Of a DNA stretch of 64,000 bases, positions 1 to 64,000 are shown one piece after another. The number at the start of each line of letters is the position of its first letter. Positions within the stretch are counted from its first letter, which is position 1. The translations under genes and the position numbers were made by a program. The notes under the pieces were generated by a model, which saw only the letters and a list, made by a program, of their open reading frames with translations, was not told where the DNA came from and did not search any database. The DNA is taken from contig NZ_QRGA01000001.1 of NCBI RefSeq assembly GCF_003367175.1, positions 1 through 64,000 of the forward strand, given 5' to 3'. This DNA is from Trinickia dinghuensis (lineage in GTDB: Bacteria; Pseudomonadota; Gammaproteobacteria; Burkholderiales; Burkholderiaceae).

Positions 1-123
1 CTGCGCGAGCTGCTTGAGCCTAATGGCCGCGGACAAACCGGCGGGACCGCCGCCGACGATCACGACGTCGTATTCCATCGATTCTCGAGGACCGTATTGC
101 TCGATGAGGCTCTGCATGTTCAT
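1..123 (-). CDS. Electron transfer flavoprotein-ubiquinone oxidoreductase, N-terminal fragment
   Basis: Only the first 41 codons are inside the window; the gene continues off the left edge. The translation has a short variable leader and then the nucleotide-binding motif MEYDVVIVGGGPAGLSAAIR, the hallmark of the N-terminus of ETF-QO, the membrane-bound FAD/4Fe-4S enzyme that passes electrons from reduced ETF to ubiquinone. The start is taken at the first of two in-frame ATGs (123); the second is two codons on. It is divergent from the DUF3422 gene, and the etfB/etfA pair lies 3.7 kb away, so partner genes are close. A different FAD/NAD oxidoreductase with the same dinucleotide fold cannot be excluded from 41 residues. 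Confidence 0.75.
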   Translation of the reverse strand, partial: MNMQSLIEQYGPRESMEYDVVIVGGGPAGLSAAIRLKQLAQ

Positions 124-303
124 GGCGGTAAGGCGTCCTGGCTGGGTAAGCCGATTTCGTCGGCTCGTCGTTCGAATGATCCGGCGGTGCGACACAGTAC
201 GCTACCGGTACCGCCATCGTAGGGCAGCGGCACCATGATACCGTCCGACATAAACGGGCCTTATGCTGCACACAACGACGAGTTGGCTTTTTTCGGCACA
301 ACC

Positions 304-320
304 TTGAATCCCGGATTCAA
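304..320. promoter_or_regulatory. 17-bp perfect palindrome in a divergent intergenic region
   Basis: TTGAATCC-C-GGATTCAA is a perfect inverted repeat in the 303-bp gap between the ETF-QO start (123, leftward) and the DUF3422 start (427, rightward). A second, partial copy (CCCGGGATTCAA) follows within 15 bp. This could be an operator for either gene; no regulator for it was identified. Nothing else is evident in the gap. Confidence 0.35.
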
Positions 321-426
321 TTTCCCGGGATTCAAAAGCGAGCGTCGAAAGCCGGCGCCCGACTCGCAGCCCCAATTGCCATATTGCCGCGCTACACTGG
401 CGCGCCCTGCTTCCAATATCTTCTCC

Positions 427-1728
427 ATGTTTTCGTCGCTGAATCATCCGCTCAGAGAACCGCTCTCGAAAGAACTGCACGCTCGCCCCTTTCTTCGGAT
501 CGACGGCCCCGCGACCCTGAGCCATCTCGCCATCTACTCCGAGCGCGACGAAGAGATTCACGCCCGCCTGCTGGCGACATTGACCGCGGCCATGGGGCTG
601 CCGGCGCCGGCGCCGCAGCACAATCACTACACGGCGCAGAAGGGCGACTGGCAAATCAAGTGGGAAAAGCACACGGAATTCTCGACGTTCACGTTCGTCG
701 ATACCGGCGCTGCGGGCCCTCAGGAGGAGCTGTTCCGCGGTGCGGCCATGAGGGATCTGCCCGATTCCTGGCTCGCGCAACTCAAGGAAAGCGTTCTCGT
801 CGCCGTTCACGCCGAACTGCGCTGCGGCGGGGACGCCGAGCAAACCCGCAAGCAGGTTCAAGCGCTATTGCCCGGGCCGGTGCTGGTTGGCACCAAGGTG
901 CTCGCGGGCGGGGAAGTCTACTGTGACTGGCTCGTGCACGAAGACCACTTCTCGCGCTTCCTCGTGCTCGATCTGGGATTCCGGGAAGCACAGGCGGGCC
1001 GTCTCATCCAGCGCCTGTTCGAGATCGAGACCTACCGCATGATGGCCCTGCTCGCCCTGCCCGATGCACGCCGTCATAGCGGGTTTCTCGGCAAGCTCGA
1101 TGCGTCGCTCTCCGTGTTCATGCGGCGCATGGAGCAGCCGGGAGAAGATCACGACGACGCCTATCTGCTGCGCGAACTCACGCGGCTCGCCGGACAAATC
1201 GAAGCGAGCGCCGGGCTGGAAACACGCTTCAGCGCATCCGCCGCGTACGAGAAGCTCGTCCTCGCCCGCATTGCCGAGCTGCGGGAGGAGCGCATCGAGG
1301 GCTTTCCCACGATCGCGGAATTCATGCAGCGCCGGCTTTTGCCCGCCATGCAAACTTGCGGCTCGGTCTGGACTCGCCATCAACAATCGGCGACGCGCGT
1401 TGCACGGGCGGTCGATCTATTGCGGACTCGGGTCAACCTGGCACAGGAAGAACATACGACCGCCCTGCTTGAAGGCATGAACCGCACCGCGCGGACGCAG
1501 CTTCGAATGCAGCATGCGGTTGAAGGCCTTTCGGTAGCCGCCATCTCCTACTACGTCCTGAACCTGTCCGGCGCGGCGCTGCGCGCGCTCCACGCCGCCC
1601 ATCTATCGCTGGATCCGGACATTTTCGAAGGCTTCCTGATCATCCCGGTGGTCGCCGCCGTCGTGCTGTTCACCGGGCGAATCCGCCGGCTCGGCCACGA
1701 CGAACCGCAGCGGGCGGAACACAAATAA
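427..1728 (+). CDS. DUF3422 family membrane-anchored protein
   Basis: A 433-residue protein starting MFSSLNHPLREPLSKELHAR, the typical opening of the DUF3422 family, which is common in proteobacteria and has no established function. The frame is open upstream to 235, but the family-like start and the preceding ORF-poor sequence favour ATG 427. The body is soluble and helix-rich; two hydrophobic segments near the C-terminus (about residues 365-385 and 395-415) suggest a C-terminal membrane hairpin with the bulk in the cytoplasm. It stands alone between the ETF-QO start and the FAD dehydrogenase operon, 168 bp before the next gene. Family membership is clear; function is unknown. Confidence 0.8.
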   Translation: MFSSLNHPLREPLSKELHARPFLRIDGPATLSHLAIYSERDEEIHARLLATLTAAMGLPAPAPQHNHYTAQKGDWQIKWEKHTEFSTFTFVDTGAAGPQEELFRGAAMRDLPDSWLAQLKESVLVAVHAELRCGGDAEQTRKQVQALLPGPVLVGTKVLAGGEVYCDWLVHEDHFSRFLVLDLGFREAQAGRLIQRLFEIETYRMMALLALPDARRHSGFLGKLDASLSVFMRRMEQPGEDHDDAYLLRELTRLAGQIEASAGLETRFSASAAYEKLVLARIAELREERIEGFPTIAEFMQRRLLPAMQTCGSVWTRHQQSATRVARAVDLLRTRVNLAQEEHTTALLEGMNRTARTQLRMQHAVEGLSVAAISYYVLNLSGAALRALHAAHLSLDPDIFEGFLIIPVVAAVVLFTGRIRRLGHDEPQRAEHK

Positions 1729-1896
1729 GGCCGCCGAGCGCATCGCCGGCCCGCTTCCGGCTCCCGCCGGACGGGAATCGGAGACGGGTACGTCGATCGC
1801 GCTTTTGCTAATAATCGTCTCCTCTTATATTTTCGCGTCCCGGATTTTCCCGCCCCACACTGCGCCCATACCTTGCTGAGAAAAGGGAATGGAACT

Positions 1897-3084
1897 GTGA
1901 ATACTTATGACGTTGTAGTGATCGGCGCGGGTGTCATCGGCAGCTCGGTGGCTTTCCAGCTGTCCAAACTGGGCGCGAAGAACGTGCTCGTCCTCGACCG
2001 CGGAACGATCGGGGCCGGAACGACCTCGCAGTCGTCGGGCATCTTGCGGACGCATTACTCCGTCAAGGAGAACGTCGAGCTCGCCCGCAAATCGTGGGAG
2101 GTGTTCAACGACTTCGCAGCCTATCTCGGCGACGAAGAAGCCTCCTGCGGCCTCGTGAAATGCGGCTATATGATCGTCTCTGGCGAGGGCGACAAGCTCG
2201 AGCCGTTGCGATCGGCGCTCGCGCAACAGAAAGAGCAAGGCATTCCCCTCGAACTGCTCGACCGGAAGCAAGCCAAGGAATTGCTGCCGATCGCGCAATT
2301 CGACGACGCGGCCCTCATCGGCTACGAGCCCGAAGCCGGCTTCGCCGATGCTTACTTGGTGGCGACGAGCTTCGCGCGAGCCGCTCGCCGCGGCGGCGTG
2401 ACGATTCGCGAAAACGCCACCGTCAACAAGATTCTGTTCGAGAACAACAAGGTCGTGGGCGTATCGACGAGCATCGGCGATTTCGCCACGTCGATGGTCA
2501 TCAGCACGCAGAACATCTGGACGCCTGAGCTGGCAGGCTGGACCGGCCACACTCTGCCGATCATGCCCGAGCGCCACGCGGTCCTCGCGCTCGAATGCGA
2601 AGCGGCGAAGTACACGTACTCGATGCCTGTCTTCAAGGATCTGGCTTCGCCCGGCATGCTCTATTACCGCAGCTACGGCGGCAATCAGATGCTCGTCAGC
2701 GAAGGCGTGGTCGGCGAAAAGCTCAACGCGGCCGACACCGAGCAAGGCGACATTCCGATGGATTACGTGGTCGAAGTCGGCGCTCAGGTGGCCGAACGCT
2801 TCACGGCCTATGAAACGGCTGGGATCGCATCGTCGTGGACCGGCGTCTACGACGTGACGCCCGACTGGAACCCGGTACTGGGCAAGCTGCCCGGCATCGA
2901 AGGCCTGGTTGTGGGCTACGGCTTCTCCGGCCACGGCTTCAAGCTCTCGCCGACGGTCGGCCGCGTGCTCGCTCAAGAAGCACTCGGTTTGCCGACCGAC
3001 GTGTCGCTCAAGCCGTACTCGATCGAACGCTTCTCGACGGGCGAATTGTTGACGGGCAAATACGGCCTGGGCGCGGTGTCCTGA
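1897..3084 (+). CDS. FAD-dependent amine/amino-acid dehydrogenase (DAO family)
   Basis: A 395-residue flavoprotein of the D-amino-acid/sarcosine oxidase fold. The N-terminus carries the dinucleotide motif VVVIGAGVIGSSVAFQLSKLG (residues about 6-25), and the C-terminus the family signature GYGFSGHGFKLSPTVGR. The start is the GTG at 1897, preceded by a GGGAA ribosome site; an upstream in-frame start at 1873 gives an extra eight residues before the fold begins. It is the first gene of an operon with hutD (10 bp on), etfB and etfA, so ETF rather than oxygen is the likely electron acceptor. Likely substrates are secondary or tertiary amines such as sarcosine, dimethylglycine or N-methylproline; the exact one cannot be read from sequence. 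Confidence 0.75.
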   Translation: MNTYDVVVIGAGVIGSSVAFQLSKLGAKNVLVLDRGTIGAGTTSQSSGILRTHYSVKENVELARKSWEVFNDFAAYLGDEEASCGLVKCGYMIVSGEGDKLEPLRSALAQQKEQGIPLELLDRKQAKELLPIAQFDDAALIGYEPEAGFADAYLVATSFARAARRGGVTIRENATVNKILFENNKVVGVSTSIGDFATSMVISTQNIWTPELAGWTGHTLPIMPERHAVLALECEAAKYTYSMPVFKDLASPGMLYYRSYGGNQMLVSEGVVGEKLNAADTEQGDIPMDYVVEVGAQVAERFTAYETAGIASSWTGVYDVTPDWNPVLGKLPGIEGLVVGYGFSGHGFKLSPTVGRVLAQEALGLPTDVSLKPYSIERFSTGELLTGKYGLGAVS

Positions 3085-3094
3085 GGAGCCGACG

Positions 3095-3700
3095 ATGTCC
3101 GCCATCGATATCCGCCCCCTCTCGTCGGTGCCCGCCGAGCCGTGGCGAAACGGCGGCGGCATCACGAGAACCTTGGCGACGAACGGAAAGGCGTGGCGAG
3201 TCAGCGTTGCTCAGGTAGAGCGTGATGGCCCCTACTCCCGCTTCGAAGGCATCACGCGCGTTTCTTTCGTTCTGCGCGGCCGTGGCGTGACGCTGCGCGC
3301 CGCGGAGCCGAGGTCCAGCGCCGTCGTCGCGCTCGAACCCTTCGAAGCCGTCGAATATGACGGCGGCATCGAATGGGACGCGAGCCTCGTCGATGGCCCC
3401 GTGACCGCGCTGAACGTCATGAGCGCGGCGGGCCGTTATCGGGTGACAGTGGATGCGATCGTCGTCGCGACGATCGTCCCGCCGGGATGCGCGGCCATCG
3501 TAGTCGCCCTCGATAGCGAGCTCCGCTACAGCTACGGCGAACCGGGCGCATCCGGTGCCGGTGCAGGCACCGTCGAGGCGGGACAGTTCATGGTCGTGCA
3601 CAGCGTCGACCGGCCGCTTCGCCTGGAGCCGAACAGCCGCGGAGCCAAGCCTCCGATCATCGTCACCATCCAGTCCGCCGCGGCCGGCACAACCGATTGA
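3095..3700 (+). CDS. hutD: HutD family cupin protein
   Basis: A 201-residue HutD/Ves-type double cupin. Diagnostic stretches are PAEPWRNGGGITR near residue 15 and a FEGITRVSFVLRGRG segment near residue 50. HutD proteins accompany histidine-utilisation genes and are proposed to sense or buffer formylglutamate-type metabolites rather than catalyse a pathway step. The start ATG follows a GAGGAG ribosome site and lies 10 bp after the FAD dehydrogenase stop. What is odd is the setting: it sits between a FAD dehydrogenase and its electron-transfer flavoprotein, with no hutH, hutU or hutI in the window, although two HutG-type genes lie downstream (6408 and 23588). Confidence 0.8.
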   Translation: MSAIDIRPLSSVPAEPWRNGGGITRTLATNGKAWRVSVAQVERDGPYSRFEGITRVSFVLRGRGVTLRAAEPRSSAVVALEPFEAVEYDGGIEWDASLVDGPVTALNVMSAAGRYRVTVDAIVVATIVPPGCAAIVVALDSELRYSYGEPGASGAGAGTVEAGQFMVVHSVDRPLRLEPNSRGAKPPIIVTIQSAAAGTTD

Positions 3701-3718
3701 AACACTGAGGAGCAAGCA

Positions 3719-4468
3719 ATGAAGGTGCTTACGGCAGTCAAGCGCGTTGTCGATTACAACGTGAAAGTCCGCGTCAAATCCGATCACAGCGGCGTCGACA
3801 TCGGCAACGTCAAGATGTCGATGAACCCGTTCGACGAAATCGCGACGGAAGCGGCCACGCGTCTGAAGGAAGCCGGCGTGGCCACGGAAGTCGTGGCCGT
3901 CTCCTGCGGCGTAGCGCAAAGCCAGGAAACGCTGCGCACGGCGCTTGCGATCGGCGCCGATCGCGGCGTGCTTGTCGAAACCGACGTCGAATTGCAATCG
4001 CTTGCCGTGGCGAAACTGCTCAAGGCGGTCGTCGAGCGCGAGCAGCCGCAGCTCGTCATCCTCGGCAAGCAGGCGATCGACGACGACGCGGGGCAAACCG
4101 GTCAACTTCTGGCTGCCCTGCTCGACTGGCCGCAAGCCACGTTCGCCAGCCACATCGACATCGCCGACGGCCGCGCAACGATCACGCGCGAAGTGGACGG
4201 CGGCATGGAAGTCGTTTCCCTACGCTTGCCCGCGATCGTCACGACCGATCTTCGCTTGAACGAGCCGCGCTACGTCACGCTGCCGAACATCATGAAAGCG
4301 AAGAAGAAGCCGATCGACATCGTCAAACCCGCGGACCTCGGTGTCGATCCCACTCCGCGCCTGAAGACGCTCAAGGTCGCCGAACCGCCGGCTCGCAAAG
4401 CGGGCGTCATGGTTCCGGATGTCGCCGCGCTCGTCGAGAAACTGAAAACTGAAGCCAAGGTGATCTGA
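3719..4468 (+). CDS. etfB: Electron transfer flavoprotein subunit beta
   Basis: A 249-residue ETF small subunit, starting [20 protein letters not shown] and containing the family's [17 protein letters not shown] signature (here [19 protein letters not shown], about residues 113-131) and the partner-recognition region around residue 190-200. With EtfA it forms a soluble heterodimer that takes electrons from flavin dehydrogenases and hands them to ETF-QO. The start follows a GAGGAG-like site; the stop is immediately followed by the etfA ATG, so translation is probably coupled. Length matches the family norm. Confidence 0.95.
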
Positions 4469-5395
4469 ATGCCTACCCTCGTAATCGCGGAATACGATGC
4501 TCAACTGAAGAGCTCGACGCTCAATACCGTTTCTGCCGCACGAAAGGTGGGTAACGGCGTGCACGTGCTCGTCGCCGGCAGCGGGGCCCGAGCCATCGCC
4601 GATGCGGCGAAAACCATTGAAGGCGTGGACAAAGTGATTCTCGTCGACGCGCCGCACCTTGCGCATGGGCTCGCCGAGAATCTCGCCGCGCAGGTGCTCG
4701 CCCTTGCCAAGGACTACTCGCATATCTTCTTCCCCGCGACGGCTGCGGGCAAAAACACGGCGCCGCGTGTTGCGGCCAAGCTCGATGCGTCGCAGATCTC
4801 CGACGTCATTGCGATCGATTCGGCCGATACATTCCAGCGTCCGATCTACGCGGGCAACGCCATCGCCACCGTGCAATCGCCCGATCCCGTGAAGGTCGCT
4901 ACGATCCGGACTACCGCGTTCGAAGCCGCGCGTGCCGAAGGCGGCAATGCCGAAATCGTCGACGTGCCGGCCGTCGCGGACACGGGTCTCTCGACCTTCG
5001 TGCGCCGCGAAATCGCTGCGAACGATCGCCCCGATCTGACGGGTGCACGCGTCGTCGTTTCGGGCGGCCGCGGCCTCGGCAGCGCCGAAAACTTCGCGCT
5101 GCTCGATCCGCTCGCCGAAAAGCTCGGCGCGGCCATCGGCGCATCGCGCGCGGCAGTGGATTCGGGCTATGCGCCCAACGATTTGCAGGTCGGCCAAACC
5201 GGGAAGATCGTCGCACCCGAACTCTATGTCGCAGTGGGTATCTCGGGGGCCATTCAGCATCTGGCCGGCATGAAGGATTCGAAAATCATCGTCGCGATCA
5301 ACAAGGATGCGGAAGCGCCGATCTTCGGCGTCGCCGATTACGGACTCGTCGCGGATTTGTTCGAAGCCGTACCGGAATTCGCGAAATCGATTTGA
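4469..5395 (+). CDS. etfA: Electron transfer flavoprotein subunit alpha
   Basis: A 308-residue ETF large subunit. The C-terminal FAD-binding domain is recognisable from GRGLGSAENF (about residue 196) through SGYAPNDLQVGQTGKIV to ISGAIQHLAGM and the final VADYGLVADLFE motif. It begins one base after the etfB stop. It is the last gene of the dehydrogenase-hutD-etfBA operon and is followed within 40 bp by a strong intrinsic terminator. A second, housekeeping ETF is probably encoded elsewhere; dedication of this copy to the neighbouring dehydrogenase is inference from the operon. Confidence 0.95.
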   Translation: MPTLVIAEYDAQLKSSTLNTVSAARKVGNGVHVLVAGSGARAIADAAKTIEGVDKVILVDAPHLAHGLAENLAAQVLALAKDYSHIFFPATAAGKNTAPRVAAKLDASQISDVIAIDSADTFQRPIYAGNAIATVQSPDPVKVATIRTTAFEAARAEGGNAEIVDVPAVADTGLSTFVRREIAANDRPDLTGARVVVSGGRGLGSAENFALLDPLAEKLGAAIGASRAAVDSGYAPNDLQVGQTGKIVAPELYVAVGISGAIQHLAGMKDSKIIVAINKDAEAPIFGVADYGLVADLFEAVPEFAKSI

Positions 5396-5434
5396 AGTCG
5401 TCGTGATGTCGTTTTGAATCGGTTTGATTCGTAC

Positions 5435-5459
5435 GCGGGCGCAACGCCCGCTTTTTTTT
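5435..5459 (+). terminator. Rho-independent terminator after etfA
   Basis: GCGGGCG-CAA-CGCCCGC forms a perfect 7-bp stem with a 3-nt loop followed by eight T residues. It lies 39 bp past the etfA stop and closes the dehydrogenase-hutD-etfBA transcription unit. Confidence 0.95.
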
Positions 5460-5585
5460 GATTAGATTCGCTGGATCTCAATTCCCGCCACGACTTGCCG
5501 ACAACCGATGTAGTACCTTCTCCTGCAGTCTGGCGTGCCCCTGCTCATCAGCTTGCGATTTTTCTGCAACGCGAATCTCAAGCAA

Positions 5586-6287
5586 ATGAAGCTTCCTTCT
5601 TCGATCGCATTCAAGATCAGTGCGGTATCGAGCGCTGCTCTGGCTATCACCGTTGTCCGGCACTTAGCCCAAGCCGGACAGTTCGAGGTGACTTCCACCG
5701 ACATCGTCCACGCGACTCAAAGCAGCCCAGCCACTGTCCGGCGCTATCTGGAGTTGCTGTGCGCCAGCGGCCAACTCGCGCGTAGCGGTCAAGCGCGAGC
5801 AACCCGCTATCGGCTGGTTGCAAAGACTACCTCCATTGGATCCACCGAGCCTTCCGCCGGCCTGTCTCCAGCGTGGTCATCCGCCGCCATGGAACTCGGC
5901 CGCAAACTCGACATGCCCCTGGCTGCGCGCGATCCGGTGACCTACCGGCGCGAATTCCTGGACGTATCGCGCGCGGTGGACCTGTTCGCATGGACCTATC
6001 GGCGCTCGATCAAGAAGTACGTCGTCGTGATGGAATCGATGGGTGCCCCGAATCCGCTGAGACTGAGATACCGGGAGCATTTGACCGAGGCCATTGGCCT
6101 GGTTGTTCGTGACGGAAAATCCGCGCAGGCCGCTGTGGCGGAATTGGGGCTGTCCGAGGGCCGCGCCCCGGGCTTCGAAGCGATACTGCTCGACGAGTTG
6201 AAGAAGCTAGAGGTATTCAACTGCGCACGGTACCGGTTGACGATGAACGCCACGCAAGCCTGGATTGACGCCAACCGGCCGTGTTGA
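5586..6287 (+). CDS. Hypothetical winged-helix protein, weakly Fic-accessory-like
   Basis: A 233-residue protein I do not recognise with confidence. Residues about 10-80 look like a winged helix-turn-helix: a helix pair around SSPATVRRYLELLCASGQL and a strand ending ATRYRLV. The central part has PLAARDPVTYRREFLD, reminiscent of the segment before the catalytic core in Fic-family proteins, but no Fic motif (HPFx(D/E)GNGR) is present. ATG 5586 is used; a GTG at 5535 would add 17 residues. It has no operon partner, follows a terminator, and is followed by a decayed antitoxin gene, so this 900-bp stretch may be the residue of an inserted toxin-antitoxin or mobile segment. A stand-alone regulator is the alternative. 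Confidence 0.45.
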   Translation: MKLPSSIAFKISAVSSAALAITVVRHLAQAGQFEVTSTDIVHATQSSPATVRRYLELLCASGQLARSGQARATRYRLVAKTTSIGSTEPSAGLSPAWSSAAMELGRKLDMPLAARDPVTYRREFLDVSRAVDLFAWTYRRSIKKYVVVMESMGAPNPLRLRYREHLTEAIGLVVRDGKSAQAAVAELGLSEGRAPGFEAILLDELKKLEVFNCARYRLTMNATQAWIDANRPC

Positions 6288-6327
6288 ATGCAGCTTGCTG
6301 AAGAAAAGCAATCGAAGAAGTCACAAC

Positions 6328-6427
6328 ATGGAAAACAAGCACATCGGAGGTCCGCTTCGACAACTTCCTCACCGAAGAAGGCCGGCTTGAAGAAGCCACC
6401 GCAACCGCTATGAAGCGAATCGTAGCG
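6328..6427 (+). pseudogene. Frameshifted remnant of a HigA-type HTH antitoxin N-terminus
   Basis: ATG at 6328 reads MENKHIG; after a one-base surplus at about 6349-6352 the next frame reads RFDNFLTEEGRLEEATATA then MKRIVA to 6427. Joined, these match the N-terminal signature common to small XRE/HigA-like antitoxins (typically M-KNKHIG-S-FDDFL-EEG-LEEATA-A-KRVIAWQ). The helix-turn-helix core that should follow is absent; the sequence instead runs into the 3' end of hutG, whose stop codon (6408-6410) overlaps the remnant. A broken gene is seen directly; the family assignment is from memory of this antitoxin group. Confidence 0.6.
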
Positions 6428-7208
6428 TCCGCAGCGCCGCCGACACCATGCCCTCGACCACCGGTTCGACTTTCTCCGCAAGATCCGGCCGGTACTCGAA
6501 CGGTGCCGTCTCGTTCATGTAGGTCGACTGGCACATCTCGAGTTGAACCGCATGCACGCCTTGCTCAGGCTGACCATAGGCTCGTGTAATGTGGCCGCCC
6601 TTGAATCGTCCGTTCGCCACCCAAGTGAACGGCTGATCGCTCAACGACGCAGTGATCGCGTCGAGCACACGTGGATCGCAGCTTGAACCCGAGTTCGTGC
6701 CTATGTTCAGATCGGGCAACTTGCCTTCGAACAGCCGAGGCAAAACACTGGCGATCGAATGTGCTTCCCAGAGCAGCACGTTGCCGAACTCCGCTTTCAA
6801 GCGATCCAACTCCTGCCGAAGCTTCGCGTGGTACGGATGCCAATACGCGTTCAAGCGACGTTCCACTTCGCTCGAATCGGGCGCGCCGCCGTCCGGATAC
6901 AGCGGCTCGCCGCGGAACGTCTCCGTGGGACACAACCCCGTCGTCGTCTGGCCCGGATAGAGGCTCTCGCCGCTCGACGGGCGATTGAGATCGATCACGT
7001 AGCGCGAGAAGCGCGCCCCCAGCACGGATGCGCCCATCGCAGCGGCAAACCCGTACAGGCGATCGAGATGCCAATCGGTGTCGGCAACCACACCGGCGAT
7101 ATCGGTCAGCTGCGTGCGAACGTCCGAAGGAATTTCCGTACCGAGGTGAGGAATCGAGATGAGAAGCGGGATGTTGCCCCGCTGAAAATGAAAACCGGTA
7201 TCGCTCAA
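6408..7208 (-). CDS. hutG: N-formylglutamate deformylase
   Basis: A 266-residue protein if translation starts at the TTG at 7208, which has a GAGGAA ribosome site seven bases upstream and gives the usual family length; the frame is open to an ATG at 7304 that would add 32 atypical residues. Family motifs include PHLGTEIP, DTDWHLDRLY, RYVIDLNRP, the PGQ-TTGLCP segment, LLWEAHSI and GVHAVQLEMCQSTYMNE. The enzyme hydrolyses N-formyl-L-glutamate to glutamate and formate, the last step of one histidine-degradation route, in the cytoplasm. No other hut enzyme gene is adjacent. Its 3' end overlaps the antitoxin remnant. The 304-bp gap to the next gene (7209-7512) holds both divergent promoters, with no clear motif seen. 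Confidence 0.85.
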   Translation of the reverse strand: MSDTGFHFQRGNIPLLISIPHLGTEIPSDVRTQLTDIAGVVADTDWHLDRLYGFAAAMGASVLGARFSRYVIDLNRPSSGESLYPGQTTTGLCPTETFRGEPLYPDGGAPDSSEVERRLNAYWHPYHAKLRQELDRLKAEFGNVLLWEAHSIASVLPRLFEGKLPDLNIGTNSGSSCDPRVLDAITASLSDQPFTWVANGRFKGGHITRAYGQPEQGVHAVQLEMCQSTYMNETAPFEYRPDLAEKVEPVVEGMVSAALRTLRFAS

Positions 7209-7512
7209 GATGCGTTCCTCAGTACTCGTCCTAGCGACTGCCGCGCCACAGGCTTCATAGGGTGAATTCGGCTGCTTGGGTTCTTGAACATCCATTACAT
7301 CCAATGCGCGAGCGCCCGACAGCGAATCTCACGCCGGCGACAACCATATCGACCGCCCACGAGAACCAACCACACCATCACGGCCGCTTACGATCTTTAT
7401 AAGCAAACGTTATCCAACACCTGCCCGCGCGTTTCCGGGAGGAATCTGCTGACGATCGAACATTCCGAGAAACGAACCGCATCGCAGCGATGCGTGTGCT
7501 CAATAAAGCGGC

Positions 7513-8835
7513 ATGTCAGAGTTTCGAGAGAAAACCGTTTCGTCGCCCGATGTAGGCGAACATAAAACGGCACGTGCCGACCCGGTGCGCACCGGTCCGC
7601 TGTCCGAAGCGAAGCTCCTCGGCCGGCGAACGCCCCCTGTCGCCGCAGTTCCAGCGCCCGCACCCGCGGCTCAACCGTTCGGCGGCTATCAATCCCTCGC
7701 CGGCCTGCTGTTCAGCTATGCGCTGCTCATCGCGGGCAACGGGTTGTTCCAAACGTTGATCCCCTTGAGGATGCTGCACACCGGCGCGCCGACCGTCGTC
7801 GTGGGGCTCGTGCAGTCCTGCTATTACGGCGGCTACCTGGCCGGTGCCGTATTCAACCGCCGCCTCATCGACCGAATCGGCCAGCACCGGACCTTCGTCG
7901 CCTTCGCCGCCGCCGCCGCGATTCTGGCCTCTGCCTTCAACGTCTTCGCATCGCCTCCTGCGTGGGCCGCGATCCGGTTCTTGACGGGCTTCGCCTTCGT
8001 CGGCTTGTACACGTCGATCGAAAGCTGGCTCAACGGTACCTCGCGCAATGAAAACCGCGGCCAGGTGTTCGGGCTGTACGCCGCGATCAACTATCTCGCG
8101 GTCGGCTCCGGACAATTTTTGCTTCGGCTCGGCGATACCGCGGATGGCCGCTTGTTCTCGCTCGTCGCCGCGCTATTCGCCGCCGCCGTCATGCCGGTGT
8201 CGCTCTTCGAAGGATGGCCGGTGCGGGTGAAGGACGAGAGCCTCGACCGCCTGCCCGCCCATAGCTGGCGAGACTCCCTGCGTTCGATGGCGCACGCGTC
8301 GCCGCTCGCGATCCCCGGCTGCATCCTGGCCGGGTTTCTCTACAGCACGTTCTACTCGATGACACCGGTGTTCCTCTCGCGCACGGGGTTCTCGACGTCT
8401 GATCTTTCGACGTTCATGGGTGTGGCGCTGATCGGTGCCCTCATCCCGCAGTGGCCGATGGGCCGGCTGTCCGACCGCATCGATCGGCGCAAGCTCGTTC
8501 GTGCGACCGCGTCTATCTCCATGAGCATCAGCCTCACGTTGGCTGTGTTTCATGTGTCGGCCATCGTCTGGGTCGGTATGCTCGCGTATGTGGCAGTCAC
8601 TTTCACGCAATACAGCCTGATCGTCTCGCACGTCAACGACCGCACCGAACCGCATCTGCGCGTGGCCGTTTCCGCCACCCTGCTTCTGCTGTTCTCGATC
8701 GGCGGCCTCACCGGCCCCGCCATCGCATCGCTGCTGATGACCGTCATCGGGCCGAGCGGATTGTTCGTGTTCAACGCTGGCTCGGCCTTGTTGATGGCTT
8801 TGAGCGCCAATCGGGCGCTGCGCGGGAAGCGATGA
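7513..8835 (+). CDS. MFS transporter, YcaD-like
   Basis: A 440-residue polytopic protein with about 12 predicted membrane segments after a 55-residue hydrophilic, proline-rich N-terminus. The first-half sequence (LAGLLFSYALLIAGNGLFQT, then the RLIDRIGQHRTF loop and SIESWLNG) resembles the YcaD/UMF-type MFS group, whose substrates are mostly unknown. The second half repeats the MFS loop as GRLSDRIDRRKLVR. It is a single-gene unit divergent from hutG. The 351-bp gap after it (8836-9187) shows nothing beyond a probable promoter for the next gene. The N-terminal extension may be partly untranslated, since the ribosome site at 7513 is weak. Confidence 0.75.
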   Translation: MSEFREKTVSSPDVGEHKTARADPVRTGPLSEAKLLGRRTPPVAAVPAPAPAAQPFGGYQSLAGLLFSYALLIAGNGLFQTLIPLRMLHTGAPTVVVGLVQSCYYGGYLAGAVFNRRLIDRIGQHRTFVAFAAAAAILASAFNVFASPPAWAAIRFLTGFAFVGLYTSIESWLNGTSRNENRGQVFGLYAAINYLAVGSGQFLLRLGDTADGRLFSLVAALFAAAVMPVSLFEGWPVRVKDESLDRLPAHSWRDSLRSMAHASPLAIPGCILAGFLYSTFYSMTPVFLSRTGFSTSDLSTFMGVALIGALIPQWPMGRLSDRIDRRKLVRATASISMSISLTLAVFHVSAIVWVGMLAYVAVTFTQYSLIVSHVNDRTEPHLRVAVSATLLLLFSIGGLTGPAIASLLMTVIGPSGLFVFNAGSALLMALSANRALRGKR

Positions 8836-9187
8836 GCGCCGGGCGAAGGCCCCAGGTTCGGCATGTGATCGGAAGAGGCTGAGACGCCTATGGCATCGCT
8901 TCGATCCGGCGCGGTCCGAGCCTCGTTCGAAGGCAGGCCACATCGCTAATGCATTGCATCACCAATCGCAATATATCCACCCAATGAAATTGGCGTGCCG
9001 ACACTTACATTAGCCGTGTGGCAATTCAGGTGGGGCACGGCGAAGCGCGGAAATCGCTTTTCGATGAGTTGGACACGGAATGATCGGACGCAATCGATCT
9101 CGATCGCCGTCCCCGGGTCTCGCTCGAAAGCGCTTTACCGCTCGTCATAAGCGTGGAGACATTTACGCATTTCTTGGTGAGGTTTAA

Positions 9188-10252
9188 ATGAGTAGCTCTT
9201 TGAAGGCGATAGCGCTGGTCGCCATGGGGATGGTAGCCGTCCCCGCCATGGCAACCGATCTGGTTTTTGCATCTTGGGGCGGCTCGTACCAAGACGCCCA
9301 GGACACGACGGCCGTGCGTCCGTTCAGCGCGAAGTCCGGCGATCAGATCAAGATCGACACGTACAACGGCGGCATTGCTCAGATTCGCAGCCAGGTCGAG
9401 ACGCACAACGTCACATGGGACGTGGTCGACATGCAGCTCGCCGATGCGACGCGCGCATGCGACGAGGGGCTGCTCGAGCCGATCAACGCCGCCTCCCTGC
9501 CCGCATCCTCGAAGGGCGCGGCAGCCAAGTCCGACTTCTTGCCGGGCGGGCTCTCCGATTGCATGGTCGGCAACGTCTCCTGGTCGACGATGATCACCTA
9601 CAACAAGAGCGCGTTCAAAGGCAAAGAGCCGACCAAGATCGGCGATTTCTTCGACCTCAAAAAATTCCCTGGGAAACGTGGCCTTCGCAAGTCGCCCGAG
9701 GGCGCGCTCGAGTGGGCGCTGCTTGCCGACGGCGTCCCGGCTGGCGATGTCTACAAGGTGCTCTCCACGCCGGCCGGCGTAGATCGTGCGTTCAAGAAGC
9801 TCGACACGATCAAGTCGTCGATCGTCTGGTGGGAGGCCGGCGCCCAGCCGCCACAACTGCTCGCCGACGGCGAAGTGACGATGACGAGCGCCTATCCCAA
9901 CCGCATTTATACCGCGGTGATGCAGGATAAGAAGCCGTTCGGCTTCCTGTGGGATGGCGAAGTGAAGAACATCGAAGGTTATGCCATCGTCAAGGGCACG
10001 AAGAACCTGAAGGCCGCGCAGGATTTCGTCAACTTCGCGACTTCGACCGATGCGCTCGCGAAGCTCTCGTCCGCCACGGCACTGGGCCCGATGCGCCAGT
10101 CGTCGATTCCGGAAGTCGATCCGAAGGTCGGTCCTTACCTTCCGACCGCACCGCAAAATCAGAAGGACGCCGTCGACGTCAACGTCGCCTTCTGGGCCGA
10201 CCATTCCGACGATCTGAATCAGAAGTTCGCGGTTTGGCTCGGACAGAAGTAA
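9188..10252 (+). CDS. PotD-like periplasmic binding protein of an ABC transporter
   Basis: A 354-residue extracellular solute-binding protein of the spermidine/putrescine (PotD) cluster. It has a Sec signal peptide of about 22 residues ending AMA, followed by DLVFASWGGSYQDAQ, the typical first strand of this family. A GAGG ribosome site precedes the ATG. It carries no permease next to it; the matching permeases and ATPase are probably those at 16237-19458, in the oppositely oriented pruA-putA operon. If so, the system imports proline, a betaine or another small cationic or zwitterionic compound rather than a polyamine. A strong terminator follows 38 bp after the stop. Confidence 0.85.
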   Translation: MSSSLKAIALVAMGMVAVPAMATDLVFASWGGSYQDAQDTTAVRPFSAKSGDQIKIDTYNGGIAQIRSQVETHNVTWDVVDMQLADATRACDEGLLEPINAASLPASSKGAAAKSDFLPGGLSDCMVGNVSWSTMITYNKSAFKGKEPTKIGDFFDLKKFPGKRGLRKSPEGALEWALLADGVPAGDVYKVLSTPAGVDRAFKKLDTIKSSIVWWEAGAQPPQLLADGEVTMTSAYPNRIYTAVMQDKKPFGFLWDGEVKNIEGYAIVKGTKNLKAAQDFVNFATSTDALAKLSSATALGPMRQSSIPEVDPKVGPYLPTAPQNQKDAVDVNVAFWADHSDDLNQKFAVWLGQK

Positions 10253-10290
10253 GCAACCGTACCGACTAGCAGCCTGAAGGACGGATCGAA

Positions 10291-10320
10291 GCCGGGAGTC
10301 GCAAGACTACCCGGCTTTTT
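10291..10320 (+). terminator. Rho-independent terminator after the binding-protein gene
   Basis: GCCGGGAGTC-GCAA-GACT-A-CCCGGC gives a 10-bp stem with a one-base bulge and a tetraloop, followed by TTTTT. It terminates the rightward transcript from 9188. Confidence 0.9.
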
Positions 10321-10369
10321 CATGACGTTGCGAAGCTGGGCATGCTGGTTAAAGCTAAGGGACGCCCAT

Positions 10370-10410
10370 AAAAAAACCCTTGCCGAAGCGGTTAAGCTCC
10401 CGCAAGGGGG
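10370..10410 (-). terminator. Rho-independent terminator after the chemoreceptor gene
   Basis: Read on the minus strand, CCCTTGC pairs with GCAAGGG (plus positions 10402-10408 and 10377-10383) across an 18-nt loop and is followed by seven T residues. It lies 66 bp beyond the stop of the leftward methyl-accepting protein gene. Confidence 0.8.
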
Positions 10411-10475
10411 AATGAAGCGGGGAAAAGAAGCGCTCTAACGTTCGACCCGCAAGGCTTGTTAAAGCGCCATCGACT

Positions 10476-12272
10476 TCAGAGGATGAATGCGGACAGCTCC
10501 CTCGACAGCGTCGCCGCCTGCTCCCGCAGCGCCATCGAAGCGGCGGCGGCCTCCTCCACGAGTGAAGCGTTTCGCTGCGTCATTTCATCGAGTTGCCCTA
10601 CCGAGCGGGAGACTTCGTCGATACCGCGGGATTGCTCGGTCGTCGCGCGGGCGACGTCTTCCATGAGTGTCGCCACGCCGCCGATGGCTTGAACCGTCGT
10701 ATGCATCGACTCCCCGGATTCTCTGACGAGCTGGCTGCCCTGCTGCACTCGGCCCACGGTGGATTCGACGAGCGTCTTGATCTCCTTCGCGGCGTTCGCG
10801 CTGCGCTGGGCGAGCGTTCTCACCTCCGCCGCCACAACCGCGAAACCTCGGCCCTGCTCGCCGGCCCGTGCTGCTTCGACGGCCGCGTTCAAGGCAAGGA
10901 TGTTGGTTTGAAAGGCGATGCCTTCGATCATCGACGTAATGCTGCCGACCTGGGTCGACGCCTCTTCCACACGCGCCATGGTTTCCGTGGCCGCGCTGGC
11001 CTTGTCATGGCCCTGCGCCGCTGCTTGCGCTACGTCGCGGGCCTGTGCAGTGGCATTGCCGACCGACCCCGCCGCGTTCTTCCCGGTTACGTCGATCTCT
11101 TCCATCGCCGCGGCCGCCTGCTGAAGATTCGCGGCTGTCTGTTCGGTGCGTGCCGACAGTTCGGCGTTGCCCGCCGCGATCTCGGCAGCGGCAGCATCGA
11201 CTTTGTCGCTGACGTCGCGCACCTTGAGCAGCACGGTGTGGATCTTGTTCACGAACACGTTGAACGATGCGGAAATGGCCGTCACTTCGTCCGCGCCGCC
11301 TTCGTCGAGCCGGCGCGTCAAGTCGCCGCTGCCCGAGGCGATGGCCTGCATCGCACGCTGCACGCGCGATAGCCGGGTCAGCGCACGACCGACGACGGCA
11401 CCGACGAGAATGAGCGCGAGGACGGCAACGACAGCCGCCGTACCGAGGGACCACACCACGAGCGCCTTGAGTCCCGCATTGGCTTCGCCCTTGTCGAGCG
11501 CAATGACGAGCACCCAGTCTGTGCCGGGTACTTTCGCTTCACGCAGCAGGAAATGGCGGCCGCCGATATCGACGTCATTGAGTTCTTCCGTCGCCGCGAA
11601 TGCCCGCAAATTGTCGGCGGTCAACCGCTCCGAAAGCTGGGCCGCGGGCTTCAGCATCCACGCGGCATCGGGATGCGCGACGATCGTGCCGTTCCCGTCG
11701 ACGAGAAAGGCGAAGCTCGAAGGCGTCGGTTTGATCGTGCGTACCGTTTCGACGATCGCCTTCATCGGCACGTTGCCCGAGACGACGCCGGCCAATTCGC
11801 CGAAATGAGAGATCGGCACCGGGAACGACACGACGACCTGCTTCGTCTGCGGATCCAAGTACGGCGCCGTCACGGTCGGCTTGCCCTTCGCCTTGGCGGC
11901 CTTGTACCAAGGGCTATTCGTCGGATCGTAGCCGGTCGGGAAGCCGGTGCTGTCCAACTGCTGCATCGACTTGTCCGCGTAGCCGGCATACACGTTCGAG
12001 AAATCGCCGGCTCGGGCGATTTGCCGGAACTCGGCGAGCGGCGACGGTTCGAGCGCCGCGGTCTTGAGCGAGGCGATCATCCGTTGGCGGCTCGCGACCC
12101 ACTCGCCGATACTGGCGACGTGCCCTGCTTCGAGCGTGGCAAGGTTCTGCTGCATCGCTCGAGCGTTGTATGCCTTGGTCAGCACATAGGACAACAACGT
12201 CGTTGCAACGAGCGAGGCGAGCACGACGCCTACCGTCACCCCCAGGATCTTGATCTTGATGGTTCGAAACAT
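10476..12272 (-). CDS. Methyl-accepting chemotaxis protein with a Cache sensor
   Basis: A 598-residue chemoreceptor. An N-terminal membrane segment (about 8-30) and a second one (about 275-300) bracket a roughly 240-residue periplasmic domain of Cache type; the stretch PYLDPQTKQVVVSFPVPI is characteristic of dCache_1 amino-acid sensors. HAMP follows, then the signalling hairpin with the invariant tip around [19 protein letters not shown]. The protein would couple ligand binding to CheA/CheW. Its position between a PotD-like binding protein and putA suggests it senses the imported amino acid or betaine, but that is inference. Transcription ends at the terminator near 10370. No C-terminal pentapeptide for CheR binding is seen. 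Confidence 0.9.
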   Translation of the reverse strand: MFRTIKIKILGVTVGVVLASLVATTLLSYVLTKAYNARAMQQNLATLEAGHVASIGEWVASRQRMIASLKTAALEPSPLAEFRQIARAGDFSNVYAGYADKSMQQLDSTGFPTGYDPTNSPWYKAAKAKGKPTVTAPYLDPQTKQVVVSFPVPISHFGELAGVVSGNVPMKAIVETVRTIKPTPSSFAFLVDGNGTIVAHPDAAWMLKPAAQLSERLTADNLRAFAATEELNDVDIGGRHFLLREAKVPGTDWVLVIALDKGEANAGLKALVVWSLGTAAVVAVLALILVGAVVGRALTRLSRVQRAMQAIASGSGDLTRRLDEGGADEVTAISASFNVFVNKIHTVLLKVRDVSDKVDAAAAEIAAGNAELSARTEQTAANLQQAAAAMEEIDVTGKNAAGSVGNATAQARDVAQAAAQGHDKASAATETMARVEEASTQVGSITSMIEGIAFQTNILALNAAVEAARAGEQGRGFAVVAAEVRTLAQRSANAAKEIKTLVESTVGRVQQGSQLVRESGESMHTTVQAIGGVATLMEDVARATTEQSRGIDEVSRSVGQLDEMTQRNASLVEEAAAASMALREQAATLSRELSAFIL

Positions 12273-12383
12273 TGTGTCCCCGTCCCGCGCATTGCGTCTT
12301 GTTTTTGACCGCCGCCCGTTGCATCGCGCACGGCACGGCGGCGGCGCTGCGCTCTATCCGGCGCTCGCCATGTTGTGCGTGAA

Positions 12384-15300
12384 TTAGAGCGCGTCCTCGC
12401 TCAGCACCATCAACTGCGTGTTGCCGCCCGCCGCGCTCGCGTTCACCGTCGTGATGCGCTCCCGCACCAGTTGCGGCCAGTCATAGCCGCCGTTCACGGT
12501 TTCCTCGATACAGCAGAGCTTGGACTGCATCGCGGTCGCGCGCAGATTCGACGTGCCGTTTTGCTTTCGCGTGACCATCACCGCATCGGGACGGGCTTGG
12601 ACATCCTCGCCGCGAATGATGTCCGCCGCATCGGCAGAGCGTGCGATGCGGCATGACTTTCCAAGCTTGCCGGCAATGTCCTTGGCGAACTGCGTCTCGA
12701 CCAAGATCACCTCGTTGCCGAACGCGCAAGCAGCCATCGCTTGGACAACGACATCGACCGCGCTTTCTCCCGCGCACAACACGCGCCCGCGCGGCAGCAG
12801 CTCCACCGTGTTTTCCTCGCCCGTCAGCGCGGGCAAGCTGATCGGATCGAGACGCTCGATCAGCGTCGTTAGGCGTTGCCGGTGGTTCGCGATTTCGACC
12901 TTGAATGAATGGTCGGCATGGAGAGTCATCGCCAGGTCGTACAGCGCATCGATGTTGCGGCGCGCCGCCTCGCGCGCGCGAGTCATGGCGTCGCGGCGGC
13001 TGAACGATTTACCGTCCGCCGATTCGACGGGAAATTCGTAGAACTTCTCGCTCACGACACCCGGAGTCGAAGCAAACGGACCATTCGACGCATTGAACGA
13101 CGGCGCGATGGTGCGCGTCAGCGCGAACAGCGTGAGCGGACCGCCCGACATCGGCACGGCACCGCAAAGCCCGATGCCGCCGAAAGGCTGCATGCCAGGG
13201 AAAGGACTGTGCATCGCGCGGTTGACGCACACCGCGTTCGCCGTCGAGCGCGACAGCAGTTTGCCGGCCGCCTCGTTGATGCGCGTATGCAACCCCAGGA
13301 CCGCGCAGCCGAGATCGTTGAGGCGGGCCAGCAGCGAGTCCATGTCGCCCGTCTTGAACCGCACGACATGCAGCACCGGCCCGACGACGGTGCCGTCGAA
13401 CGCCGCGAGCGAGTCCAGAGCCCCAAGGTCCACGATCGTTGGCGCCACGAAATGGCCCTTCGCGCAGTGCGCCGGCAACGTCCCGCGCGTGACCTCGAAC
13501 CCTTTGCGCTGCAGTTGCCCGATATACGCCTCGACGCGATCGCGGACACTTCGCGTCGCGACCGGCCCGATGTCCGAAGCGACGCTCAAAGGGCTGCCCG
13601 TCACGCGTTCGCTGAGCATGCCCTTGAGCATGCGAAGTACCTTGTCGGCGGTCGAATCCTGCAGGCATAGCAAGCGCAACGAAGCTGCGCCTTGGCCCGC
13701 GCGCTTGAAAGCCGAGGTGATCGCATCGGAAATGACCTGCTCGGGCAACGCGGAGCTATCGACGACCATGGCATTCACGCCGCCCACCGCACCTAGCAAG
13801 CGCGGCGGCCGTGCCAACGCCGCAAGCTCCGTCGAGACGGCTTGCGCGCTTTCGACCGAACCGGCGAACAGCACCGCCGCGACTCGCTCATCCGATACGA
13901 GCGTGCGCCCCACGGTCTCGCCGGCACCGAGCACGAGTTGCAGCGCGCCAATCGGTACGCCGCTGCGATGGAACGCGCCGACGACCTCGCCGGCCACCAG
14001 CGACGCGCCGGTCGACGGCTTCGCGATCACCGCATTGCCTGCCGCGAGCGAAGACGAAATCTGTTCGACGAGCGCGAACATCGGCGAAGACACCGGCGAG
14101 AGTCCCACCACCACGCCGAGCGGTTCCGTCGTGTCGAGCCGGGTGTCGGTCTTGATCTGATAAGCGTACAGCCGGCATACGTTGATCGCGCTACGCACCT
14201 CTTCGGCCGCTTCGGCAAGCGTCATGCCGTTTTCCAGCACCAACAGCGCCCCGATTCGCGCGCTTGCACTCTGGATTGCATCGGTTGCGCGTTCGAGCGT
14301 CGCTGCGCGCTCGAGAGCCGGCGTGCGCGACCAGGCGCTTGCAGCGAACGAAGCCGCGGCCAGCACCTCGGGCACCGCACTCGGCTCGCTATCCGAGACG
14401 CTGCCGATGACATCGGTCGTATCGCCCGCGCCGTACACAAGCCGGGTCGCATCCGCGGCGCGCGGGTTTCCGCTCGCAACGATCGATTGCGCGGCCGGCC
14501 GCGTCGCGCGCAAGCTCGCAACCGCGTCCTGGAATTCGCGCGCGTTGCCATAGCTGAGGGCCTTTGCATTGACGCGCCCGGGAAGCACCGCACCCGGTGT
14601 AACGATGCCGCCATGCGGCTTGCCGCCCGTGCGAGCCGCCCGGGCCACCGGATCTTCGACAATGTCGGCGATGCTGACGGCCGGATCGACGATTTGATTC
14701 ACGAAAGAGGAATTCGCGCCGTTTTCGAGCAGACGCCGCACGAGGTAGGCGAGCAGCGTCGCGTGCGGGCCGACAGGCGCATAGATCCGGCAGGCGCGTT
14801 TAAGCTTCGACGGTCCGACGACTTGGTCGTAAACCGTTTCCCCCATGCCATGCAGGCATTGAAACTCGTATTCCTGGCCGCCCGCCAACGTATGAACCGC
14901 CGCAATCGAAAAAGCATTGTGCGTCGCAAACTGCGGAAAGATCGCATCCGGCGCGGCGAGCAATACCTTCGCACAGGCGATATAGCTGACGTCCGAATGG
15001 ACCTTGCGCGTGAACACCGGATAGCCGGCGGCACCCGCATCCTGCGCCAGCTTGATTTCCGTATCCCAGTACGCGCCCTTCACGAGGCGGATATTGAAGC
15101 GCCGCCCTGTCGCACGAGCGAGCGCGATGATCCAGTCGGCCACCGCACGGCCGCGCTTCTGATACGACTGCAGCGAAATGCCGATCCCATTCCAGCCCGC
15201 AAGGCTCGGCTCGCGGCTGAGCCGTTCAAGCATTTCGAGCGTGAGGTCGAACCGAGCCGACTCTTCCTGATCGAGGTGGAACCCGATGCCATAGTGCTTC

Positions 15301-16151
15301 GCCAACCGCGCGAGCTCGAGCAGCCGCGGGTAGAGTTCGACGAGCACCCGGTCGCGCTGCATCAGTTCATAGCGCGGATGCAGGCCGGATATCTTGACGG
15401 ATACGCCCGGGCCGTCGATCGGGCCACGCGCCTGGGCATCCTTGCCGATCGCCTCGATGGCGTGCCGATACGATTCGAAATACGCTTGCGCGTCCTCGTC
15501 CGTCAGCGCGGCTTCGCCGAGCATGTCGTACGAGTAGCGGTAGCCCGTCGCTTCGCGGCCCTTTGCAACCCCGATCGCCTCCTCGATCGTCTGCCCCGTG
15601 ACGAACTGCTTGCCGAGCATCCGCATCGCGTAGGCGACACCGGCGCGCACGACGGCTTCCCCGCCTTTCCTGACGACACGCGAGAGCGCCTCGGCCAGCG
15701 CGTTCTCGTCGGGCTGCTTGAGCAGCTTACCGGTGACGAGTAGCCCCCAAGCCGTCGCGTTGACGAACAACGAAGGCGATTTGCCGAGGTGGGCACGCCA
15801 ATCGGCGTCGACGATCTTGTCGCGAATGAGCTGATTGCGCGTTTCGGTGTCGGGGATGCGCAGCATCGCTTCAGCAAGGCACATCAAGGCGATCCCTTCA
15901 CGGCTGTCGAGCGAGAACTCCTGCGTGAGCAGATCGACGCCGCCGGCATCGATGCGCGCGTCGCGCACGCCCTGCGCGAGCTGCGCGGCCAGCGCCTGGG
16001 CTTTCGCGAGCGTCGGCGGATCCATCCGCGCTTGTTCCATCAACTCCAGGATGACCTCCTGCTCGGGCCGGGCCGTGGCATCGTGGATGCGTTGGCGCAA
16101 TGCGGCAAGGTCTGGCGAAGCGGTCTGCGTGGCTTGGATTTCCGACAACAT
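12384..16151 (-). CDS. putA: PutA-type proline dehydrogenase with a degenerate aldehyde dehydrogenase domain
   Basis: A 1255-residue PutA. There is no N-terminal ribbon-helix-helix, so it cannot self-regulate. The proline dehydrogenase barrel (about 60-500) keeps RLVKGAYWDTEIK (near 355), YAPVG and the substrate-binding RR pair in LVRRLLENGANSSF (near 471). The aldehyde dehydrogenase domain (about 560-1010) has lost its chemistry: the oxyanion Asn of SPWNFP is Ser688 in SPVSSP; the general-base Glu of ETGGQN is Ala788 in AVGGVN; the nucleophile Cys of GQRCSA is Ala822 in GQGAAS. The 34-residue spacing of the last two sites equals that of active PutA. A C-terminal ALDH-superfamily domain (about 1040-1255) ends VNASAAGGNTQLMVLS, as in long PutAs. 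Predicted to make pyrroline-5-carboxylate but not oxidise it; PruA (19541) would do that step. Confidence 0.92.
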   Translation of the reverse strand: MLSEIQATQTASPDLAALRQRIHDATARPEQEVILELMEQARMDPPTLAKAQALAAQLAQGVRDARIDAGGVDLLTQEFSLDSREGIALMCLAEAMLRIPDTETRNQLIRDKIVDADWRAHLGKSPSLFVNATAWGLLVTGKLLKQPDENALAEALSRVVRKGGEAVVRAGVAYAMRMLGKQFVTGQTIEEAIGVAKGREATGYRYSYDMLGEAALTDEDAQAYFESYRHAIEAIGKDAQARGPIDGPGVSVKISGLHPRYELMQRDRVLVELYPRLLELARLAKHYGIGFHLDQEESARFDLTLEMLERLSREPSLAGWNGIGISLQSYQKRGRAVADWIIALARATGRRFNIRLVKGAYWDTEIKLAQDAGAAGYPVFTRKVHSDVSYIACAKVLLAAPDAIFPQFATHNAFSIAAVHTLAGGQEYEFQCLHGMGETVYDQVVGPSKLKRACRIYAPVGPHATLLAYLVRRLLENGANSSFVNQIVDPAVSIADIVEDPVARAARTGGKPHGGIVTPGAVLPGRVNAKALSYGNAREFQDAVASLRATRPAAQSIVASGNPRAADATRLVYGAGDTTDVIGSVSDSEPSAVPEVLAAASFAASAWSRTPALERAATLERATDAIQSASARIGALLVLENGMTLAEAAEEVRSAINVCRLYAYQIKTDTRLDTTEPLGVVVGLSPVSSPMFALVEQISSSLAAGNAVIAKPSTGASLVAGEVVGAFHRSGVPIGALQLVLGAGETVGRTLVSDERVAAVLFAGSVESAQAVSTELAALARPPRLLGAVGGVNAMVVDSSALPEQVISDAITSAFKRAGQGAASLRLLCLQDSTADKVLRMLKGMLSERVTGSPLSVASDIGPVATRSVRDRVEAYIGQLQRKGFEVTRGTLPAHCAKGHFVAPTIVDLGALDSLAAFDGTVVGPVLHVVRFKTGDMDSLLARLNDLGCAVLGLHTRINEAAGKLLSRSTANAVCVNRAMHSPFPGMQPFGGIGLCGAVPMSGGPLTLFALTRTIAPSFNASNGPFASTPGVVSEKFYEFPVESADGKSFSRRDAMTRAREAARRNIDALYDLAMTLHADHSFKVEIANHRQRLTTLIERLDPISLPALTGEENTVELLPRGRVLCAGESAVDVVVQAMAACAFGNEVILVETQFAKDIAGKLGKSCRIARSADAADIIRGEDVQARPDAVMVTRKQNGTSNLRATAMQSKLCCIEETVNGGYDWPQLVRERITTVNASAAGGNTQLMVLSEDAL

Positions 16152-16236
16152 GATGAGGTGACCCAGTGTAAGGACGTAAGGACCTAAAGACTCTAGACGG
16201 AGAAAAATTCGATTGAGTTCGATGAGCTCGGAAGGC

Positions 16237-17073
16237 TCAGAACGCCTCGACGGCGCCCCGCAGCCGTTCGGTTCGGCGGCGCAGAAGTTCGAGCGTGACG
16301 AGCAGCAGCGTCGAGATGACGACGAGCAACGAGGCGACGGCCAGAATCGTCGGGCTCAGCTGTTCGCGAATACCGGCCCACATCTGGCGCGGAATCGTCA
16401 TCTGATCGGGTCCCGTCAAGAACAGCGCGACGACGATTTCGTCGAAGGACGTGGCAAATGCGAACAACGCGCCCGAAATGACGCCCGGCGCGATGATCGG
16501 CAGCTTGACCTGCAGAAACACGCGCAACGGCGACGCGCCAAGGCTGCGGCCGGCGCGCGAAAGGTTCTCGTTGAAGCCGGCCAGCGTGGCGGTGACCGTG
16601 ACGACGACGAACGGCACGCCCAGTGCCGCATGGGCGAGGATCAGGCCGAACAAATTGTTCACGAGCCCCAGCGGGCTGAACGCGAAATACACCCCCACCG
16701 CGGTGATGATGACCGGCACGATCATCGGCGAGACGAGCACCCCCGTGATCAGCGCCTTGCCCTTCATGCGCGGGCTCGTCAGGCCCAGCGACGCCATGAT
16801 GCCCAGCACTGACGCGATGAAGGTTGCGGACACGCCGGTAATCATCGTGTTCTTCAACGCCAGCATCCACTCCGGACTGTTCAGGAACCGCTCGTACCAG
16901 CGCAGGCTGAAGCCCGCCAGCGGGTACGTAAAATAGGGCTGCGAGTTGAACGACAGCGGCATCACCACCAAGACCGGTGACACCAAAAACAGCAGAACCA
17001 GAAGCGAAATCGCCAAATGAGAGAGCCTGCCAACACGGCCCCACACCGTCACATACGCCGGAAAGTTGAACAT
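16237..17073 (-). CDS. ABC transporter permease, PotC type
   Basis: A 278-residue inner-membrane permease with about six membrane segments and the ATPase-contacting EAA loop in the form AGRSLGASPLRVFLQVKLP (about residues 188-206). The opening after the first helix, PLSFNSQPYFTYPLAGFSLRWYERF, is typical of the PotC/YdcV group. It lies 5 bp after the PotB-type gene and 85 bp before putA in the same leftward operon. ATG 17073 has a GGGGTAAGG ribosome site. With the permease at 17078, the ATPase at 18379 and probably the binding protein at 9188, it forms one importer. Confidence 0.9.
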   Translation of the reverse strand: MFNFPAYVTVWGRVGRLSHLAISLLVLLFLVSPVLVVMPLSFNSQPYFTYPLAGFSLRWYERFLNSPEWMLALKNTMITGVSATFIASVLGIMASLGLTSPRMKGKALITGVLVSPMIVPVIITAVGVYFAFSPLGLVNNLFGLILAHAALGVPFVVVTVTATLAGFNENLSRAGRSLGASPLRVFLQVKLPIIAPGVISGALFAFATSFDEIVVALFLTGPDQMTIPRQMWAGIREQLSPTILAVASLLVVISTLLLVTLELLRRRTERLRGAVEAF

Positions 17074-17077
17074 TGCC

Positions 17078-18361
17078 TTACCCCAGTTTCACGCCGGCGC
17101 CACCGGTCAGTTTCACGAACAGCCCATAGACGATCAGCACGCCGGCGAGAAGGATCGAGGCGAGCGCGCTGGCCAAGCCCCAATTGAGCGTCGTATTGAC
17201 GTGGTAGGCGATGTAGTAGCTCGCCAATTGATCATCCGGACCGCCCACGATGGCCGGCGTGATGTAGTACCCCACCGCCAGAATGAAGGTCAGCATGCCC
17301 GCGGCACCGACGCCGGGAAGCGTCTGCGGGAAATAGGCTTCGAAGAAGGAGCGCACAGGTCCCGCCCCTAGCGAGCGCGCCGCTTTGACGTACAGATTCG
17401 GCACGCCCTTCATCACGCTGTAGAGCGACAAGATCGCGTACGGCAGCAGAATGTGCGTCATCGCCACGAGCACGCCGAACCGGTTATAGATCAGCGACAA
17501 AGCATGATTCGTCAATCCGAGCCTGATCAGCATGTCGTTCAGGACGCCATGGGTTTGAAGCACGACCACCCATGCCGTCGTGCGCACGAGAATCGAAGTC
17601 CAGAACGGCAGCAGCACGAGAATCATGAACAGGTTGCTGTAGCGCGCCGGAATGTTGGCGAGAAAGTACGCCACGGGATAGCCGAACAGCAGGCACAACG
17701 CGCTGACCGCGATGCTGACCCATGCGGTCCGCAAGAAGACGCCGACATAAAGGCGCTGATCTTCCGGCTGCCTCACGATCTGCCCATGATCGTTGCGCGC
17801 GAAGTCGAACGCCTTGAGGTAATAGCCGAGCGTCCAGGGCGAAGACGCGTACTTCAGCGTCGACCACGGCTGGAGTTCATCCCATCGCGGGTCGACTGCG
17901 GAGAAGCGCTGGTGCCACGTTCCGTCACCGCCTTCTCCGAGCCGGCGCGCCGTCTTCATCAGCAAGCTGCGCATGCCCACGTCGTCGTAGTTCAAGCGCG
18001 AGGCCACCTCGCTAATCCCGTTGGTCCCTTTGATCGCAAGCAGGTCCCGGCCCAGCGCCTCGTAGACTTGATCGCCCGGCACCTTGCCGGCCGCGGGGTT
18101 CCACTCGCGCAACAGTGCAGCCGCATGCGGCACGCGCTCCGACAGCGTCGGATCGCGGAAGCTCTTCATCAGCAGGCTGCCGATCGGAACCAAGAAAACG
18201 ACGAGCAGGAAAGCGAACAGCGGAAACACCAGCAGCATCGCCTTGAAGCGCTCGGCGCGCTCCGCGCCGCGCAGTCTCGCCTTGAGACTCTTCGAATCCA
18301 CCACGGCAGCCTGGTCGGCATCGCCCTGCGGTACCGCAACATCGGTTGGCAAAATCATCAT
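17078..18361 (-). CDS. ABC transporter permease, PotB type
   Basis: A 427-residue permease, longer than usual because of a soluble insert of about 130 residues between the first and second membrane helices, a known variant in PotB/YdcU-like proteins. The EAA loop is KAARSLGAGPVRSFFEAYFP. The start is placed at ATG 18361 (preceded by GAGGA); an ATG at 18397 would overlap the ATPase gene. It follows the ATPase by 17 bp and precedes the PotC-type permease by 4 bp. It should form the heterodimeric channel with the latter. Confidence 0.88.
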   Translation of the reverse strand: MMILPTDVAVPQGDADQAAVVDSKSLKARLRGAERAERFKAMLLVFPLFAFLLVVFLVPIGSLLMKSFRDPTLSERVPHAAALLREWNPAAGKVPGDQVYEALGRDLLAIKGTNGISEVASRLNYDDVGMRSLLMKTARRLGEGGDGTWHQRFSAVDPRWDELQPWSTLKYASSPWTLGYYLKAFDFARNDHGQIVRQPEDQRLYVGVFLRTAWVSIAVSALCLLFGYPVAYFLANIPARYSNLFMILVLLPFWTSILVRTTAWVVVLQTHGVLNDMLIRLGLTNHALSLIYNRFGVLVAMTHILLPYAILSLYSVMKGVPNLYVKAARSLGAGPVRSFFEAYFPQTLPGVGAAGMLTFILAVGYYITPAIVGGPDDQLASYYIAYHVNTTLNWGLASALASILLAGVLIVYGLFVKLTGGAGVKLG

Positions 18362-18378
18362 GACGTCCTCGTGTGCGG

Positions 18379-19458
18379 CTATTGCAAGGCTCGGCACGCA
18401 TCGGCCATCCAGCCGACGTTCACCGAATCGCCGATACGCAATTGGCGCGCTGCGCCGTCGTTCGGCAGCTTCACGATGAAATCGTTACGCCCGCAAACCT
18501 GCATGACGACGCGCAGGTGATCGCCGTAATAGATCAGGTCCTTCACACCGCCGTTGAATACGTTGTCGCATGCGCGCGCTGCCTCACCCACGACGATGCG
18601 CTCGGGCCGCAGCGATACGCTGGCAAGCCCCATCTCGCGAATCGAGGGGCCCGCGCTCGCGCTGATGTCATGCCCGCCGTCGAGCTTAACCTTGCAGCGC
18701 GCAGCGCCATCGATAGACGAAATCGTGCCCTTCAATTCGTTGCTCTCGCCGATGAAGCGCGCGACGAACGCGTTCTCGGGTTTCTCGTAGAGTTCGGAGG
18801 GAGAAGCGAGCTGCTGGATCACGCCGTTGTTGAACACGGCGATCCGATCCGACATCGTCATCGCCTCGCTCTGATCGTGCGTGACATACACGACGGTCAG
18901 CCCGCTCTGTTCGTGAATCTGCTTGATTTCGTACTGCATCTGCTCGCGCAGTTGTTTGTCGAGCGCGCCGAGCGGTTCGTCCATCAGCACCAGCGCCGGC
19001 TCGAACACGAGTGCACGCGCCACCGCGACGCGCTGCTGCTGGCCGCCGGAAAGCTGGCCCGGCATCCGATTGGCGAACTTGTCCATGTTCACCATGCTCA
19101 GCGCACGCTTCACCTTTCGAGCGATCTCGTCCTTCGCCATCTTGCGCACGCGCAGCGGAAACGCCAGGTTTTCGGCCACCGACTTATGCGGGAACAACGC
19201 GTAGTTCTGGAACACCATGCCGATGTTGCGGCGCTCCGGCGGAATGCGATTGATCGGCTTGCTCTGCAGAAGGATTTCGCCGTGCGTGGCCGTCTCGAAC
19301 CCCGCCAGCATCATCAGGCATGTCGTCTTGCCCGACCCCGACGGCCCGAGCATCGTCAAAAACTCTCCCTCGCGAATCTCGAGGTTCAAGTTCTTGACCA
19401 CGAGGTTTTCGCCGTCGTAGGTTTTCTGTACGTTTTTGAAAGAAACAATGGTCGACAT
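18379..19458 (-). CDS. ABC transporter ATPase, PotA type
   Basis: A 359-residue ATPase: Walker [11 protein letters not shown] (near 39), Q-loop VFQNYALFP, signature [15 protein letters not shown], Walker [15 protein letters not shown] and switch His in [14 protein letters not shown] domain occupies about 285-355. The start has a TGGGGAA ribosome site. It is the second gene of the pruA-putA operon, 82 bp after pruA, and powers the two following permeases. Confidence 0.93.
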
Positions 19459-19540
19459 CGCAATTCCCCAGGAGAAGCCAATCCCGCAGTTCCGTCAGCA
19501 GGGCCCGTGCACCTGCGCAGCGGGCCCGTGATTCCACTCT

Positions 19541-21148
19541 TTAAGCGCCGAAGCGCCATTCGCGCGTGGGCAGATACGTTTCCTTCACCACGCGCGGCGA
19601 AGCCCAGCGCAGCAGGTTCAGGTACGAACCGGCCTTGTCGTTGGTGCCGCTCGCGCGGCCGCCGCCGAACGGCTGCTGGCCGATCATCGCGCCCGTCGGC
19701 TTGTCGTTCAGGTAGAGGTTGCCCGCCGCGTTGATGAGCACGCTTTCGGCTCGGTGCAGCGCGAAGCGGTCCGTGCAGAAGATCGAGCCCGTGAGCGCGT
19801 AGGGGCTCGTCGCATCGATCAGCGTGAGCGTCTCGTCCCAGGCGTTGTCGTCGTAGACGAACACCGACAGAACCGGGCCGAACAGCTCTTCCGTCATGAG
19901 CGCATGTTTCGGATCGCTCACTTGCAGGACCGTCGGCTCGACGAACCAGCCCGGCTCCGACCAGGTCCGGCCGCCCGAGATCACCGTGACGCCCGCATCG
20001 TCCTTCGCGGCCTCGATCGCGCGCGACAGCTTCTGATGCGAAGCCTGCGAGATGACCGCACCCATGAACGTATCGGGATCGGCCACGTCGCCCACCTTCA
20101 GCACGGCCAGCCGATCGCGCAGTTGCGTGCTCACCTCGCCCCACAGGCTGTTAGGAATGTAAGCGCGCGATGCCGCGCTGCACTTTTGCCCCTGGTAGCC
20201 GAACGCGCCGCGGATCAGCGCGATGGCCACTTCCGACGCGTTGGCCGACGGATGCGCGAGGACGAAGTCCTTGCCGCCCGTCTCGCCGACCAGGCGCGGA
20301 ATCGTCCGGAAGCTTTCGACCTTGGAGGCCACCTCTTTCCAAAGCGATTGGAAGACGGCCGACGAACCCGTGAAATGGATGCCCGCGAGGTCGCGCGACG
20401 ACATCACCGCGCGCGTCGTCATCTCGGCCTCGCCGGGCACGAAGTTGATGACGCCGGGCGGCAAGCCTGCCTCTTCAAGCGCTTCGAAGAAGATGTAGTT
20501 GGCGAGCGCCGATTTTTCCGACGGCTTCCAAAGCACCGTGTTGCCCATGATCGCGGGCGCCGTCGTCAAGTTCGTGCCGATCGCCGTGAAATTGAATGGC
20601 GACACTGCATAGACGAAGCCTTCGAGCGGACGCCAATCGGCACGGTTGACGGCCGTCGGCACGGACATCGGCTGCTCGGCGTACACACGCTGCGCGTTGT
20701 AGGCGTTGAAGCGCAGGAAGTCCATCAGTTCGCAGGCGCTGTCGGGCTCGGCTTCCTCGATCGTCTTGCTCTGGCCCAGCATCGTGGCCGCGTTGATCTT
20801 CATGCGCAAACGCGTGCCCACGATATCGGCGGCGCGATGCAGAATCGTCGCGCGGCTCGCGTGCGTCAGGCTGGCCCAATCGCGTGCGACGGCCTTGGAA
20901 CTCGCGATCGCTTCATCGACTTGCGCTTGCGTGGGACGGTGGATCCGAGCGAGCAGGCGTTGCGTGTCGTGCGGCGCGCGCACCTCGACCACGTCGTTCG
21001 AAAAATATCGCTTCCCGCCAATGACCGTCGGAATCTCGACCACCTCGCGGGCCGCGAGCGCTTGGCTCAACTCGGCCGCCGCTGCCGTTCCCTTGCCGAA
21101 ATGGACTTCCGGCTCGTTGGCCGGCAACGGAAATTGTGGACCTGACAT
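19541..21148 (-). CDS. pruA: L-glutamate gamma-semialdehyde (pyrroline-5-carboxylate) dehydrogenase
   Basis: A 535-residue stand-alone P5C dehydrogenase of the long PruA group. The general base is in LVGETGGKDF (Glu about 289) and the nucleophile in YQGQKCSAASR (Cys323); SPFNFTAIG supplies the oxyanion Asn. It oxidises glutamate semialdehyde to glutamate with NAD. ATG 21148 has an AAAGGAG ribosome site; a GTG directly before it is a possible but less likely start. It is the first gene of the leftward operon whose last gene encodes a PutA lacking a working aldehyde dehydrogenase, so it probably supplies the missing activity. The divergent TetR gene and three operator-like dyads lie upstream. 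Confidence 0.93.
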   Translation of the reverse strand: MSGPQFPLPANEPEVHFGKGTAAAAELSQALAAREVVEIPTVIGGKRYFSNDVVEVRAPHDTQRLLARIHRPTQAQVDEAIASSKAVARDWASLTHASRATILHRAADIVGTRLRMKINAATMLGQSKTIEEAEPDSACELMDFLRFNAYNAQRVYAEQPMSVPTAVNRADWRPLEGFVYAVSPFNFTAIGTNLTTAPAIMGNTVLWKPSEKSALANYIFFEALEEAGLPPGVINFVPGEAEMTTRAVMSSRDLAGIHFTGSSAVFQSLWKEVASKVESFRTIPRLVGETGGKDFVLAHPSANASEVAIALIRGAFGYQGQKCSAASRAYIPNSLWGEVSTQLRDRLAVLKVGDVADPDTFMGAVISQASHQKLSRAIEAAKDDAGVTVISGGRTWSEPGWFVEPTVLQVSDPKHALMTEELFGPVLSVFVYDDNAWDETLTLIDATSPYALTGSIFCTDRFALHRAESVLINAAGNLYLNDKPTGAMIGQQPFGGGRASGTNDKAGSYLNLLRWASPRVVKETYLPTREWRFGA

Positions 21149-21346
21149 CACGCTAACTCCTTTAGGAAGAACTTTCGGACGACATCCCGAACAGGCCGGG
21201 CCTCAGAGATCGGGTTTTCCCTTATCAGATAAGGCTCCGCGCCCGATGGACCCGATGTAAAAGCTGCGTTTGCAGGTTAGTGGCTGCAATAAGAAGGGCT
21301 GCTTGCTTAAACCCGACTTATGCTGAGGATCGGCTGCTGTTATGAA

Positions 21347-21362
21347 CTGATCGGATGTTCAG
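21347..21362. promoter_or_regulatory. TetR operator-like dyad, copy 1
   Basis: CTGATCGGATGTTCAG, with outer arms CTGA and TCAG separated by 8 bp. It is one of three related 16-mers in the 614-bp gap between pruA and the TetR gene, and lies nearest pruA (about 200 bp upstream of its start). Confidence 0.6.
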
Positions 21363-21442
21363 TCAAAACTCCTAAAACCCGGCGCTCCGTACCAAGTTCG
21401 TCGTCGCATTCAGACTTTTTGGCTATATTTCTTACGCATCAA

Positions 21443-21458
21443 CTGAACAATCGTTCAG
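21443..21458. promoter_or_regulatory. TetR operator-like dyad, copy 2
   Basis: CTGAACAATCGTTCAG, arms CTGAAC and GTTCAG with a 4-bp centre. This is the most symmetrical of the three copies and shares all arm positions of the outer CTGA/TCAG pair with the others. No gene lies in this stretch. Confidence 0.65.
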
Positions 21459-21652
21459 CACAATCGCGCCTCCGACGAACTATATCGCCAAACTCGGCAG
21501 GGCGAAGCAGGAAAGATCCCCCGTATTTTCCCGAATCCAACGCATTTTTTAGAAAAAATGCGGGTAAACCCGCAATCAACGTCGCTCAGGTGAAATTAAA
21601 CATCCGTTCAATATGAGGTCGATCATCCTCGGCCACCAGGCGATATCGATCA

Positions 21653-21668
21653 CTGAACAATCGATCAG
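21653..21668. promoter_or_regulatory. TetR operator-like dyad, copy 3
   Basis: CTGAACAATCGATCAG, with the left 11 bases identical to copy 2. It lies 95 bp upstream of the TetR start codon, in the right place for autoregulation. Confidence 0.65.
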
Positions 21669-21762
21669 TCATCTTCCATTCCGATGTACCATGCTTGCCA
21701 TCCTCGTGCCGCGCGCCCAGCAGCGTTCGCGCCGGCGCGGCCTACACGACGAAGGAACGCAC

Positions 21763-22419
21763 ATGCAGCAAGCGAGCGCGGCGGCGCCAACCGCGACCGA
21801 CGCAAGAAAAGACGACACGGGCCACTACGAAGGCATGCGCCTTCGGCTCATCGATTCGACGCTCGCGGTGGTGGGTCAGGTCGGGCTCGAGAACCTCACG
21901 ATCCGCAAGGTCAGCGAGCATGCGGGCGTATCGGTCGGGCTCGTTCACCATCACTTCGAGAACAAGAGCAACCTCGTCTACAAGACGTTCGTCTATTTGA
22001 TTCGGCGAGTCCGCGATCAATTGACGGCAGGCCGGCGCGGCATCGCCGATCCGGTCGAGCGCATGAAGTTCACGGCGGACATGTGCTTCAGCGATGAAGT
22101 CATGAGCCCGGGCGCGGCCAATGTCTGGCCGCACATGTGGAGTTCGTCGGCCCACGACGAAGAAGTGCAGCGCCTATGCGCGGCGTTTTCCCGCCGCCTG
22201 CGCTCGAACTTCATCTATGACTTGCGTCAAGCCGGCTGCGACCGGACGATGGCGACCATCCACGCCATTCAAGCGATGGCGCTGGTTCATGGTCTATGGA
22301 TAGAGCATCGCGTCGCCGCGACGATTTCGATCGACGAAGTGCTCGGCGTCTTTCACGGCGTCATCGATAACGCGACGGGACGCGTATGGCGCATGAACGT
22401 GAATCGGCCGCGTCATTAG
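21763..22419 (+). CDS. TetR/BetI-like transcriptional regulator
   Basis: A 218-residue TetR-family repressor. The N-terminal helix-turn-helix reads LTIRKVSEHAGVSVGLVHHHFENKSNLVYKTF, whose VSVGLVHHHF core is typical of BetI and related choline/betaine regulators. ATG 21763 has an AAGGAA ribosome site seven bases upstream; the frame stays open to 21613 but the extra 50 residues are low in family character. It is divergent from the pruA operon and flanked by three copies of a CTGA-N8-TCAG dyad. It probably represses both itself and the operon until proline, a betaine or a derived aldehyde is present. Confidence 0.88.
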   Translation: MQQASAAAPTATDARKDDTGHYEGMRLRLIDSTLAVVGQVGLENLTIRKVSEHAGVSVGLVHHHFENKSNLVYKTFVYLIRRVRDQLTAGRRGIADPVERMKFTADMCFSDEVMSPGAANVWPHMWSSSAHDEEVQRLCAAFSRRLRSNFIYDLRQAGCDRTMATIHAIQAMALVHGLWIEHRVAATISIDEVLGVFHGVIDNATGRVWRMNVNRPRH

Positions 22420-22513
22420 ACGCCTTGAGCCGGCCCGCGAAAGGCCACCGGCCGAAACGCTCGTGGAGTCGTGTCGAGTCGGCGGCCGAAAGCCGGCCCA
22501 GCCCTACGCCTGC

Positions 22514-23515
22514 CTACTCTTCATCAGGCAGGCTGATCTCTTCCTGCTTCAACGAAAGCGCCTTCGCGATATCGCGCGAGACCTGGCGCTCGAACGACTG
22601 CCGCAGCATCTCGTACATATCGGCAGGCAGGTGGCCCAACTCGTTTTCGCGGAAGGCCAAATAGAACGAACGGCTGAGCCGTTGATAAGGGCGCCCGTGC
22701 CGGGAAAACGACGACAGCGGAACGACGCGAACATCGGGCACGTAATGCCTCGATTGCCATAGGCATAGCGGCGTCGTCACCGCGAAGCCGAGGCCCGCGG
22801 CAACGAGGCTGAGCATCGGGTCGGTCGCATCGAACTCGCAGGTGCGCTCGATGTTTTCCGAATTCGAGGCAAGATAGGCATCGACGTGCTGCCCGATCAC
22901 CGACCGCGCACTGTAGCGGATGAACTGCAAATTTCGGCTCAGATCGGCCAGCGTCGAAAATCGGTCCACCTCGAAGCCCGCCGGCAGCACGACGAAGTAC
23001 TGCTCAGAAAACAGCTTCTGCCGGCGGATGCCGGGGACTTGAGAAAAGCCGTTGGTCGTCACCGCCATATCGAGCTGGCGTGCCTCGAGCTGGGCGTCGA
23101 GCGTAGGCGTGATGCCCGACCACAAGCGAATCTGATGGGACGTGCCGGACAGCGCCTTGATGATGATCGGGCCGATCGTCGCCGCGAACGAATCGACGCA
23201 TCCGAGCCGCACTACCACGCGCTTCGCCCGCGTGACGTTGCGCACGCTCTCGACCATTTCGTCGGCGCCCGTGAGCAGCACCGTTGCATGCTCGAACAAA
23301 CGTTGACCCGCCGCCGTGGGCCGAGCCGGGCGCGTTGTTCGATCGAGCAAGGTCGTATCCAGCAGCGTCTCGAGCGCCTTGATGCGCTGAGAGACTCCGG
23401 CCTGCGATATCGCAAGCCGATCGGCCGCGTCGGAGATCGAGCCGGCCTCGACGACGGCCACCCAGCTCGCCAACAGGCTCCAGTCGGGATACTGCTCAGG
23501 AACGCTCTCTTTCAT
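22514..23515 (-). CDS. LysR-family regulator
   Basis: A 333-residue LysR protein with an N-terminal winged helix (residues about 15-75; SISDAADRLAISQAGVSQRIKALE) and an effector domain. It lies 72 bp downstream of the HutG-like gene on the same strand and is probably cotranscribed. Two perfect T-N11-A boxes upstream of the HutG-like gene (24557-24591) are the likely targets. Its sequence differs clearly from the paired LysR proteins at 39479 and 54903. The inducer is unknown. Confidence 0.85.
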   Translation of the reverse strand: MKESVPEQYPDWSLLASWVAVVEAGSISDAADRLAISQAGVSQRIKALETLLDTTLLDRTTRPARPTAAGQRLFEHATVLLTGADEMVESVRNVTRAKRVVVRLGCVDSFAATIGPIIIKALSGTSHQIRLWSGITPTLDAQLEARQLDMAVTTNGFSQVPGIRRQKLFSEQYFVVLPAGFEVDRFSTLADLSRNLQFIRYSARSVIGQHVDAYLASNSENIERTCEFDATDPMLSLVAAGLGFAVTTPLCLWQSRHYVPDVRVVPLSSFSRHGRPYQRLSRSFYLAFRENELGHLPADMYEMLRQSFERQVSRDIAKALSLKQEEISLPDEE

Positions 23516-23587
23516 GGTTCGGGGCGCGGTGCCATCGGAGGGTGACGTGAACGTCGTCGCGAGCCGACGAGGCCGGCTCGTGCTCCG

Positions 23588-24445
23588 CTAGTCTGCACTG
23601 CCATGGGCCCTTGTCGCAAGGCCGGCGTCTGCCGCCGTGGGCGGCAGGTCGCGCAGCGCCGCTTCGAGCGCGCCGAACAAGGCCGCCGCCGAAGCATCGA
23701 GTCCCATTCCCGCGTCCCCCTGCAGCCGCCGCCGCTCGAGTTCGGCCCGCCAGCGCCCGGCAACTTCGACCTCCATGGCATGTATACCCCGCTCGGGCCT
23801 GCCATAGTGCTCGGCGGCAAACACATCGGCAATCCTGCCGTTGACGACCCACGAACGCTCTTCGGCCTTGAACTGCTCGGTCAGACATGACACGAGCCGC
23901 CGATCGCAGGATTTGCCGCGCGCGGTACCGACGTTGCAATCGGACGCGTCGAATCGATCGCGATAGGGAGACAACCAGAAACTCGCATGGAAAACGAGCA
24001 GCAGCACATTGTCGTGAAGCTTTCGCAGGCGCGAAAGCTCCATCGAGACCGCCTCGTGAAAGGGGCGCCAGTACGTTTGGACGCGCGCTTCGACCTCGGC
24101 ATCGTCGGGTTCGCAACCGGGGTCGTACAGCGGATGGCCGGCAGCCGTGTGAGTCCGGCACAAACCGTTGCGATTCAAGCGGCGCGACAACGGCCGATCG
24201 GACGTCGGCACGTTGAAGTCGATCGTGCAAGGGTGAAAGTGCGCGGACACGCAGGACACACCGCAGTTCGGCGCGGCCGTTTGCAGCGCGAGCCCTGCCG
24301 GGTCGGCCACGCGTCCTTGGACGTCTCGCCAGGCCTCGAACCGGAGCAGATCGTCGGGGATGGCGGCGCCCGCATGCGGGGTGACGACGAGGATCGGCGA
24401 GTCGGCGCTGAATATCTGTCCGTAAGCCGTGGTCTGGATCATGGG
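23588..24445 (-). CDS. Divergent N-formylglutamate amidohydrolase family protein
   Basis: A 285-residue relative of HutG. Shared landmarks with the true HutG at 6408 are PHAGAAIP, IDFN, the DNVLLLVFH segment, SCDRRL, WVVNGRI and GIHAMEVEV. However DTDWH becomes EAWRD and the EAH motif becomes VFH, so at least some metal- or substrate-binding residues differ. It may act on another formyl- or acyl-amino acid, or be inactive. ATG 24445 is used because of a GAGGG ribosome site; the frame is open to 24508. It heads a two-gene unit with the LysR gene. In the 386-bp gap before the next gene are two LysR boxes and promoter copy A. Confidence 0.7.
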   Translation of the reverse strand, partial: PMIQTTAYGQIFSADSPILVVTPHAGAAIPDDLLRFEAWRDVQGRVADPAGLALQTAAPNCGVSCVSAHFHPCTIDFNVPTSDRPLSRRLNRNGLCRTHTAAGHPLYDPGCEPDDAEVEARVQTYWRPFHEAVSMELSRLRKLHDNVLLLVFHASFWLSPYRDRFDASDCNVGTARGKSCDRRLVSCLTEQFKAEERSWVVNGRIADVFAAEHYGRPERGIHAMEVEVAGRWRAELERRRLQGDAGMGLDASAAALFGALEAALRDLPPTAADAGLATRAHGSAD

Positions 24446-24556
24446 GCCCTCAGGTTCGCATCGCGATTCCCCGTTACCCACGCAGGCAACGGGCCGATGT
24501 CTGAACAAACATGGATGGACCCAAGGTAGTGGAACGCGTATGGCGCCCCCCGATCG

Positions 24557-24591
24557 TAAGCGATGCTTAACCTGTCCATAAGCGTCGCTTA
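24557..24591. promoter_or_regulatory. Pair of LysR T-N11-A boxes
   Basis: Two perfect 13-bp palindromes, TAAGCGATGCTTA (24557-24569) and TAAGCGTCGCTTA (24579-24591), are centred 22 bp apart, about two helical turns. Both fit the LysR consensus T-N11-A, as expected for a recognition and an activation site. They are 112-146 bp upstream of the HutG-like gene that is followed by a LysR gene. Confidence 0.65.
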
Positions 24592-24644
24592 AGTACTTTC
24601 TCGACTAGATGCCGCGCGCTTTCATAGGCATTCTCAGCCTTATG

Positions 24645-24711
24645 CATAACCTAATGTAATGGCGCGCGGAAAATGAAGCGCATTGCCGCTGCCGCATCGC
24701 GCACCAATACT
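24645..24711 (+). promoter_or_regulatory. LysR-type promoter module, copy A
   Basis: Dyad CATAACCTAATGTAAT at 24645-24660, then GGAAAATGAAGCGCA, a -35 box TTGCCG at 24683-24688, a 17-bp spacer and a -10 box AATACT at 24706-24711. The dyad start to -35 distance is 38 bp, identical in all four copies of this module in the window. It drives the MFS gene at 24832. Confidence 0.75.
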
Positions 24712-24831
24712 CGAAAACTTTGGTCCCCAGCGATTCTTCCAATACAACGACGTTTCGGCTCGAACGCGGAGTGCGTGGGGTTCCGGCGTCGGGGTGCGCG
24801 CGAAAGGCTTGTCACATCGGAGGAGCTACCC

Positions 24832-26190
24832 ATGCCATCGCACCATGAGACCCTAGGCTCCGTGCCGAACGGCGACGACGCACCGACGTCGATCGCGTTC
24901 AAACGGCGCTTCCTGAGGAGGATGATCTTCGTTTTGACCGGCGGGATGTTTCTCGACGGCTACATCCTCGGGATCGTAGGCCCGGTTTCCGCGAAGCTGA
25001 CCGCCGATCTCGGCGTATCGACCTTCTGGGAGGGGGCGATCGCCGCCGCGGCGTTGTTCGGCATCTTGTTCGGCTCCCCTTTGGGAGGCTGGGCCGCCGA
25101 CAAATACGGCCGCAAACCGCTGTTTATGTTGGACATGGGTTTGTTCTTGATTGCATCGGCCATGCAGTTCTTCGTCACGTCGCCGATGCAGCTATTCATC
25201 GTGCGGCTGATGATGGGCGTGGCGATCGGCGCGGAATATTCCGTCGGCTGGCCGCTGATGTCGGAGTTCGCGCCGGCCAGGCTTCGCGGCCGGCTCATGG
25301 GCGTCACGCTGGTGGCCTGGTACGTGGGATTCATGATCGCGTTTGCCGTAGGCTTCGCGCTGAACGAATCGACGCACCTCGGCTGGCGCTTCATCCTAGG
25401 GACCAGCACGCTCATCGCGGTGGTCTTGTTCTTCGCGCGGCTCGGTTTGCCCGAGTCGCCTCGCTGGCTGTGGAATCAGAAGCGCACCGACGAGGCTCGC
25501 GCCGTCGCCCGACGGTATATGCAGCACGCCGCGGACATGGCCGACGTCGAGTGCGAATCGACCGAAGACTGCGCGGGGATCAAAATCCTCTTCTGCCGCC
25601 GGTACTGGCGGGCCACGCTGTTCATGTCGTTGTTCTGGTTCTGCGCCGTCACGCCCTACTTTGCGATCGCCACGTTCGCCGACAGCGTCCTGCAGAAATA
25701 TGGCTTGGGGGGTGGGCTCGCGGGCGGTATCGGGCTATCCGCGGTCGCCGTGGCGGGCGTAGTCCTCACGGTCCTGCTGATCGACAAGATCGGACGCCGT
25801 GCGCTGACGGTACCGCCGCAGTGGCTGTGCACGGTGGTCCTGGCCGTGATCGGTCTGTGGCCCAGTGCGCCGCCTATGATCGTGCTGGCACTGTTCCTCG
25901 CCTTCTCCTTTTTCAACGCCGGGTACAACACGCTGACGGGCATCTATCCGGGCGAAGTCTTCCCAACCGAAGTACGGGGCGTAGGGACAGGATTCGCGGC
26001 CGCCGTCAGCCGGGTCGGAGCCGGCCTCGGCACGTTCCTGCTGCCCTGGTCGATGAGCCATCTCGGCACGTCGACGTCGATGCTCGTGGCCGCCGGCGTC
26101 GCGGCGCTCGGCGCGGCGGTATCGCAATGGCTTGCTCCCGAAACCAAAGGCAAGAGCCTGACCGAAACGGCCGCCGGTTATTCGCACTAG
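24832..26190 (+). CDS. MFS transporter, sugar-porter-like, in the betaine regulon
   Basis: A 452-residue transporter with 12 predicted membrane segments and sugar-porter/AAHS-type signatures: a GGWAADKYGRKPLF loop between helices 2 and 3, GLPESPRWL at mid-protein and PETKGKSLTE at the C-terminus. ATG 24832 has a GGAGGAG ribosome site; an open frame reaches back to 24673 but overlaps the promoter. The promoter module upstream matches those of both Rieske oxygenases and the reductase operon, so the substrate is probably the betaine or related compound those enzymes use. Its stop overlaps by 4 bp the stop of the convergent dehydrogenase gene. Confidence 0.8.
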   Translation: MPSHHETLGSVPNGDDAPTSIAFKRRFLRRMIFVLTGGMFLDGYILGIVGPVSAKLTADLGVSTFWEGAIAAAALFGILFGSPLGGWAADKYGRKPLFMLDMGLFLIASAMQFFVTSPMQLFIVRLMMGVAIGAEYSVGWPLMSEFAPARLRGRLMGVTLVAWYVGFMIAFAVGFALNESTHLGWRFILGTSTLIAVVLFFARLGLPESPRWLWNQKRTDEARAVARRYMQHAADMADVECESTEDCAGIKILFCRRYWRATLFMSLFWFCAVTPYFAIATFADSVLQKYGLGGGLAGGIGLSAVAVAGVVLTVLLIDKIGRRALTVPPQWLCTVVLAVIGLWPSAPPMIVLALFLAFSFFNAGYNTLTGIYPGEVFPTEVRGVGTGFAAAVSRVGAGLGTFLLPWSMSHLGTSTSMLVAAGVAALGAAVSQWLAPETKGKSLTETAAGYSH

Positions 26191-27425
26191 CGTGTGATAT
26201 AGGCGATCGGCGCACCAGGCGCACCAGGCGCACTAGACGCACTAGGCGCGCTGCTCGCCGAGCGAGGCGCATCGGCGAGCATGCCGGCCGTTCGATGCGC
26301 CAAGCACCCACGCCCAAGCCGCCCGACACGCGGACACCCCAGAAGCTGCATGGTCGTGCGCATCTCCGCGATCAAAATCGCCAAGACATGCGCCGCACCC
26401 GGCAGCCCTCGCGAAGCGACGCCATAGAGCGGCGCCCGGCCGAGCAGCACGCCGCTCGCGCCCAACGCCACCGCCTTCGCGACATCCGAGCCGCGGCGCA
26501 CGCCGCCGTCGACGAAGATCGTCGGCGTATCGCCCACGGCCTTCACCACGGACGGCAGCATCTCGATCGGCGCAAACGTGCTCGCCAATTGCCGCCCACC
26601 GTGATTGGACAAGACGATGGCATCGACGCCCTGGTGTCTCGCCATCAACGCGTCGTCGATCGTCTGGATGCCCTTGACGACGATCCTTCCGGACCAATGC
26701 CGCCGCAGCCACGCAAGATCGCCCCAACCCAGCGTCAAGTCCATCTGGCGGCTCAGCATCGCCGCATGACGCTCGAGATCGGGCCGCTGACCGGCACTCT
26801 TGGCAATGTTGACGAATTGCGGCGAGCCGTGCCGAAGCATCTGCCACGACCAGCGGGGATGGCGCACGCAGTCGGCGATCAGCCGCCCCGACACGCGCAG
26901 CGGCAGCTTGAATCCGTTGCGCACGTCATGATCGCGATTGCCGTGCACCGGCGTATCGACGGTCAGCATCAAAGTCGAATAACCCGCATCGCGAGCGCGC
27001 CGCATCAGATCTTCGGCGATGCCGCGATCCTGCTGGACATACAGCTGCAGCCATAGATCCCCATCCGGCACGGCTGCACGAACGTCTTCGAGCAACGCAT
27101 TCGACGCCGTCGAGAGCACGAACGGCAATCCCGCTTTCGCGGCGGCCTGTGCCAACACAACGTCGGCCTTCGGCCAAAACAACGCGTTCAACCCGGTCGG
27201 CCCGACGATCATCGGCGCGGCCGCATGACGACCGAAAAGCGTCGTCGCCGTCGAGCAAGCCGAAACGTCGGTCAGCACGCGCGGACGAAAAAGCCATTCG
27301 CCATAGGCGTCGCGATTGCGCCGCAATGCGTCGCCATCCTCCGCTCCGCCCTCGAGATAGTCGAACGCGAGGCGGGATAGGCGCCTTTGCGCCGCCTTCC
27401 GGTAATCGCCGACGCAGGAAAGCAT
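26187..27425 (-). CDS. FMN-dependent alpha-hydroxyacid dehydrogenase (lactate/mandelate type)
   Basis: A 412-residue FMN enzyme of the glycolate oxidase/L-lactate dehydrogenase family. Seen are the LQLYVQQDR and TVDTPVHGNRDHDVRNG segments, the active-site SNHGGRQL with catalytic His and Arg, and the FMN-phosphate site FVDGGVRRGSDVAKAVALGA. It oxidises an L-2-hydroxyacid to a 2-oxoacid and passes electrons to the membrane chain or oxygen. The start has a GGAGAA ribosome site. The last 25 residues are a Ser/Ala/Pro/Gly-rich tail encoded by tandem 9-bp repeats, probably not part of the fold. It is divergent from an IclR gene with a perfect dyad between them. Confidence 0.88.
   Translation of the reverse strand: MLSCVGDYRKAAQRRLSRLAFDYLEGGAEDGDALRRNRDAYGEWLFRPRVLTDVSACSTATTLFGRHAAAPMIVGPTGLNALFWPKADVVLAQAAAKAGLPFVLSTASNALLEDVRAAVPDGDLWLQLYVQQDRGIAEDLMRRARDAGYSTLMLTVDTPVHGNRDHDVRNGFKLPLRVSGRLIADCVRHPRWSWQMLRHGSPQFVNIAKSAGQRPDLERHAAMLSRQMDLTLGWGDLAWLRRHWSGRIVVKGIQTIDDALMARHQGVDAIVLSNHGGRQLASTFAPIEMLPSVVKAVGDTPTIFVDGGVRRGSDVAKAVALGASGVLLGRAPLYGVASRGLPGAAHVLAILIAEMRTTMQLLGCPRVGRLGRGCLAHRTAGMLADAPRSASSAPSASSAPGAPGAPIAYITR
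26209..26253. repeat. Five tandem 9-bp repeats
   Basis: Units GGCGCACCA, GGCGCACCA, GGCGCACTA, GACGCACTA and GGCGCGCTG run head to tail. They lie within the 3' end of the hydroxyacid dehydrogenase gene and encode its SAPSASSAPGAPGAP tail, so copy-number change would alter tail length without a frameshift. Confidence 0.8.
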
Positions 27426-27487
27426 GGCTCATTCTCCAAATCGAGTTCTAGCGCGCTGGAATCCGGACACGCCCGACCCAAAGCATT

Positions 27488-27508
27488 TTTAATTGCACTA
27501 CAATTAAA
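27488..27508. promoter_or_regulatory. IclR operator-like dyad
   Basis: TTTAATTG-CACTA-CAATTAAA is a perfect inverted repeat with 8-bp arms and a 5-bp centre. It lies between the divergent starts of the hydroxyacid dehydrogenase (27425) and the IclR gene (27538), and is markedly AT-rich against the background. Confidence 0.65.
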
Positions 27509-27537
27509 GCAGTCGCATTTCGATAATTCATAACGCC

Positions 27538-28368
27538 ATGCCCCACCTTCCAGCAGGTTCCCCCCAGACGCCGCCGAGCGATCAGGCGCCGGCTCGTTCG
27601 TCGCTCTTCATCGGCTCGACGGAAAAAACCTTTCGCGTGTTGCATGCGTTCGATGGGCCGAACCGGCACATGACCCTTGGCGATATCGCGCGCGCGGCTG
27701 GGCTCGACCGCAGCGCCACCCAGCGCATCGTTCATACGCTGGAAGAACTCGGCTATCTCGCGCGCATCGCCGATACGCGCAACTACGGCCTGACCACGAG
27801 GCTGCTGCAGTTCTCGTACAACTACATCCGCGCGAACGAACTCATCGATAAAGCCTCGCCGTATCTGCTCGAGATCAGCCGCCATCTTGGCGAAACAACG
27901 AATCTGCTCGAACTCGACGGCACCGACATGGTGTTCGTCGCGCGTTTTCCGGGGCGGCATCTCGTCAATATCGACATCGTCGTCGGTGCACGCCTGCCTG
28001 CGATGTTTACGGCCGCGGGCATCGCGGTCCTTTCCCGAATGCCCGAGCAGCGCATCAAGGAAGTGCTGTCTCAAACGCGGCTCGAACCGATGACGCCCTT
28101 CACCGAGATCCACGCCGACAAACTGCTCGAGCGCATTCGCCTCGTCGCGCGCCGCGGCTATGCCGTCATCGAAAACGAAACGGTGCTTGGCGACATCTCG
28201 GTCGCCGCGCCGATTACCGATCATCAAGGCACACCCGTCGCCGCAATCAATATCGCCGTGCCCACTTCACGCTGGTCGGTCGAGCGTGTCGAAGCGGAAC
28301 TCGCGCAACACGTTCAGGTTGCCGCTACTTCCATTTCCAAGGCACGCTTGCCAACCTCGCGGCGGTGA
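27538..28368 (+). CDS. IclR-family transcriptional regulator
   Basis: A 276-residue IclR protein: N-terminal winged helix (about 25-85; MTLGDIARAAGLDRSATQRIVHTLEELGYL), then the IclR effector domain with the GDISVAAPI and AAINIAVP strands. The first 20 residues are proline-rich and may be partly untranslated. It sits between two metabolic units: the divergent hydroxyacid dehydrogenase, and the convergent unit of DapA-family lyase, transporter and FAD dehydrogenase. It is the obvious candidate regulator for one or both; the dyad at 27488 is its likely site. Confidence 0.88.
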   Translation: MPHLPAGSPQTPPSDQAPARSSLFIGSTEKTFRVLHAFDGPNRHMTLGDIARAAGLDRSATQRIVHTLEELGYLARIADTRNYGLTTRLLQFSYNYIRANELIDKASPYLLEISRHLGETTNLLELDGTDMVFVARFPGRHLVNIDIVVGARLPAMFTAAGIAVLSRMPEQRIKEVLSQTRLEPMTPFTEIHADKLLERIRLVARRGYAVIENETVLGDISVAAPITDHQGTPVAAINIAVPTSRWSVERVEAELAQHVQVAATSISKARLPTSRR

Positions 28369-28398
28369 GCATTCGGCAACCGCCCTCGGCGAACCCTC

Positions 28399-29304
28399 TC
28401 AACGCGCCCGCTCAAATATCGCGAGTTGCTTTTCGAGCTCCGCTCGCATGCCCGCCGCCAATTCAGGCGCGGCCTCCACGAGCGGCGCCAGCATGGCCGG
28501 CGCATGCACGCCGATCAAATCCAACACCGACTTCATCGGCCCCGGATTCGTCTCGGCGAACGCCAAGTTCATGAGCGGGATCAGCGTTCGATGGACGGCG
28601 AGCGCCTCCTGCGTCTTCCCCGCCGCCGCGAGCTCGTAGATCGTCTTCCAAGCCGTAGGCAGCAGCGTCGCCGTCACGACGATGCCGCCGCGCGCGCCCG
28701 CCGCCACATGCAGCGGGAACAGCGAGTCTTCGCCGCTTAGGACTGCGAACGACTCGTCCACGCCTGCGACGGTGCGCAGGAAGTGCCACATGTCCGTATT
28801 GCACGCCTTCATGCCGACGATGCGCTCGTGCCGCGATAGCTCGTGGAGCACCTCGGGGGCAATCGCGATGCGCGTGCGGTAGGGAATTTCGTAGATCAGG
28901 ATCGGAACCGGCGATTCGTCCGCGTAACGCATGTAGTAATCGCGAATCCCGCCTTGCGTCGGATTCGTGTAGTAAGGCGTCAGCACAAGCAAGCCGTCCA
29001 CGCCCGCGGCGGCGAAATCGCGGCCGGCCTGCATGGCATCGTGATAGCCCGGATCGAGCACCCCGGCGATGACGGGAATCCGGCCTTGCGCCTCGCGCGC
29101 CGTTGCCTCGGCCATGCGAACGCGTTCGGCGCGCGACAGCGCGCCGTATTCGCCCGTCCCGCCGAGCGGCACGATGCCGTCGACGCCGCGTTCGAGCACA
29201 TAGCGCGTCAACGCCCGCGCCGCTTCGACGTTGATGGAGTCATCGCTGTTCACCGGTGTCGGAATCGCCGGCAAGATGCCGCGAAGTGGGTGAGCTGAAA
29301 GCAT
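28399..29304 (-). CDS. DapA-family lyase/aldolase
   Basis: A 301-residue (beta/alpha)8 barrel of the dihydrodipicolinate synthase family. The phosphate-like loop is GGTGEYGALS (near 48), the catalytic Tyr lies in LIYEIPYRT (near 136) and the Schiff-base Lys in IVGMKACNTD (near 164). Family members split or make bonds in 2-oxoacids such as pyruvate adducts, oxo-deoxy sugars or hydroxy-pyrroline carboxylate. It is the last gene of the leftward unit dehydrogenase-binding protein-ATPase-permease-lyase, so it probably acts on the imported compound after oxidation. A true lysine-biosynthesis DapA is unlikely given the context. Confidence 0.85.
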   Translation of the reverse strand: MLSAHPLRGILPAIPTPVNSDDSINVEAARALTRYVLERGVDGIVPLGGTGEYGALSRAERVRMAEATAREAQGRIPVIAGVLDPGYHDAMQAGRDFAAAGVDGLLVLTPYYTNPTQGGIRDYYMRYADESPVPILIYEIPYRTRIAIAPEVLHELSRHERIVGMKACNTDMWHFLRTVAGVDESFAVLSGEDSLFPLHVAAGARGGIVVTATLLPTAWKTIYELAAAGKTQEALAVHRTLIPLMNLAFAETNPGPMKSVLDLIGVHAPAMLAPLVEAAPELAAGMRAELEKQLAIFERAR

Positions 29305-29334
29305 CGAAGATCTCTCGAGTAAAGGATTGAAAGT

Positions 29335-31140
29335 TTAGGAAGCGAGGCTGCGGCGGCGCAGGCGGTCGGCCACGGTGATGAGCACGGCGACGAAAACGAA
29401 GATGCAGGTCGACACCGCAGCGATGACCGGCGAGATCTCCATCGTGATCTCGTCCCAGAACTGCTTCGGCAAGGTCGTGCTCAACCCGCCCGATGCGAAC
29501 AACGCGATCGTCAGTTCGTCGAACGACGTGGCGAAGGCGAACAAGAACGACGACAGCAGGCCCGCGCTCAAGATCGGAAACGTGACTCGGCGCAGCGTCG
29601 CCAGCGGGCGGGCGCCCAAGCTGTAGGCCGCAAGATCGAGACGCGTGTCGTAGTTTCGCAGCACGGCCATCATCGTGATGACGACATAGGGCACCGCGAC
29701 GACCGTATGCCCGAGCATAAGCCCGACCGACGAACCGACGAGGCCGACTTTCGCGAAGAAGTAGAAATCGCCTACGGCCAGGATCATGCGAGGCACGACG
29801 ATGGGCGCGAGCACGAACGCGAGCATCGAACCGGTGCCGCGCAAGCCGCCGCGCACGAGCAGGAATGCCACGGGCGTGCCGATCAGCATCGATAGCGTCG
29901 CGGTGCCGACACCCACGAGCATCGAGCGCGTCACCGCATCCATCCACAGCGGCGATTGGACGACCTGGTGATACCACTGCAGCGACACACCGTGCGGCGG
30001 CCAGGCGAGACCGGAGGCTGAATCGAACGACAGCGGAATCATCAGGAACGCCGGCGCGCTCAAGAAGACCAGTACGATCGCGACGACGATCCGAAGCGAC
30101 AGACTTGCCTCGCCGGATGCGGTCCGCTTGCTACGCTTCGGCAAAGACGCAAGGACGAAATCCGTCGCGTGACCCAATCCGGCGAGCACCGCGCCGCCGG
30201 CCTTGCGCAGCGCGCCTCGTCCTTGCCGCGGCCCATGCGAAGCCCCACTCCCTGTCATGGTCGATAAGCCCACCATCCTGTCGTAGATCAGGAAGACGCA
30301 CAGCACGACGACGAGCAGCAACAGGGAAATCGCACCGGCGAAGCCCCAGTTGAGTGCCTGCATGACCTGATCGATGATCAGCTGCGTGATCATCGTTTCG
30401 TGGCGCCCGCCCAGCAGCGCCGGTGTGATGAAGAATCCGATCGCAGTGACGAATACCATCAACGCGCCGGCGGACACGCCGGGCAGCGACAGCGGGAAAT
30501 ACACCTTCCAGAAAACCGTGCCGGGACGCGCGCCCAATGTGGCCGCGGCGCTCGTCAGACGGCGATCGACGTTCTCCATGACCGACAGCATAGTCAGGAT
30601 GGCGAGCGGCATCAGCGCGTGGACCATGCCGACGATGACGGCCCCTAGGCTATAGAGCAGATTTAGCGGTTCATGAATGATCCCGAGCTTCATCAATGCC
30701 CAGTTGATGACGCCGTTGTGCCCGAGCAGCACGACCCAGGCGAACGTGCGCACCAGAAAGCTGGTCCAGAACGACAGCAGTACCCAGAACAGCAGCCGGT
30801 TCTTCCGCGCGCCGCCAAGCGTCGAAATCAGATAAGCGACCGGGTAGCCGATCAGGACCGAGAAGAGCGTCGTCAACAGCGATATCTTCAGCGTGATCAG
30901 CAGCACGTCGACGTAGACCGGCGACGCGAAGAGCCGCCGGTATTCGTTCAGCGTCAGCCCGGTCCGGTCATGAAAGCTCAGCAGCAAGAGCTGGCCGACG
31001 GGATAAACGAGCATGACGAGCAGCAGCGTGACGAGCGGCGCCGACATCGCGACCGGCTTACCCCATTTGCGCCAACGCGCGGGGCGCGATCGCTCGCGCG
31101 CGGCCGGCTCCGCATGCGCGGTCAAGGCGGTGAGCTTCAT
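29335..31140 (-). CDS. ABC permease with PotB- and PotC-type halves fused
   Basis: A 601-residue protein holding two permease domains in one chain. The N-terminal half (to about 290) has the PotB-like order of helices and the EAA loop AAATLGARPGTVFWKVYFPLS; a linker of about 60 charged residues follows; the C-terminal half (from about 335) starts with the PotC-like PLSFDSASGLAWPP and has an EAA loop AAYSLGARPLATLRRVTFP. Fused permeases are known for ferric-iron (FbpB-type) systems but are unusual for polyamine-type importers. It starts 6 bp after the ATPase gene and 30 bp before the DapA-family gene. Translation reads through without a stop, so this is a real fusion in the sequence. Confidence 0.88.
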   Translation of the reverse strand: MKLTALTAHAEPAARERSRPARWRKWGKPVAMSAPLVTLLLVMLVYPVGQLLLLSFHDRTGLTLNEYRRLFASPVYVDVLLITLKISLLTTLFSVLIGYPVAYLISTLGGARKNRLLFWVLLSFWTSFLVRTFAWVVLLGHNGVINWALMKLGIIHEPLNLLYSLGAVIVGMVHALMPLAILTMLSVMENVDRRLTSAAATLGARPGTVFWKVYFPLSLPGVSAGALMVFVTAIGFFITPALLGGRHETMITQLIIDQVMQALNWGFAGAISLLLLVVVLCVFLIYDRMVGLSTMTGSGASHGPRQGRGALRKAGGAVLAGLGHATDFVLASLPKRSKRTASGEASLSLRIVVAIVLVFLSAPAFLMIPLSFDSASGLAWPPHGVSLQWYHQVVQSPLWMDAVTRSMLVGVGTATLSMLIGTPVAFLLVRGGLRGTGSMLAFVLAPIVVPRMILAVGDFYFFAKVGLVGSSVGLMLGHTVVAVPYVVITMMAVLRNYDTRLDLAAYSLGARPLATLRRVTFPILSAGLLSSFLFAFATSFDELTIALFASGGLSTTLPKQFWDEITMEISPVIAAVSTCIFVFVAVLITVADRLRRRSLAS

Positions 31141-31146
31141 CGTTCG

Positions 31147-32277
31147 TTACCCCGCGATGGCGACCGCGTCGGCCGGCTGCCACGAAATGCCGAGCGGTTG
31201 CCCGATTTCGTACTGGGCCCCGAAGCGGTTCGTCGGAAATGCGGCGACGAGGGGAGAACCTTCCGGTATCAGCGGCTGCAGATAGAGCTTCGTCATCCCG
31301 CCCGTGACCACGATATCGGACAACTGCGCGGACAATTGCGCCGGTCCCGCGCCATTCGCCCCATTCGCGCCAACTCCATCGCGGTCGTTCTCGAGAACGC
31401 TGAGATTCTGCGGCCGCAACATGAGCTTGACCGCGGTGCCCACTTTGATGGCCGAGTCGTACACCATCGCTTGCCCGGCATCGCTACCTCGAACGCTCAC
31501 GCGCACCTGATCGCCTTCTCGCCCGGTAACCGTCGCGTCGAGCAAATTCGACTCGCCGAGGAAGTCCGCTACGAACACGCTCTTCGGCCGGAAATAAAGA
31601 TCGGCGGGCGTGCCCAGCTGCGCAATCGCGCCGGCATTCATGAGGCAGATGCGGTCCGACATCGTCATCGCCTCTTCCTGATCGTGCGTCACATAGACGA
31701 TCGTCGTGCCCAGTTCGCGGTGAATGCGCTTGATTTCGAGCTGCATGTGATCGCGCAGCTTCTTGTCGAGCGCCCCGAGCGGCTCGTCCATCAAAATGAT
31801 CGAGGGCCGATAGACCATGCAGCGCGCCAGCGCAATCCGCTGCTGCTGACCGCCCGAGAGTTCACGCGGATAGCGTTCGGCGACATGGGGCAAATGCACC
31901 ATCTCCAGGGCCTGCATGACGCGCTCGCGCGCGGACTTCCCATCGATCTTGCGCATCTGCAGCGGGAACGCGATGTTCTCGGCCACCGTCATATGCGGGA
32001 ACAACGCATAGTTCTGGAACACCATCCCAATGTCGCGCTCGTAGGGCGCGCCATAGGTGACATCGGTGCCGTTGATCCGAATGTGGCCGTCGTCGGGCTG
32101 CGCAAGCCCCGCGATGAGGCTCAGCAGCGTCGTCTTGCCCGAGCCGCTCGGCCCGAGCAGCGTGAGGAACTCGCCTTGCGCGACGTCGAGATCGGTCGGG
32201 GCCAGCGCGACGAAATCGCCGTAGCGCTTGCTGAGCCGGGATATCTGAAGATTCGAGGCAGGCATGGGAATCGACAT
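31147..32277 (-). CDS. ABC transporter ATPase, PotA type
   Basis: A 376-residue ATPase with Walker [12 protein letters not shown] (near 42), Q-loop [10 protein letters not shown], signature [14 protein letters not shown], Walker [15 protein letters not shown] and switch THDQEEAM, followed by a TOBE domain. The start may be ATG 32277 or the ATG four codons on. It lies between the binding protein (34 bp upstream) and the fused permease (6 bp downstream). Confidence 0.92.
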   Translation of the reverse strand: MSIPMPASNLQISRLSKRYGDFVALAPTDLDVAQGEFLTLLGPSGSGKTTLLSLIAGLAQPDDGHIRINGTDVTYGAPYERDIGMVFQNYALFPHMTVAENIAFPLQMRKIDGKSARERVMQALEMVHLPHVAERYPRELSGGQQQRIALARCMVYRPSIILMDEPLGALDKKLRDHMQLEIKRIHRELGTTIVYVTHDQEEAMTMSDRICLMNAGAIAQLGTPADLYFRPKSVFVADFLGESNLLDATVTGREGDQVRVSVRGSDAGQAMVYDSAIKVGTAVKLMLRPQNLSVLENDRDGVGANGANGAGPAQLSAQLSDIVVTGGMTKLYLQPLIPEGSPLVAAFPTNRFGAQYEIGQPLGISWQPADAVAIAG

Positions 32278-32311
32278 CCGTTAATCGAGAGCGGAAAACA
32301 ACGAACAGGAC

Positions 32312-33415
32312 TCAGGTCAGAATCCACTGATTGAATCGCTCGAGCGCCACGCTCTGGTTCTGCTGCCAGTACTTCGCGTCGATGTGCAGCCCCGTCTTGA
32401 TGTTCTCGGGGAACGTGGGGCAGTTCTTCGCGACGTTGGGCTTGACGAAGTTGAATGCCTCGGGCTGCGTCATGCCGGCCGGGAAGAATTCCACGAGTTG
32501 CGCCTGGCGTTTCGGATCGCTCGCGAACTTGATGAATTCGCGGCAGGCGTTCGCGTTGGGCGTGCCTTTCAGAATCGACCAGTTGTCGACGCCGTAGATG
32601 TTCTGATGCCACGAGATCGCCACCGGCGCCCCATTGGCCATGGCCGACTGCGCGCGCGAGACCCAGGTGGCGACCATGTCGACTTCGCCGGAGCCGAGCA
32701 TCTGCTCCACTTGCGCGCCCGTCGTCCACCAGACGTCGACGTGCTTCGAAATCTTCGCAAGGCTCTTGAAGGCGCGATCGAAATTGCACGGATAGACCTG
32801 GGCCGTCGGCACGCCGTCCGCCATCAGCGATTCCTCGATCGTGTCGAACGGATACTTGCGCATCGAGCGCCGCCCCGGAAAATCTTTGACGTTCCAGAGA
32901 TCGGCCCACGATTCCGGCGCCTTGCGGCCCTTGAACGCATCGGTCCGGTAGGCGAGCACGGTCGAGTAGACGTTCGTGCCGACGCCGAACGGCGACATGT
33001 ATTGAGGCGGGATCTTCGCGATCGTGGGATCCGACTCGAGGCCGTGCCGCTCCAGATACTCCTTGCCCCCGGTGGTCAGCAGCAGGATCGCCGGCTGGCT
33101 GATCTTCGCCATGTCCCACGTGTACGTTCCGGCATCGACCATGCTCTTGATCTGCGCGGTCGGCTCGGCGTTCGCCTGGACGCCGACGACTTCGATGCCC
33201 GTCGCCTTCGTGAAGGGCTGGTAGTAGACGGCGTTATAGGCCTTGGTATAGATGCCGCCGTCGTCGCGCACGACGATCCGCTTATTCTGGGCGCACGATG
33301 GAGTCCAGACGAACGGAAAAGCCACGGCAACCGCCCCCGCGGCGACCGTCTTGATGACGGTGCGGCGGCTTGGCTGCTGAATCAGGTCAGTTGCGGGTTG
33401 TTTCTGCTTCATCAT
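32312..33415 (-). CDS. PotD-like periplasmic binding protein with a Tat-like signal
   Basis: A 367-residue solute-binding protein. Residues 16-22 read SRRTVIK, followed by a hydrophobic stretch (AAGAVAVAFPFVW), matching a twin-arginine signal peptide; cleavage would be near residue 42. The mature part begins KRIVVRDDGGIYTKAY, typical of PotD-like proteins. It is the receptor for the ATPase and fused permease that follow. Tat export suggests cofactor or cytoplasmic folding before export, which is not general for this family. The substrate is unknown; the flanking hydroxyacid dehydrogenase and DapA-family enzymes hint at a carboxylate. Confidence 0.87.
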   Translation of the reverse strand: MMKQKQPATDLIQQPSRRTVIKTVAAGAVAVAFPFVWTPSCAQNKRIVVRDDGGIYTKAYNAVYYQPFTKATGIEVVGVQANAEPTAQIKSMVDAGTYTWDMAKISQPAILLLTTGGKEYLERHGLESDPTIAKIPPQYMSPFGVGTNVYSTVLAYRTDAFKGRKAPESWADLWNVKDFPGRRSMRKYPFDTIEESLMADGVPTAQVYPCNFDRAFKSLAKISKHVDVWWTTGAQVEQMLGSGEVDMVATWVSRAQSAMANGAPVAISWHQNIYGVDNWSILKGTPNANACREFIKFASDPKRQAQLVEFFPAGMTQPEAFNFVKPNVAKNCPTFPENIKTGLHIDAKYWQQNQSVALERFNQWILT

Positions 33416-33434
33416 CGGTCTCCCACTTCTAGGA

Positions 33435-34862
33435 TCAAGGAAAAAGACGCCCCGGATTGAAAAGATCGTGAGGATCCAGCGCGAGCTTGATGGCGCGCAT
33501 CATCGCCAACTCCTCAAAGGACTTGTAATGCGCCATCTCGGGCAAGCCGCTTTGGCCGACGCCATGCTCCGCGCTGAACGTGCCGCCCAGGCGATGGGCC
33601 ACGTCGTTGACGCTGCGCTTGACGCGTGCCGAGAGTCCGGCGGCATTCGGCAACGCACGCCATGCATCGAACGAGAACATCGGAATGAAGTGCACGTTGC
33701 CGTCGCCCATATGCCCGACGATCACGATGTCGAGCCCCGGCACGATGTCGTGCACCGCGCGCGTCGCTTGCTCGATGAACGCCGGCACCGACGAAACGGG
33801 CACCGCGCAATCGGTCGTCAAGCCGACGCCGGTTTTCTTGTTGGCTTCCGTGACGCTGTGACGGATCGCCCAAAGGCTGGCTCGTTGCGCCTCGCTATTG
33901 GCCAGCACGGCATCGACGAGAAAGCCTTCGTCGGCCGCTTCGGCAAGCGTCTGCTCCAACGCGGCTTCGATCGTGTCCGCATCGCGCGCATCGGAGAGTT
34001 CGACGAGCACATGCCACTCGTGCTCCGCCTCGAGTGGATCGCGGTGGCCCGGCACATGTTCGATGACGAGGTCGAGTTGACGGCGATTCATCACCTCGTA
34101 TGCGGTCAGAGTCGATCCGCACGCGGCCTGGAACATGCCCAGCACGTGCAAGGCCGCCTCAGGGTTTGCCGGTGCGAACCAGGCGAGCGCATGATGCGTC
34201 GGCAGCGGATGCAGCTTGAGCGTGGCCGCCGTGATGATGCCGAGCGTGCCTTCCGCGCCGATGAAAAGCTGCTTGAGATCGAGACCCGTATTGTTCTTGC
34301 GGAGGGCTTTCAGGCCATTCCAGATCGAGCCGTCGGCCAGCACCACTTCCAAGCCTAGGACGTTGTCGCGCGTGTTGCCGTAGCGCAGCACATTCGTGCC
34401 GCCGGCATTGGTCGACAACGTGCCGCCGATTTGGCAGGAGCCTTCGGCGCCGAGACTGACGGGATACAGACGGCCCACGGCGGCGGCGGCGTCATGGACC
34501 GTTTGCAGCACGCAGCCTGCTTCGACTTCGATCGATCCGTTGACGGCGTCGAGATGGCGGATGCCCTTCATGCGTGAAAGGCTGACGATCACCGGTGCTT
34601 GGCGTTCGGCTGCTGGCACGGCGCCTCCGCAGAGACTAGTATTGCCGCCCTGCGGGACGATGGCGACGCCGTGCGCCGCGCACAAACGCACCACCTTGGA
34701 AACCTGCTCCGTCGTACCGGGTTGAACGACGCACAGGGCATCCGCCTTGTAGCGGCCGCGAAAGTCCTCGACGAAGCCCGTCATCTCCGAAGCTTGCGTG
34801 ACGACCGCATCCGCTCCGAGTTCAGCTTGCAGGCGGCCGATCAATGTCGCGCCATCATCCAT
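33435..34862 (-). CDS. FAD-linked D-2-hydroxyacid dehydrogenase (GlcD/D-2HG dehydrogenase type)
   Basis: A 475-residue vanillyl-alcohol-oxidase-fold enzyme. The FAD-binding part has VVPQGGNTSLCGGAVP (near 68) and LGAEGSCQIGGTLSTNAGGTNVLRYG (about 136-162); the C-terminal cap has GHMGDGNVHF (near 374) and GTFSAEHGVGQ, with metal-binding His residues. It oxidises a D-2-hydroxyacid such as D-lactate or D-2-hydroxyglutarate to the 2-oxoacid with FAD. ATG 34862 has a GAGGAG ribosome site. It is the first gene of the transporter-lyase unit (20 bp before the binding protein). A 31-bp palindrome lies about 100 bp upstream. Confidence 0.88.
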   Translation of the reverse strand: MDDGATLIGRLQAELGADAVVTQASEMTGFVEDFRGRYKADALCVVQPGTTEQVSKVVRLCAAHGVAIVPQGGNTSLCGGAVPAAERQAPVIVSLSRMKGIRHLDAVNGSIEVEAGCVLQTVHDAAAAVGRLYPVSLGAEGSCQIGGTLSTNAGGTNVLRYGNTRDNVLGLEVVLADGSIWNGLKALRKNNTGLDLKQLFIGAEGTLGIITAATLKLHPLPTHHALAWFAPANPEAALHVLGMFQAACGSTLTAYEVMNRRQLDLVIEHVPGHRDPLEAEHEWHVLVELSDARDADTIEAALEQTLAEAADEGFLVDAVLANSEAQRASLWAIRHSVTEANKKTGVGLTTDCAVPVSSVPAFIEQATRAVHDIVPGLDIVIVGHMGDGNVHFIPMFSFDAWRALPNAAGLSARVKRSVNDVAHRLGGTFSAEHGVGQSGLPEMAHYKSFEELAMMRAIKLALDPHDLFNPGRLFP

Positions 34863-34958
34863 TCCCGCTCCTCGCTTGGTTGCGCGGGATTCACGGCCTA
34901 GTCAAAGTGGCCGCCCCGTCCGTTGAACCAAGCATAGGAGCAAAGAAATCGGATGCAA

Positions 34959-34989
34959 ATCATAGTAATCGCAATGCGATTACTATGAT
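34959..34989. promoter_or_regulatory. 31-bp perfect palindrome
   Basis: Arms ATCATAGTAATCGCA and TGCGATTACTATGAT flank a single central A. The element sits between the chemoreceptor stop (34999) and the FAD dehydrogenase start (34862), both leftward. It could act as the chemoreceptor's transcription terminator (only a short T run follows in that direction) or as an operator in the dehydrogenase promoter. Rightward it is followed by CGTTTTT. Confidence 0.6.
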
Positions 34990-34998
34990 CGTTTTTAC

Positions 34999-36573
34999 CT
35001 AGATTGAGGCAATCGCCGTACCCGCGAGCTTGAACACCGCCACCGCGCCTTTCAGCTTGGAGGCTTGCTCTTCGAGCGATTGCGCCGCCGCCGCGGCCTG
35101 CTCGACGAGCGCCGCATTCTGTTGCGTGACCTTATCCATCTGATTGACGGCGAGATTGACTTGCACGATGCCTCGGCCCTGTTCTTCGGATGCTGCTGCG
35201 ATTTCCGCGACAAGATCGGACACCTGCTTGATCGCGAGCTTCACCTGCTCCATCGTTTCGCCCACCTCCGCCGCCTGCTTCGCGCCGCCCTGGATCATCG
35301 CAACCGATGAGCCGATCAGTTCCTTGATTTCCTTCGCGGCCGTGGCCGAACGCTGCGCGAGAGCGCGCACCTCGCTTGCCACCACGGCGAATCCGCGCCC
35401 TTGTTCCCCCGCGCGAGCGGCTTCGACGGCAGCATTCAACGCGAGGATATTGGTTTGGAACGCGATGCTTTCGATCACGCCCGTGATTTCGGAGATCTGG
35501 TGCGAACTGCCGCTGATCTCGCCGATGGTCCGCACCATGCCCGATACCGCGTCGTTCCCGGCGTCGGCCATACCGGATGCACGCGTGGCGAGCGTATTGG
35601 CGTGCCGCGCGTTGTCGGTCGTCTGTTTCACGGTCTCCGTCAGCTCGGTCATGCTGGCCGCGGTTTCTTCGAGCGAGCTTGCCTGCTGTTCCGTGCGGGA
35701 CGAGAGATCGGAATTGCCGGCGGCGATCTCGCTCGATGCGGTGGCGATGCTGTCGGTGCCCACCCTCACCTGCCCGACGAGATTCGACAGGCTTGCGTTC
35801 ATGGCCTTCAGGCTCTGCATCAACTGCCCCGTTTCGTCGGCGGACGATGCTTCGATGCGCGTCGTCAAATCGCCCTCGGAAACGCGCGTTGCGAGCGTCA
35901 CGGCTTGCCTCAGCGGGCGCGAGACGATGCGAGCGAGCCAGGTTCCAGCGAGAATCGCAGCCAACGCAGCGAGCACGGACGACGTCACGATGGCCGCGTA
36001 CATCCGCGTGCGCAGCGAATCGACTTCCTGCTGGGCAGCGACGAGTCTGCTTCGTTCGTAAGTGTCCAGCTTGTCGATCGCCGCGGTCAGCTTCTCCGTT
36101 CCGAGGTACGGCCCGGTTCGTTCTGTGATGGCGGACAAATCGCTCATGTTGACCGAGAACGCGTCCACTTTCTTTCGCGTATCCACGAGCTGCGCCACCA
36201 CCGTTCGAAACCACGCGTCGTATTGCTGCTTCGCGTCGCCGGCCAGCGCCGCGCCGTCGGCCGTGCCGTCGATCGACTGCAAGGTCGACAATCGCGACCG
36301 GAAGTCGCCGCCGTGCTTGGCAATCCAATCCGTGTGGACTTCCTTGCCGTCCAAATTGTTGGCCAGCACGGACCAGACAATGTGGAGGTAATCCGAAGTC
36401 CCGTCCTTCAGCAACAGCTGCACCTCTTCCGATGCCGCGATTCCTTTTTGCTTCTGCTCGATCGTCCGCATGCTCGAAATGCAGACGCCTGCGCTGACCG
36501 CAAAGGCGACGATCACACTTGCGAATGCGACGGCTATCTTTCGTGCAATAGGCAGGTTCTTAATGGCGTTCAT
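34999..36573 (-). CDS. Methyl-accepting chemotaxis protein, four-helix-bundle sensor
   Basis: A 524-residue chemoreceptor of the Tsr/Tar layout: membrane helix (about 10-32), helical periplasmic domain of roughly 155 residues (4HB_MCP type), second membrane helix (about 190-212), HAMP, and a signalling domain with the tip [21 protein letters not shown] split over residues near 375. A GAAGAG ribosome site precedes the ATG. It stands as a single gene between a Rieske oxygenase gene and the hydroxyacid dehydrogenase unit. Its ligand is unknown. Confidence 0.9.
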
Positions 36574-36625
36574 GGTCTCTTCGCAGTGGCGATACTTCGG
36601 TCGCGAGCGTGCGGTTGAATGGATG

Positions 36626-36664
36626 AAAAAAAACCGCCGCGTGCATCCCCATGCATCACGGCGG
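36626..36664 (-). terminator. Rho-independent terminator after the first Rieske oxygenase gene
   Basis: On the minus strand CCGCCG and a following TGCAT pair with ATGCA and CGGCGG around a GGGG loop, and eight T residues follow (A run at plus 36626-36633). It lies 32 bp beyond the stop at 36696. Confidence 0.93.
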
Positions 36665-36695
36665 CTTCGGCGTTCTTATCGAAGCGGCTATCGAC

Positions 36696-37952
36696 TTAGA
36701 TACCGTGTGCTTTCAAGCGTCCGGCATACCAGTCGACCCACTGAACGACGTAAGTCTCGGTGGTCGGAGAATACGGCCCCGGGATGTAGCCTGGATCTTG
36801 TGCGCCACGATGATTGATGGCGACAAGGCTCGCATCCTGAGCGTTCGTTGCGACCCAGACTTCGGTCAGCTTTTGAACGTCGTAATCGACACCCTCGACC
36901 GCATCCGGATGCACGAGCCACTTCGTGCGCACGAGTGTCGTCTCCGGCGTGAGCGGCACGATGTACGTGATCATTGCGTGGTCGCTCATCACGTGACACC
37001 ACGAGTTATGCGACCACATGTGCGTGTCGCCCAGGTCGCGGCGCGTAAGGTTGCCCAGCAATTTCTTGCACGCGACCTTGGTATCCATCGTTTGCGACTC
37101 GCCGTGAGTCGCGATGACAAGACGCTGGGTCCGGAAATGGGTAGCGACGTCGCCGCTGAGCTCCTCGACCGCCGAGCAGATGTAGCCCTCCCTTTCCCAG
37201 TTTTCCTGGCTGTCGGCGTTGAGCTTGTTGTAGGCGTCGAGTGCTTGCCGTCCCGCCTCATCCATGTCGTCCGCGCTGGCACCCGTCGATTCCGGCAGGA
37301 ACGACAGCGTCAGTTCCGGATGTCCCGCTTCGCAGTGGTAGCACTCGCGGTTGTTCTCCATCACGAGCTTCCAATTGCCGTTTTCGACAATCTCGGATTC
37401 GAACGCAATTTTCGTGTTCTGCAGATCGTACGGGGCGAAGCGCGGCGCCATGGTTTCTTCGAGCTTCGCAATGTCGGCAGGGGGTTCGTCGGCGAAGCAC
37501 ACGAACACGTGCGTCCCGACCACTTTCAGATGCACCGGCCGCAAATTGCGGCAGGTCGCATCGAAATCCTTGCCCATGTGCTTGGTGTGATGCAAGCTGC
37601 CGTCAAGGTCGTACGTCCACTGGTGATACGGGCATACGATCATGCCGACCGTCGATTTTCCCACTTCCTTCAAGCGAGCGCCGCGGTGGCGGCACACGTT
37701 GCGGTATGCGCGAATCCGCTCGTCGTCGTCGCGCACGATGATGACCGACGCGCGGCCGACATCGACCACGGAGATATCGCCCGCCTCCGGAACATCGGCC
37801 GTCACCCCGACCATGATCCAGTGCTTATAGAAAAAGATATCCACGTCGGTCTCGAAGATGTCCGGCCGGATGAAGACTTCTCCGGGCAGACCGCATCCCG
37901 GCTCCCGGCTCTCGACAAGCTCACCTAGGGTCTTCAACTGAACTTCTGACAT
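36696..37952 (-). CDS. Rieske oxygenase, glycine-betaine/proline-betaine demethylase type (copy 1)
   Basis: A 418-residue ring-hydroxylating-type oxygenase alpha subunit. The Rieske 2Fe-2S ligands are Cys87/His89 (CRHRG) and Cys107/His110 (CPYHQW); the mononuclear iron site is NNRECYHCEAGHPEL with His206 and His211. The overall sequence is of the GbcA/Stc2 kind, which removes a methyl group from a quaternary amine as formaldehyde. The ATG has a GGAGAA ribosome site and the gene is monocistronic, with promoter copy D upstream and a terminator downstream. It is closely related to the copy at 56102. Electrons probably come from the reductase at 49905. Glycine betaine, proline betaine and carnitine are all possible substrates. 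Confidence 0.88.
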   Translation of the reverse strand: MSEVQLKTLGELVESREPGCGLPGEVFIRPDIFETDVDIFFYKHWIMVGVTADVPEAGDISVVDVGRASVIIVRDDDERIRAYRNVCRHRGARLKEVGKSTVGMIVCPYHQWTYDLDGSLHHTKHMGKDFDATCRNLRPVHLKVVGTHVFVCFADEPPADIAKLEETMAPRFAPYDLQNTKIAFESEIVENGNWKLVMENNRECYHCEAGHPELTLSFLPESTGASADDMDEAGRQALDAYNKLNADSQENWEREGYICSAVEELSGDVATHFRTQRLVIATHGESQTMDTKVACKKLLGNLTRRDLGDTHMWSHNSWCHVMSDHAMITYIVPLTPETTLVRTKWLVHPDAVEGVDYDVQKLTEVWVATNAQDASLVAINHRGAQDPGYIPGPYSPTTETYVVQWVDWYAGRLKAHGI

Positions 37953-38009
37953 CGTCTTTCTCCAACGTTGATAGGGAGTCGGGAATTCGAAGGTTCCCGC
38001 GTGATCGTG

Positions 38010-38076
38010 AGTATTCGATCACCCCAAAGCGGCGTCAATGCGCTTTATTTTCCAGAAAGTATTACTTTGGCTTATG
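38010..38076 (-). promoter_or_regulatory. LysR-type promoter module, copy D
   Basis: Minus strand: dyad CATAAGCCAAAGTAAT starting at 38076, GGAAAATAAAGCGCA, -35 TTGACG at 38038-38033, 17-bp spacer, -10 AATACT at 38015-38010. Transcription would begin near 38003 and give a leader of about 50 nt to the Rieske gene start at 37952. Confidence 0.8.
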
Positions 38077-38095
38077 GGTTGCCTGCAGCGACGAA

Positions 38096-38132
38096 CCCGC
38101 TTCCCCAACCACGCATGCATAAGGGAAGCGGG
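38096..38132 (-). terminator. Probable terminator of the porin gene
   Basis: CCCGCTTCCC (38096-38105) pairs perfectly with GGGAAGCGGG (38123-38132). It lies 57 bp past the porin stop in the direction of transcription. The following T run is short (TTCG), so strength is uncertain; it may also insulate promoter copy D. Confidence 0.5.
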
Positions 38133-38188
38133 AACAATCGACCGGCGAGGGTGCCTATGCAACCCCGAGTCGATCAGGCGGCCAATGC

Positions 38189-39334
38189 TTAGAACTTGTG
38201 ACGGAGGGCCACACGCGTAACGAGCTGGCTGCGGTTCGACGACGCGTCGTCCGCACCCGGAACATAGGCCAGATCAAGCGCGGTACCCGTCTTGCCGCCG
38301 CCGACATGCTGATACCCGCCTTGAACATAAACGTCCGTGCGCTTGGACAAGTTGTAGTCCGCCATCAACCCGACCTGCTGATAGTTCGGATGCGCGCTGC
38401 CGCTCGTCGCGTTGAAGCTCGCGCGCGTGTACGTGTACATCGCCCCGACGAACAGTGCTGGCGAAATCTGATACTTGCCGTTCAGCTCGAAGTTTTGGAA
38501 ACGCAAGCTCGACAGCGTGCCCACTGCCGGCAGGATCGAGCCGCTCACGTATTCCGTGCCGGTCGGCTGCTTCATGTAGCTGTTCGTGTAGGCAAAACCC
38601 ACCGTCGCCGGGCCGAACGTGTAGTTCACACCGGCACCGAGGATGCGCAGCAGTGCCGCCGGGAAATTCGAGTCGCCCGTGCTGCTGATCGCACCGCCCG
38701 ACCCCGCGCCCGGGTTGTTCGCCTGCAAGTAGGCTGCCGCCACCAGCAGTCCGCCGTTCGCATATTGGCCACCGAAGCTGTACTGGCGGTTCGCTGCGAA
38801 GTTCGTCGCGTTGCTGAAGCTATACGTGCCGCCGAATTGGAGGCCCGCGAAGCTCGGGCTCGCATACTTCACCGTGTTGTCGACCCGGAACGAATTGTCC
38901 GTATTGTCGTTGTCGTACGGATGCGAGAACAGGTAGCCGGCCCAGTTGCCGTTGGCCGTCGTCTGCGCGACATAGTCGACCATGCTGTCGTACTGGCGGC
39001 CCAGCGTGACCGTGCCGAACTTGTCGCTGGCAAGGCCCACGTAGGCTTGGCGACCAAACTCGCGGCTGCCTTGACGCAGTGCACCGTTATTCAGGTTGAA
39101 GCCGTTTTCCAACTGGAAGACCGCCTTCAGCCCGCCGCCGAGATCCTCGCTACCCTTCAGCCCCCAGCGGCTGCCCTGAACGAAGCCGTCAGCCATCTCG
39201 TAGACTTTTTTCCCGCCCACGTTGTTGGTGAAATTGAAACCCTCGTCGATCACGCCATAAAGCGTGACGGAGTTTTGAGCATAGGCGGACGCGCCGAGCG
39301 TGGCCAGAACAGCAGCCGTAATTATTCGCTTCAT
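38189..39334 (-). CDS. Outer-membrane porin (Burkholderiales trimeric type)
   Basis: A 381-residue Gram-negative porin. It has a Sec signal peptide (about 19 residues, ending ASAYAQ), the first mature strand NSVTLYGVIDEGFNF, the SRWGLKGSEDLGGGLKAVFQLE segment that is near-invariant in this family, the loop-3 region and a C-terminal LVTRVALRHKF ending in the Phe needed for outer-membrane assembly. A GGAG ribosome site precedes the ATG. It probably admits small polar solutes; its place beside Rieske and betaine-transport genes suggests a role for these substrates but is not proof. Confidence 0.93.
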   Translation of the reverse strand: MKRIITAAVLATLGASAYAQNSVTLYGVIDEGFNFTNNVGGKKVYEMADGFVQGSRWGLKGSEDLGGGLKAVFQLENGFNLNNGALRQGSREFGRQAYVGLASDKFGTVTLGRQYDSMVDYVAQTTANGNWAGYLFSHPYDNDNTDNSFRVDNTVKYASPSFAGLQFGGTYSFSNATNFAANRQYSFGGQYANGGLLVAAAYLQANNPGAGSGGAISSTGDSNFPAALLRILGAGVNYTFGPATVGFAYTNSYMKQPTGTEYVSGSILPAVGTLSSLRFQNFELNGKYQISPALFVGAMYTYTRASFNATSGSAHPNYQQVGLMADYNLSKRTDVYVQGGYQHVGGGKTGTALDLAYVPGADDASSNRSQLVTRVALRHKF

Positions 39335-39478
39335 CGTTGGATCTCCGAAATTATCTACCTAGGACTACTAATTGTTATTGCAAACAGCAACCAACACCTG
39401 AGAGCGAGCCTCCGACTTCATCGAATCGAGGATCGATCGGTGCTCGCCCGTGGCATTTGCAAATCGCCGCGCTTCGGA

Positions 39479-40399
39479 TCAAGCGGCCTCGTCGGCGCTA
39501 CGCAGCAGCTCAACCAGCGTTTGCACTGTAGGCGACATCGCCTTGCCGTGCGGCACGACAACGTAATAGGCGTCACTCAACGGCAGCACCGCGTTGGTCA
39601 GCGGAACGAGTTCCCCGGAGGCGAGATGCTCCTGAAGCAATCTTCCCCACCCGAGCACCACGCCCTGCCCCAGCCGCGCAGCTTGAACCGCATCGCTGTA
39701 GAGCGAGGTGCGAACGCCATACTTAAGTTTGACCGGTGGGGCACCGACGGCACGAAACCATTCCTCCCACGTCAGCCAGCCTTCCGAGGTCGGGTCATCC
39801 GCAATGAGCGTCATGTTCGCCAGCTCTGCCAGCGACCCGGGCTCTCCGTGTTCGTCTTTCCACGCGGGAGAACAGACAGGAAACACCCGTTCGTCGAATA
39901 ATCGCTGCGACGTTCCGTCGGCCCACTTCCCATTGCCATAGCGGAACTCGACGTCGACTTCGGTGTGGCGAAGGTCTCCCGTGAACATCGTCGTAGTCAG
40001 TCGCACGCGCAGATTCGGCAGAACCCGCTTGAGCCGCGCGAGGCCCGGCATGAGCCGGAAATTCGAGAACGCCGCGGTGGCCGCGAGGACGACCTCCTCA
40101 TCGTCGATTCCGGTAGTCGACAGCCGGTCGAATACACCTGCGATTTTCCCGAGCGCTTGCGAAACGACCGCGTACAACGCGTCGCCCTCGGCCGTCAGCG
40201 TGGTTTTGCGATGCAAGCGGTCCAACAGACGCACCCCGAGCAAGTCTTCGAGCAGCCGTATCTGGCGGCTGACGGCCGCCTGCGTCACGCCCAGCTCTCG
40301 CGCCGCGTTCGTAAAACTTCGGAGCCGGGCCACCGCTTCGAATTCGACGAGCGCGGTCAGCGAGGGTATGAGTCTGCGATAGCCCTTCACGCCGTCCAT
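39479..40399 (-). CDS. LysR-family regulator, GcvA-like (paralogue 1)
   Basis: A 306-residue LysR protein whose start at 40399 gives exactly the length of its paralogue at 54903. The DNA-binding region reads GYRRLIPSLTALVEFEAVAR, then GVTQAAVSRQIRLLE, almost the same as in the paralogue, so both should recognise the same operator. GcvA-type features (short N-terminus, RLHR wing) are present. It follows the betaine-binding-protein gene by 41 bp on the same strand. It is a candidate activator of the four promoter modules A-D. The effector is probably a betaine or its breakdown product. Confidence 0.85.
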   Translation of the reverse strand: MDGVKGYRRLIPSLTALVEFEAVARLRSFTNAARELGVTQAAVSRQIRLLEDLLGVRLLDRLHRKTTLTAEGDALYAVVSQALGKIAGVFDRLSTTGIDDEEVVLAATAAFSNFRLMPGLARLKRVLPNLRVRLTTTMFTGDLRHTEVDVEFRYGNGKWADGTSQRLFDERVFPVCSPAWKDEHGEPGSLAELANMTLIADDPTSEGWLTWEEWFRAVGAPPVKLKYGVRTSLYSDAVQAARLGQGVVLGWGRLLQEHLASGELVPLTNAVLPLSDAYYVVVPHGKAMSPTVQTLVELLRSADEAA

Positions 40400-40440
40400 G
40401 ACCGCCCTCATCGCAAAAGTTGCAAAGGAAACGCAGCGCC

Positions 40441-41442
40441 TTACAGCGACGCCTTGATCTTTGCGGCTGCGGCCGGCGTCACCCACTTCGTCCAAACCGC
40501 TTCGTCTTCCTTGAGGAAGCGTTTCGCGCCGTCTTCGCCGGTAGCCTGGTTATCGGTCATCCACAACATGACCTTTTCGAGTTCTGCCGTCGTGAACGTC
40601 CGCGTATCCAGGTACTTTAGGACGTCCGGGCTCGCGCTGGCCGCGAACGACTTGGACATGAGCGTGTACAAGCGACCCACGGGCCATCCCGTCGGCTTCG
40701 GATCCGGGCAGTTCGCCACCGTCGTGCACCGCTTCCATTCAGCCTGATTGACCGGCGTGTTCACGTCCAGCCGCACCATTTTGTATTTGCCAAGCAAGGA
40801 CGTGGGCGACCAATAGATGCCGAGCCACGGCTGCTTGTGCTCGTACGCCTTGGCGATCGAACCGTCCAAACCCGCGGCCGAACCCGTGTCGATCAGCTTG
40901 AACCCGGCTTGGGATGCGTTGTACGCCTTATAGAGTTGCGCGGCGTTGACCGTCATGCCCCAACCCTGCGGGCCGTTGTAGATCGCACCCTTGCTCGGAT
41001 CTTCCGGGTCCTTGAAGATTTCTGGATGCTTCAAGGCATCTTGGAACGTCTTGATCTCGGGGTGCGCATCCGCAACGTATTTGGGGATGAAGAAGCCCAT
41101 GACGGCGCCCTCCTGAATCGTCTTCGCGCCCATGACGACCTTCTTGTCGTCGATCCCCTGCTTGACGATCGTCGGCAGCAGATCGATAGCCCCTTCCGAA
41201 ACGACATCGGGCTTGCCCTTGTTCACCATCGAGGTGATCGTGGGAACGGTGTCGCCCACCACGGTGTTCACCTGACAGTCATAGCCCTCGCTGAGAATGA
41301 TCTTGTCGACGGCCGATTCGAGCTCGGCGCTCTGCCAGTTCATGCTGGCGATCGTCATGCTCCCGCAACCGGCGGCATTCGCCTGCGAGCTGCCGCAGAT
41401 CATCCCAACTGCGACAAGTGCGCCCAAATATTTCGCTTTCAT
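40441..41442 (-). CDS. Glycine betaine/proline-type ABC substrate-binding protein
   Basis: A 333-residue periplasmic protein of the OpuAC/ProX family. The Sec signal peptide ends near residue 23 (SSQANA). The mature start GCGSMTIASMNWQSAELESAV and the WLGIYWSPTSLLGKY segment are typical of betaine-binding proteins, whose aromatic residues bind the trimethylammonium group. It belongs with the permease at 44032 and ATPase at 42921, though glyA lies between. The 206-bp gap upstream (41443-41648) suggests its own promoter. An AGGGAA ribosome site precedes the ATG. Confidence 0.88.
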   Translation of the reverse strand: MKAKYLGALVAVGMICGSSQANAAGCGSMTIASMNWQSAELESAVDKIILSEGYDCQVNTVVGDTVPTITSMVNKGKPDVVSEGAIDLLPTIVKQGIDDKKVVMGAKTIQEGAVMGFFIPKYVADAHPEIKTFQDALKHPEIFKDPEDPSKGAIYNGPQGWGMTVNAAQLYKAYNASQAGFKLIDTGSAAGLDGSIAKAYEHKQPWLGIYWSPTSLLGKYKMVRLDVNTPVNQAEWKRCTTVANCPDPKPTGWPVGRLYTLMSKSFAASASPDVLKYLDTRTFTTAELEKVMLWMTDNQATGEDGAKRFLKEDEAVWTKWVTPAAAAKIKASL

Positions 41443-41648
41443 TGCAGTTCCCTAAAAGTTGCCGGAGCTTCCCCGGTATACGTTGGTCCCAAACCTCGTC
41501 AGCTTTCTATTTGCTTCGGAGTGCTAATTAACGTCTCTCGACGATTGCGTGCTGCTCTTTTAACTACCTGCTACACAATTCGAACTTGAAACTCGAAAAA
41601 TCTGTTCGTCTCGCGACCGGGACGACTGCCGCCCGGGATCGCACGCGT

Positions 41649-42896
41649 TCAGCGGTACACCGGGAAACGCTTCGTCAGCTCGGCCGCCTGGCCACGCACG
41701 CGCTCGATCGTCGCAGCATCTTCCGGGTGCTCGAGCACGTCGGCGATCAGGTTGCCCACCTGCTCGGCTTCCTTCGTGCCGAAGCCGCGCGTCGTCATCG
41801 CGGGCGAGCCTAGGCGGATACCGCTCGTCACGAACGGCTTTTCCGGATCGTTCGGAATCGCGTTCTTGTTGACGGTGATATGAGCTGCGCCGAGCACGGC
41901 TTCCGCGGCCTTGCCGGTGATGTTCTTGGCGCGCAGATCCACGAGCATCACGTGGCTTTCGGTACGGCCCGAAACGATGCGCAGGCCGCGCTTGACCAGC
42001 GTTTCGGCCAGCACGCGCGCGTTATCGATCACTTGCTGCTGGTATGCCTTGAACTCGGGCGAGAGCGCTTCCTTGAACGCCACCGCCTTCGCCGCAATCA
42101 CGTGCATCAGCGGGCCACCCTGAATGCCCGGGAAAATCGCAGAATTGATTTGCTTCTCGTACTCGGCCTTCATCAGGATGACGCCGCCGCGCGGGCCGCG
42201 CAGGCTCTTGTGCGTCGTGGTCGTCACGAAATCCGCATGCGGCACGGGGTTCGGGTATAGGCCGGCAGCGATCAGCCCCGCATAGTGCGCCATGTCGACC
42301 ATCAAATAAGCGCCGACCGATTTGGCGATTTTCGCCAAGCGCTCGAAGTCGATGCGCAGCGCGAACGCGGATGCGCCGGCGACGATCAGCTTCGGCTTGT
42401 GCTCCTTGGCCAGCGCTTCGGTTTTCTCGTAATCGATGTCCTCGGCCGCATTAAGCCCGTAGCTCACGACGTTGAACCATTTTCCCGACATGTTCACGGG
42501 CGAACCGTGCGTCAGATGGCCGCCTTCGGCGAGGCTCATGCCCATGATCGTATCGCCGGGCTTGAGCATCGCGAAGAACACGCCCTGGTTGGCCTGCGAG
42601 CCCGAGTTCGGCTGCACGTTCGCGGCTTCGGCGCCGAAAATCTGTTCCACACGGTCGATCGCAAGCTGCTCGACGATATCGACGTACTCGCAGCCACCGT
42701 AATAGCGCTTGCCGGGATAGCCCTCGGCATACTTGTTCGTCAGTTGCGAACCTTGCGCGGCCATCACGGCGGGAGACGTGTAGTTCTCCGATGCGATCAG
42801 TTCGATGTGATCTTCCTGGCGACGGTTTTCCTGTTGGATTGCCCGAAGCAAATCGGGATCGACGGCTTCGAGAGTGTGTTCGGTTCGGTTGAACAT
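41649..42896 (-). CDS. glyA: Serine hydroxymethyltransferase
   Basis: A 415-residue PLP enzyme of full family length. The PLP-binding Lys lies in [15 protein letters not shown] (near 228), and the N-terminus has the [16 protein letters not shown] signature. It interconverts glycine and serine with methylene-tetrahydrofolate. Lying between the ATPase and binding-protein genes of a betaine transporter, it is likely a pathway copy that turns glycine from betaine demethylation into serine and uses the one-carbon units; glycine-betaine catabolic clusters of pseudomonads carry a glyA in the same way. A housekeeping glyA would be elsewhere. Confidence 0.95.
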
Positions 42897-42920
42897 GGTG
42901 TATCCAGGTGTGGGTGACGG

Positions 42921-44039
42921 TTACCCGCGAGAGACGGCAAGGGACGCATCCGCGAAGGCCCGCTGATCGGCCTGCGAGCCGGCCGCGTAGCATCCTGCTT
43001 CCGATGTCGTCGTCAATGCACAGGCCAATTGCCGAAGGGTCACCGTACCGAGGGGCTGGTTTCCTTCGCCAACGACGGTCAAACTGTCGGCGCCGGCATG
43101 GCGAGTGAGCATCGAAATCGCATCCTCGACCGTCGTGCCGGCCGCAACGCTCTCTCCGCCCACTGCAACTCCCGCGTGCAACGGGCTCATCACTGCCTCG
43201 ACGGACACGACGCGTCCACGGTTCACCTGCTTGACGAAGTTAGCCACATATTCGTCGGCCGGGCGCAGGACGATGTCTTGCTTCGTGCCCTGCTGGACGA
43301 TGTTGCCGTCGCGCAGGATGGCGATTTGGTCGCCCAGCCGCAGCGCTTCGTCCAGGTCGTGCGTAATGAAGACGATCGTCTTGCGGATTTCCTTTTGCAG
43401 ATCGAGCAGCACCGATTGCATATCCATCCGAATCAGCGGATCGAGTGCGGAATAGGCTTCGTCCATCAGCAAAACCGGGGCGTCCATGGCCAACGCTCGC
43501 GCCAAGCCCACGCGCTGCTGCATGCCGCCCGACAACTGATTCGGATAGCGCTGATCGAATCCCTTCAGGCCGACACGTTCGATCCAGCGCATGGCCGTCT
43601 GAACCGACTCGCTACGCGACACGCCGCAGATCTCGAGACCGTAGATCACGTTGTCGAGCACGTTGCGGTGAGGAAGCAGCGCGAACTTCTGAAACACCAT
43701 CGCCGTATGGCGGCGGCGAAACTCGCGCAACTTCAGCGTCTTCATCTTGCACACGTCGACACCGTCGATCAGCACTTCACCGGCAGTCGGATCGATCAAA
43801 CGATTGATGTGCCGAATGAGCGTCGATTTGCCCGAGCCCGACAGGCCCATGATCACTTGAATCGAGCCCGCGGGAATATCCAGATTGATATCGCGCAAAC
43901 CGAGCACGTGACCCGACTGCTGAAGCAAGTCCGCCTTGGACAATCCGCCTTTGACGGCTTCGACATAGGATGCGGCTTTCGGTCCGAAGATCTTGTACAG
44001 ATGTTGGATCTTGATCCCACCGGATTTGATCTCAGCCAT
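42921..44039 (-). CDS. Glycine betaine/proline-type ABC ATPase with CBS domain
   Basis: A 372-residue OpuAA/ProV-type ATPase: Walker A GLSGSGKSTLIRH, Q-loop VFQKFALLPHRN, signature LSGGMQQRVGLARAL, Walker B PVLLMDEAYSALD, switch THDLDEAL. The C-terminal 90 residues (MSPLHAGV to TLRQLACAL) resemble the CBS region that senses ionic strength in this family. ATG 44039 has an AGGAGG ribosome site and overlaps the permease stop by 8 bp, so the two are translationally coupled. The open frame upstream to 44162 lies inside the permease gene and is not used. Confidence 0.92.
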   Translation of the reverse strand: MAEIKSGGIKIQHLYKIFGPKAASYVEAVKGGLSKADLLQQSGHVLGLRDINLDIPAGSIQVIMGLSGSGKSTLIRHINRLIDPTAGEVLIDGVDVCKMKTLKLREFRRRHTAMVFQKFALLPHRNVLDNVIYGLEICGVSRSESVQTAMRWIERVGLKGFDQRYPNQLSGGMQQRVGLARALAMDAPVLLMDEAYSALDPLIRMDMQSVLLDLQKEIRKTIVFITHDLDEALRLGDQIAILRDGNIVQQGTKQDIVLRPADEYVANFVKQVNRGRVVSVEAVMSPLHAGVAVGGESVAAGTTVEDAISMLTRHAGADSLTVVGEGNQPLGTVTLRQLACALTTTSEAGCYAAGSQADQRAFADASLAVSRG

Positions 44040-44919
44040 GGACCACCTCCTGGTGCTTTTGGAGACGCTTGCCATAGGCTTGGCTGACCCGGTCGAAGAT
44101 GACCGCGATGCCCACGATGGCAAGACCGTTGAAGATGCCGAGCGTGAAGTACTGGTTGGCAATCGCCTTCAGCACCGGCTGACCGAGGCCTTCGACGCCG
44201 ATCATCGCCGCGACGACAACCATGGCCAACGCCATCATGATGGTCTGATTGACGCCCGCCATGATGGTCGGGAGCGCGAGCGGCAACTGCACTTTCAAGA
44301 GACGCTGCCAGCCCGACGAACCGAACGCATCGGCGGCTTCGAGAATGTCTCGGTCGACGAGACGAATGCCGAGATTGGTCAGCCGGATCATCGGCGGAAT
44401 CGCGTAGATGACGACGGCAATGAGTCCGGGCACGCGGCCGATGCCGAGCAACATCACGACCGGGATCAGATAAACGAAGCTGGGCATCGTTTGCATCACG
44501 TCGAGTATCGGATCGATCATCTTCCTCACACGATCCGACTTCGCCATCAGAATGCCGATCGGCAAACCGAAAACAATCGACAAGACGGTGCACACGAAAA
44601 TCATGGACACGGTTTTCATCGTGTCCTCCCACATGTCCAGATACCCAATCAACGCAAGCGTTACGAGACACCCGGCGACGATCTTCCAATTTCGGCTGGC
44701 AATCCACGAGACTGCGAGAACCAGCAACATGATGATCGGCCAGGGCGTGTGCGTCATGAAACGCTCCGCGGCGATCAGGAATTGCTGCAGCGGATGAAAC
44801 GCCGCATCGACGGAATCGCCATAGGCGGCAGTGAATGCGCGGAACCCGTCATCGATCGATCGCTTCATGTGCAAAAGCGTGTCGTCCTGCATGTGCGGGA
44901 ATTTTGTTATCCAGTCCAT
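44032..44919 (-). CDS. Glycine betaine/proline-type ABC permease
   Basis: A 295-residue inner-membrane permease (OpuAB/ProW type). The helical core includes VMQTMPSFVYLIPVVMLLGIG and the EAA-like loop AADAFGSSGWQRLLKVQLPLALPT. ATG 44919 has a GGAGGAG ribosome site; the frame extends to 44982 but the added residues are atypical. It follows the FAD oxidoreductase gene by 88 bp and overlaps the ATPase gene. Confidence 0.9.
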   Translation of the reverse strand: MDWITKFPHMQDDTLLHMKRSIDDGFRAFTAAYGDSVDAAFHPLQQFLIAAERFMTHTPWPIIMLLVLAVSWIASRNWKIVAGCLVTLALIGYLDMWEDTMKTVSMIFVCTVLSIVFGLPIGILMAKSDRVRKMIDPILDVMQTMPSFVYLIPVVMLLGIGRVPGLIAVVIYAIPPMIRLTNLGIRLVDRDILEAADAFGSSGWQRLLKVQLPLALPTIMAGVNQTIMMALAMVVVAAMIGVEGLGQPVLKAIANQYFTLGIFNGLAIVGIAVIFDRVSQAYGKRLQKHQEVVHG

Positions 44920-45007
44920 TTTCTCCTCCATCCTTCCGATACACGCCGGAAGCGGTGCCGCTTCGCGGATGCGAAACGGCAATTCATGATTTGCGATTCG
45001 TGATTCA

Positions 45008-46336
45008 TTACTCCAGACCTGCCGACCACTCTTTCATGCTTAGATTTGCCGTGGCGCCGATCGTCAAAAACGGTTGCGGCGGAAGCCGCTTCGGTGCGGA
45101 AAAGCCTTTGAAGACCTGCACCAGCCACGAATCGATACCCAACGCCGCCTCGGCCGCCGCGATCCCGGATGCCGTGGCCTTCGTCGCGCCCACGCCGTTG
45201 CAGGCGATCGCCGCAAAGAGGCCCGGTTCGATCTCGCCGAACGCCGGCACGCCGTTCCACGTCAGCGCCATGGCGCCGGCCCATCGGTACTGCATACGCA
45301 CGCCCTTGAGCATCGGGAAGCGTGCCTCGAACTTGCGGTCGTGCACGCGGCCCGCGCGTTCGATCGCCCCCTCGCTAACCCGCATCGTCGGGTTGTACGT
45401 GTAACGAGAGCGAATCAAAAACCGATCGCCTTCTTCTCCCTTTACGCGGCGCACCGTCGTGCCCATCGGGAACGCCGGGGTCGCCGCCCAGGATCGCTCC
45501 CCGCCCATCAACGATGGATCGAACGCTTCGGTCATCGATGCGTACGTATAGACGTGAAGAAGAACGCCGCGGAAAATGCCGAAGTTCTGAGCCTGTCCGT
45601 TGTTCGCGAGGATCATCTTCCCGGCGTTCACGGCGCCGTTCGGTGTCTTGACGCACCAGGACGAACCTTGGCGCTCGAACGACAGAGCCGGCGTGTTCTC
45701 GAACAACCGCACCGGGCCGCTGAACGAATCGGCCAATCCGCGGATATAGGCGGCGGGTTGGATGATCACGGTACCCGGCGTGAAGATCGCCGACGTGAAC
45801 GAGGTCGTCCCCGTCACCGCCGCGATCTCCTTCGCATCGAAAAGGCGATACGCTTCGTTGACCTTGTCGAGCTCCTTCGCATAGGACACGACGTGCTTGT
45901 CGCCCTGCGGTCCCAGGGCAACGTTGTACTTCCCGCACGGATCGAAAATATCCTTGCCCCAGCCCTTCTCGACGGCCAGGTCGCGAGCGAGGGCGATCGC
46001 CATCCGGTGAACCTTGATATCGTGCCGACGCTCGTCGGTCTCGCCGCCGCCGTAGTCCTCCGACGAGACTTCGTGCGGCAAATCGATGATGAAGCCCGAA
46101 TTGCGCCCGGTCGCACCCTCGGCGATTTCCCCGGCTTCCAAAACGGCGACCTTCAGCTTCGGATCGAGCTGCGACAAACGCCGCGCCGCCGAAAGGCCGG
46201 CGAAGCCCCCACCGATGACCACGACGTCGACATTGACGGTACCGTTCAGCGACGCGCGCGGCGTTCGCGGAGGCAGCATCTGGACCCAGCCGGATTGGCC
46301 CAGATGCTGCGGCAGTTTGCTCGCTACGAACTTCAT
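45008..46336 (-). CDS. FAD-dependent amine oxidoreductase (DadA/PuuB-like)
   Basis: A 442-residue flavoprotein. After about 35 residues comes the dinucleotide motif VDVVVIGGGFAGLSAARRL, then GATGRNSGFI, typical of the PuuB/sarcosine-oxidase-like DAO group. The C-terminal part has GLFAAIACNGVGATKATASG. It oxidises a secondary amine or D-amino acid. It follows a DapA-family lyase and an aldehyde dehydrogenase in one operon and precedes a betaine transporter; in hydroxyproline pathways the same three enzyme types act in series, and in putrescine pathways PuuB/PuuC pair in a similar way. Which substrate is used here is not settled by sequence. Confidence 0.82.
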   Translation of the reverse strand: MKFVASKLPQHLGQSGWVQMLPPRTPRASLNGTVNVDVVVIGGGFAGLSAARRLSQLDPKLKVAVLEAGEIAEGATGRNSGFIIDLPHEVSSEDYGGGETDERRHDIKVHRMAIALARDLAVEKGWGKDIFDPCGKYNVALGPQGDKHVVSYAKELDKVNEAYRLFDAKEIAAVTGTTSFTSAIFTPGTVIIQPAAYIRGLADSFSGPVRLFENTPALSFERQGSSWCVKTPNGAVNAGKMILANNGQAQNFGIFRGVLLHVYTYASMTEAFDPSLMGGERSWAATPAFPMGTTVRRVKGEEGDRFLIRSRYTYNPTMRVSEGAIERAGRVHDRKFEARFPMLKGVRMQYRWAGAMALTWNGVPAFGEIEPGLFAAIACNGVGATKATASGIAAAEAALGIDSWLVQVFKGFSAPKRLPPQPFLTIGATANLSMKEWSAGLE

Positions 46337-46357
46337 ATTTCCGTCCGATCCGTTACG

Positions 46358-47251
46358 TTAAACCGCCGACTTTTCTCGCTCGACCAGATCGCCGAGGGCA
46401 GTCCTCAGCGCATCGATCTTCGCAGCCGAGAGGCGCGACAACGGACGGCGCGGATTGCCCGCGCCATAGCCGGTCATCTCCGCAGCCGCATAGACGGACT
46501 GCACGTAGTCGCCTTCCCAAATCAGCGACATTGCCGGTTCGAGCAAGCGCCAAATTTCCCGCGCGTCGTCCCACCGGTGTTCTTGCGCGGCTTTAACCAC
46601 CTCCAAGCAGGTCTTCGGCGCGAAGTTTGCGCCGCCCCAGATGAGGCCTTTCGTACCGGCAAAGAGCGCGTACGGGACGAGCGGGTCCGCACCGTTCATC
46701 ATCGGCAGGCCGGTGCGCGCGAGCGCGGCTTGCTTGGCCAAATCGCCGCTGCTGTCCTTGACGGTGACGAATTCGGGAATCTCGTAGAGACGCCGGAAGA
46801 GCGACGGCGTGATCTCGACGCCCACGGCCTGCGGCACGTTGTAGCCGATGATCGGCAAGCCGCCGCGCGCAACCGACGAGTAGAACTCGAATACGCCATC
46901 GTCATCGGTCGGTCCTTCGAAGAACGGCGGCAGCACCATCACGCCGTCAGCCCCGCAGTCGGCCGCATAACGCGTCCGCTCCACGACGTCGTCGACGAGC
47001 AGCGCGGACGTCTGCGCAATGATCTTGGCTCGTCCTTTGATGATCTTCGCCCCGAAAGCGATGAGCGTCTTCGACTCTTCCTGAGAAAGATAGACGTGCA
47101 TGCCCGTGCCCGAACTGAGCACGAACCCGCGAATGCCGACGGCGATGTATCGCTCGATCAGTTGCTCCAGTCGATCGTAATCGATCCTTCCGTTCGAGTC
47201 ATTAGGAGTACTAATTGCCAGATTGACACCGGTGAATTGAAATTCTTTCAT
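46358..47251 (-). CDS. DapA-family lyase/deaminase
   Basis: A 297-residue dihydrodipicolinate-synthase-like barrel. The Schiff-base Lys is in FVTVKDSSGD (near 170) and the Tyr in IIGYNVPQ (near 143). The usual GTTGE loop is replaced by SSGTGMHVYLSQEE, so substrate preference should differ from DapA. Family members include Delta1-pyrroline-4-hydroxy-2-carboxylate deaminase of hydroxyproline degradation. It starts within 5 bp of the aldehyde dehydrogenase stop and ends 21 bp before the FAD oxidoreductase. It is only distantly similar to the DapA-type gene at 28399. Confidence 0.85.
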   Translation of the reverse strand: MKEFQFTGVNLAISTPNDSNGRIDYDRLEQLIERYIAVGIRGFVLSSGTGMHVYLSQEESKTLIAFGAKIIKGRAKIIAQTSALLVDDVVERTRYAADCGADGVMVLPPFFEGPTDDDGVFEFYSSVARGGLPIIGYNVPQAVGVEITPSLFRRLYEIPEFVTVKDSSGDLAKQAALARTGLPMMNGADPLVPYALFAGTKGLIWGGANFAPKTCLEVVKAAQEHRWDDAREIWRLLEPAMSLIWEGDYVQSVYAAAEMTGYGAGNPRRPLSRLSAAKIDALRTALGDLVEREKSAV

Positions 47252-47255
47252 TTCG

Positions 47256-48755
47256 TTACTCGTCGTTCTCTTCGTTATCGTTCAGGTCGAGCCAGAGCGT
47301 CTTCAGTTGCGTGTACTGGTCGTGCGCATGGAGCGAGTTGTCGCGTCCACCGAAGCCCGATTGCTTGTAGCCGCCGAACGGGGTGGTGATGTCACCTTCG
47401 CCGAACGCGTTCACCGTCACCGTGCCCGCGCGAATCGCGCGCGCCGCACGCATCGCACGCTTGCCGTTGCCGATGAATACGGAAGCACAGAGGCCGTATT
47501 CGGTGTCGTTAGCGATCTCGATCGCTTCGTTCAGGCTGTCGACGGTAATGACTGTCAAGATCGGACCGAAAATTTCTTCGCGTGCGTGCTTCGCGTCGTT
47601 GCTTTCGACTTCGACGATGGTGGGGTGAACGTAGCGGCCTTCGCTCGTCTGACCGCCATAGAGCACCTTGACGTCACCGGTCAGGTACGATGCAACCTTC
47701 GTATAGTGCTGCTGCGAGACCAGCGGGCCGACTCGGTTTGCCGGGTCGAGCGGATCGCCCACCTTCCAATCGTTGGCGAGTTTCTTGATCTTGTCGAGCA
47801 GCGTCGCCTTGATGTCGCGATGCACGATGAGCCGCGAAATCGCCGAGCAGTTCTCGCCCATGTTCCAAAGCGCGCCGTTGACGATATGGGCAGCCACCGA
47901 ATCCAGGTCCGTTGCATCGGACATCACGACGCACGGGTTCTTGCCGCCCATCTCGAGCACGATCTCTTTCAGGTTGCTCTCGGCCGAATAGCCCAGGAAA
48001 CGACGGCCGGTAACCGTAGAGCCCGTGAAAGACACCATGTCGATGTCGGGATGACGACCGATGGGTTCGCCGACGGCACGACCGCTGCCGGTCACGACAT
48101 TGAACACGCCGGCGGGAATGCCCGCCTCGAGTGCGAGTTCCGCAACGCGCAGCGTCGTCAGCGACGTCTCCGCGGCCGGCTTGACGACCAGCGAGCAGCC
48201 TGCCGCGAGCGACGGGCCGATCTTCCATGCGAGCATCAGCAGCGGGAAATTCCACGGCAATACCAGGCCCACCACGCCAACCGGCTCGCGCACGATCATC
48301 GAGATGTGGTTGTCCGATGCGGGTGAAACCTGATCGTAGATCTTGTCGATCGCCTCGGCATGCCAGCGCATGACGTGGATCGTTTCGGGAATATCGACCG
48401 TCTGGCAATCGAAGATCGTTTTGCCGGCATCGAGACTTTCCATGACGGACAGTTCGAGCGCGTTCTGCTCCATGAGGTCGGCCAATCGCAGAATCGCGTG
48501 CTTGCGCTCGTTCGGATGAAGCTTCGACCAGCGCCCGTCCTCGAATGCCGCGCGCGCACTCGCGACGGCCACGTCGACATCGGCCTTCGAGCAGGCCGGC
48601 AGATCGGCCAGATGCTCACCCGTTGCGGGGTTGGTCGTCGCGAACGTCTCGCCCGACGCCGCACCACAGGCCTTGCCGTCTACGATGGCCTGGGTCGGCA
48701 GCTTCAGTTCGCGCGCAATCTTTTGGTACTCGCTCTTGGACAGCAAATCGGTCAT
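47256..48755 (-). CDS. NAD(P)-dependent aldehyde dehydrogenase (PuuC-like)
   Basis: A 499-residue aldehyde dehydrogenase with all catalytic residues: VLPWNFPLLM oxyanion Asn, general base in LEMGGKNPC (Glu about 269), nucleophile Cys303 in MGENCSAISR, and EEIFGPIL. Closest known types are PuuC (gamma-glutamyl-aminobutyraldehyde) and betaine-aldehyde-like enzymes; a 2-oxoglutarate semialdehyde role is possible given the neighbouring DapA-family and FAD genes. It starts after a GAGAGAC ribosome site, 60 bp after the GntR gene, and is the first catabolic gene of the operon. Confidence 0.9.
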   Translation of the reverse strand: MTDLLSKSEYQKIARELKLPTQAIVDGKACGAASGETFATTNPATGEHLADLPACSKADVDVAVASARAAFEDGRWSKLHPNERKHAILRLADLMEQNALELSVMESLDAGKTIFDCQTVDIPETIHVMRWHAEAIDKIYDQVSPASDNHISMIVREPVGVVGLVLPWNFPLLMLAWKIGPSLAAGCSLVVKPAAETSLTTLRVAELALEAGIPAGVFNVVTGSGRAVGEPIGRHPDIDMVSFTGSTVTGRRFLGYSAESNLKEIVLEMGGKNPCVVMSDATDLDSVAAHIVNGALWNMGENCSAISRLIVHRDIKATLLDKIKKLANDWKVGDPLDPANRVGPLVSQQHYTKVASYLTGDVKVLYGGQTSEGRYVHPTIVEVESNDAKHAREEIFGPILTVITVDSLNEAIEIANDTEYGLCASVFIGNGKRAMRAARAIRAGTVTVNAFGEGDITTPFGGYKQSGFGGRDNSLHAHDQYTQLKTLWLDLNDNEENDE

Positions 48756-48815
48756 GTCAGTCTCTCGAAGATGGGATTCCGGTGAGGAACCGAACGAACT
48801 GCTCGGTTCGTGAAG

Positions 48816-49541
48816 CTAGAAATCGAGCCGCACGTCGATGCCTTCGGGCGCGACGTACGCCGCCATGTTTCGCCGGGCCAGATAAACGTGGGCACGCACG
48901 ACTTCGCCGGCGGCCTCGGCATCGCCGCGCTGGATCGCATCGATGATGGCCTCGTGCTGCTCGATGGCTTCGACGAGTTCGGCATTCATGCTGTCGTCGC
49001 GCGGCTGGTAGAACGTCTTGCCCAGCCTTGCGTGGTCGATCAGCAGGCGGCACAGGCTCGGCAATAGATACGGGTTGTGAGCCATCTTGCCGATTGCCAG
49101 GTGAAACGCGTCGTTCTGCATAACTCGATCGTCTACGTCCGTCCCTTCCACCGCTGCTCGAAACCGCTCCTGGATCCGCTTCAGGTCGTCGATTTCAGCC
49201 TGCGTGGCATGCGTCGCCGCCAGTTTCGTCGTCGCCACATAGATCAAAGGCGCCGCCAAAAAGTAGTTGCGCAGCGAGTCGTAGTTCATCGAAGCCACGC
49301 GCGGCGCGCGGTTCGCTTCGAGTTCGATATAGCCCTCGGCCGCCATCTGGCGCATGAGCTCACGGACCGGCGGGCGTGACAACCCGAACTCCTCGCTCAG
49401 CGCGACCTCGTCCAGCGTTGCCCCGGGCGCAAGCTCCATGCTGAGGATGCGATGGCGCAACGCCTGCCCCAGTGCGCCCTTGCGGTCCAAGGACGATGCC
49501 TGCCCGTCCTCACGGTCAATCTCGACGACGTTCTGCTTCAT
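48816..49541 (-). CDS. GntR-family regulator (FCD/FadR type)
   Basis: A 241-residue GntR protein: winged helix (about 18-85; LDEVALSEEFGLSRPPVRELMRQMAAEGYIE) and a C-terminal all-helical FCD ligand domain with the metal-binding His pattern (HLAIGKMAHN, HEAIIDAI). It lies just upstream of and in line with the aldehyde dehydrogenase operon, which it probably controls. Two nested dyads upstream of its start (49566-49602) are likely sites. Confidence 0.87.
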   Translation of the reverse strand: MKQNVVEIDREDGQASSLDRKGALGQALRHRILSMELAPGATLDEVALSEEFGLSRPPVRELMRQMAAEGYIELEANRAPRVASMNYDSLRNYFLAAPLIYVATTKLAATHATQAEIDDLKRIQERFRAAVEGTDVDDRVMQNDAFHLAIGKMAHNPYLLPSLCRLLIDHARLGKTFYQPRDDSMNAELVEAIEQHEAIIDAIQRGDAEAAGEVVRAHVYLARRNMAAYVAPEGIDVRLDF

Positions 49542-49565
49542 ACCGCTCTCCTGTTGCGATCATTT

Positions 49566-49602
49566 TGTGTCTACACATTGTATTAAGCAAGAAGACAATG
49601 TG
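49566..49602. promoter_or_regulatory. GntR operator-like dyads
   Basis: TGTGT-CT-ACACA (49566-49577) overlaps the first arm of a larger inverted repeat CACATTGT (49574-49581) / ACAATGTG (49595-49602). They are 25-61 bp upstream of the GntR start codon. Confidence 0.5.
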
Positions 49603-49699
49603 CCGTATACGGGAAAATCCTAAGAAATCCGACGTTTAGGTAGCCGCTCCATGGCCGGCATAGCGTCCTCGCATGGCACGCACGCCCTCGAGCGCGACG

Positions 49700-49767
49700 C
49701 ATAACCTAATGTAATAGCGTCCGGAAAATAAAGCGCATTGACGCTGCCCTCGCCGCCCACCAATACT
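49700..49767 (+). promoter_or_regulatory. LysR-type promoter module, copy B
   Basis: Dyad CATAACCTAATGTAAT at 49700-49715, GGAAAATAAAGCGCA, -35 TTGACG at 49738-49743, an 18-bp spacer and -10 AATACT at 49762-49767. The dyad is identical to copy A. It drives the reductase gene at 49905. Confidence 0.8.
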
Positions 49768-49904
49768 CGGATCACAGCGAAGGCACTCTGAACCTCGAAC
49801 AGCAATACCAGAAGAAGAGCCCGGCAGCACGTCCAAAACGGCGCCCCGCTTTCGCGATTCACGACAACGCACGCTGAGCAGTTCACGCGCTGGTAGGCAG
49901 CGAA

Positions 49905-51098
49905 ATGAGCGCGCACGGTGTTCCGATAGAAAGTGTTGATGCTATGAACTCGGTAGAAAGAATGTTCGTTCCTGCGCAGCAAGTGGAAGATCGGCTCTCG
50001 AACGCCGGCACCTGGGAAACCGGCACGACGATTTGGGCGAGCAGCGAGGCGCAGATCCTGACCTGCGCCCGCGTGGTCGACGAGACCCACGACGTCAAAA
50101 GCTTTGAATTCCGCGTAGGCGACGGCACGCCGGTCCGCTTCGAACCCGGCCAATTCATGACGGTATCGGCGAGCGTACAAGGCCAGACGGTTCAGCGCTG
50201 CTACACGATTTCATCGCCGCCGACGCGCCCCTATCTGCTGTCGATCACCGTGAAGCGCGTGCCGGGCGGCACGATGTCGAACTGGCTTCACGACAACATG
50301 AAACCGGGCAGCCAACTGCGCGCCTTCGGCCCGTCCGGCAGTTTCACGCCGACAGCGGCGCCGAGCGCCCAGAAATCGCTCTATCTGTCCGCGGGCTCCG
50401 GCGTCACGCCGCTGATGTCGATGACGCGCGCGAGCCTCGACCTCGGACTGGACCGCGACATCGTGTTCGTTCACAGCGCGCGGACGCCGGCCGATATCGT
50501 CTTCCGCAAGGAGCTCGAAAGGCTCGTCGCGCTCTCGCCTCGCCTGCGTACGTTCTTCCTCTGCGAAGGCATCGGCAATGAAAACGACTGGCCGGCCCCC
50601 ACGGGGCGTCTAACCTTGCAGCTTCTTTCCCAGTGGGTACCGGATTATGCCGAGCGCGAAGTATTCACGTGCGGCCCGGCCGGCTACATGAACGCGGTGC
50701 AGACGGTGCTCCGCGAAGGCGGTCACGATCCGGCGCACTATCACCAGGAAAGCTTCAATTTCGCCGCGAACGCCACCGCCGACGCCGCGCCCGCGGCAAC
50801 GGCCGCGCCGAAGTGCGATGCGTTCCAATCCCAAGAAACCTTCACCGTAAAGCTCTCGCGTTCGTCGAAGACGTTCACGATGAGCGCGACGGAAACGGTG
50901 CTCGCCGCCGCCAAAAAGGCCGGCGTCGCGATTCCCTCGTCTTGCAGCCAAGGCATTTGCGGCACCTGCAAGACCAAGGTGCTCGAGGGCGAGGTCGACA
51001 TGAAACACAACGGCGGGATTCGCGAGCGAGAGATTCAGAAGGGCATGCGGCTGCTCTGCTGCAGCCGTCCGACGTCGGACTTGGTGCTCGAACTGTAA
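49905..51098 (+). CDS. Ferredoxin reductase component for Rieske oxygenases (GbcB-like)
   Basis: A 397-residue iron-sulfur flavoprotein: FAD domain with RCYTISSPPT (near 92), NAD domain with GSGVTPLMSM and EVFTCGPAGYM, and a C-terminal plant-type 2Fe-2S ferredoxin with Cys347, Cys352, Cys355 and Cys385/386 (CSQGICGTC then LLCC). It moves electrons from NAD(P)H to the Rieske oxygenases. It is the only such reductase in the window and shares its promoter module with both oxygenases. An alanine-rich linker (about 290-305) joins the domains. ATG 49905 is used; ATG 49944 is an alternative. The M24 gene follows after 149 bp. Confidence 0.87.
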   Translation: MSAHGVPIESVDAMNSVERMFVPAQQVEDRLSNAGTWETGTTIWASSEAQILTCARVVDETHDVKSFEFRVGDGTPVRFEPGQFMTVSASVQGQTVQRCYTISSPPTRPYLLSITVKRVPGGTMSNWLHDNMKPGSQLRAFGPSGSFTPTAAPSAQKSLYLSAGSGVTPLMSMTRASLDLGLDRDIVFVHSARTPADIVFRKELERLVALSPRLRTFFLCEGIGNENDWPAPTGRLTLQLLSQWVPDYAEREVFTCGPAGYMNAVQTVLREGGHDPAHYHQESFNFAANATADAAPAATAAPKCDAFQSQETFTVKLSRSSKTFTMSATETVLAAAKKAGVAIPSSCSQGICGTCKTKVLEGEVDMKHNGGIREREIQKGMRLLCCSRPTSDLVLEL

Positions 51099-51247
51099 CA
51101 GTGGCGCTATCGCCCGTCGGCGAAGACGCAATAACGCAATACACGCGCTAAGCGATTACCGGATTCTCGACAGCGGGCTTTGACGCACCCGTAGGACTCG
51201 CTCGTTCTCAAAAAACACACCCACAAAATTATTCCAGGAGGAGCAGC

Positions 51248-52477
51248 ATGGCGGGCCATCATCTTTCCGATGTCAGCAGCGCAGTCGAACCGGACAACAA
51301 AGAGGCGATCTTGCGCGACGTACGGGCGTATCGGCTCGCACGCGTGCAGGAGCAACTGGTCAAGCATCAGTGCGCGGCCATCCTCTTGTACGACCCGGTG
51401 AACATTCGATATGCAACCGATTCGTCCAACATGCAGGTCTGGTCGGGACGCAATCCCGCGCGATACGTCATGGTGTTCGCGAACGGCCGCATCATCGCCT
51501 GGGAGTTTCACAGCAGCGACCATGTCTGGGATGGGCTGGGCCACGACGTCGAACTGCGCCATCCCATCAGCTGGACCTTCTTCAACGCCGGCCCGGAAGT
51601 CGAGCGCCGCGCCGAAGCTTGGGGGGCCGAGATCGTCGACGTCTTCCGCAAGCATGCACCCGGCGAACGCCTGCTGGCCGTCGACCGGCTCGATCCGCTT
51701 GGCACGGCCTACCTCGAGAAGCACGGCATCACCCTGCTCGACGGCCAGGCGCTGATGGAGCCTGCGCGGCTGATCAAATCGGCCGGCGAACTCGTCTTGA
51801 TGGGCGAATCGTTGCGCACCGCCGAGAAGGGCATCGAGCGCATGCGGCGCGAGCTGCGGCCCGGCATCACCGAGAACGACCTCTGGGCGAACCTCCATTA
51901 CGAAAACATCCGGCACGGCGGGGAGTGGATCGAAACGCGACTGCTCGCTTCCGGCGATCGAACCAACCCGTGGATGCACGAGTGCTCATCGCGTGTCCTG
52001 CAGAAGGGCGACCTGCTGGCCTTCGACACGGACATGGTCGGGCCGAACGGCTACTGCTCGGATATTTCGCGCACTTGGCTCGTGGGCGACGGGAAGCCGT
52101 CGGACGAACAGCGCAAGCTGTACGACCTCGCCTACTCGCAGGTCCATTGCAACATGGACCTGCTGCAACCGGGCATGACGTTCCGCGAGTTCTCGGAAAA
52201 GGCCTGGAAGATCCCCGATCAATACGTGAAAAACCGGTACTGCTGCCTGGCACACGGTATCGGGATGGTCGACGAGTATCCCTCGATCGCACACCAAGTC
52301 GATTGGGAAAGCGCGGGCTACGACGGCCGGTTCGAAGTCGGCATGACGGTGTGCGTCGAAAGCTATATCGGCGCGGACGGCGGCACGCAGGGCGTCAAGC
52401 TCGAACAGCAGGTCGTCCTCACCGAGCACGGTTGCGTCTCGCTTACCGATTGCAGCTTCGAGACCGACTGGCTATGA
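51248..52477 (+). CDS. DddP-like M24-family metalloenzyme
   Basis: A 409-residue 'pita-bread' protein. The N-terminal part holds DPVNIRYATDSSNMQVW (50-66). All six metal-site residues are present: Asp260, Asp262, Asp272, His336, Glu371, Glu386. Their spacings (2, 10, 64, 35, 15) equal those I recall for the DMSP lyase DddP (D295, D297, D307, H371, E406, E421), and the proposed DddP active-site Tyr366 and Asp377 correspond to Tyr331 and Asp342 here. M24 relatives also include Xaa-Pro peptidases, creatinase and ectoine hydrolase. A GGAGGAG ribosome site gives a firm start. Being in an operon-like array with a Rieske reductase and fdhA suggests an onium or betaine substrate. Family certain; DMSP cleavage is a hypothesis. 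Confidence 0.85.
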   Translation: MAGHHLSDVSSAVEPDNKEAILRDVRAYRLARVQEQLVKHQCAAILLYDPVNIRYATDSSNMQVWSGRNPARYVMVFANGRIIAWEFHSSDHVWDGLGHDVELRHPISWTFFNAGPEVERRAEAWGAEIVDVFRKHAPGERLLAVDRLDPLGTAYLEKHGITLLDGQALMEPARLIKSAGELVLMGESLRTAEKGIERMRRELRPGITENDLWANLHYENIRHGGEWIETRLLASGDRTNPWMHECSSRVLQKGDLLAFDTDMVGPNGYCSDISRTWLVGDGKPSDEQRKLYDLAYSQVHCNMDLLQPGMTFREFSEKAWKIPDQYVKNRYCCLAHGIGMVDEYPSIAHQVDWESAGYDGRFEVGMTVCVESYIGADGGTQGVKLEQQVVLTEHGCVSLTDCSFETDWL

Positions 52478-52540
52478 GCGTTGCCGCAAAGGCTCGCTTT
52501 TCAATCTTGCATAACGCTTGCATAACACTGGGAGACATTC

Positions 52541-53743
52541 ATGTCAGGTAATCGTGGAGTCGTGTACGTTGGGCCCGGGAAAGTCGAAGTCCGTAGCATC
52601 GCCTTCCCCGAACTCGTCGATCCTGCCGGCCGCAAGGCCAATCACGGCGTCATCCTCCGCGTGGTCGCCACGAACATTTGCGGCTCCGATCAACACATGG
52701 TGCGCGGTCGTACGACGGCGCCGGCCGGCCTCGTTCTCGGTCATGAGATCACCGGCGAAGTCATCGAAGTGGGTTCGGATGTCGTCACGCTGAAGAAAGG
52801 CGACTTGGTGTCCGTTCCGTTCAACGTCGCTTGCGGCCGCTGCCCGATGTGCAAGGGGCAAAACACGGGCGTCTGTCTCACCGTGAATCCCGCGCGGGCG
52901 GGCGGCGCCTACGGCTATGTCGACATGGGCGGCTGGATCGGCGGCCAAGCCGAATACGTCATGATTCCGTACGCGGATTTCAACCTGCTCAAGTTCCCGG
53001 ACCGCGACCGCGCCATGGCCAAAATTCGCGACCTGACGTGCTTGTCGGACATTCTGCCCACCGGCTATCACGGTGCGGTGACCGCGGGCGTCGGCCCCGG
53101 CTCGACGGTCTATATCGCCGGCGCCGGCCCCGTCGGCCTGGCAGCGGCCGCATCGGCTCGATTGCTCGGCGCCGCCGTGACGATCATCGGCGACGTCAAT
53201 CCGAAGCGCCTCGAACACGCCCGCAGCGTCGGCTTCGAAACCGTCGACCTTTCTCAGGATGCCTCGCTCGCCGATCAGATCGCCGCGCTGCTCGGCGAAC
53301 CGGAAGTGGACTGCGCGGTCGACTGCGTCGGCTTCGAAGCCCGTGGCCATGGCCACGCGGGTTCGCAACACGAGGCGCCCGCCACCGTCCTCAATTCGCT
53401 GATGGAAGTCACGCGAGCCGCCGGCAAGATCGGCATCCCCGGCTTGTATGTGACGGACGATCCAGGCGCGGTCGATTCCGCGGCGAAGCATGGCAGCCTT
53501 TCGGTACGCTTGGGCCTCGGCTGGGCCAAGTCGCACTCGTTCTTCACGGGCCAGACGCCGGTCATGAAGTACAACCGGAATCTGATGCAGGCCATCCTGT
53601 TCGATCGGCTGAATATTGCCGAGGTCGTGAACGTGTCCGTCATCGAACTCGACCATGCGCCGAGCGGCTATGCCGAATTCGATTCGGGCGTGCCGAAGAA
53701 ATTCGTGATCGACCCGCACGGCAGCCTGAAAGCAGCCGCTTAA
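52541..53743 (+). CDS. fdhA: Glutathione-independent formaldehyde dehydrogenase
   Basis: A 400-residue zinc-dependent medium-chain dehydrogenase. Catalytic zinc ligands include Cys47 (NICGSDQH) and His68 (LGHE); the structural zinc Cys are 98, 101, 104 and 112 (ACGRCPMCKGQNTGVC). The NAD fold has VYIAGAGPVGLAAA. This group oxidises formaldehyde to formate with tightly bound NAD and no glutathione. It would detoxify formaldehyde from the Rieske and later demethylations; fdhA is found in glycine-betaine and stachydrine gene clusters for the same reason. It lies 63 bp after the M24 gene and is followed by hairpins at 53758 and 53868. Confidence 0.92.
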   Translation: MSGNRGVVYVGPGKVEVRSIAFPELVDPAGRKANHGVILRVVATNICGSDQHMVRGRTTAPAGLVLGHEITGEVIEVGSDVVTLKKGDLVSVPFNVACGRCPMCKGQNTGVCLTVNPARAGGAYGYVDMGGWIGGQAEYVMIPYADFNLLKFPDRDRAMAKIRDLTCLSDILPTGYHGAVTAGVGPGSTVYIAGAGPVGLAAAASARLLGAAVTIIGDVNPKRLEHARSVGFETVDLSQDASLADQIAALLGEPEVDCAVDCVGFEARGHGHAGSQHEAPATVLNSLMEVTRAAGKIGIPGLYVTDDPGAVDSAAKHGSLSVRLGLGWAKSHSFFTGQTPVMKYNRNLMQAILFDRLNIAEVVNVSVIELDHAPSGYAEFDSGVPKKFVIDPHGSLKAAA

Positions 53744-53757
53744 GCGGCAACGCAGTT

Positions 53758-53791
53758 TGGCCGGCCTCGGCAGTGAACGCCGGGCCGGCCA
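53758..53791 (+). terminator. GC-rich hairpin after fdhA
   Basis: TGGCCGGCC (53758-53766) pairs with GGCCGGCCA (53783-53791). It lies 14 bp past the fdhA stop and has no T run, so it may be a weak terminator or an RNA-stabilising 3' end. Confidence 0.45.
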
Positions 53792-53867
53792 GATCAGCGT
53801 CACTGTCGGCAATGCGGCAATGGGTGGGCATGATCCGCTTTGAATCCGATGCGGATCCGAAGCAACT

Positions 53868-53905
53868 CCGAGCGCCCGGCTTGGTTCCAGAGGCCGGGCG
53901 CTCGG
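53868..53905 (-). terminator. 13-bp perfect hairpin downstream of the Ldh-family gene
   Basis: CCGAGCGCCCGGC (53868-53880) and GCCGGGCGCTCGG (53893-53905) form a perfect stem with a 12-nt loop, five bases beyond the leftward stop at 53910. No T run follows. With the fdhA hairpin it separates two convergent genes. Confidence 0.5.
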
Positions 53906-53909
53906 TCCA

Positions 53910-54881
53910 TCACGCAAGCGGCTTGAATTCGCGGACCCTAGCGAGCACTTCGTCGGGAATATCGAGCTCGGTGATATTCAAATGGCTGCCGGGGATTCTT
54001 ACGCCCTGCCCCGCAAGCCGGTCGATTTGCGCCGCCAGCCTTTCGACGAAGTTCGGCACGAGCAAATCCGGCTTGATCGCAACGACGAACAAGCCGACCG
54101 CCGGACACTCGCTTCCGGAAGCGAACGACGGCGCATCCATCGACCAATTCCCGCCCGTCATGCCGGCCGCCATGATCTCGATCATGAGCGCGAGGTTGGC
54201 GCCGCGCGCGCCGCCAAACGCCAACAAGAGCCCTTCGACGGCTTTGCGCGAATCGGTCGTCGGCTCGCCGTGCGCATCGACCGCCCAGCCTTCAGGAATC
54301 GCTTCACCGCTTTCGGCTGCCTTCCGAACGTTGACGAAGGCGGTCGCGCTGGTCGCCTGATCGATCACGAACGGCTTGCTGCCGCCACGCGGGGCCGCGA
54401 ATGCCATCGGGTTCGTCCCGTACAGCGGCTTACGGCTATCGAGCGTCGTCATCTGAGCCGTCGCGTTCGTGACGGCAAGGGCGACCAGACCCTTCTCGGC
54501 AAGACGCCGCGGGTAGTAGCCGAGTTCGCCGACCGTATAGTTGTTGACCTGTGCAAAGACGGTCACGCCGAAGGCGTTCGCGCGCTCGACGATCTGATCG
54601 AACGCACGATCGAAGCCGAGCTGGGCGACACCGCCGTGCGCGTCGACTTGCGTCAAGGCCGGCGCCGGAGAGGTGATGGTCGGTTCAGCCGACTTCGAGA
54701 TTCGGCCTTGGACGAATCCATCCAAATAGTCCGGAAGATGGGCAAAGCCGACTGCCCGGCTACCGGCCCATTCGGCGGAAACGGTAGCGGTGGCCAGCGA
54801 ACTGGCGATGGCGTCGTTGGCGCCGGTGGCGAGTATCGCCTGCCGGGCGATTGAAAGAGCTTCTTGCGTTTCGAGTCGCAT
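53910..54881 (-). CDS. Ldh/malate dehydrogenase-family protein with altered active site
   Basis: A 323-residue protein of the Ldh2/AllD/DpkA fold, recognisable from the LPDYLDGF, GYYPRRLAEKGLVALAVTNA and GTNPMAFAAPR segments (NAD binding). The residues usually used for catalysis are changed: the family's S-H-G-V-x-R-L-P motif reads AVGFAHLP (43-50, so His44 is Val and Arg48 is His), and the catalytic His of the S-H-F-G motif corresponds to Thr116 in NNYTVGELGYY. It may reduce a cyclic imine or act on another substrate by a different mechanism, or be non-catalytic. ATG 54881 follows an AAGGA site; it is 21 bp after the LysR gene and probably cotranscribed. Confidence 0.75.
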   Translation of the reverse strand: MRLETQEALSIARQAILATGANDAIASSLATATVSAEWAGSRAVGFAHLPDYLDGFVQGRISKSAEPTITSPAPALTQVDAHGGVAQLGFDRAFDQIVERANAFGVTVFAQVNNYTVGELGYYPRRLAEKGLVALAVTNATAQMTTLDSRKPLYGTNPMAFAAPRGGSKPFVIDQATSATAFVNVRKAAESGEAIPEGWAVDAHGEPTTDSRKAVEGLLLAFGGARGANLALMIEIMAAGMTGGNWSMDAPSFASGSECPAVGLFVVAIKPDLLVPNFVERLAAQIDRLAGQGVRIPGSHLNITELDIPDEVLARVREFKPLA

Positions 54882-54902
54882 CACTATCCTTGAAACTTAG
54901 CT

Positions 54903-55823
54903 TTAACTGATAGGGGATTCTTCGCGCAGCCACTCGATCAATCGCGTGACTGCAGGGCTAATCGTTCGGCCATGAGGGACGATGACGTAATAGGCCTCGG
55001 GCGGCCTGCACGATGCGCTCGTCAGACGCACGAGTTCGCCTTTCGCCAGCAGGTCGTGTACTAGGCGGCTCCAGCCGAGCGCAACGCCTTGGCCGTACCT
55101 CGCTGCCTGGACCGCATCCGTATACAAGCTGCTGCGAAGCACGTAGTTCAATTTTCCCGGGCGGTGGCCGGCTGACCGAAACCACGCTTCCCAGCCCATC
55201 CATCCCTCGTAGGTCGAATCCGATTCGATGAGCGGCAAGGCAGCAAGCGTCTCGAGCGAGTCCGATGCTTCGTTCTCTTCGAGAAAACGCGGGGAGCACA
55301 CCGGGAATACCTCTTCATCGAACAGCAGCGTGGACGTACCGTCGCCCCAGTTGCCGTCGCCATAACGCACCGCAACATCGACCTCGACATGCCGAAGGTC
55401 CGCCGTGAACATCTGCGTGGTCAAGCGCAACTGCAAGGGCGGGTCGAGGTGCTTGAGGTTCGGCAGCCTCGGCAGCAATCGCAGTTGCGCGAACGGCGCC
55501 GTGGATGCGAGCACCAGTTCTTGCTGCTCCGCACCGATCGACAGACGATCGAAAACACCGGCGATCTTCTGCATCGATTCGGCCACGACCACATAGAGCG
55601 CCTCGCCCTCGCTGGTCAGCGCAATCGAACGATGCAGACGGTGGAACAGGCGCACGCCCAGTGCCTCCTCCAGAAACCGCACCTGCCGGCTGACGGCGGC
55701 CTGAGTCACACCCAATTCGGTTGCTGCCCGGGTAAAACTGCCCAGGCGGGCCACCGCCTCGAACTCGACCAGTGCGGTCAAGGACGGCACGATTCGCCGG
55801 TATCCCTTAGTTGCTTTTGTCAT
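54903..55823 (-). CDS. LysR-family regulator, GcvA-like (paralogue 2)
   Basis: A 306-residue LysR protein, paralogue of the one at 39479: same length, near-identical winged helix (GYRRIVPSLTALVEFEAVAR; GVTQAAVSRQVRFLEE) and similar effector domain through YYVIVPHGRTISPAV. It is divergent from the second Rieske gene with promoter copy C between them, the classic LysR arrangement. It likely activates the Rieske gene and possibly all four modules. The Ldh-family gene follows in the same transcript. Confidence 0.88.
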   Translation of the reverse strand: MTKATKGYRRIVPSLTALVEFEAVARLGSFTRAATELGVTQAAVSRQVRFLEEALGVRLFHRLHRSIALTSEGEALYVVVAESMQKIAGVFDRLSIGAEQQELVLASTAPFAQLRLLPRLPNLKHLDPPLQLRLTTQMFTADLRHVEVDVAVRYGDGNWGDGTSTLLFDEEVFPVCSPRFLEENEASDSLETLAALPLIESDSTYEGWMGWEAWFRSAGHRPGKLNYVLRSSLYTDAVQAARYGQGVALGWSRLVHDLLAKGELVRLTSASCRPPEAYYVIVPHGRTISPAVTRLIEWLREESPIS

Positions 55824-55978
55824 TTCGACCCGCTGTTTGTCTCATGGCTCCGGAGCCGCAAATCGTCAGTTCAAAAGGCGCTTCAGTCAAGACGCGGCAG
55901 CATCGCGTCCCAAACGCCAGGGGGCTGCCGTTCTTCCGCGAGGCACATCGAAGGCTACCGAAAATCCCTCCGGCGCTG

Positions 55979-56045
55979 CATAACATAAAGTAATGCGATG
56001 GGAAAAATAAAGCGCGTTGACGCTATCCATCGCCGATCCAATACT
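55979..56045 (+). promoter_or_regulatory. LysR-type promoter module, copy C
   Basis: Dyad CATAACATAAAGTAAT at 55979-55994, GGAAAAATAAAGCGCG, -35 TTGACG at 56017-56022, 17-bp spacer, -10 AATACT at 56040-56045. The dyad centre lies about 65 bp upstream of the expected transcript start, the usual LysR recognition position. It sits between the divergent LysR gene (55823) and the Rieske gene (56102). Confidence 0.82.
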
Positions 56046-56101
56046 CCGCGCATAGCCCGATTCAATGCATTGGGAAAAAATCTACCTATCGGAGGCCCCC
56101 C

Positions 56102-57361
56102 ATGACCGTCATTCCCATCAAGACCCACCGTGAACTGCTCGACAGCCGGGAGCCCGGATGCGGGATGTCAGGCGAGCTTTTTGGACGGCAGGACGTGTTC
56201 GAAACCGACGTGAACGTCTTCTTTCAGAAGCGGTGGATTCTCGTGGCCGTGACCGCCGACGTTCCCGAGCCGGGCGACGTCTTTGCAGTCGATATCGGCA
56301 AGGCGTCGGTCCTGATCGTGCGCGACGACGACGAAAACATCCGCGCCTTCCGGAACATCTGCCGGCATCGCGGCTCGCGGCTCGTCAAGAACGCCGGGAA
56401 GGTCACCGTCGGCATGCTCGTTTGCCCGTATCACCAGTGGACGTACGACCTCGACGGCAGCCTGCGTCACGCGACGCACATGGGCAAGGAATTCGACAAG
56501 GATTGCAAGAGCCTGATTCCGGTGCATATCAAGGTTGTCGGCGCGCACGTCTTCGTTTGCCTGGCCGATGAAGCGCCGGAAGACATTGCGAAGCTCGAGA
56601 CGGTCATGACACCGCGCTTCGCGCCGTACGACATGCAGCACACGAAGATCGCGTACGAAATGGACATCGTCGAGAACGGGAACTGGAAGCTCGTCATGGA
56701 GAACAACCGCGAGTGCTACCACTGCGGCGGTACGCATCCGGAACTGACTCAGTCGTTTCTCGCGCACGATTTCGGCTACTGCCCCGATGGCCAAAGCGAA
56801 GAATCGCTGGCCGACTACGAGCAGTATCTCGCGCACAACGCCGCTCGCAAGGACGAATGGGAGAAGGACGGCTATGTTTGCGAATTGTTCGAATCGCTCG
56901 ACGAAAGCGTCGAAACGAATTTCCGTTCGCAGCGGCTCGTGATTGCCAATGCCGGCGAATCGCAAACGATGGACACCAAGGTCGCGAGCACGAAGCTGCT
57001 GGGCAACTTGCAACGCCGCGATCTCGGCGACGTGCATATGTGGGGGCATCACTCGTGGACGCACGTCATGAGCGACCATGCCGTGATCGCCTATGCGATC
57101 CCGCTTGCTCCGGACAAGACGCGCGTGCGTACGGTGTGGCTCGTGAATGAAGATGCGGTGGAAGGGGTTGACTACGACCTGACGAAGCTGACCGAAGTGT
57201 GGGTCGCCACGACGACGCAGGACGCGGATCTCGTCGGTAACACGCACAACGGGACGCAGGATCCGGGCTACGTTCCCGGCCCGTATTCGAAATACACCGA
57301 AGGCGCGCTCGAGCAGTTCGCCCGCTGGTATGACGCACGCCTGAAGGCGAACGGAGTTTAA
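56102..57361 (+). CDS. Rieske oxygenase, glycine-betaine/proline-betaine demethylase type (copy 2)
   Basis: A 419-residue oxygenase alpha subunit closely related to the copy at 36696. Rieske ligands are Cys87/His89 and Cys108/His111; mononuclear iron ligands are in NNRECYHCGGTHPEL (His207, His212). A GGAGG ribosome site precedes the ATG. Differences from copy 1 cluster in the segment after the iron site (about 215-260), which shapes the substrate pocket in this family, so the two copies may prefer different betaines. Monocistronic, between promoter copy C and the terminator at 57437. Confidence 0.88.
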   Translation: MTVIPIKTHRELLDSREPGCGMSGELFGRQDVFETDVNVFFQKRWILVAVTADVPEPGDVFAVDIGKASVLIVRDDDENIRAFRNICRHRGSRLVKNAGKVTVGMLVCPYHQWTYDLDGSLRHATHMGKEFDKDCKSLIPVHIKVVGAHVFVCLADEAPEDIAKLETVMTPRFAPYDMQHTKIAYEMDIVENGNWKLVMENNRECYHCGGTHPELTQSFLAHDFGYCPDGQSEESLADYEQYLAHNAARKDEWEKDGYVCELFESLDESVETNFRSQRLVIANAGESQTMDTKVASTKLLGNLQRRDLGDVHMWGHHSWTHVMSDHAVIAYAIPLAPDKTRVRTVWLVNEDAVEGVDYDLTKLTEVWVATTTQDADLVGNTHNGTQDPGYVPGPYSKYTEGALEQFARWYDARLKANGV

Positions 57362-57436
57362 GCCGCGCGGTTCGACGCTTGGCGATGCGCCCGCGGGATG
57401 ACAACCGGGGGCGCAATCGTTCGGAGCTTACTGCTC

Positions 57437-57476
57437 AATGGCCGGTCCATGCCTCGCGCAAAGACCGGCCATTTCC
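57437..57476 (+). terminator. Terminator after the second Rieske oxygenase gene
   Basis: AATGGCCGGTC (57437-57447) pairs perfectly with GACCGGCCATT (57463-57473), followed by a short TTCC tract. It lies 76 bp past the stop at 57361 and before a convergent gene. Confidence 0.65.
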
Positions 57477-57537
57477 AATTGCGATCCGATCGAACCGATT
57501 GAATCATGAAGGTTCGCCTAGGCGTGTTTCGCAGTGC

Positions 57538-58710
57538 TTAGGGCCGCTTCGCAGTAACCAGCCGAGCGCAGCACGGAACGAGAAAGAGCAGCGCGGCCAA
57601 CACCCAGAACGCACCCGGCAGTCCCACCTTGTTGGCAACGAAACCCACGCCAGCCGGGCCGGCGAGATTTCCGGCATAACCGGTCGTCGTGATCGCCGCG
57701 ACCGCCAGCGTAGACGGCATCGCACGTTGCGAGCCCGCCTTGCGGAACAGTACCGGCACGACGTTGGATGCGCCGAAGCCGATCAGCAGGAAGCCGAGCA
57801 TCGCAAGCGCCGCGATCGGTGCGGTCAGCAGTACGACGAACCCCGCCGTTGCGAGCAGGCCTCCCCAGAACACGACGGATCGATCTCCGACGCGTGCGGT
57901 TATCGCATCGCCGCCCAGTCGCCCCACGGTCATCGCGATGGAAAACAGCATATAGCCAAGCCCGCCTTGCGCGGCCGCGACGAGCCCCTTGCGCGTGATG
58001 AGCAGCGCGCTCCAGTCGAGCAACGCCCCTTCGACGAGAAACGTGATCGCGGTGAGAGCGGCGAGTACCAATACGATGCCGCGCGGCGTGACGAACAGCG
58101 GGCTGTCGTCATCCTGGGCCGTAGCCATCAGACGCGGCCTTGCGAGCGCGATCGCACCGAGCATCAATACGGCACACAGCAAGGTGCTGGCGTGTATTCC
58201 AGTTTGCACCGACAACAGAAACGTCATCAAGGCAGAACCGGCAAATCCGCCGACACTGAACAGCGCGTGAAAGCCCGACATCAACGGCCTCTGTTCCACC
58301 CGCTCGACTTCCACGCCGTGGATATTCATCGCCACGTCGAGCGAACCGAGCGAAGCGCCGAACGCCAGCAAAGCGATGCCGAGCGAGACCGGCGTACTGA
58401 CGATGGCCAATAGCGGCAGGATCACGGCCAACCCGATTCCGCCGGCAACGATGACGGGCTTGCTGCCATAGCGCGCGCTGACCGCACCCGTGATCACCAT
58501 GGCGATCACCGATCCGAGTCCGATGCACAGCAGCAGCATGCCTAGCACGGCATCGTCGACGCCGAGCCGCTGCTTCGCAAACGGCACGAGCGGCGCCCAG
58601 CACGCAACGCCGAAGCCGGCGACAAGAAAGGCAAGGCGCGTGGCAAGCCGCGCGGCAGGCTGGTCGGAAGCCATTGCATCGGCTTGTGCGGAAATGGGCT
58701 GCATGTTCAT
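57538..58710 (-). CDS. MFS transporter, YbjJ-like
   Basis: A 390-residue transporter with 12 predicted helices. Signatures of the YbjJ/fucose-permease-like group include FGVACWAPLVPFAKQRLG near the N-terminus and DVAMNIHGVEVER with GFHALFSVGGFAG at mid-first half. Its start overlaps the DeoR stop by 4 bp, so the two are cotranscribed and coupled. The substrate is unknown; DeoR partners usually point to sugars or their phosphates. Confidence 0.82.
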   Translation of the reverse strand: MNMQPISAQADAMASDQPAARLATRLAFLVAGFGVACWAPLVPFAKQRLGVDDAVLGMLLLCIGLGSVIAMVITGAVSARYGSKPVIVAGGIGLAVILPLLAIVSTPVSLGIALLAFGASLGSLDVAMNIHGVEVERVEQRPLMSGFHALFSVGGFAGSALMTFLLSVQTGIHASTLLCAVLMLGAIALARPRLMATAQDDDSPLFVTPRGIVLVLAALTAITFLVEGALLDWSALLITRKGLVAAAQGGLGYMLFSIAMTVGRLGGDAITARVGDRSVVFWGGLLATAGFVVLLTAPIAALAMLGFLLIGFGASNVVPVLFRKAGSQRAMPSTLAVAAITTTGYAGNLAGPAGVGFVANKVGLPGAFWVLAALLFLVPCCARLVTAKRP

Positions 58711-59489
58711 AGGCTGATCGAGGGTTCGGCCTTCAAGATCGACGGGCCCGCTTTCGATAGGGCTGCGTGCTCCGCGCGCGGTAAGTCATGCTCGACGATC
58801 ACGCATTCGATGGACTTGATCGCCGCGACGCGATGCGGTGCGCGCGCGGTGAATTTGTCGTTGGTGGCCAACACCACGCTGTGCTCGCTGGCGGCGAGGA
58901 GCGCGCGTTTGAACGTGGCGTCGGCGAGACCGAATGCGCTGATGCCGCTCTTCGGCGAGATGGCGCACGCGCCTATGAAGCATCGATCGATATTCAACTG
59001 CTCGACACCCTGCAAGGCGGTGGCATCGACGCAGCCGCCCACCGCGGGATCGACAGCGCCTCCGATCATGATCAGTTGCAGATCCGTTCGGCGAAGTACG
59101 GCGGCGGCGATGTCGATGGCGTTGGTTGCCACCGTAAGGTCGTTTTCCTCCGGCAACAGATCGACCAGCGCGAGATTGGTGCTGCCGCTATCGAGGAACA
59201 GCAGTTCGCCTCGCTGGATCAGGGGAATGGCTGCGCGAGCCAACGCCGCCTTTTGCTCGCGACCTTCGTCCATTCGAGCCGCCATCGGCGCGGAAGCAGG
59301 CGTGATCGGCAATGCGCCGCCGTAGACCCTGCGGCAGCGGCCTTCGGCCGCCAACGCGCGCAGGTCGCGGCGGATGGCATCTTCGGAAACATTGAATTCA
59401 ACCGCGAGCGTGGCCGCTACGACCGGCTGGCCTTGTGCCAGCCGATAGGCGATTTCGTCGCGTCGGGCGAGGGGAAGATCATCGTTCAT
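58707..59489 (-). CDS. DeoR-family regulator
   Basis: A 260-residue DeoR protein: N-terminal winged helix (RRDEIAYRLAQGQ, then VSEDAIRRDLRALAAEGR and RRVYGGAL) and a C-terminal sugar-phosphate sensor domain with FLDSGSTNLALV and GACAISPKSGISAF. It is the first gene of a pair with the MFS transporter. Tandem and inverted TGCA-containing repeats immediately upstream (59503-59542) are probable self-binding sites. Confidence 0.88.
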   Translation of the reverse strand: MNDDLPLARRDEIAYRLAQGQPVVAATLAVEFNVSEDAIRRDLRALAAEGRCRRVYGGALPITPASAPMAARMDEGREQKAALARAAIPLIQRGELLFLDSGSTNLALVDLLPEENDLTVATNAIDIAAAVLRRTDLQLIMIGGAVDPAVGGCVDATALQGVEQLNIDRCFIGACAISPKSGISAFGLADATFKRALLAASEHSVVLATNDKFTARAPHRVAAIKSIECVIVEHDLPRAEHAALSKAGPSILKAEPSISL

Positions 59490-59502
59490 ACACGCATGTT
59501 AT

Positions 59503-59542
59503 CGTGCACAAACAAGAATGTAAACGTGCATAAACGTGCACA
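59503..59542. promoter_or_regulatory. DeoR operator-like repeats
   Basis: Two exact tandem copies of TAAACGTGCA (59521-59540), one helical turn each, are preceded by an inverted related unit CGTGCACAAACA (59503-59514). They lie 14-53 bp upstream of the DeoR start codon. Confidence 0.55.
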
Positions 59543-59679
59543 TTGCATTGGAATAGGTGACGGATCCCTACCACCAGGTTTTCCCTACATCGCCTGCATT
59601 TCGATTGCGCGCCAATATAGTTATATTTAATAATCATTTTGCGACATATCCTTTCCCACGCTAATCAAACGCTCCGACC

Positions 59680-60630
59680 ATGCAACTCGACCAAGCCCTT
59701 GAAGCTATCCTCACTCAAGCTCGCGAAGCAGGCGTCCCGGATTTCGCCGATCTTCCCCCGCCCGCGGCCCGGGGGGTGTACCGGCAGATCTTGGCGGCCA
59801 ACGACGTTCGGCCGGCGGCCGTGGCGGTCTCCGACGAAATTGCCGCCGGAACGAGCGGCTCGGTGCCCGTGCGCATCTATCGTCCGCGGCAGGGCGCATC
59901 GGCAGGAGTCATCGTTTATTACCATGGCGGTGGGTACGTACTGGGCGACCTGGACGGCTACGACAGCGTATGCCGTCAACTTTGCGCCGACAGCCAGGCG
60001 ACGATTGTGTCGGTCGACTATCGTCTGGCGCCCGAGCACCCGTTTCCTGCAGCCGTCGACGATGCCTGGACGGCGCTCGAGTGGGCAGCGGCTCACGCAG
60101 GAATGCTGGCCGGAGAACGTGCGCCGATTGCAGTGGCGGGCGATAGCGCAGGCGCCGTGCTCGCGACGGTCGTCTGCCTGCTTGCGCGCGACCGGCATGG
60201 GCCGGCGATTGTCTATCAGGGGCTCGTCTATCCGGCCGCGGGCGCCGGGCACTTTGGAGAGTCCGACTCGCGTCGACGATATGCGGATGGTCCGACACTG
60301 ACGATGCGCACGGTCGATTTCTTCAATCGTTGCTACTTCGGCTCGACACAGCCACCGGCAAGCGAGTTGGCTGCGCCTCTGCTGGCCGATGATTGCTCTC
60401 GCCTGCCGCCAGCGCTATTACAGGTCGCGACCCACGATCCACTGCGCGATGAGGCGCTGGCCTACGGCGCGCGATTGCGCCAAGCAGGAAACGACGTCAT
60501 GGTCGTCGAATACCATGGCCTTGCTCACGGGTTCATCAGCATGGGAGGTACCGTTCCCGCGGCCCGTCTTGCCCAGCTGCAATTGGCCCAAGCGCTGCAT
60601 ACCGCGCTCAGGCACCATCAGGCAGGTTGA
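59680..60630 (+). CDS. Alpha/beta hydrolase, hormone-sensitive-lipase family esterase
   Basis: A 316-residue hydrolase with the HSL-family oxyanion motif HGGGYVLGD (near 87), nucleophile Ser in GDSAGAV (near 160), acid Asp in THDPLRDE (near 255) and catalytic His in GLAHGF (near 285). Such enzymes cleave short-chain esters. It is a single gene, 190 bp downstream of and divergent from the DeoR gene. The start context is weak, but the ATG fits the family length. Confidence 0.87.
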   Translation: MQLDQALEAILTQAREAGVPDFADLPPPAARGVYRQILAANDVRPAAVAVSDEIAAGTSGSVPVRIYRPRQGASAGVIVYYHGGGYVLGDLDGYDSVCRQLCADSQATIVSVDYRLAPEHPFPAAVDDAWTALEWAAAHAGMLAGERAPIAVAGDSAGAVLATVVCLLARDRHGPAIVYQGLVYPAAGAGHFGESDSRRRYADGPTLTMRTVDFFNRCYFGSTQPPASELAAPLLADDCSRLPPALLQVATHDPLRDEALAYGARLRQAGNDVMVVEYHGLAHGFISMGGTVPAARLAQLQLAQALHTALRHHQAG

Positions 60631-60737
60631 TCGGCCGCGTGCCGTGCATGAGTTGAAACCCCGCGCACAGCACGTGCCGCCGCGCATGACTTACCGGCCG
60701 GCGTGCTGAACGCGCGGTGGACTAAACGCGGCGAAAT

Positions 60738-61259
60738 TCAATCGCTGAGGTTATGCACGAAGCTTGTCAATGTATGACGAAGCTGCGCGGCGTCGGCCGC
60801 CGTCAAGTCTCCCGCCATCGCCCGCTCCACGGGTCGCAGCGCTCGTTCGCACTCTCTGAGGGCCGCGGCGCCTTCATCCGTCAAACGCAGCAAAATGATG
60901 CGGCCGTGGCTAGGCGCCGCCTCGCGCGCAACATAGCCGCGGCTCACCATGGCGCTCATCACTTCATTGGCCGATTGCGGCGTAATGAACGAGCGTTCGG
61001 CGAGTTGCGCGTTCGACAACGCACCGCGCGCTTCCAGCACGGAAAGCGCCGTGTATTGAGCCAGCGTGATCTCGAGCGGTGCAAGCGCACCGCTCATACG
61101 ACGCCGCAAGAGCCGGTCCAAATGAGCGACCAAGTAGATGAGACGCCGCTGCGAGCGGGCGTCTGTCGGTTCGCTGTCCGAACGCGCGGCGGACTTTTGA
61201 CTTGATGGTTTGGCGGGAGGCGCACTCATGTCGGTGTGGGAAGGCTGATCGCGGGCCAT
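60738..61259 (-). CDS. MarR-family regulator
   Basis: A 173-residue MarR protein with a winged helix (about 75-140; LSNAQLAERSFITPQSANEVMSAMVSRGYV, then the wing HGRIILLRLTDEG). The first 35 residues are polar and low-complexity. It follows the acyl-CoA dehydrogenase by 65 bp on the same strand; a perfect palindrome lies upstream of that pair. Probable autoregulated repressor of the dehydrogenase. Confidence 0.86.
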   Translation of the reverse strand: MARDQPSHTDMSAPPAKPSSQKSAARSDSEPTDARSQRRLIYLVAHLDRLLRRRMSGALAPLEITLAQYTALSVLEARGALSNAQLAERSFITPQSANEVMSAMVSRGYVAREAAPSHGRIILLRLTDEGAAALRECERALRPVERAMAGDLTAADAAQLRHTLTSFVHNLSD

Positions 61260-61324
61260 CTTACCCTACCGTCCGAATGCCCACGACACATTGGGCGACA
61301 GCCGCGCCTTCCCGCACGCGCCGT

Positions 61325-63115
61325 CTATGACTCGACCAGGCTCGGCAATGTCGCTCGACACCCCGCCTCGATCCGAGTGCAACGATCATCGAACGCCGTG
61401 ACGGGATCCGCGAAGAAATATGTCCCGAGCGCGCGTTTGTCGGCGTCGAACGGATCGTTGCCCGATTGCCGCGCCACGATCCGCAGCGTGCGTGCCCACG
61501 CAAAGGCCAGCAGCGCCCACCCGAGCAGCGCTAGATAGTCATCGGCGATCCGGTACGGCAATTCTGGATCGCTGGCACCGCCGCGGGTGACATCCTCGGT
61601 CACACGAACGATATTGGCGCACATCGCGGCAAGACGCACTCCGGCGGCCTGCGCCGCGGTATCGCGGCTCTCCTCGCAGCGCGTCGCCTCCGCCGACAGC
61701 TCGGACACCAGCAATTGCAAGCCCGCCCCGCGATCCGCCAACACCTTGCGCTTGAGCAAGTCGATGGCTTGAATCTCGTTCGTCCCTTCGTACAGCATGG
61801 CCACACGGCTGTCGCGCAGGGTCTGCTCGATTCCGAACTCGTGGATGTAGCCGTAGCCGCCGAACACTTGCAGCGCATTCGATGCCGCCGCGAAGCCGTT
61901 GGCCGTGAAGAATGCTTTGACTATCGGCGTCAGCAACGAGGCCAAGGTAGCGGCGGTTTGCCGTTGCGCAGCTTGCGGGTGGTGCTCCGCCACGTCGAGC
62001 CAGTAGCCGGCCCAGTAGCCGATCGCCCGCTCGGCTTCGACGATCGCTCGCCCCTGTGCCAGTTGACGGTGGATTGCCGGGTGCCGCGCAATCGGTACGG
62101 TCGCGATACCGGCTCCGCCGTGCGCCTCTCGTGCAACCGCTTGTCCCTGCATACGTTCGAACGCGTACGACGATGCGCTGTGCCACGCGCGCTGCGCGTG
62201 ACCGACTCCCTGCATCGCGACCTGCAGCCGCGCGGCATTCATCATGACGAACATCGATGCCAGCCCGCCGTGGGGCTCGCCCACTAGCCAACCGACGGCG
62301 TCATCGAAGCGCATCGTGCAAGTCGGGCTCGCCTTGAGCCCCATCTTTTTTTCGATGCCTTCGCAATGGACGGGGTTGCGCGCGCGCCCCGCTGGCGCGT
62401 CGAGCCATTTCGGCACGACGAACAGCGACAGCCCCTTTGTCCCGGGCGGCGCATCCGGCAATCGAGCCAGCACCAAATGCACGATGTTATCGGTCAGATC
62501 GTGCTCGCCGCCCGTCACGAAGATTTTTTCACCGCTGATTCGATAGGACTCTCCCGAGGCGTCCGGCACAGCGCGCGTGCGCAGCAGCGCAAGATCGCTG
62601 CCCGCCTGAGGTTCGGTCAGGCACATCGTGGCGAGCCATTCGCCCGTCGCCACCTTCGGCAACAGTGTCTGCCGAATCCACGGCGATCCGTGCGTGCCCA
62701 AGCACGCGGTCGCACCGTGTGTCAGCCCCGGCGACATTAGCCACGCGTGATTCGCCGCGGCCAGCATTTCCTGCAGCGCGACGTCGAGCAAATGCGGCAG
62801 GCCTTGGCCGCCGTGCCTGACGTCGAGAGACAGCGTGGGCCAGCCGGCGTCCACATACTCGCGATATGCCTCGCGAAAACCCGCCGGCATCCTCACGTCG
62901 CCGCCGTCGAAACGGCATCCTTCCCAATCGCCGCGGCCGTTCAGCGGCGCGATGCGTTCGGAGACGAACCGCCCCGCTTCCTCCAACACCTGCCGAGCCA
63001 TCGCCAGGTCGAGGTCGGTCCATTGCGGAACCTCGCGCCAAAATGCCGGGGCATCCAGCCATCGTTCAATCACGAAACACATGTCTTGCAACGGCACGTC
63101 GTAGGGCACGCTCAT
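61325..63115 (-). CDS. Acyl-CoA dehydrogenase (long form)
   Basis: A 596-residue member of the 3-methylmercaptopropionyl-CoA (DmdC)/AidB-like long acyl-CoA dehydrogenase group. FAD/substrate motifs are MCLTEPQAGSDLALLRT (near 160) and GEKIFVTGGEHDL; the catalytic Glu is in MLYEGTNEIQAIDL (near 442); a C-terminal helical extension of about 120 residues distinguishes it from 380-residue enzymes. It oxidises an acyl-CoA to the enoyl-CoA and passes electrons to ETF. Members of this group include DmdC of DMSP demethylation, which is of interest given the DddP-like gene, but fatty acyl-CoA is equally possible. A GAGGAA ribosome site precedes the ATG. Confidence 0.85.
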   Translation of the reverse strand: MSVPYDVPLQDMCFVIERWLDAPAFWREVPQWTDLDLAMARQVLEEAGRFVSERIAPLNGRGDWEGCRFDGGDVRMPAGFREAYREYVDAGWPTLSLDVRHGGQGLPHLLDVALQEMLAAANHAWLMSPGLTHGATACLGTHGSPWIRQTLLPKVATGEWLATMCLTEPQAGSDLALLRTRAVPDASGESYRISGEKIFVTGGEHDLTDNIVHLVLARLPDAPPGTKGLSLFVVPKWLDAPAGRARNPVHCEGIEKKMGLKASPTCTMRFDDAVGWLVGEPHGGLASMFVMMNAARLQVAMQGVGHAQRAWHSASSYAFERMQGQAVAREAHGGAGIATVPIARHPAIHRQLAQGRAIVEAERAIGYWAGYWLDVAEHHPQAAQRQTAATLASLLTPIVKAFFTANGFAAASNALQVFGGYGYIHEFGIEQTLRDSRVAMLYEGTNEIQAIDLLKRKVLADRGAGLQLLVSELSAEATRCEESRDTAAQAAGVRLAAMCANIVRVTEDVTRGGASDPELPYRIADDYLALLGWALLAFAWARTLRIVARQSGNDPFDADKRALGTYFFADPVTAFDDRCTRIEAGCRATLPSLVES

Positions 63116-63145
63116 CGGATCTTCCTCGTCAGCTTGAATTCATTA

Positions 63146-63160
63146 TCAGGTAACCTGATT
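63146..63160. promoter_or_regulatory. 15-bp palindrome upstream of acyl-CoA dehydrogenase
   Basis: ATCAGGT-A-ACCTGAT is perfect and lies 31 bp before the dehydrogenase start, overlapping the expected promoter. It is a likely MarR site. No gene is seen in the surrounding gap (63116-63273). Confidence 0.6.
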
Positions 63161-63273
63161 CAACATGCAAGACGAGAGGAGACCGGTGAAAACCCCGACC
63201 GGGTCATGAAGACACTCGGTGTTTCGGAGACGATGAAAAGCATGAAGCCGGTCGAAGTGGGACCGAGAATCCT

Positions 63274-63906
63274 TTAAGCGGTGTGACGCCGATATAGAGC
63301 TAGCGACCCCGCTAGCGCAACGAGGACAGCCCCACAGGACCGTTCCAGCCATAGCGCTCCCGACGCCTTCAGAAGACGCATTGCTCGCGCACCGAGTAGC
63401 GAATAGCCGAACATGATCGAGCAATCCAGCATCGCGAACGTTATGGCAAGTGCCGTGTACTGCGGCGCAAGTGGCGCGGATGGTGCGATGAACTGGGGCA
63501 AAAATGCGGAGAAGAACAGATACCCTTTCGGGTTTGTGACCGCGGTGAGGAAACTTTTCAGGAAAATCGCCGAGTTGCTCTCGCGACTTGTTTCACCATG
63601 CGTACTCGCGACGTTCAATGTCCCTTTCGACATCAACAGCCTGACACCAATGTACGCAAGGTAGACCACGCCGACCCATTTGACGACGGCGAACCAGAAC
63701 GCCGACGCTGCCAGCAGCGCACCGAGACCCAACGCCACAGCGAAAATCAAAACGAAATCGGATGCGATCGCTCCGGCAAACCCATAAGCAGCACGACGAA
63801 GGCCATAACTGGAGCCATTGGTCAACGCCAGTAGAACCGTCGGTCCAGGCGTTGCAATACCTACAAAGGCTACAGCGGCAAAGATTAGCAACGTGCTTTC
63901 ACTCAT
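63274..63906 (-). CDS. LysE/RhtB-family amino-acid exporter
   Basis: A 210-residue membrane protein with about six helices. The family opening is LIFAAVAFVGIATPGPTVLLALTNG, and the central segment LKSFLTAVTNPKGYLFFSAFLPQF is diagnostic for LysE/RhtB exporters. ATG 63906 gives the usual family length; the open frame to 63978 would add an atypical 24 residues. It stands alone; the remaining bases to the window end hold only its upstream region. Substrate is likely an amino acid or derivative. Confidence 0.88.
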   Translation of the reverse strand: MSESTLLIFAAVAFVGIATPGPTVLLALTNGSSYGLRRAAYGFAGAIASDFVLIFAVALGLGALLAASAFWFAVVKWVGVVYLAYIGVRLLMSKGTLNVASTHGETSRESNSAIFLKSFLTAVTNPKGYLFFSAFLPQFIAPSAPLAPQYTALAITFAMLDCSIMFGYSLLGARAMRLLKASGALWLERSCGAVLVALAGSLALYRRHTA

Positions 63907-64000
63907 GGCGCTCTTCTCCGTGGTCAAGGATGGGACGGACCCCATGGCCGCCAAGTATAGTGCTGCGCTATCGATCATCGGCGAGAAACGCGACTCAGGC

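Follow-up and report, generated by a model that had tools for sequence, protein, structure and literature searches.

PutA is a textbook example of substrate channelling within a fusion of two enzymes, an aldehyde dehydrogenase (ALDH) and a proline dehydrogenase (PRODH) whose electrons pass from FAD to the quinone pool, while other organisms have a monofunctional PRODH and a separate P5C dehydrogenase (P5CDH). We analysed a 64,000-nucleotide stretch of Trinickia dinghuensis DNA (the window) that encodes a PutA lacking the ALDH catalytic residues, here termed pseudo-PutA. Like the monofunctional enzymes, it would split the two steps over two proteins, though unlike monofunctional PRODH it still bears a full pseudo-ALDH half. 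We know of no active ALDH linked to human ALDH16A1, which, unlike pseudo-PutA, is not fused to PRODH. Both have an ALDH fold without catalytic residues, as a passage of PMC10650815 states for ALDH16A1, a pseudoenzyme.

Type B PutAs, according to an excerpt of PMC5293562, consist of the core and a C-terminal domain with no ribbon-helix-helix (RHH) domain. Pseudo-PutA resembles them (SmPutA, RcPutA) in domain order, PRODH and ALDH folds, C-terminal domain and lack of RHH, but its ALDH catalytic residues and most of its NAD and aldehyde-pocket residues are replaced, and its gene is linked to one for PruA. Comparable laboratory proteins exist: the GSALDH variants C844S and E810A of SmPutA (PMC12398946, in part), and C792A of B. 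japonicum PutA (BjPutA), in which GSALDH activity is absent and PRODH is wild-type (PMC5786444, in part), so that PRODH activity can coexist with a dead ALDH half. Pseudo-PutA would share with these a PRODH whose partner reaction is abolished or slowed down; unlike them it is natural, changed at all positions at once and fixed in a family.

The catabolism of proline betaine (stachydrine) in S. meliloti and Paracoccus, reportedly described by Kumar in 2014, is similar in having a Rieske demethylase group and proline as product. It differs in that our locus has a DAO enzyme with an electron transfer flavoprotein (ETF) in place of the StcD of S. meliloti, and, compared with both organisms, a polyamine-type transporter and pseudo-PutA with PruA. 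The abstracts and passages available from the PutA, ALDH-pseudoenzyme, proline betaine and hydroxyproline literature describe no PutA whose ALDH domain is inactive. A family with a dead-looking ALDH half that is nonetheless kept lets one ask what this half does for PRODH beyond catalysis, whether P5C passes to a PruA encoded separately, and what becomes of a channel in evolution once its target is gone.

The pseudo-PutA protein

The gene (12384..16151, minus strand) encodes 1,255 residues forming arm and alpha domains, a PRODH domain at residues 196-486 (14694..15566, minus strand; Pfam PF01619, 326.7 and 331 bits in two readings; contact residues intact), a pseudo-ALDH domain at residues 578-1000 (13152..14420, minus strand) and a C-terminal domain, the last evident from a BLASTP alignment with the genome's other PutA that extends to residue 1250. 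A profile search for the RHH domain (PF21775) found none in pseudo-PutA, in agreement with the preliminary description of this DNA. The trifunctional PutA model NF008772 is not reached (1201.2 bits, cut-off 1750), nor, for the GSALDH domain, is TIGR01238 (388.3 bits, cut-off 485.2), and the ‘bifunctional PutA’ model NF008869 is still passed (1057.1 versus 747). Named members of the 57 clusters described below mostly carry labels of this kind, which are probably misleading for this family. The closest Foldseek matches of the structure model are PutA structures (PDB ID: 9dl3_B, TM 0.86, 46% identity, rmsd 5.6; S. meliloti 5kf6, TM 0.85), and the pseudo-ALDH domain is predicted with a confident fold.

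Loss of the ALDH catalytic residues

When aligned by phmmer to SmPutA chains, Ser688, Ala788 and Ala822 of pseudo-PutA fall on Asn707, Glu810 and Cys844, taking published numbering to be the chain index minus 2, a relation we deduced and that agrees at three residues. In the relevant passages of PMC12398946 these are the oxyanion-hole Asn, the hydrolysis Glu and the nucleophile, and the alignment thus bears out the substitutions initially reported for the oxyanion Asn, general-base Glu and nucleophilic Cys. The reported change of the EVFGPV Glu to Thr is seen at residue 921, and the spacing of 34 between the Glu and Cys positions is kept as claimed (788-822, as 810-844 in SmPutA). Additionally, the KPAE Glu, QRC Arg and PWNF Phe are replaced. 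Most NAD and aldehyde-pocket residues are replaced as well (pocket roles from part of PMC5786444), and the ALDH half would no longer be catalytic, probably binding NAD and aldehyde poorly.

Misalignment was considered and rejected, given the 788-822 spacing and the conserved flanking GQ and SLR..C.Q letters. Sequencing error was likewise rejected, because all four residues are missing from each of the 60 family rows, the same losses being common to 57 clusters. That a different set of residues makes a working aldehyde dehydrogenase is exceedingly improbable: we found no point in its favour, every one of the seven motif residues named above is replaced, and none of the six cysteines in the domain (659, 829, 896, 949, 975, 996) aligns with the nucleophile position. 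An alternative aligned Cys was rejected on this ground. Cys829 is also Cys in canonical PutAs.

Distribution of the losses in the family

A cluster survey scored 7,995 candidates, and the best 120 of 2,431 matches were examined. Among the matches listed, none of 60 pseudo-PutA rows keeps any of the four residues, compared with 73 of 73 canonical rows that keep all four; the 60 rows are 57 clusters at 90% identity plus three near-duplicate loci (L005-L007, near-copies of P0005/P0009), with L011 left out of the count. Against 36 canonical rows, 22 pseudo-PutAs form one clade (SH-aLRT 100) with a long stem (0.83, tree of the PRODH half). Judged by sequence, loss of the ALDH residues is a shared trait of one pseudo-PutA family.

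Some ALDH features are retained, for instance Lys711 (56/60 rows), Gly764 (60/60) and Ser823 (47/60), and 87 of 165 canonical-invariant ALDH positions are kept at 90% or more. The dead sites are filled by many different letters across the family. Ten positions carry a single letter in all 60 rows that is unlike the commonest canonical one: Leu661, Ser833, Leu846, Arg849, Tyr876, Arg889, Leu954, Gly963, Leu966 and Met987.

The PRODH half and selection

PRODH counts rest on 59 rows, as P0013 (897 aa) has no listed PRODH domain. The family keeps 124 of 141 canonical-invariant PRODH positions and has lost 10, and the contact residues Lys253, Asp294, Tyr361, Leu433, Tyr457, Tyr469, Arg472 and Arg473 are kept in at least 90% of rows, consistent with the intact proline dehydrogenase motifs first noted. 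Gln stands at the SmPutA Ala307 position, beside Asp306, in all 59 rows with this stretch, and at SmPutA 256, 325 and 326 the Ala, Phe and Val found in most canonical PutAs give way to Gly, Ile and Ser. Since positions flanking the active site are changed in 59 of 59 rows, the substrate may differ from plain proline. Oxidation of a proline analogue by pseudo-PutA is plausible, given the invariant Gln and the gene neighbourhood.

It is possible, if on the unlikely side, that the PRODH half now acts on a modified proline instead. N-methylproline or hydroxyproline would then give N-methyl- or hydroxy-P5C, which PruA would convert to N-methyl- or hydroxy-glutamate, with oxB and ETF, formaldehyde dehydrogenase and HutG taking off the methyl, either in the form of formaldehyde or as a formyl group. 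The family-wide changes at these four positions and the long stem of the PRODH tree agree with this, as does the finding, in part of PMC11596857, that the Ala307 carbonyl binds active-site ligands. Conservation of the eight checked contact residues speaks against it. They include the Tyr that reportedly favours proline over hydroxyproline. In S. meliloti, moreover, N-methylproline is demethylated by an enzyme of its own, StcD (PMC12239276, in part).

By a simple count method, the median dN/dS of 10 pseudo pairs (dS<0.6) is 0.029 for PRODH versus 0.151 for ALDH, compared with 0.046 and 0.066 for 68 canonical pairs, an ALDH/PRODH ratio of about 5 for the near pseudo set against 1.4 for the near canonical set; the 20 loci L040-L059 all have the canonical PRODH motif that served as the test for these sets. 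PRODH is under tighter constraint than the ALDH and C-terminal parts in pseudo-PutAs. Relaxation of ALDH is confined to near pairs and to the ratio; in the wider set (0.1<dS<1), ALDH taken by itself shows none, as pseudo ALDH (0.165) does not exceed canonical ALDH (0.185). The ratio, together with the variety of letters at the dead sites, would suit plain decay, a useless half being tolerated since its removal would unfold PRODH. We nevertheless consider this quite improbable, as no stops occur inside the ten pseudo-PutA matches of 200 family genomes, dN/dS is far below 1, over half of the canonical-invariant ALDH positions are kept, the fold is modelled confidently and the wider pairs show no excess.

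The operon with PruA

The operon begins with pruA, for a stand-alone L-glutamate gamma-semialdehyde dehydrogenase (19541..21151, minus strand), as the preliminary description had it. The protein passes TIGR01236 (700.5 versus 613.6 bits), has the catalytic residues Asn187, Glu290, Cys324 and Glu422, and matches PDB ID 4idm best, followed by mitochondrial P5C dehydrogenases. Between pruA and pseudo-putA, all on the minus strand, lie genes for a PotA-like ABC ATPase (18379..19458; TIGR01187, 376.6 versus 355.6 bits), a PotB/PotH-like permease (17078..18397, under the PotB/PotH cut-offs) and a PotC-like permease (16237..17073, under the PotC cut-off). The gaps of 82 (pruA-ATPase), -19 (ATPase-permease), 4 (permease-permease) and 85 bases (permease-putA) are consistent with a single operon. 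Nearby are a polyamine-type substrate-binding protein (9188..10252, plus strand), with a homologue inside the operon in several relatives, a BetI-like TetR regulator (21613..22419, plus strand; NF001978, 119.7 versus 118 bits; TIGR03384, 117.7 versus 201.3) and a LysR regulator (22514..23515, minus strand).

Orthologues with the same substitutions and a linked pruA had been suggested as a check, and the family supplies them: pseudo-putA, both permeases and the ATPase occur at 24 of 24 named loci (tblastn), with pruA inside the flank at 22. The genome scan looked for exact matches to two peptide patterns, so relatives that differ at those peptides escape it.

Co-occurrence across genomes

Pseudo-PutA occurs in 10 of 200 family genomes, where per-residue reading covered the PutA matches of at least 977 bits and loci L040-L059. 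All ten have a further PutA match (G188 by a count of 2), and in the four inspected (G000, G001, G007, G009) the second PutA has the canonical ALDH residues; that of the Trinickia genome carries an RHH domain (PF21775). The idea that pseudo-PutA is the genome's sole proline enzyme was thus rejected.

The identity cut-offs used here (77, 65, 76 and 71%) were chosen after viewing the lists, and the compared genomes are related, so that Fisher values overstate independence. A PruA at 77-100% identity, there the linked one, is present in 10 of 10 pseudo-PutA genomes; a PruA this similar is in 2 of 190 others. G023, G016 and a further locus of G059 carry PruA where no pseudo-PutA was seen; PruA therefore does not require pseudo-PutA, and strict dependence was rejected. 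These data bear on whether PruA docks on, or is handed its substrate by, the pseudo-ALDH domain, which would bind PruA or shape the tunnel exit so that P5C is passed on. The linkage, the ten family-specific invariant ALDH positions and continuing purifying selection on the domain argue for such a role, but it seems unlikely in view of the PruA orthologues that stand alone and of PruA being far more conserved than pseudo-PutA (84-94% versus 63-73% identity in nine genomes, six of which are also named loci, so the sets overlap); some of the invariant letters, too, are shared by a few canonical rows, fewer than half, and the whole set may serve the fold alone.

A Rieske oxygenase at 65% identity or more is found in 9 of 10 pseudo-PutA genomes versus 18 of 190 others, each of the nine with a copy at most 45 kb from pseudo-putA; G112 has pseudo-PutA and no such Rieske at this cut-off, and only 4 of 24 named loci have one within 10 kb. 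A proline-racemase-family gene (at least 76%) occurs in 8 of 10 versus 0 of 190, at most 20 kb from pseudo-putA in seven of the eight (the G000 copy is more than 800 kb away), and is absent from G001 and G049. The residue losses, single clade, constrained PRODH half, conserved operon, co-occurrence and second PutA are shown directly by the sequences.

Surrounding catabolic genes

On one side of the operon lie oxB, a DAO/SoxB-like FAD oxidoreductase (1873..3084, plus strand), a HutD-family protein (3095..3700, plus strand), the ETF (3719..5395, plus strand; beta 3719-4468, alpha 4469-5395) and HutG, an N-formylglutamate deformylase (6408..7304, minus strand; TIGR02017, 361.6 versus 278.75 bits). 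In ORF clusters HutG is found at 16 and oxB at 19 of 24 loci, in line with the modified-proline alternative, but oxB is also present in 18 of 190 genomes without pseudo-PutA. On the other side are a Rieske oxygenase of the GbcA/stachydrine demethylase group (36696..37952, minus strand; 410 bits to the GbcA model, cut-off 670), a GbcB-like reductase (49905..51098, plus strand; 353.5 bits, cut-off 500), a glutathione-independent formaldehyde dehydrogenase (52541..53743, plus strand; TIGR02819, 750.3 versus 636.95 bits) and a second Rieske oxygenase (56102..57361, plus strand). The latter has three PDB matches at E<=1e-50, the stachydrine demethylase 3vca and 4qup (290 bits each) and 3n0q (307 bits, named only putative), and scores 380 bits on the GbcA model, again below 670. 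The substrate of the island is judged from neighbouring genes, and with both Rieskes under this cut-off it may be glycine betaine or another quaternary amine.

Hydroxyproline-pathway superfamilies and N-demethylase-group Rieskes lie near the pseudo-PutA gene, and because these, the transporter and the formaldehyde dehydrogenase lie close by, the operon may be the final stage of an island that breaks down proline betaines or other modified prolines, separate from the housekeeping PutA. We think it fairly probable that pseudo-PutA is a PRODH dedicated to the proline that arises from proline betaines or from hydroxyprolines, with PruA taking the aldehyde step and the ALDH half as scaffold. Some of the alternatives considered above are compatible with this reading. 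The PRODH half would act on L-proline, or on a closely similar derivative, yielding P5C and passing electrons via FAD to the quinone pool; the ALDH half would be retained as a fold supporting it, and P5C/glutamate semialdehyde would be released and converted to glutamate by PruA. All activities, the island substrate and any hand-over to PruA we infer from sequence. The first interpretation, a PRODH with a pseudo-ALDH fold beside a residue-intact PruA, stands at this level, its overall reading, with docking to PruA or oxidation of a proline analogue, being supported in part. The locus points to an island, present in Burkholderiales and some relatives, that is likely to serve the catabolism of modified prolines.

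A bolder and doubtful proposal is that in this PutA lineage the ALDH half became a non-catalytic hand-over module and the PRODH half also shifted to an N-methylated or modified proline, delivering a reactive modified P5C to PruA; if true, a channelling enzyme would have given rise, by its second half, to a pseudoenzyme.

Three observations go beyond the preliminary description: the second PutA, the catabolic genes around the operon, and the changes that the whole family shows next to the PRODH site. The window also holds a malate/lactate-dehydrogenase-like gene (53910..54884, minus strand), here named LDH2, which is 64% identical to a counterpart beside pseudo-putA in L087.

The aldehyde dehydrogenase half

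The open reading frame at 12384-16151 (minus strand) encodes 1,255 residues in the domain order of PutA, and a domain search of this protein found no RHH domain. The preliminary description held that catalytic residues of its ALDH half were replaced by Ser688, Ala788, Ala822 and Thr921, and alignment with S. meliloti PutA (SmPutA) bears this out. The first three align with SmPutA Asn707, Glu810 and Cys844, given in PMC12398946 as the oxyanion-hole, hydrolytic and nucleophilic residues, and Thr921 occupies the Glu position of EVFGPV. Further replacements in this protein affect PWNF (Trp and Phe), KPAE (Glu) and EVFGPV (Phe), as well as the Thr following the base and the Arg preceding the nucleophile; Phe and Arg among these match pocket residues described for B. 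japonicum PutA (BjPutA) in PMC5786444. Across 60 family rows the canonical letter is absent at most of these positions, being retained at Arg821 in 7/60, Thr789 in 6/60, Lys711 in 56/60 and Gly764 in 60/60. The dead sites are filled by many letters (for the Glu site T 18, A 13, S 10, Q 7 and others), and 87 of the 165 ALDH positions invariant in canonical rows are kept at >=90% and 35 at <=10%.

A family rather than a broken gene

The alignment joined the 120 highest of 2,431 database hits, ranked by score on the ALDH domain, to 14 same-genus loci, the genome itself among them (L011 left out). All four residues are absent in 57 protein clusters (P0001, P0004-P0059) and loci L005-L007, and all four are present in 73/73 remaining rows, with no intermediate forms among these best 120 of 2,431 hits and genus loci. 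A tree built from the PRODH half plus arm (residues 60-565) with 22 pseudo-PutA and 36 canonical rows places the pseudo-PutAs in a single clade (SH-aLRT 100, stem 0.83). Judged from sequence, pseudo-PutA is a family and not a broken gene.

Among near pairs (dS<0.6), median dN/dS for the PRODH and ALDH halves was 0.029 and 0.151 in pseudo-PutA (10 pairs) and 0.046 and 0.066 in canonical PutA (68 pairs); in a wider set (0.1<dS<1) it was 0.035 and 0.165 (20 pairs), and 0.102 and 0.185 (432 pairs). The pseudo-PutA medians thus indicate weaker constraint on the ALDH half than on the PRODH half of the same protein, with selection still acting. Residues 1-1020 were modelled with AlphaFold2 (mean pLDDT 80.2, pTM 0.79); the model is of high confidence across most of the ALDH half, is weak in parts of the arm (a large share of residues 70-182) and matches PutA structures (TM 0.86, rmsd 5.6). 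The pseudo-ALDH half may dock PruA. The nearest pseudo-ALDH found was ALDH16A1; a literature search over listings and passages, with few subscription papers covered, found no description of such a PutA.

The proline dehydrogenase half

Of 141 canonical-invariant PRODH positions, the family rows keep 124 and have lost 10. The residues known from SmPutA (Asp306, Tyr373, Leu449, Tyr473, Tyr485, Arg488 and Arg489; PMC11596857) are retained in the same order as Asp294, Tyr361, Leu433, Tyr457, Tyr469, Arg472 and Arg473. Gln295, adjoining the Asp, stands in place of SmPutA Ala307 in 59/59 family rows covering the stretch, and positions 256, 325 and 326 are Gly, Ile and Ser in 59/59, where canonical rows mostly have Ala, Phe and Val. 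Owing to these changes the substrate or the flavin surroundings may be altered, and N-methylproline may be a new substrate of this half.

Gene order and co-occurrence

The minus-strand order is pruA (19541-21151), ATPase, two permeases and pseudo-putA, with gaps of 82, -19, 4 and 85. A one-genome-per-species scan gave 24 named loci in Paraburkholderia, Caballeronia, Burkholderia, Trinickia, Pandoraea, Cupriavidus, Leeia, Azohydromonas and Aromatoleum; legume nodules are a source of several of the species concerned. By tblastn, 24/24 carry pseudo-putA, the ATPase and both permeases, 21 the DAO/SoxB-like oxidoreductase gene oxB, 17 the deformylase gene HutG, nine LDH2, seven a whole or near-whole racemase-family gene (with a fragment in L100) and four a Rieske gene. 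By ORF clusters, pruA is found in 22 (absent from the flanks of L095 and L097), oxB in 19, HutG in 16, and in 13 a gene to which family models gave no name and which we take to be ETF-quinone-oxidoreductase-like. In 9/9 further family genomes, six of them identical to named loci, pruA, ATPase, SBP, permeases, TetR, LysR, oxB and HutG lie close to pseudo-putA, with EtfBA in 8/9; the G001 stretch examined stops at oxB.

Pseudo-PutA occurs in 10/200 family genomes (>=1695 bits; next match 977), each with at least one additional PutA match. These ten differ from the other 190 in PruA at >=77% (10/10 vs 2/190), Rieske at >=65% (9/10 vs 18/190), the racemase-family gene at >=76% (8/10 vs 0/190) and oxB at >=71% (10/10 vs 18/190). 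In the stretches examined, pseudo-PutA is absent beside PruA in genomes G023 and G016 and at the second G059 locus.

The racemase-family gene (proline racemase family; e.g. L087:10526-11575) has the motifs MSGGN and CPCGT, the Ser of the former standing where racemases have the first Cys; its L081 relative falls under the cut-off of all six matching families.

Proposed substrate and pathway

The window holds two Rieske oxygenases of the GbcA/stachydrine demethylase group, the stachydrine demethylase structure being 3vca (PMC4014116). It also has a GbcB-like reductase, a formaldehyde dehydrogenase scoring above cut-off and a transporter ATPase of ProV type (TIGR01186, 350.1 vs 326.6). A DAO, DHDPS-family and ALDH trio (45008-48755, minus strand) adjoins a GntR regulator (48816-49541) and belongs to the superfamilies named for trans-4-hydroxyproline breakdown in PMC4113996. 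Together these genes point to N-demethylation of proline betaines and hydroxyproline use, giving proline and glutamate.

The most likely overall scheme runs from import through proline and P5C to PruA. A modified proline would be imported and stripped to proline, which pseudo-PutA would oxidise to P5C; the pseudo-ALDH half would be unable to continue, and PruA would complete the pathway. Full PRODH activity is possible in such a protein, as seen for BjPutA C792A (PMC5786444).

Other genes of the region

A dCache chemoreceptor (10476-12272, minus strand) lies downstream of pseudo-putA, has a 64% relative at the G059 locus, and perhaps senses the island substrate. An M24-family protein (51248-52477, plus strand) adjoins the formaldehyde dehydrogenase; its sole NCBIfam match (E<=1e-40), DMSP lyase DddP, is under cut-off (383 vs 600). 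N-formylglutamate-amidohydrolase-family genes lie at 6408-7304 and 23588-24508 (both minus strand; four genome-wide), one of the two being HutG by score, and HutG also adjoins oxB/ETF in G118 and G069, both genomes without a pseudo-PutA match. The stretch 26187-34862 (minus strand) carries LldD-like and DapA-like genes along with polyamine-type ABC genes and a set of FAD-linked oxidase type; next to PruA, G023 has a similar group, and G016 and G059 contig 2 have portions of one, in each case without pseudo-PutA.
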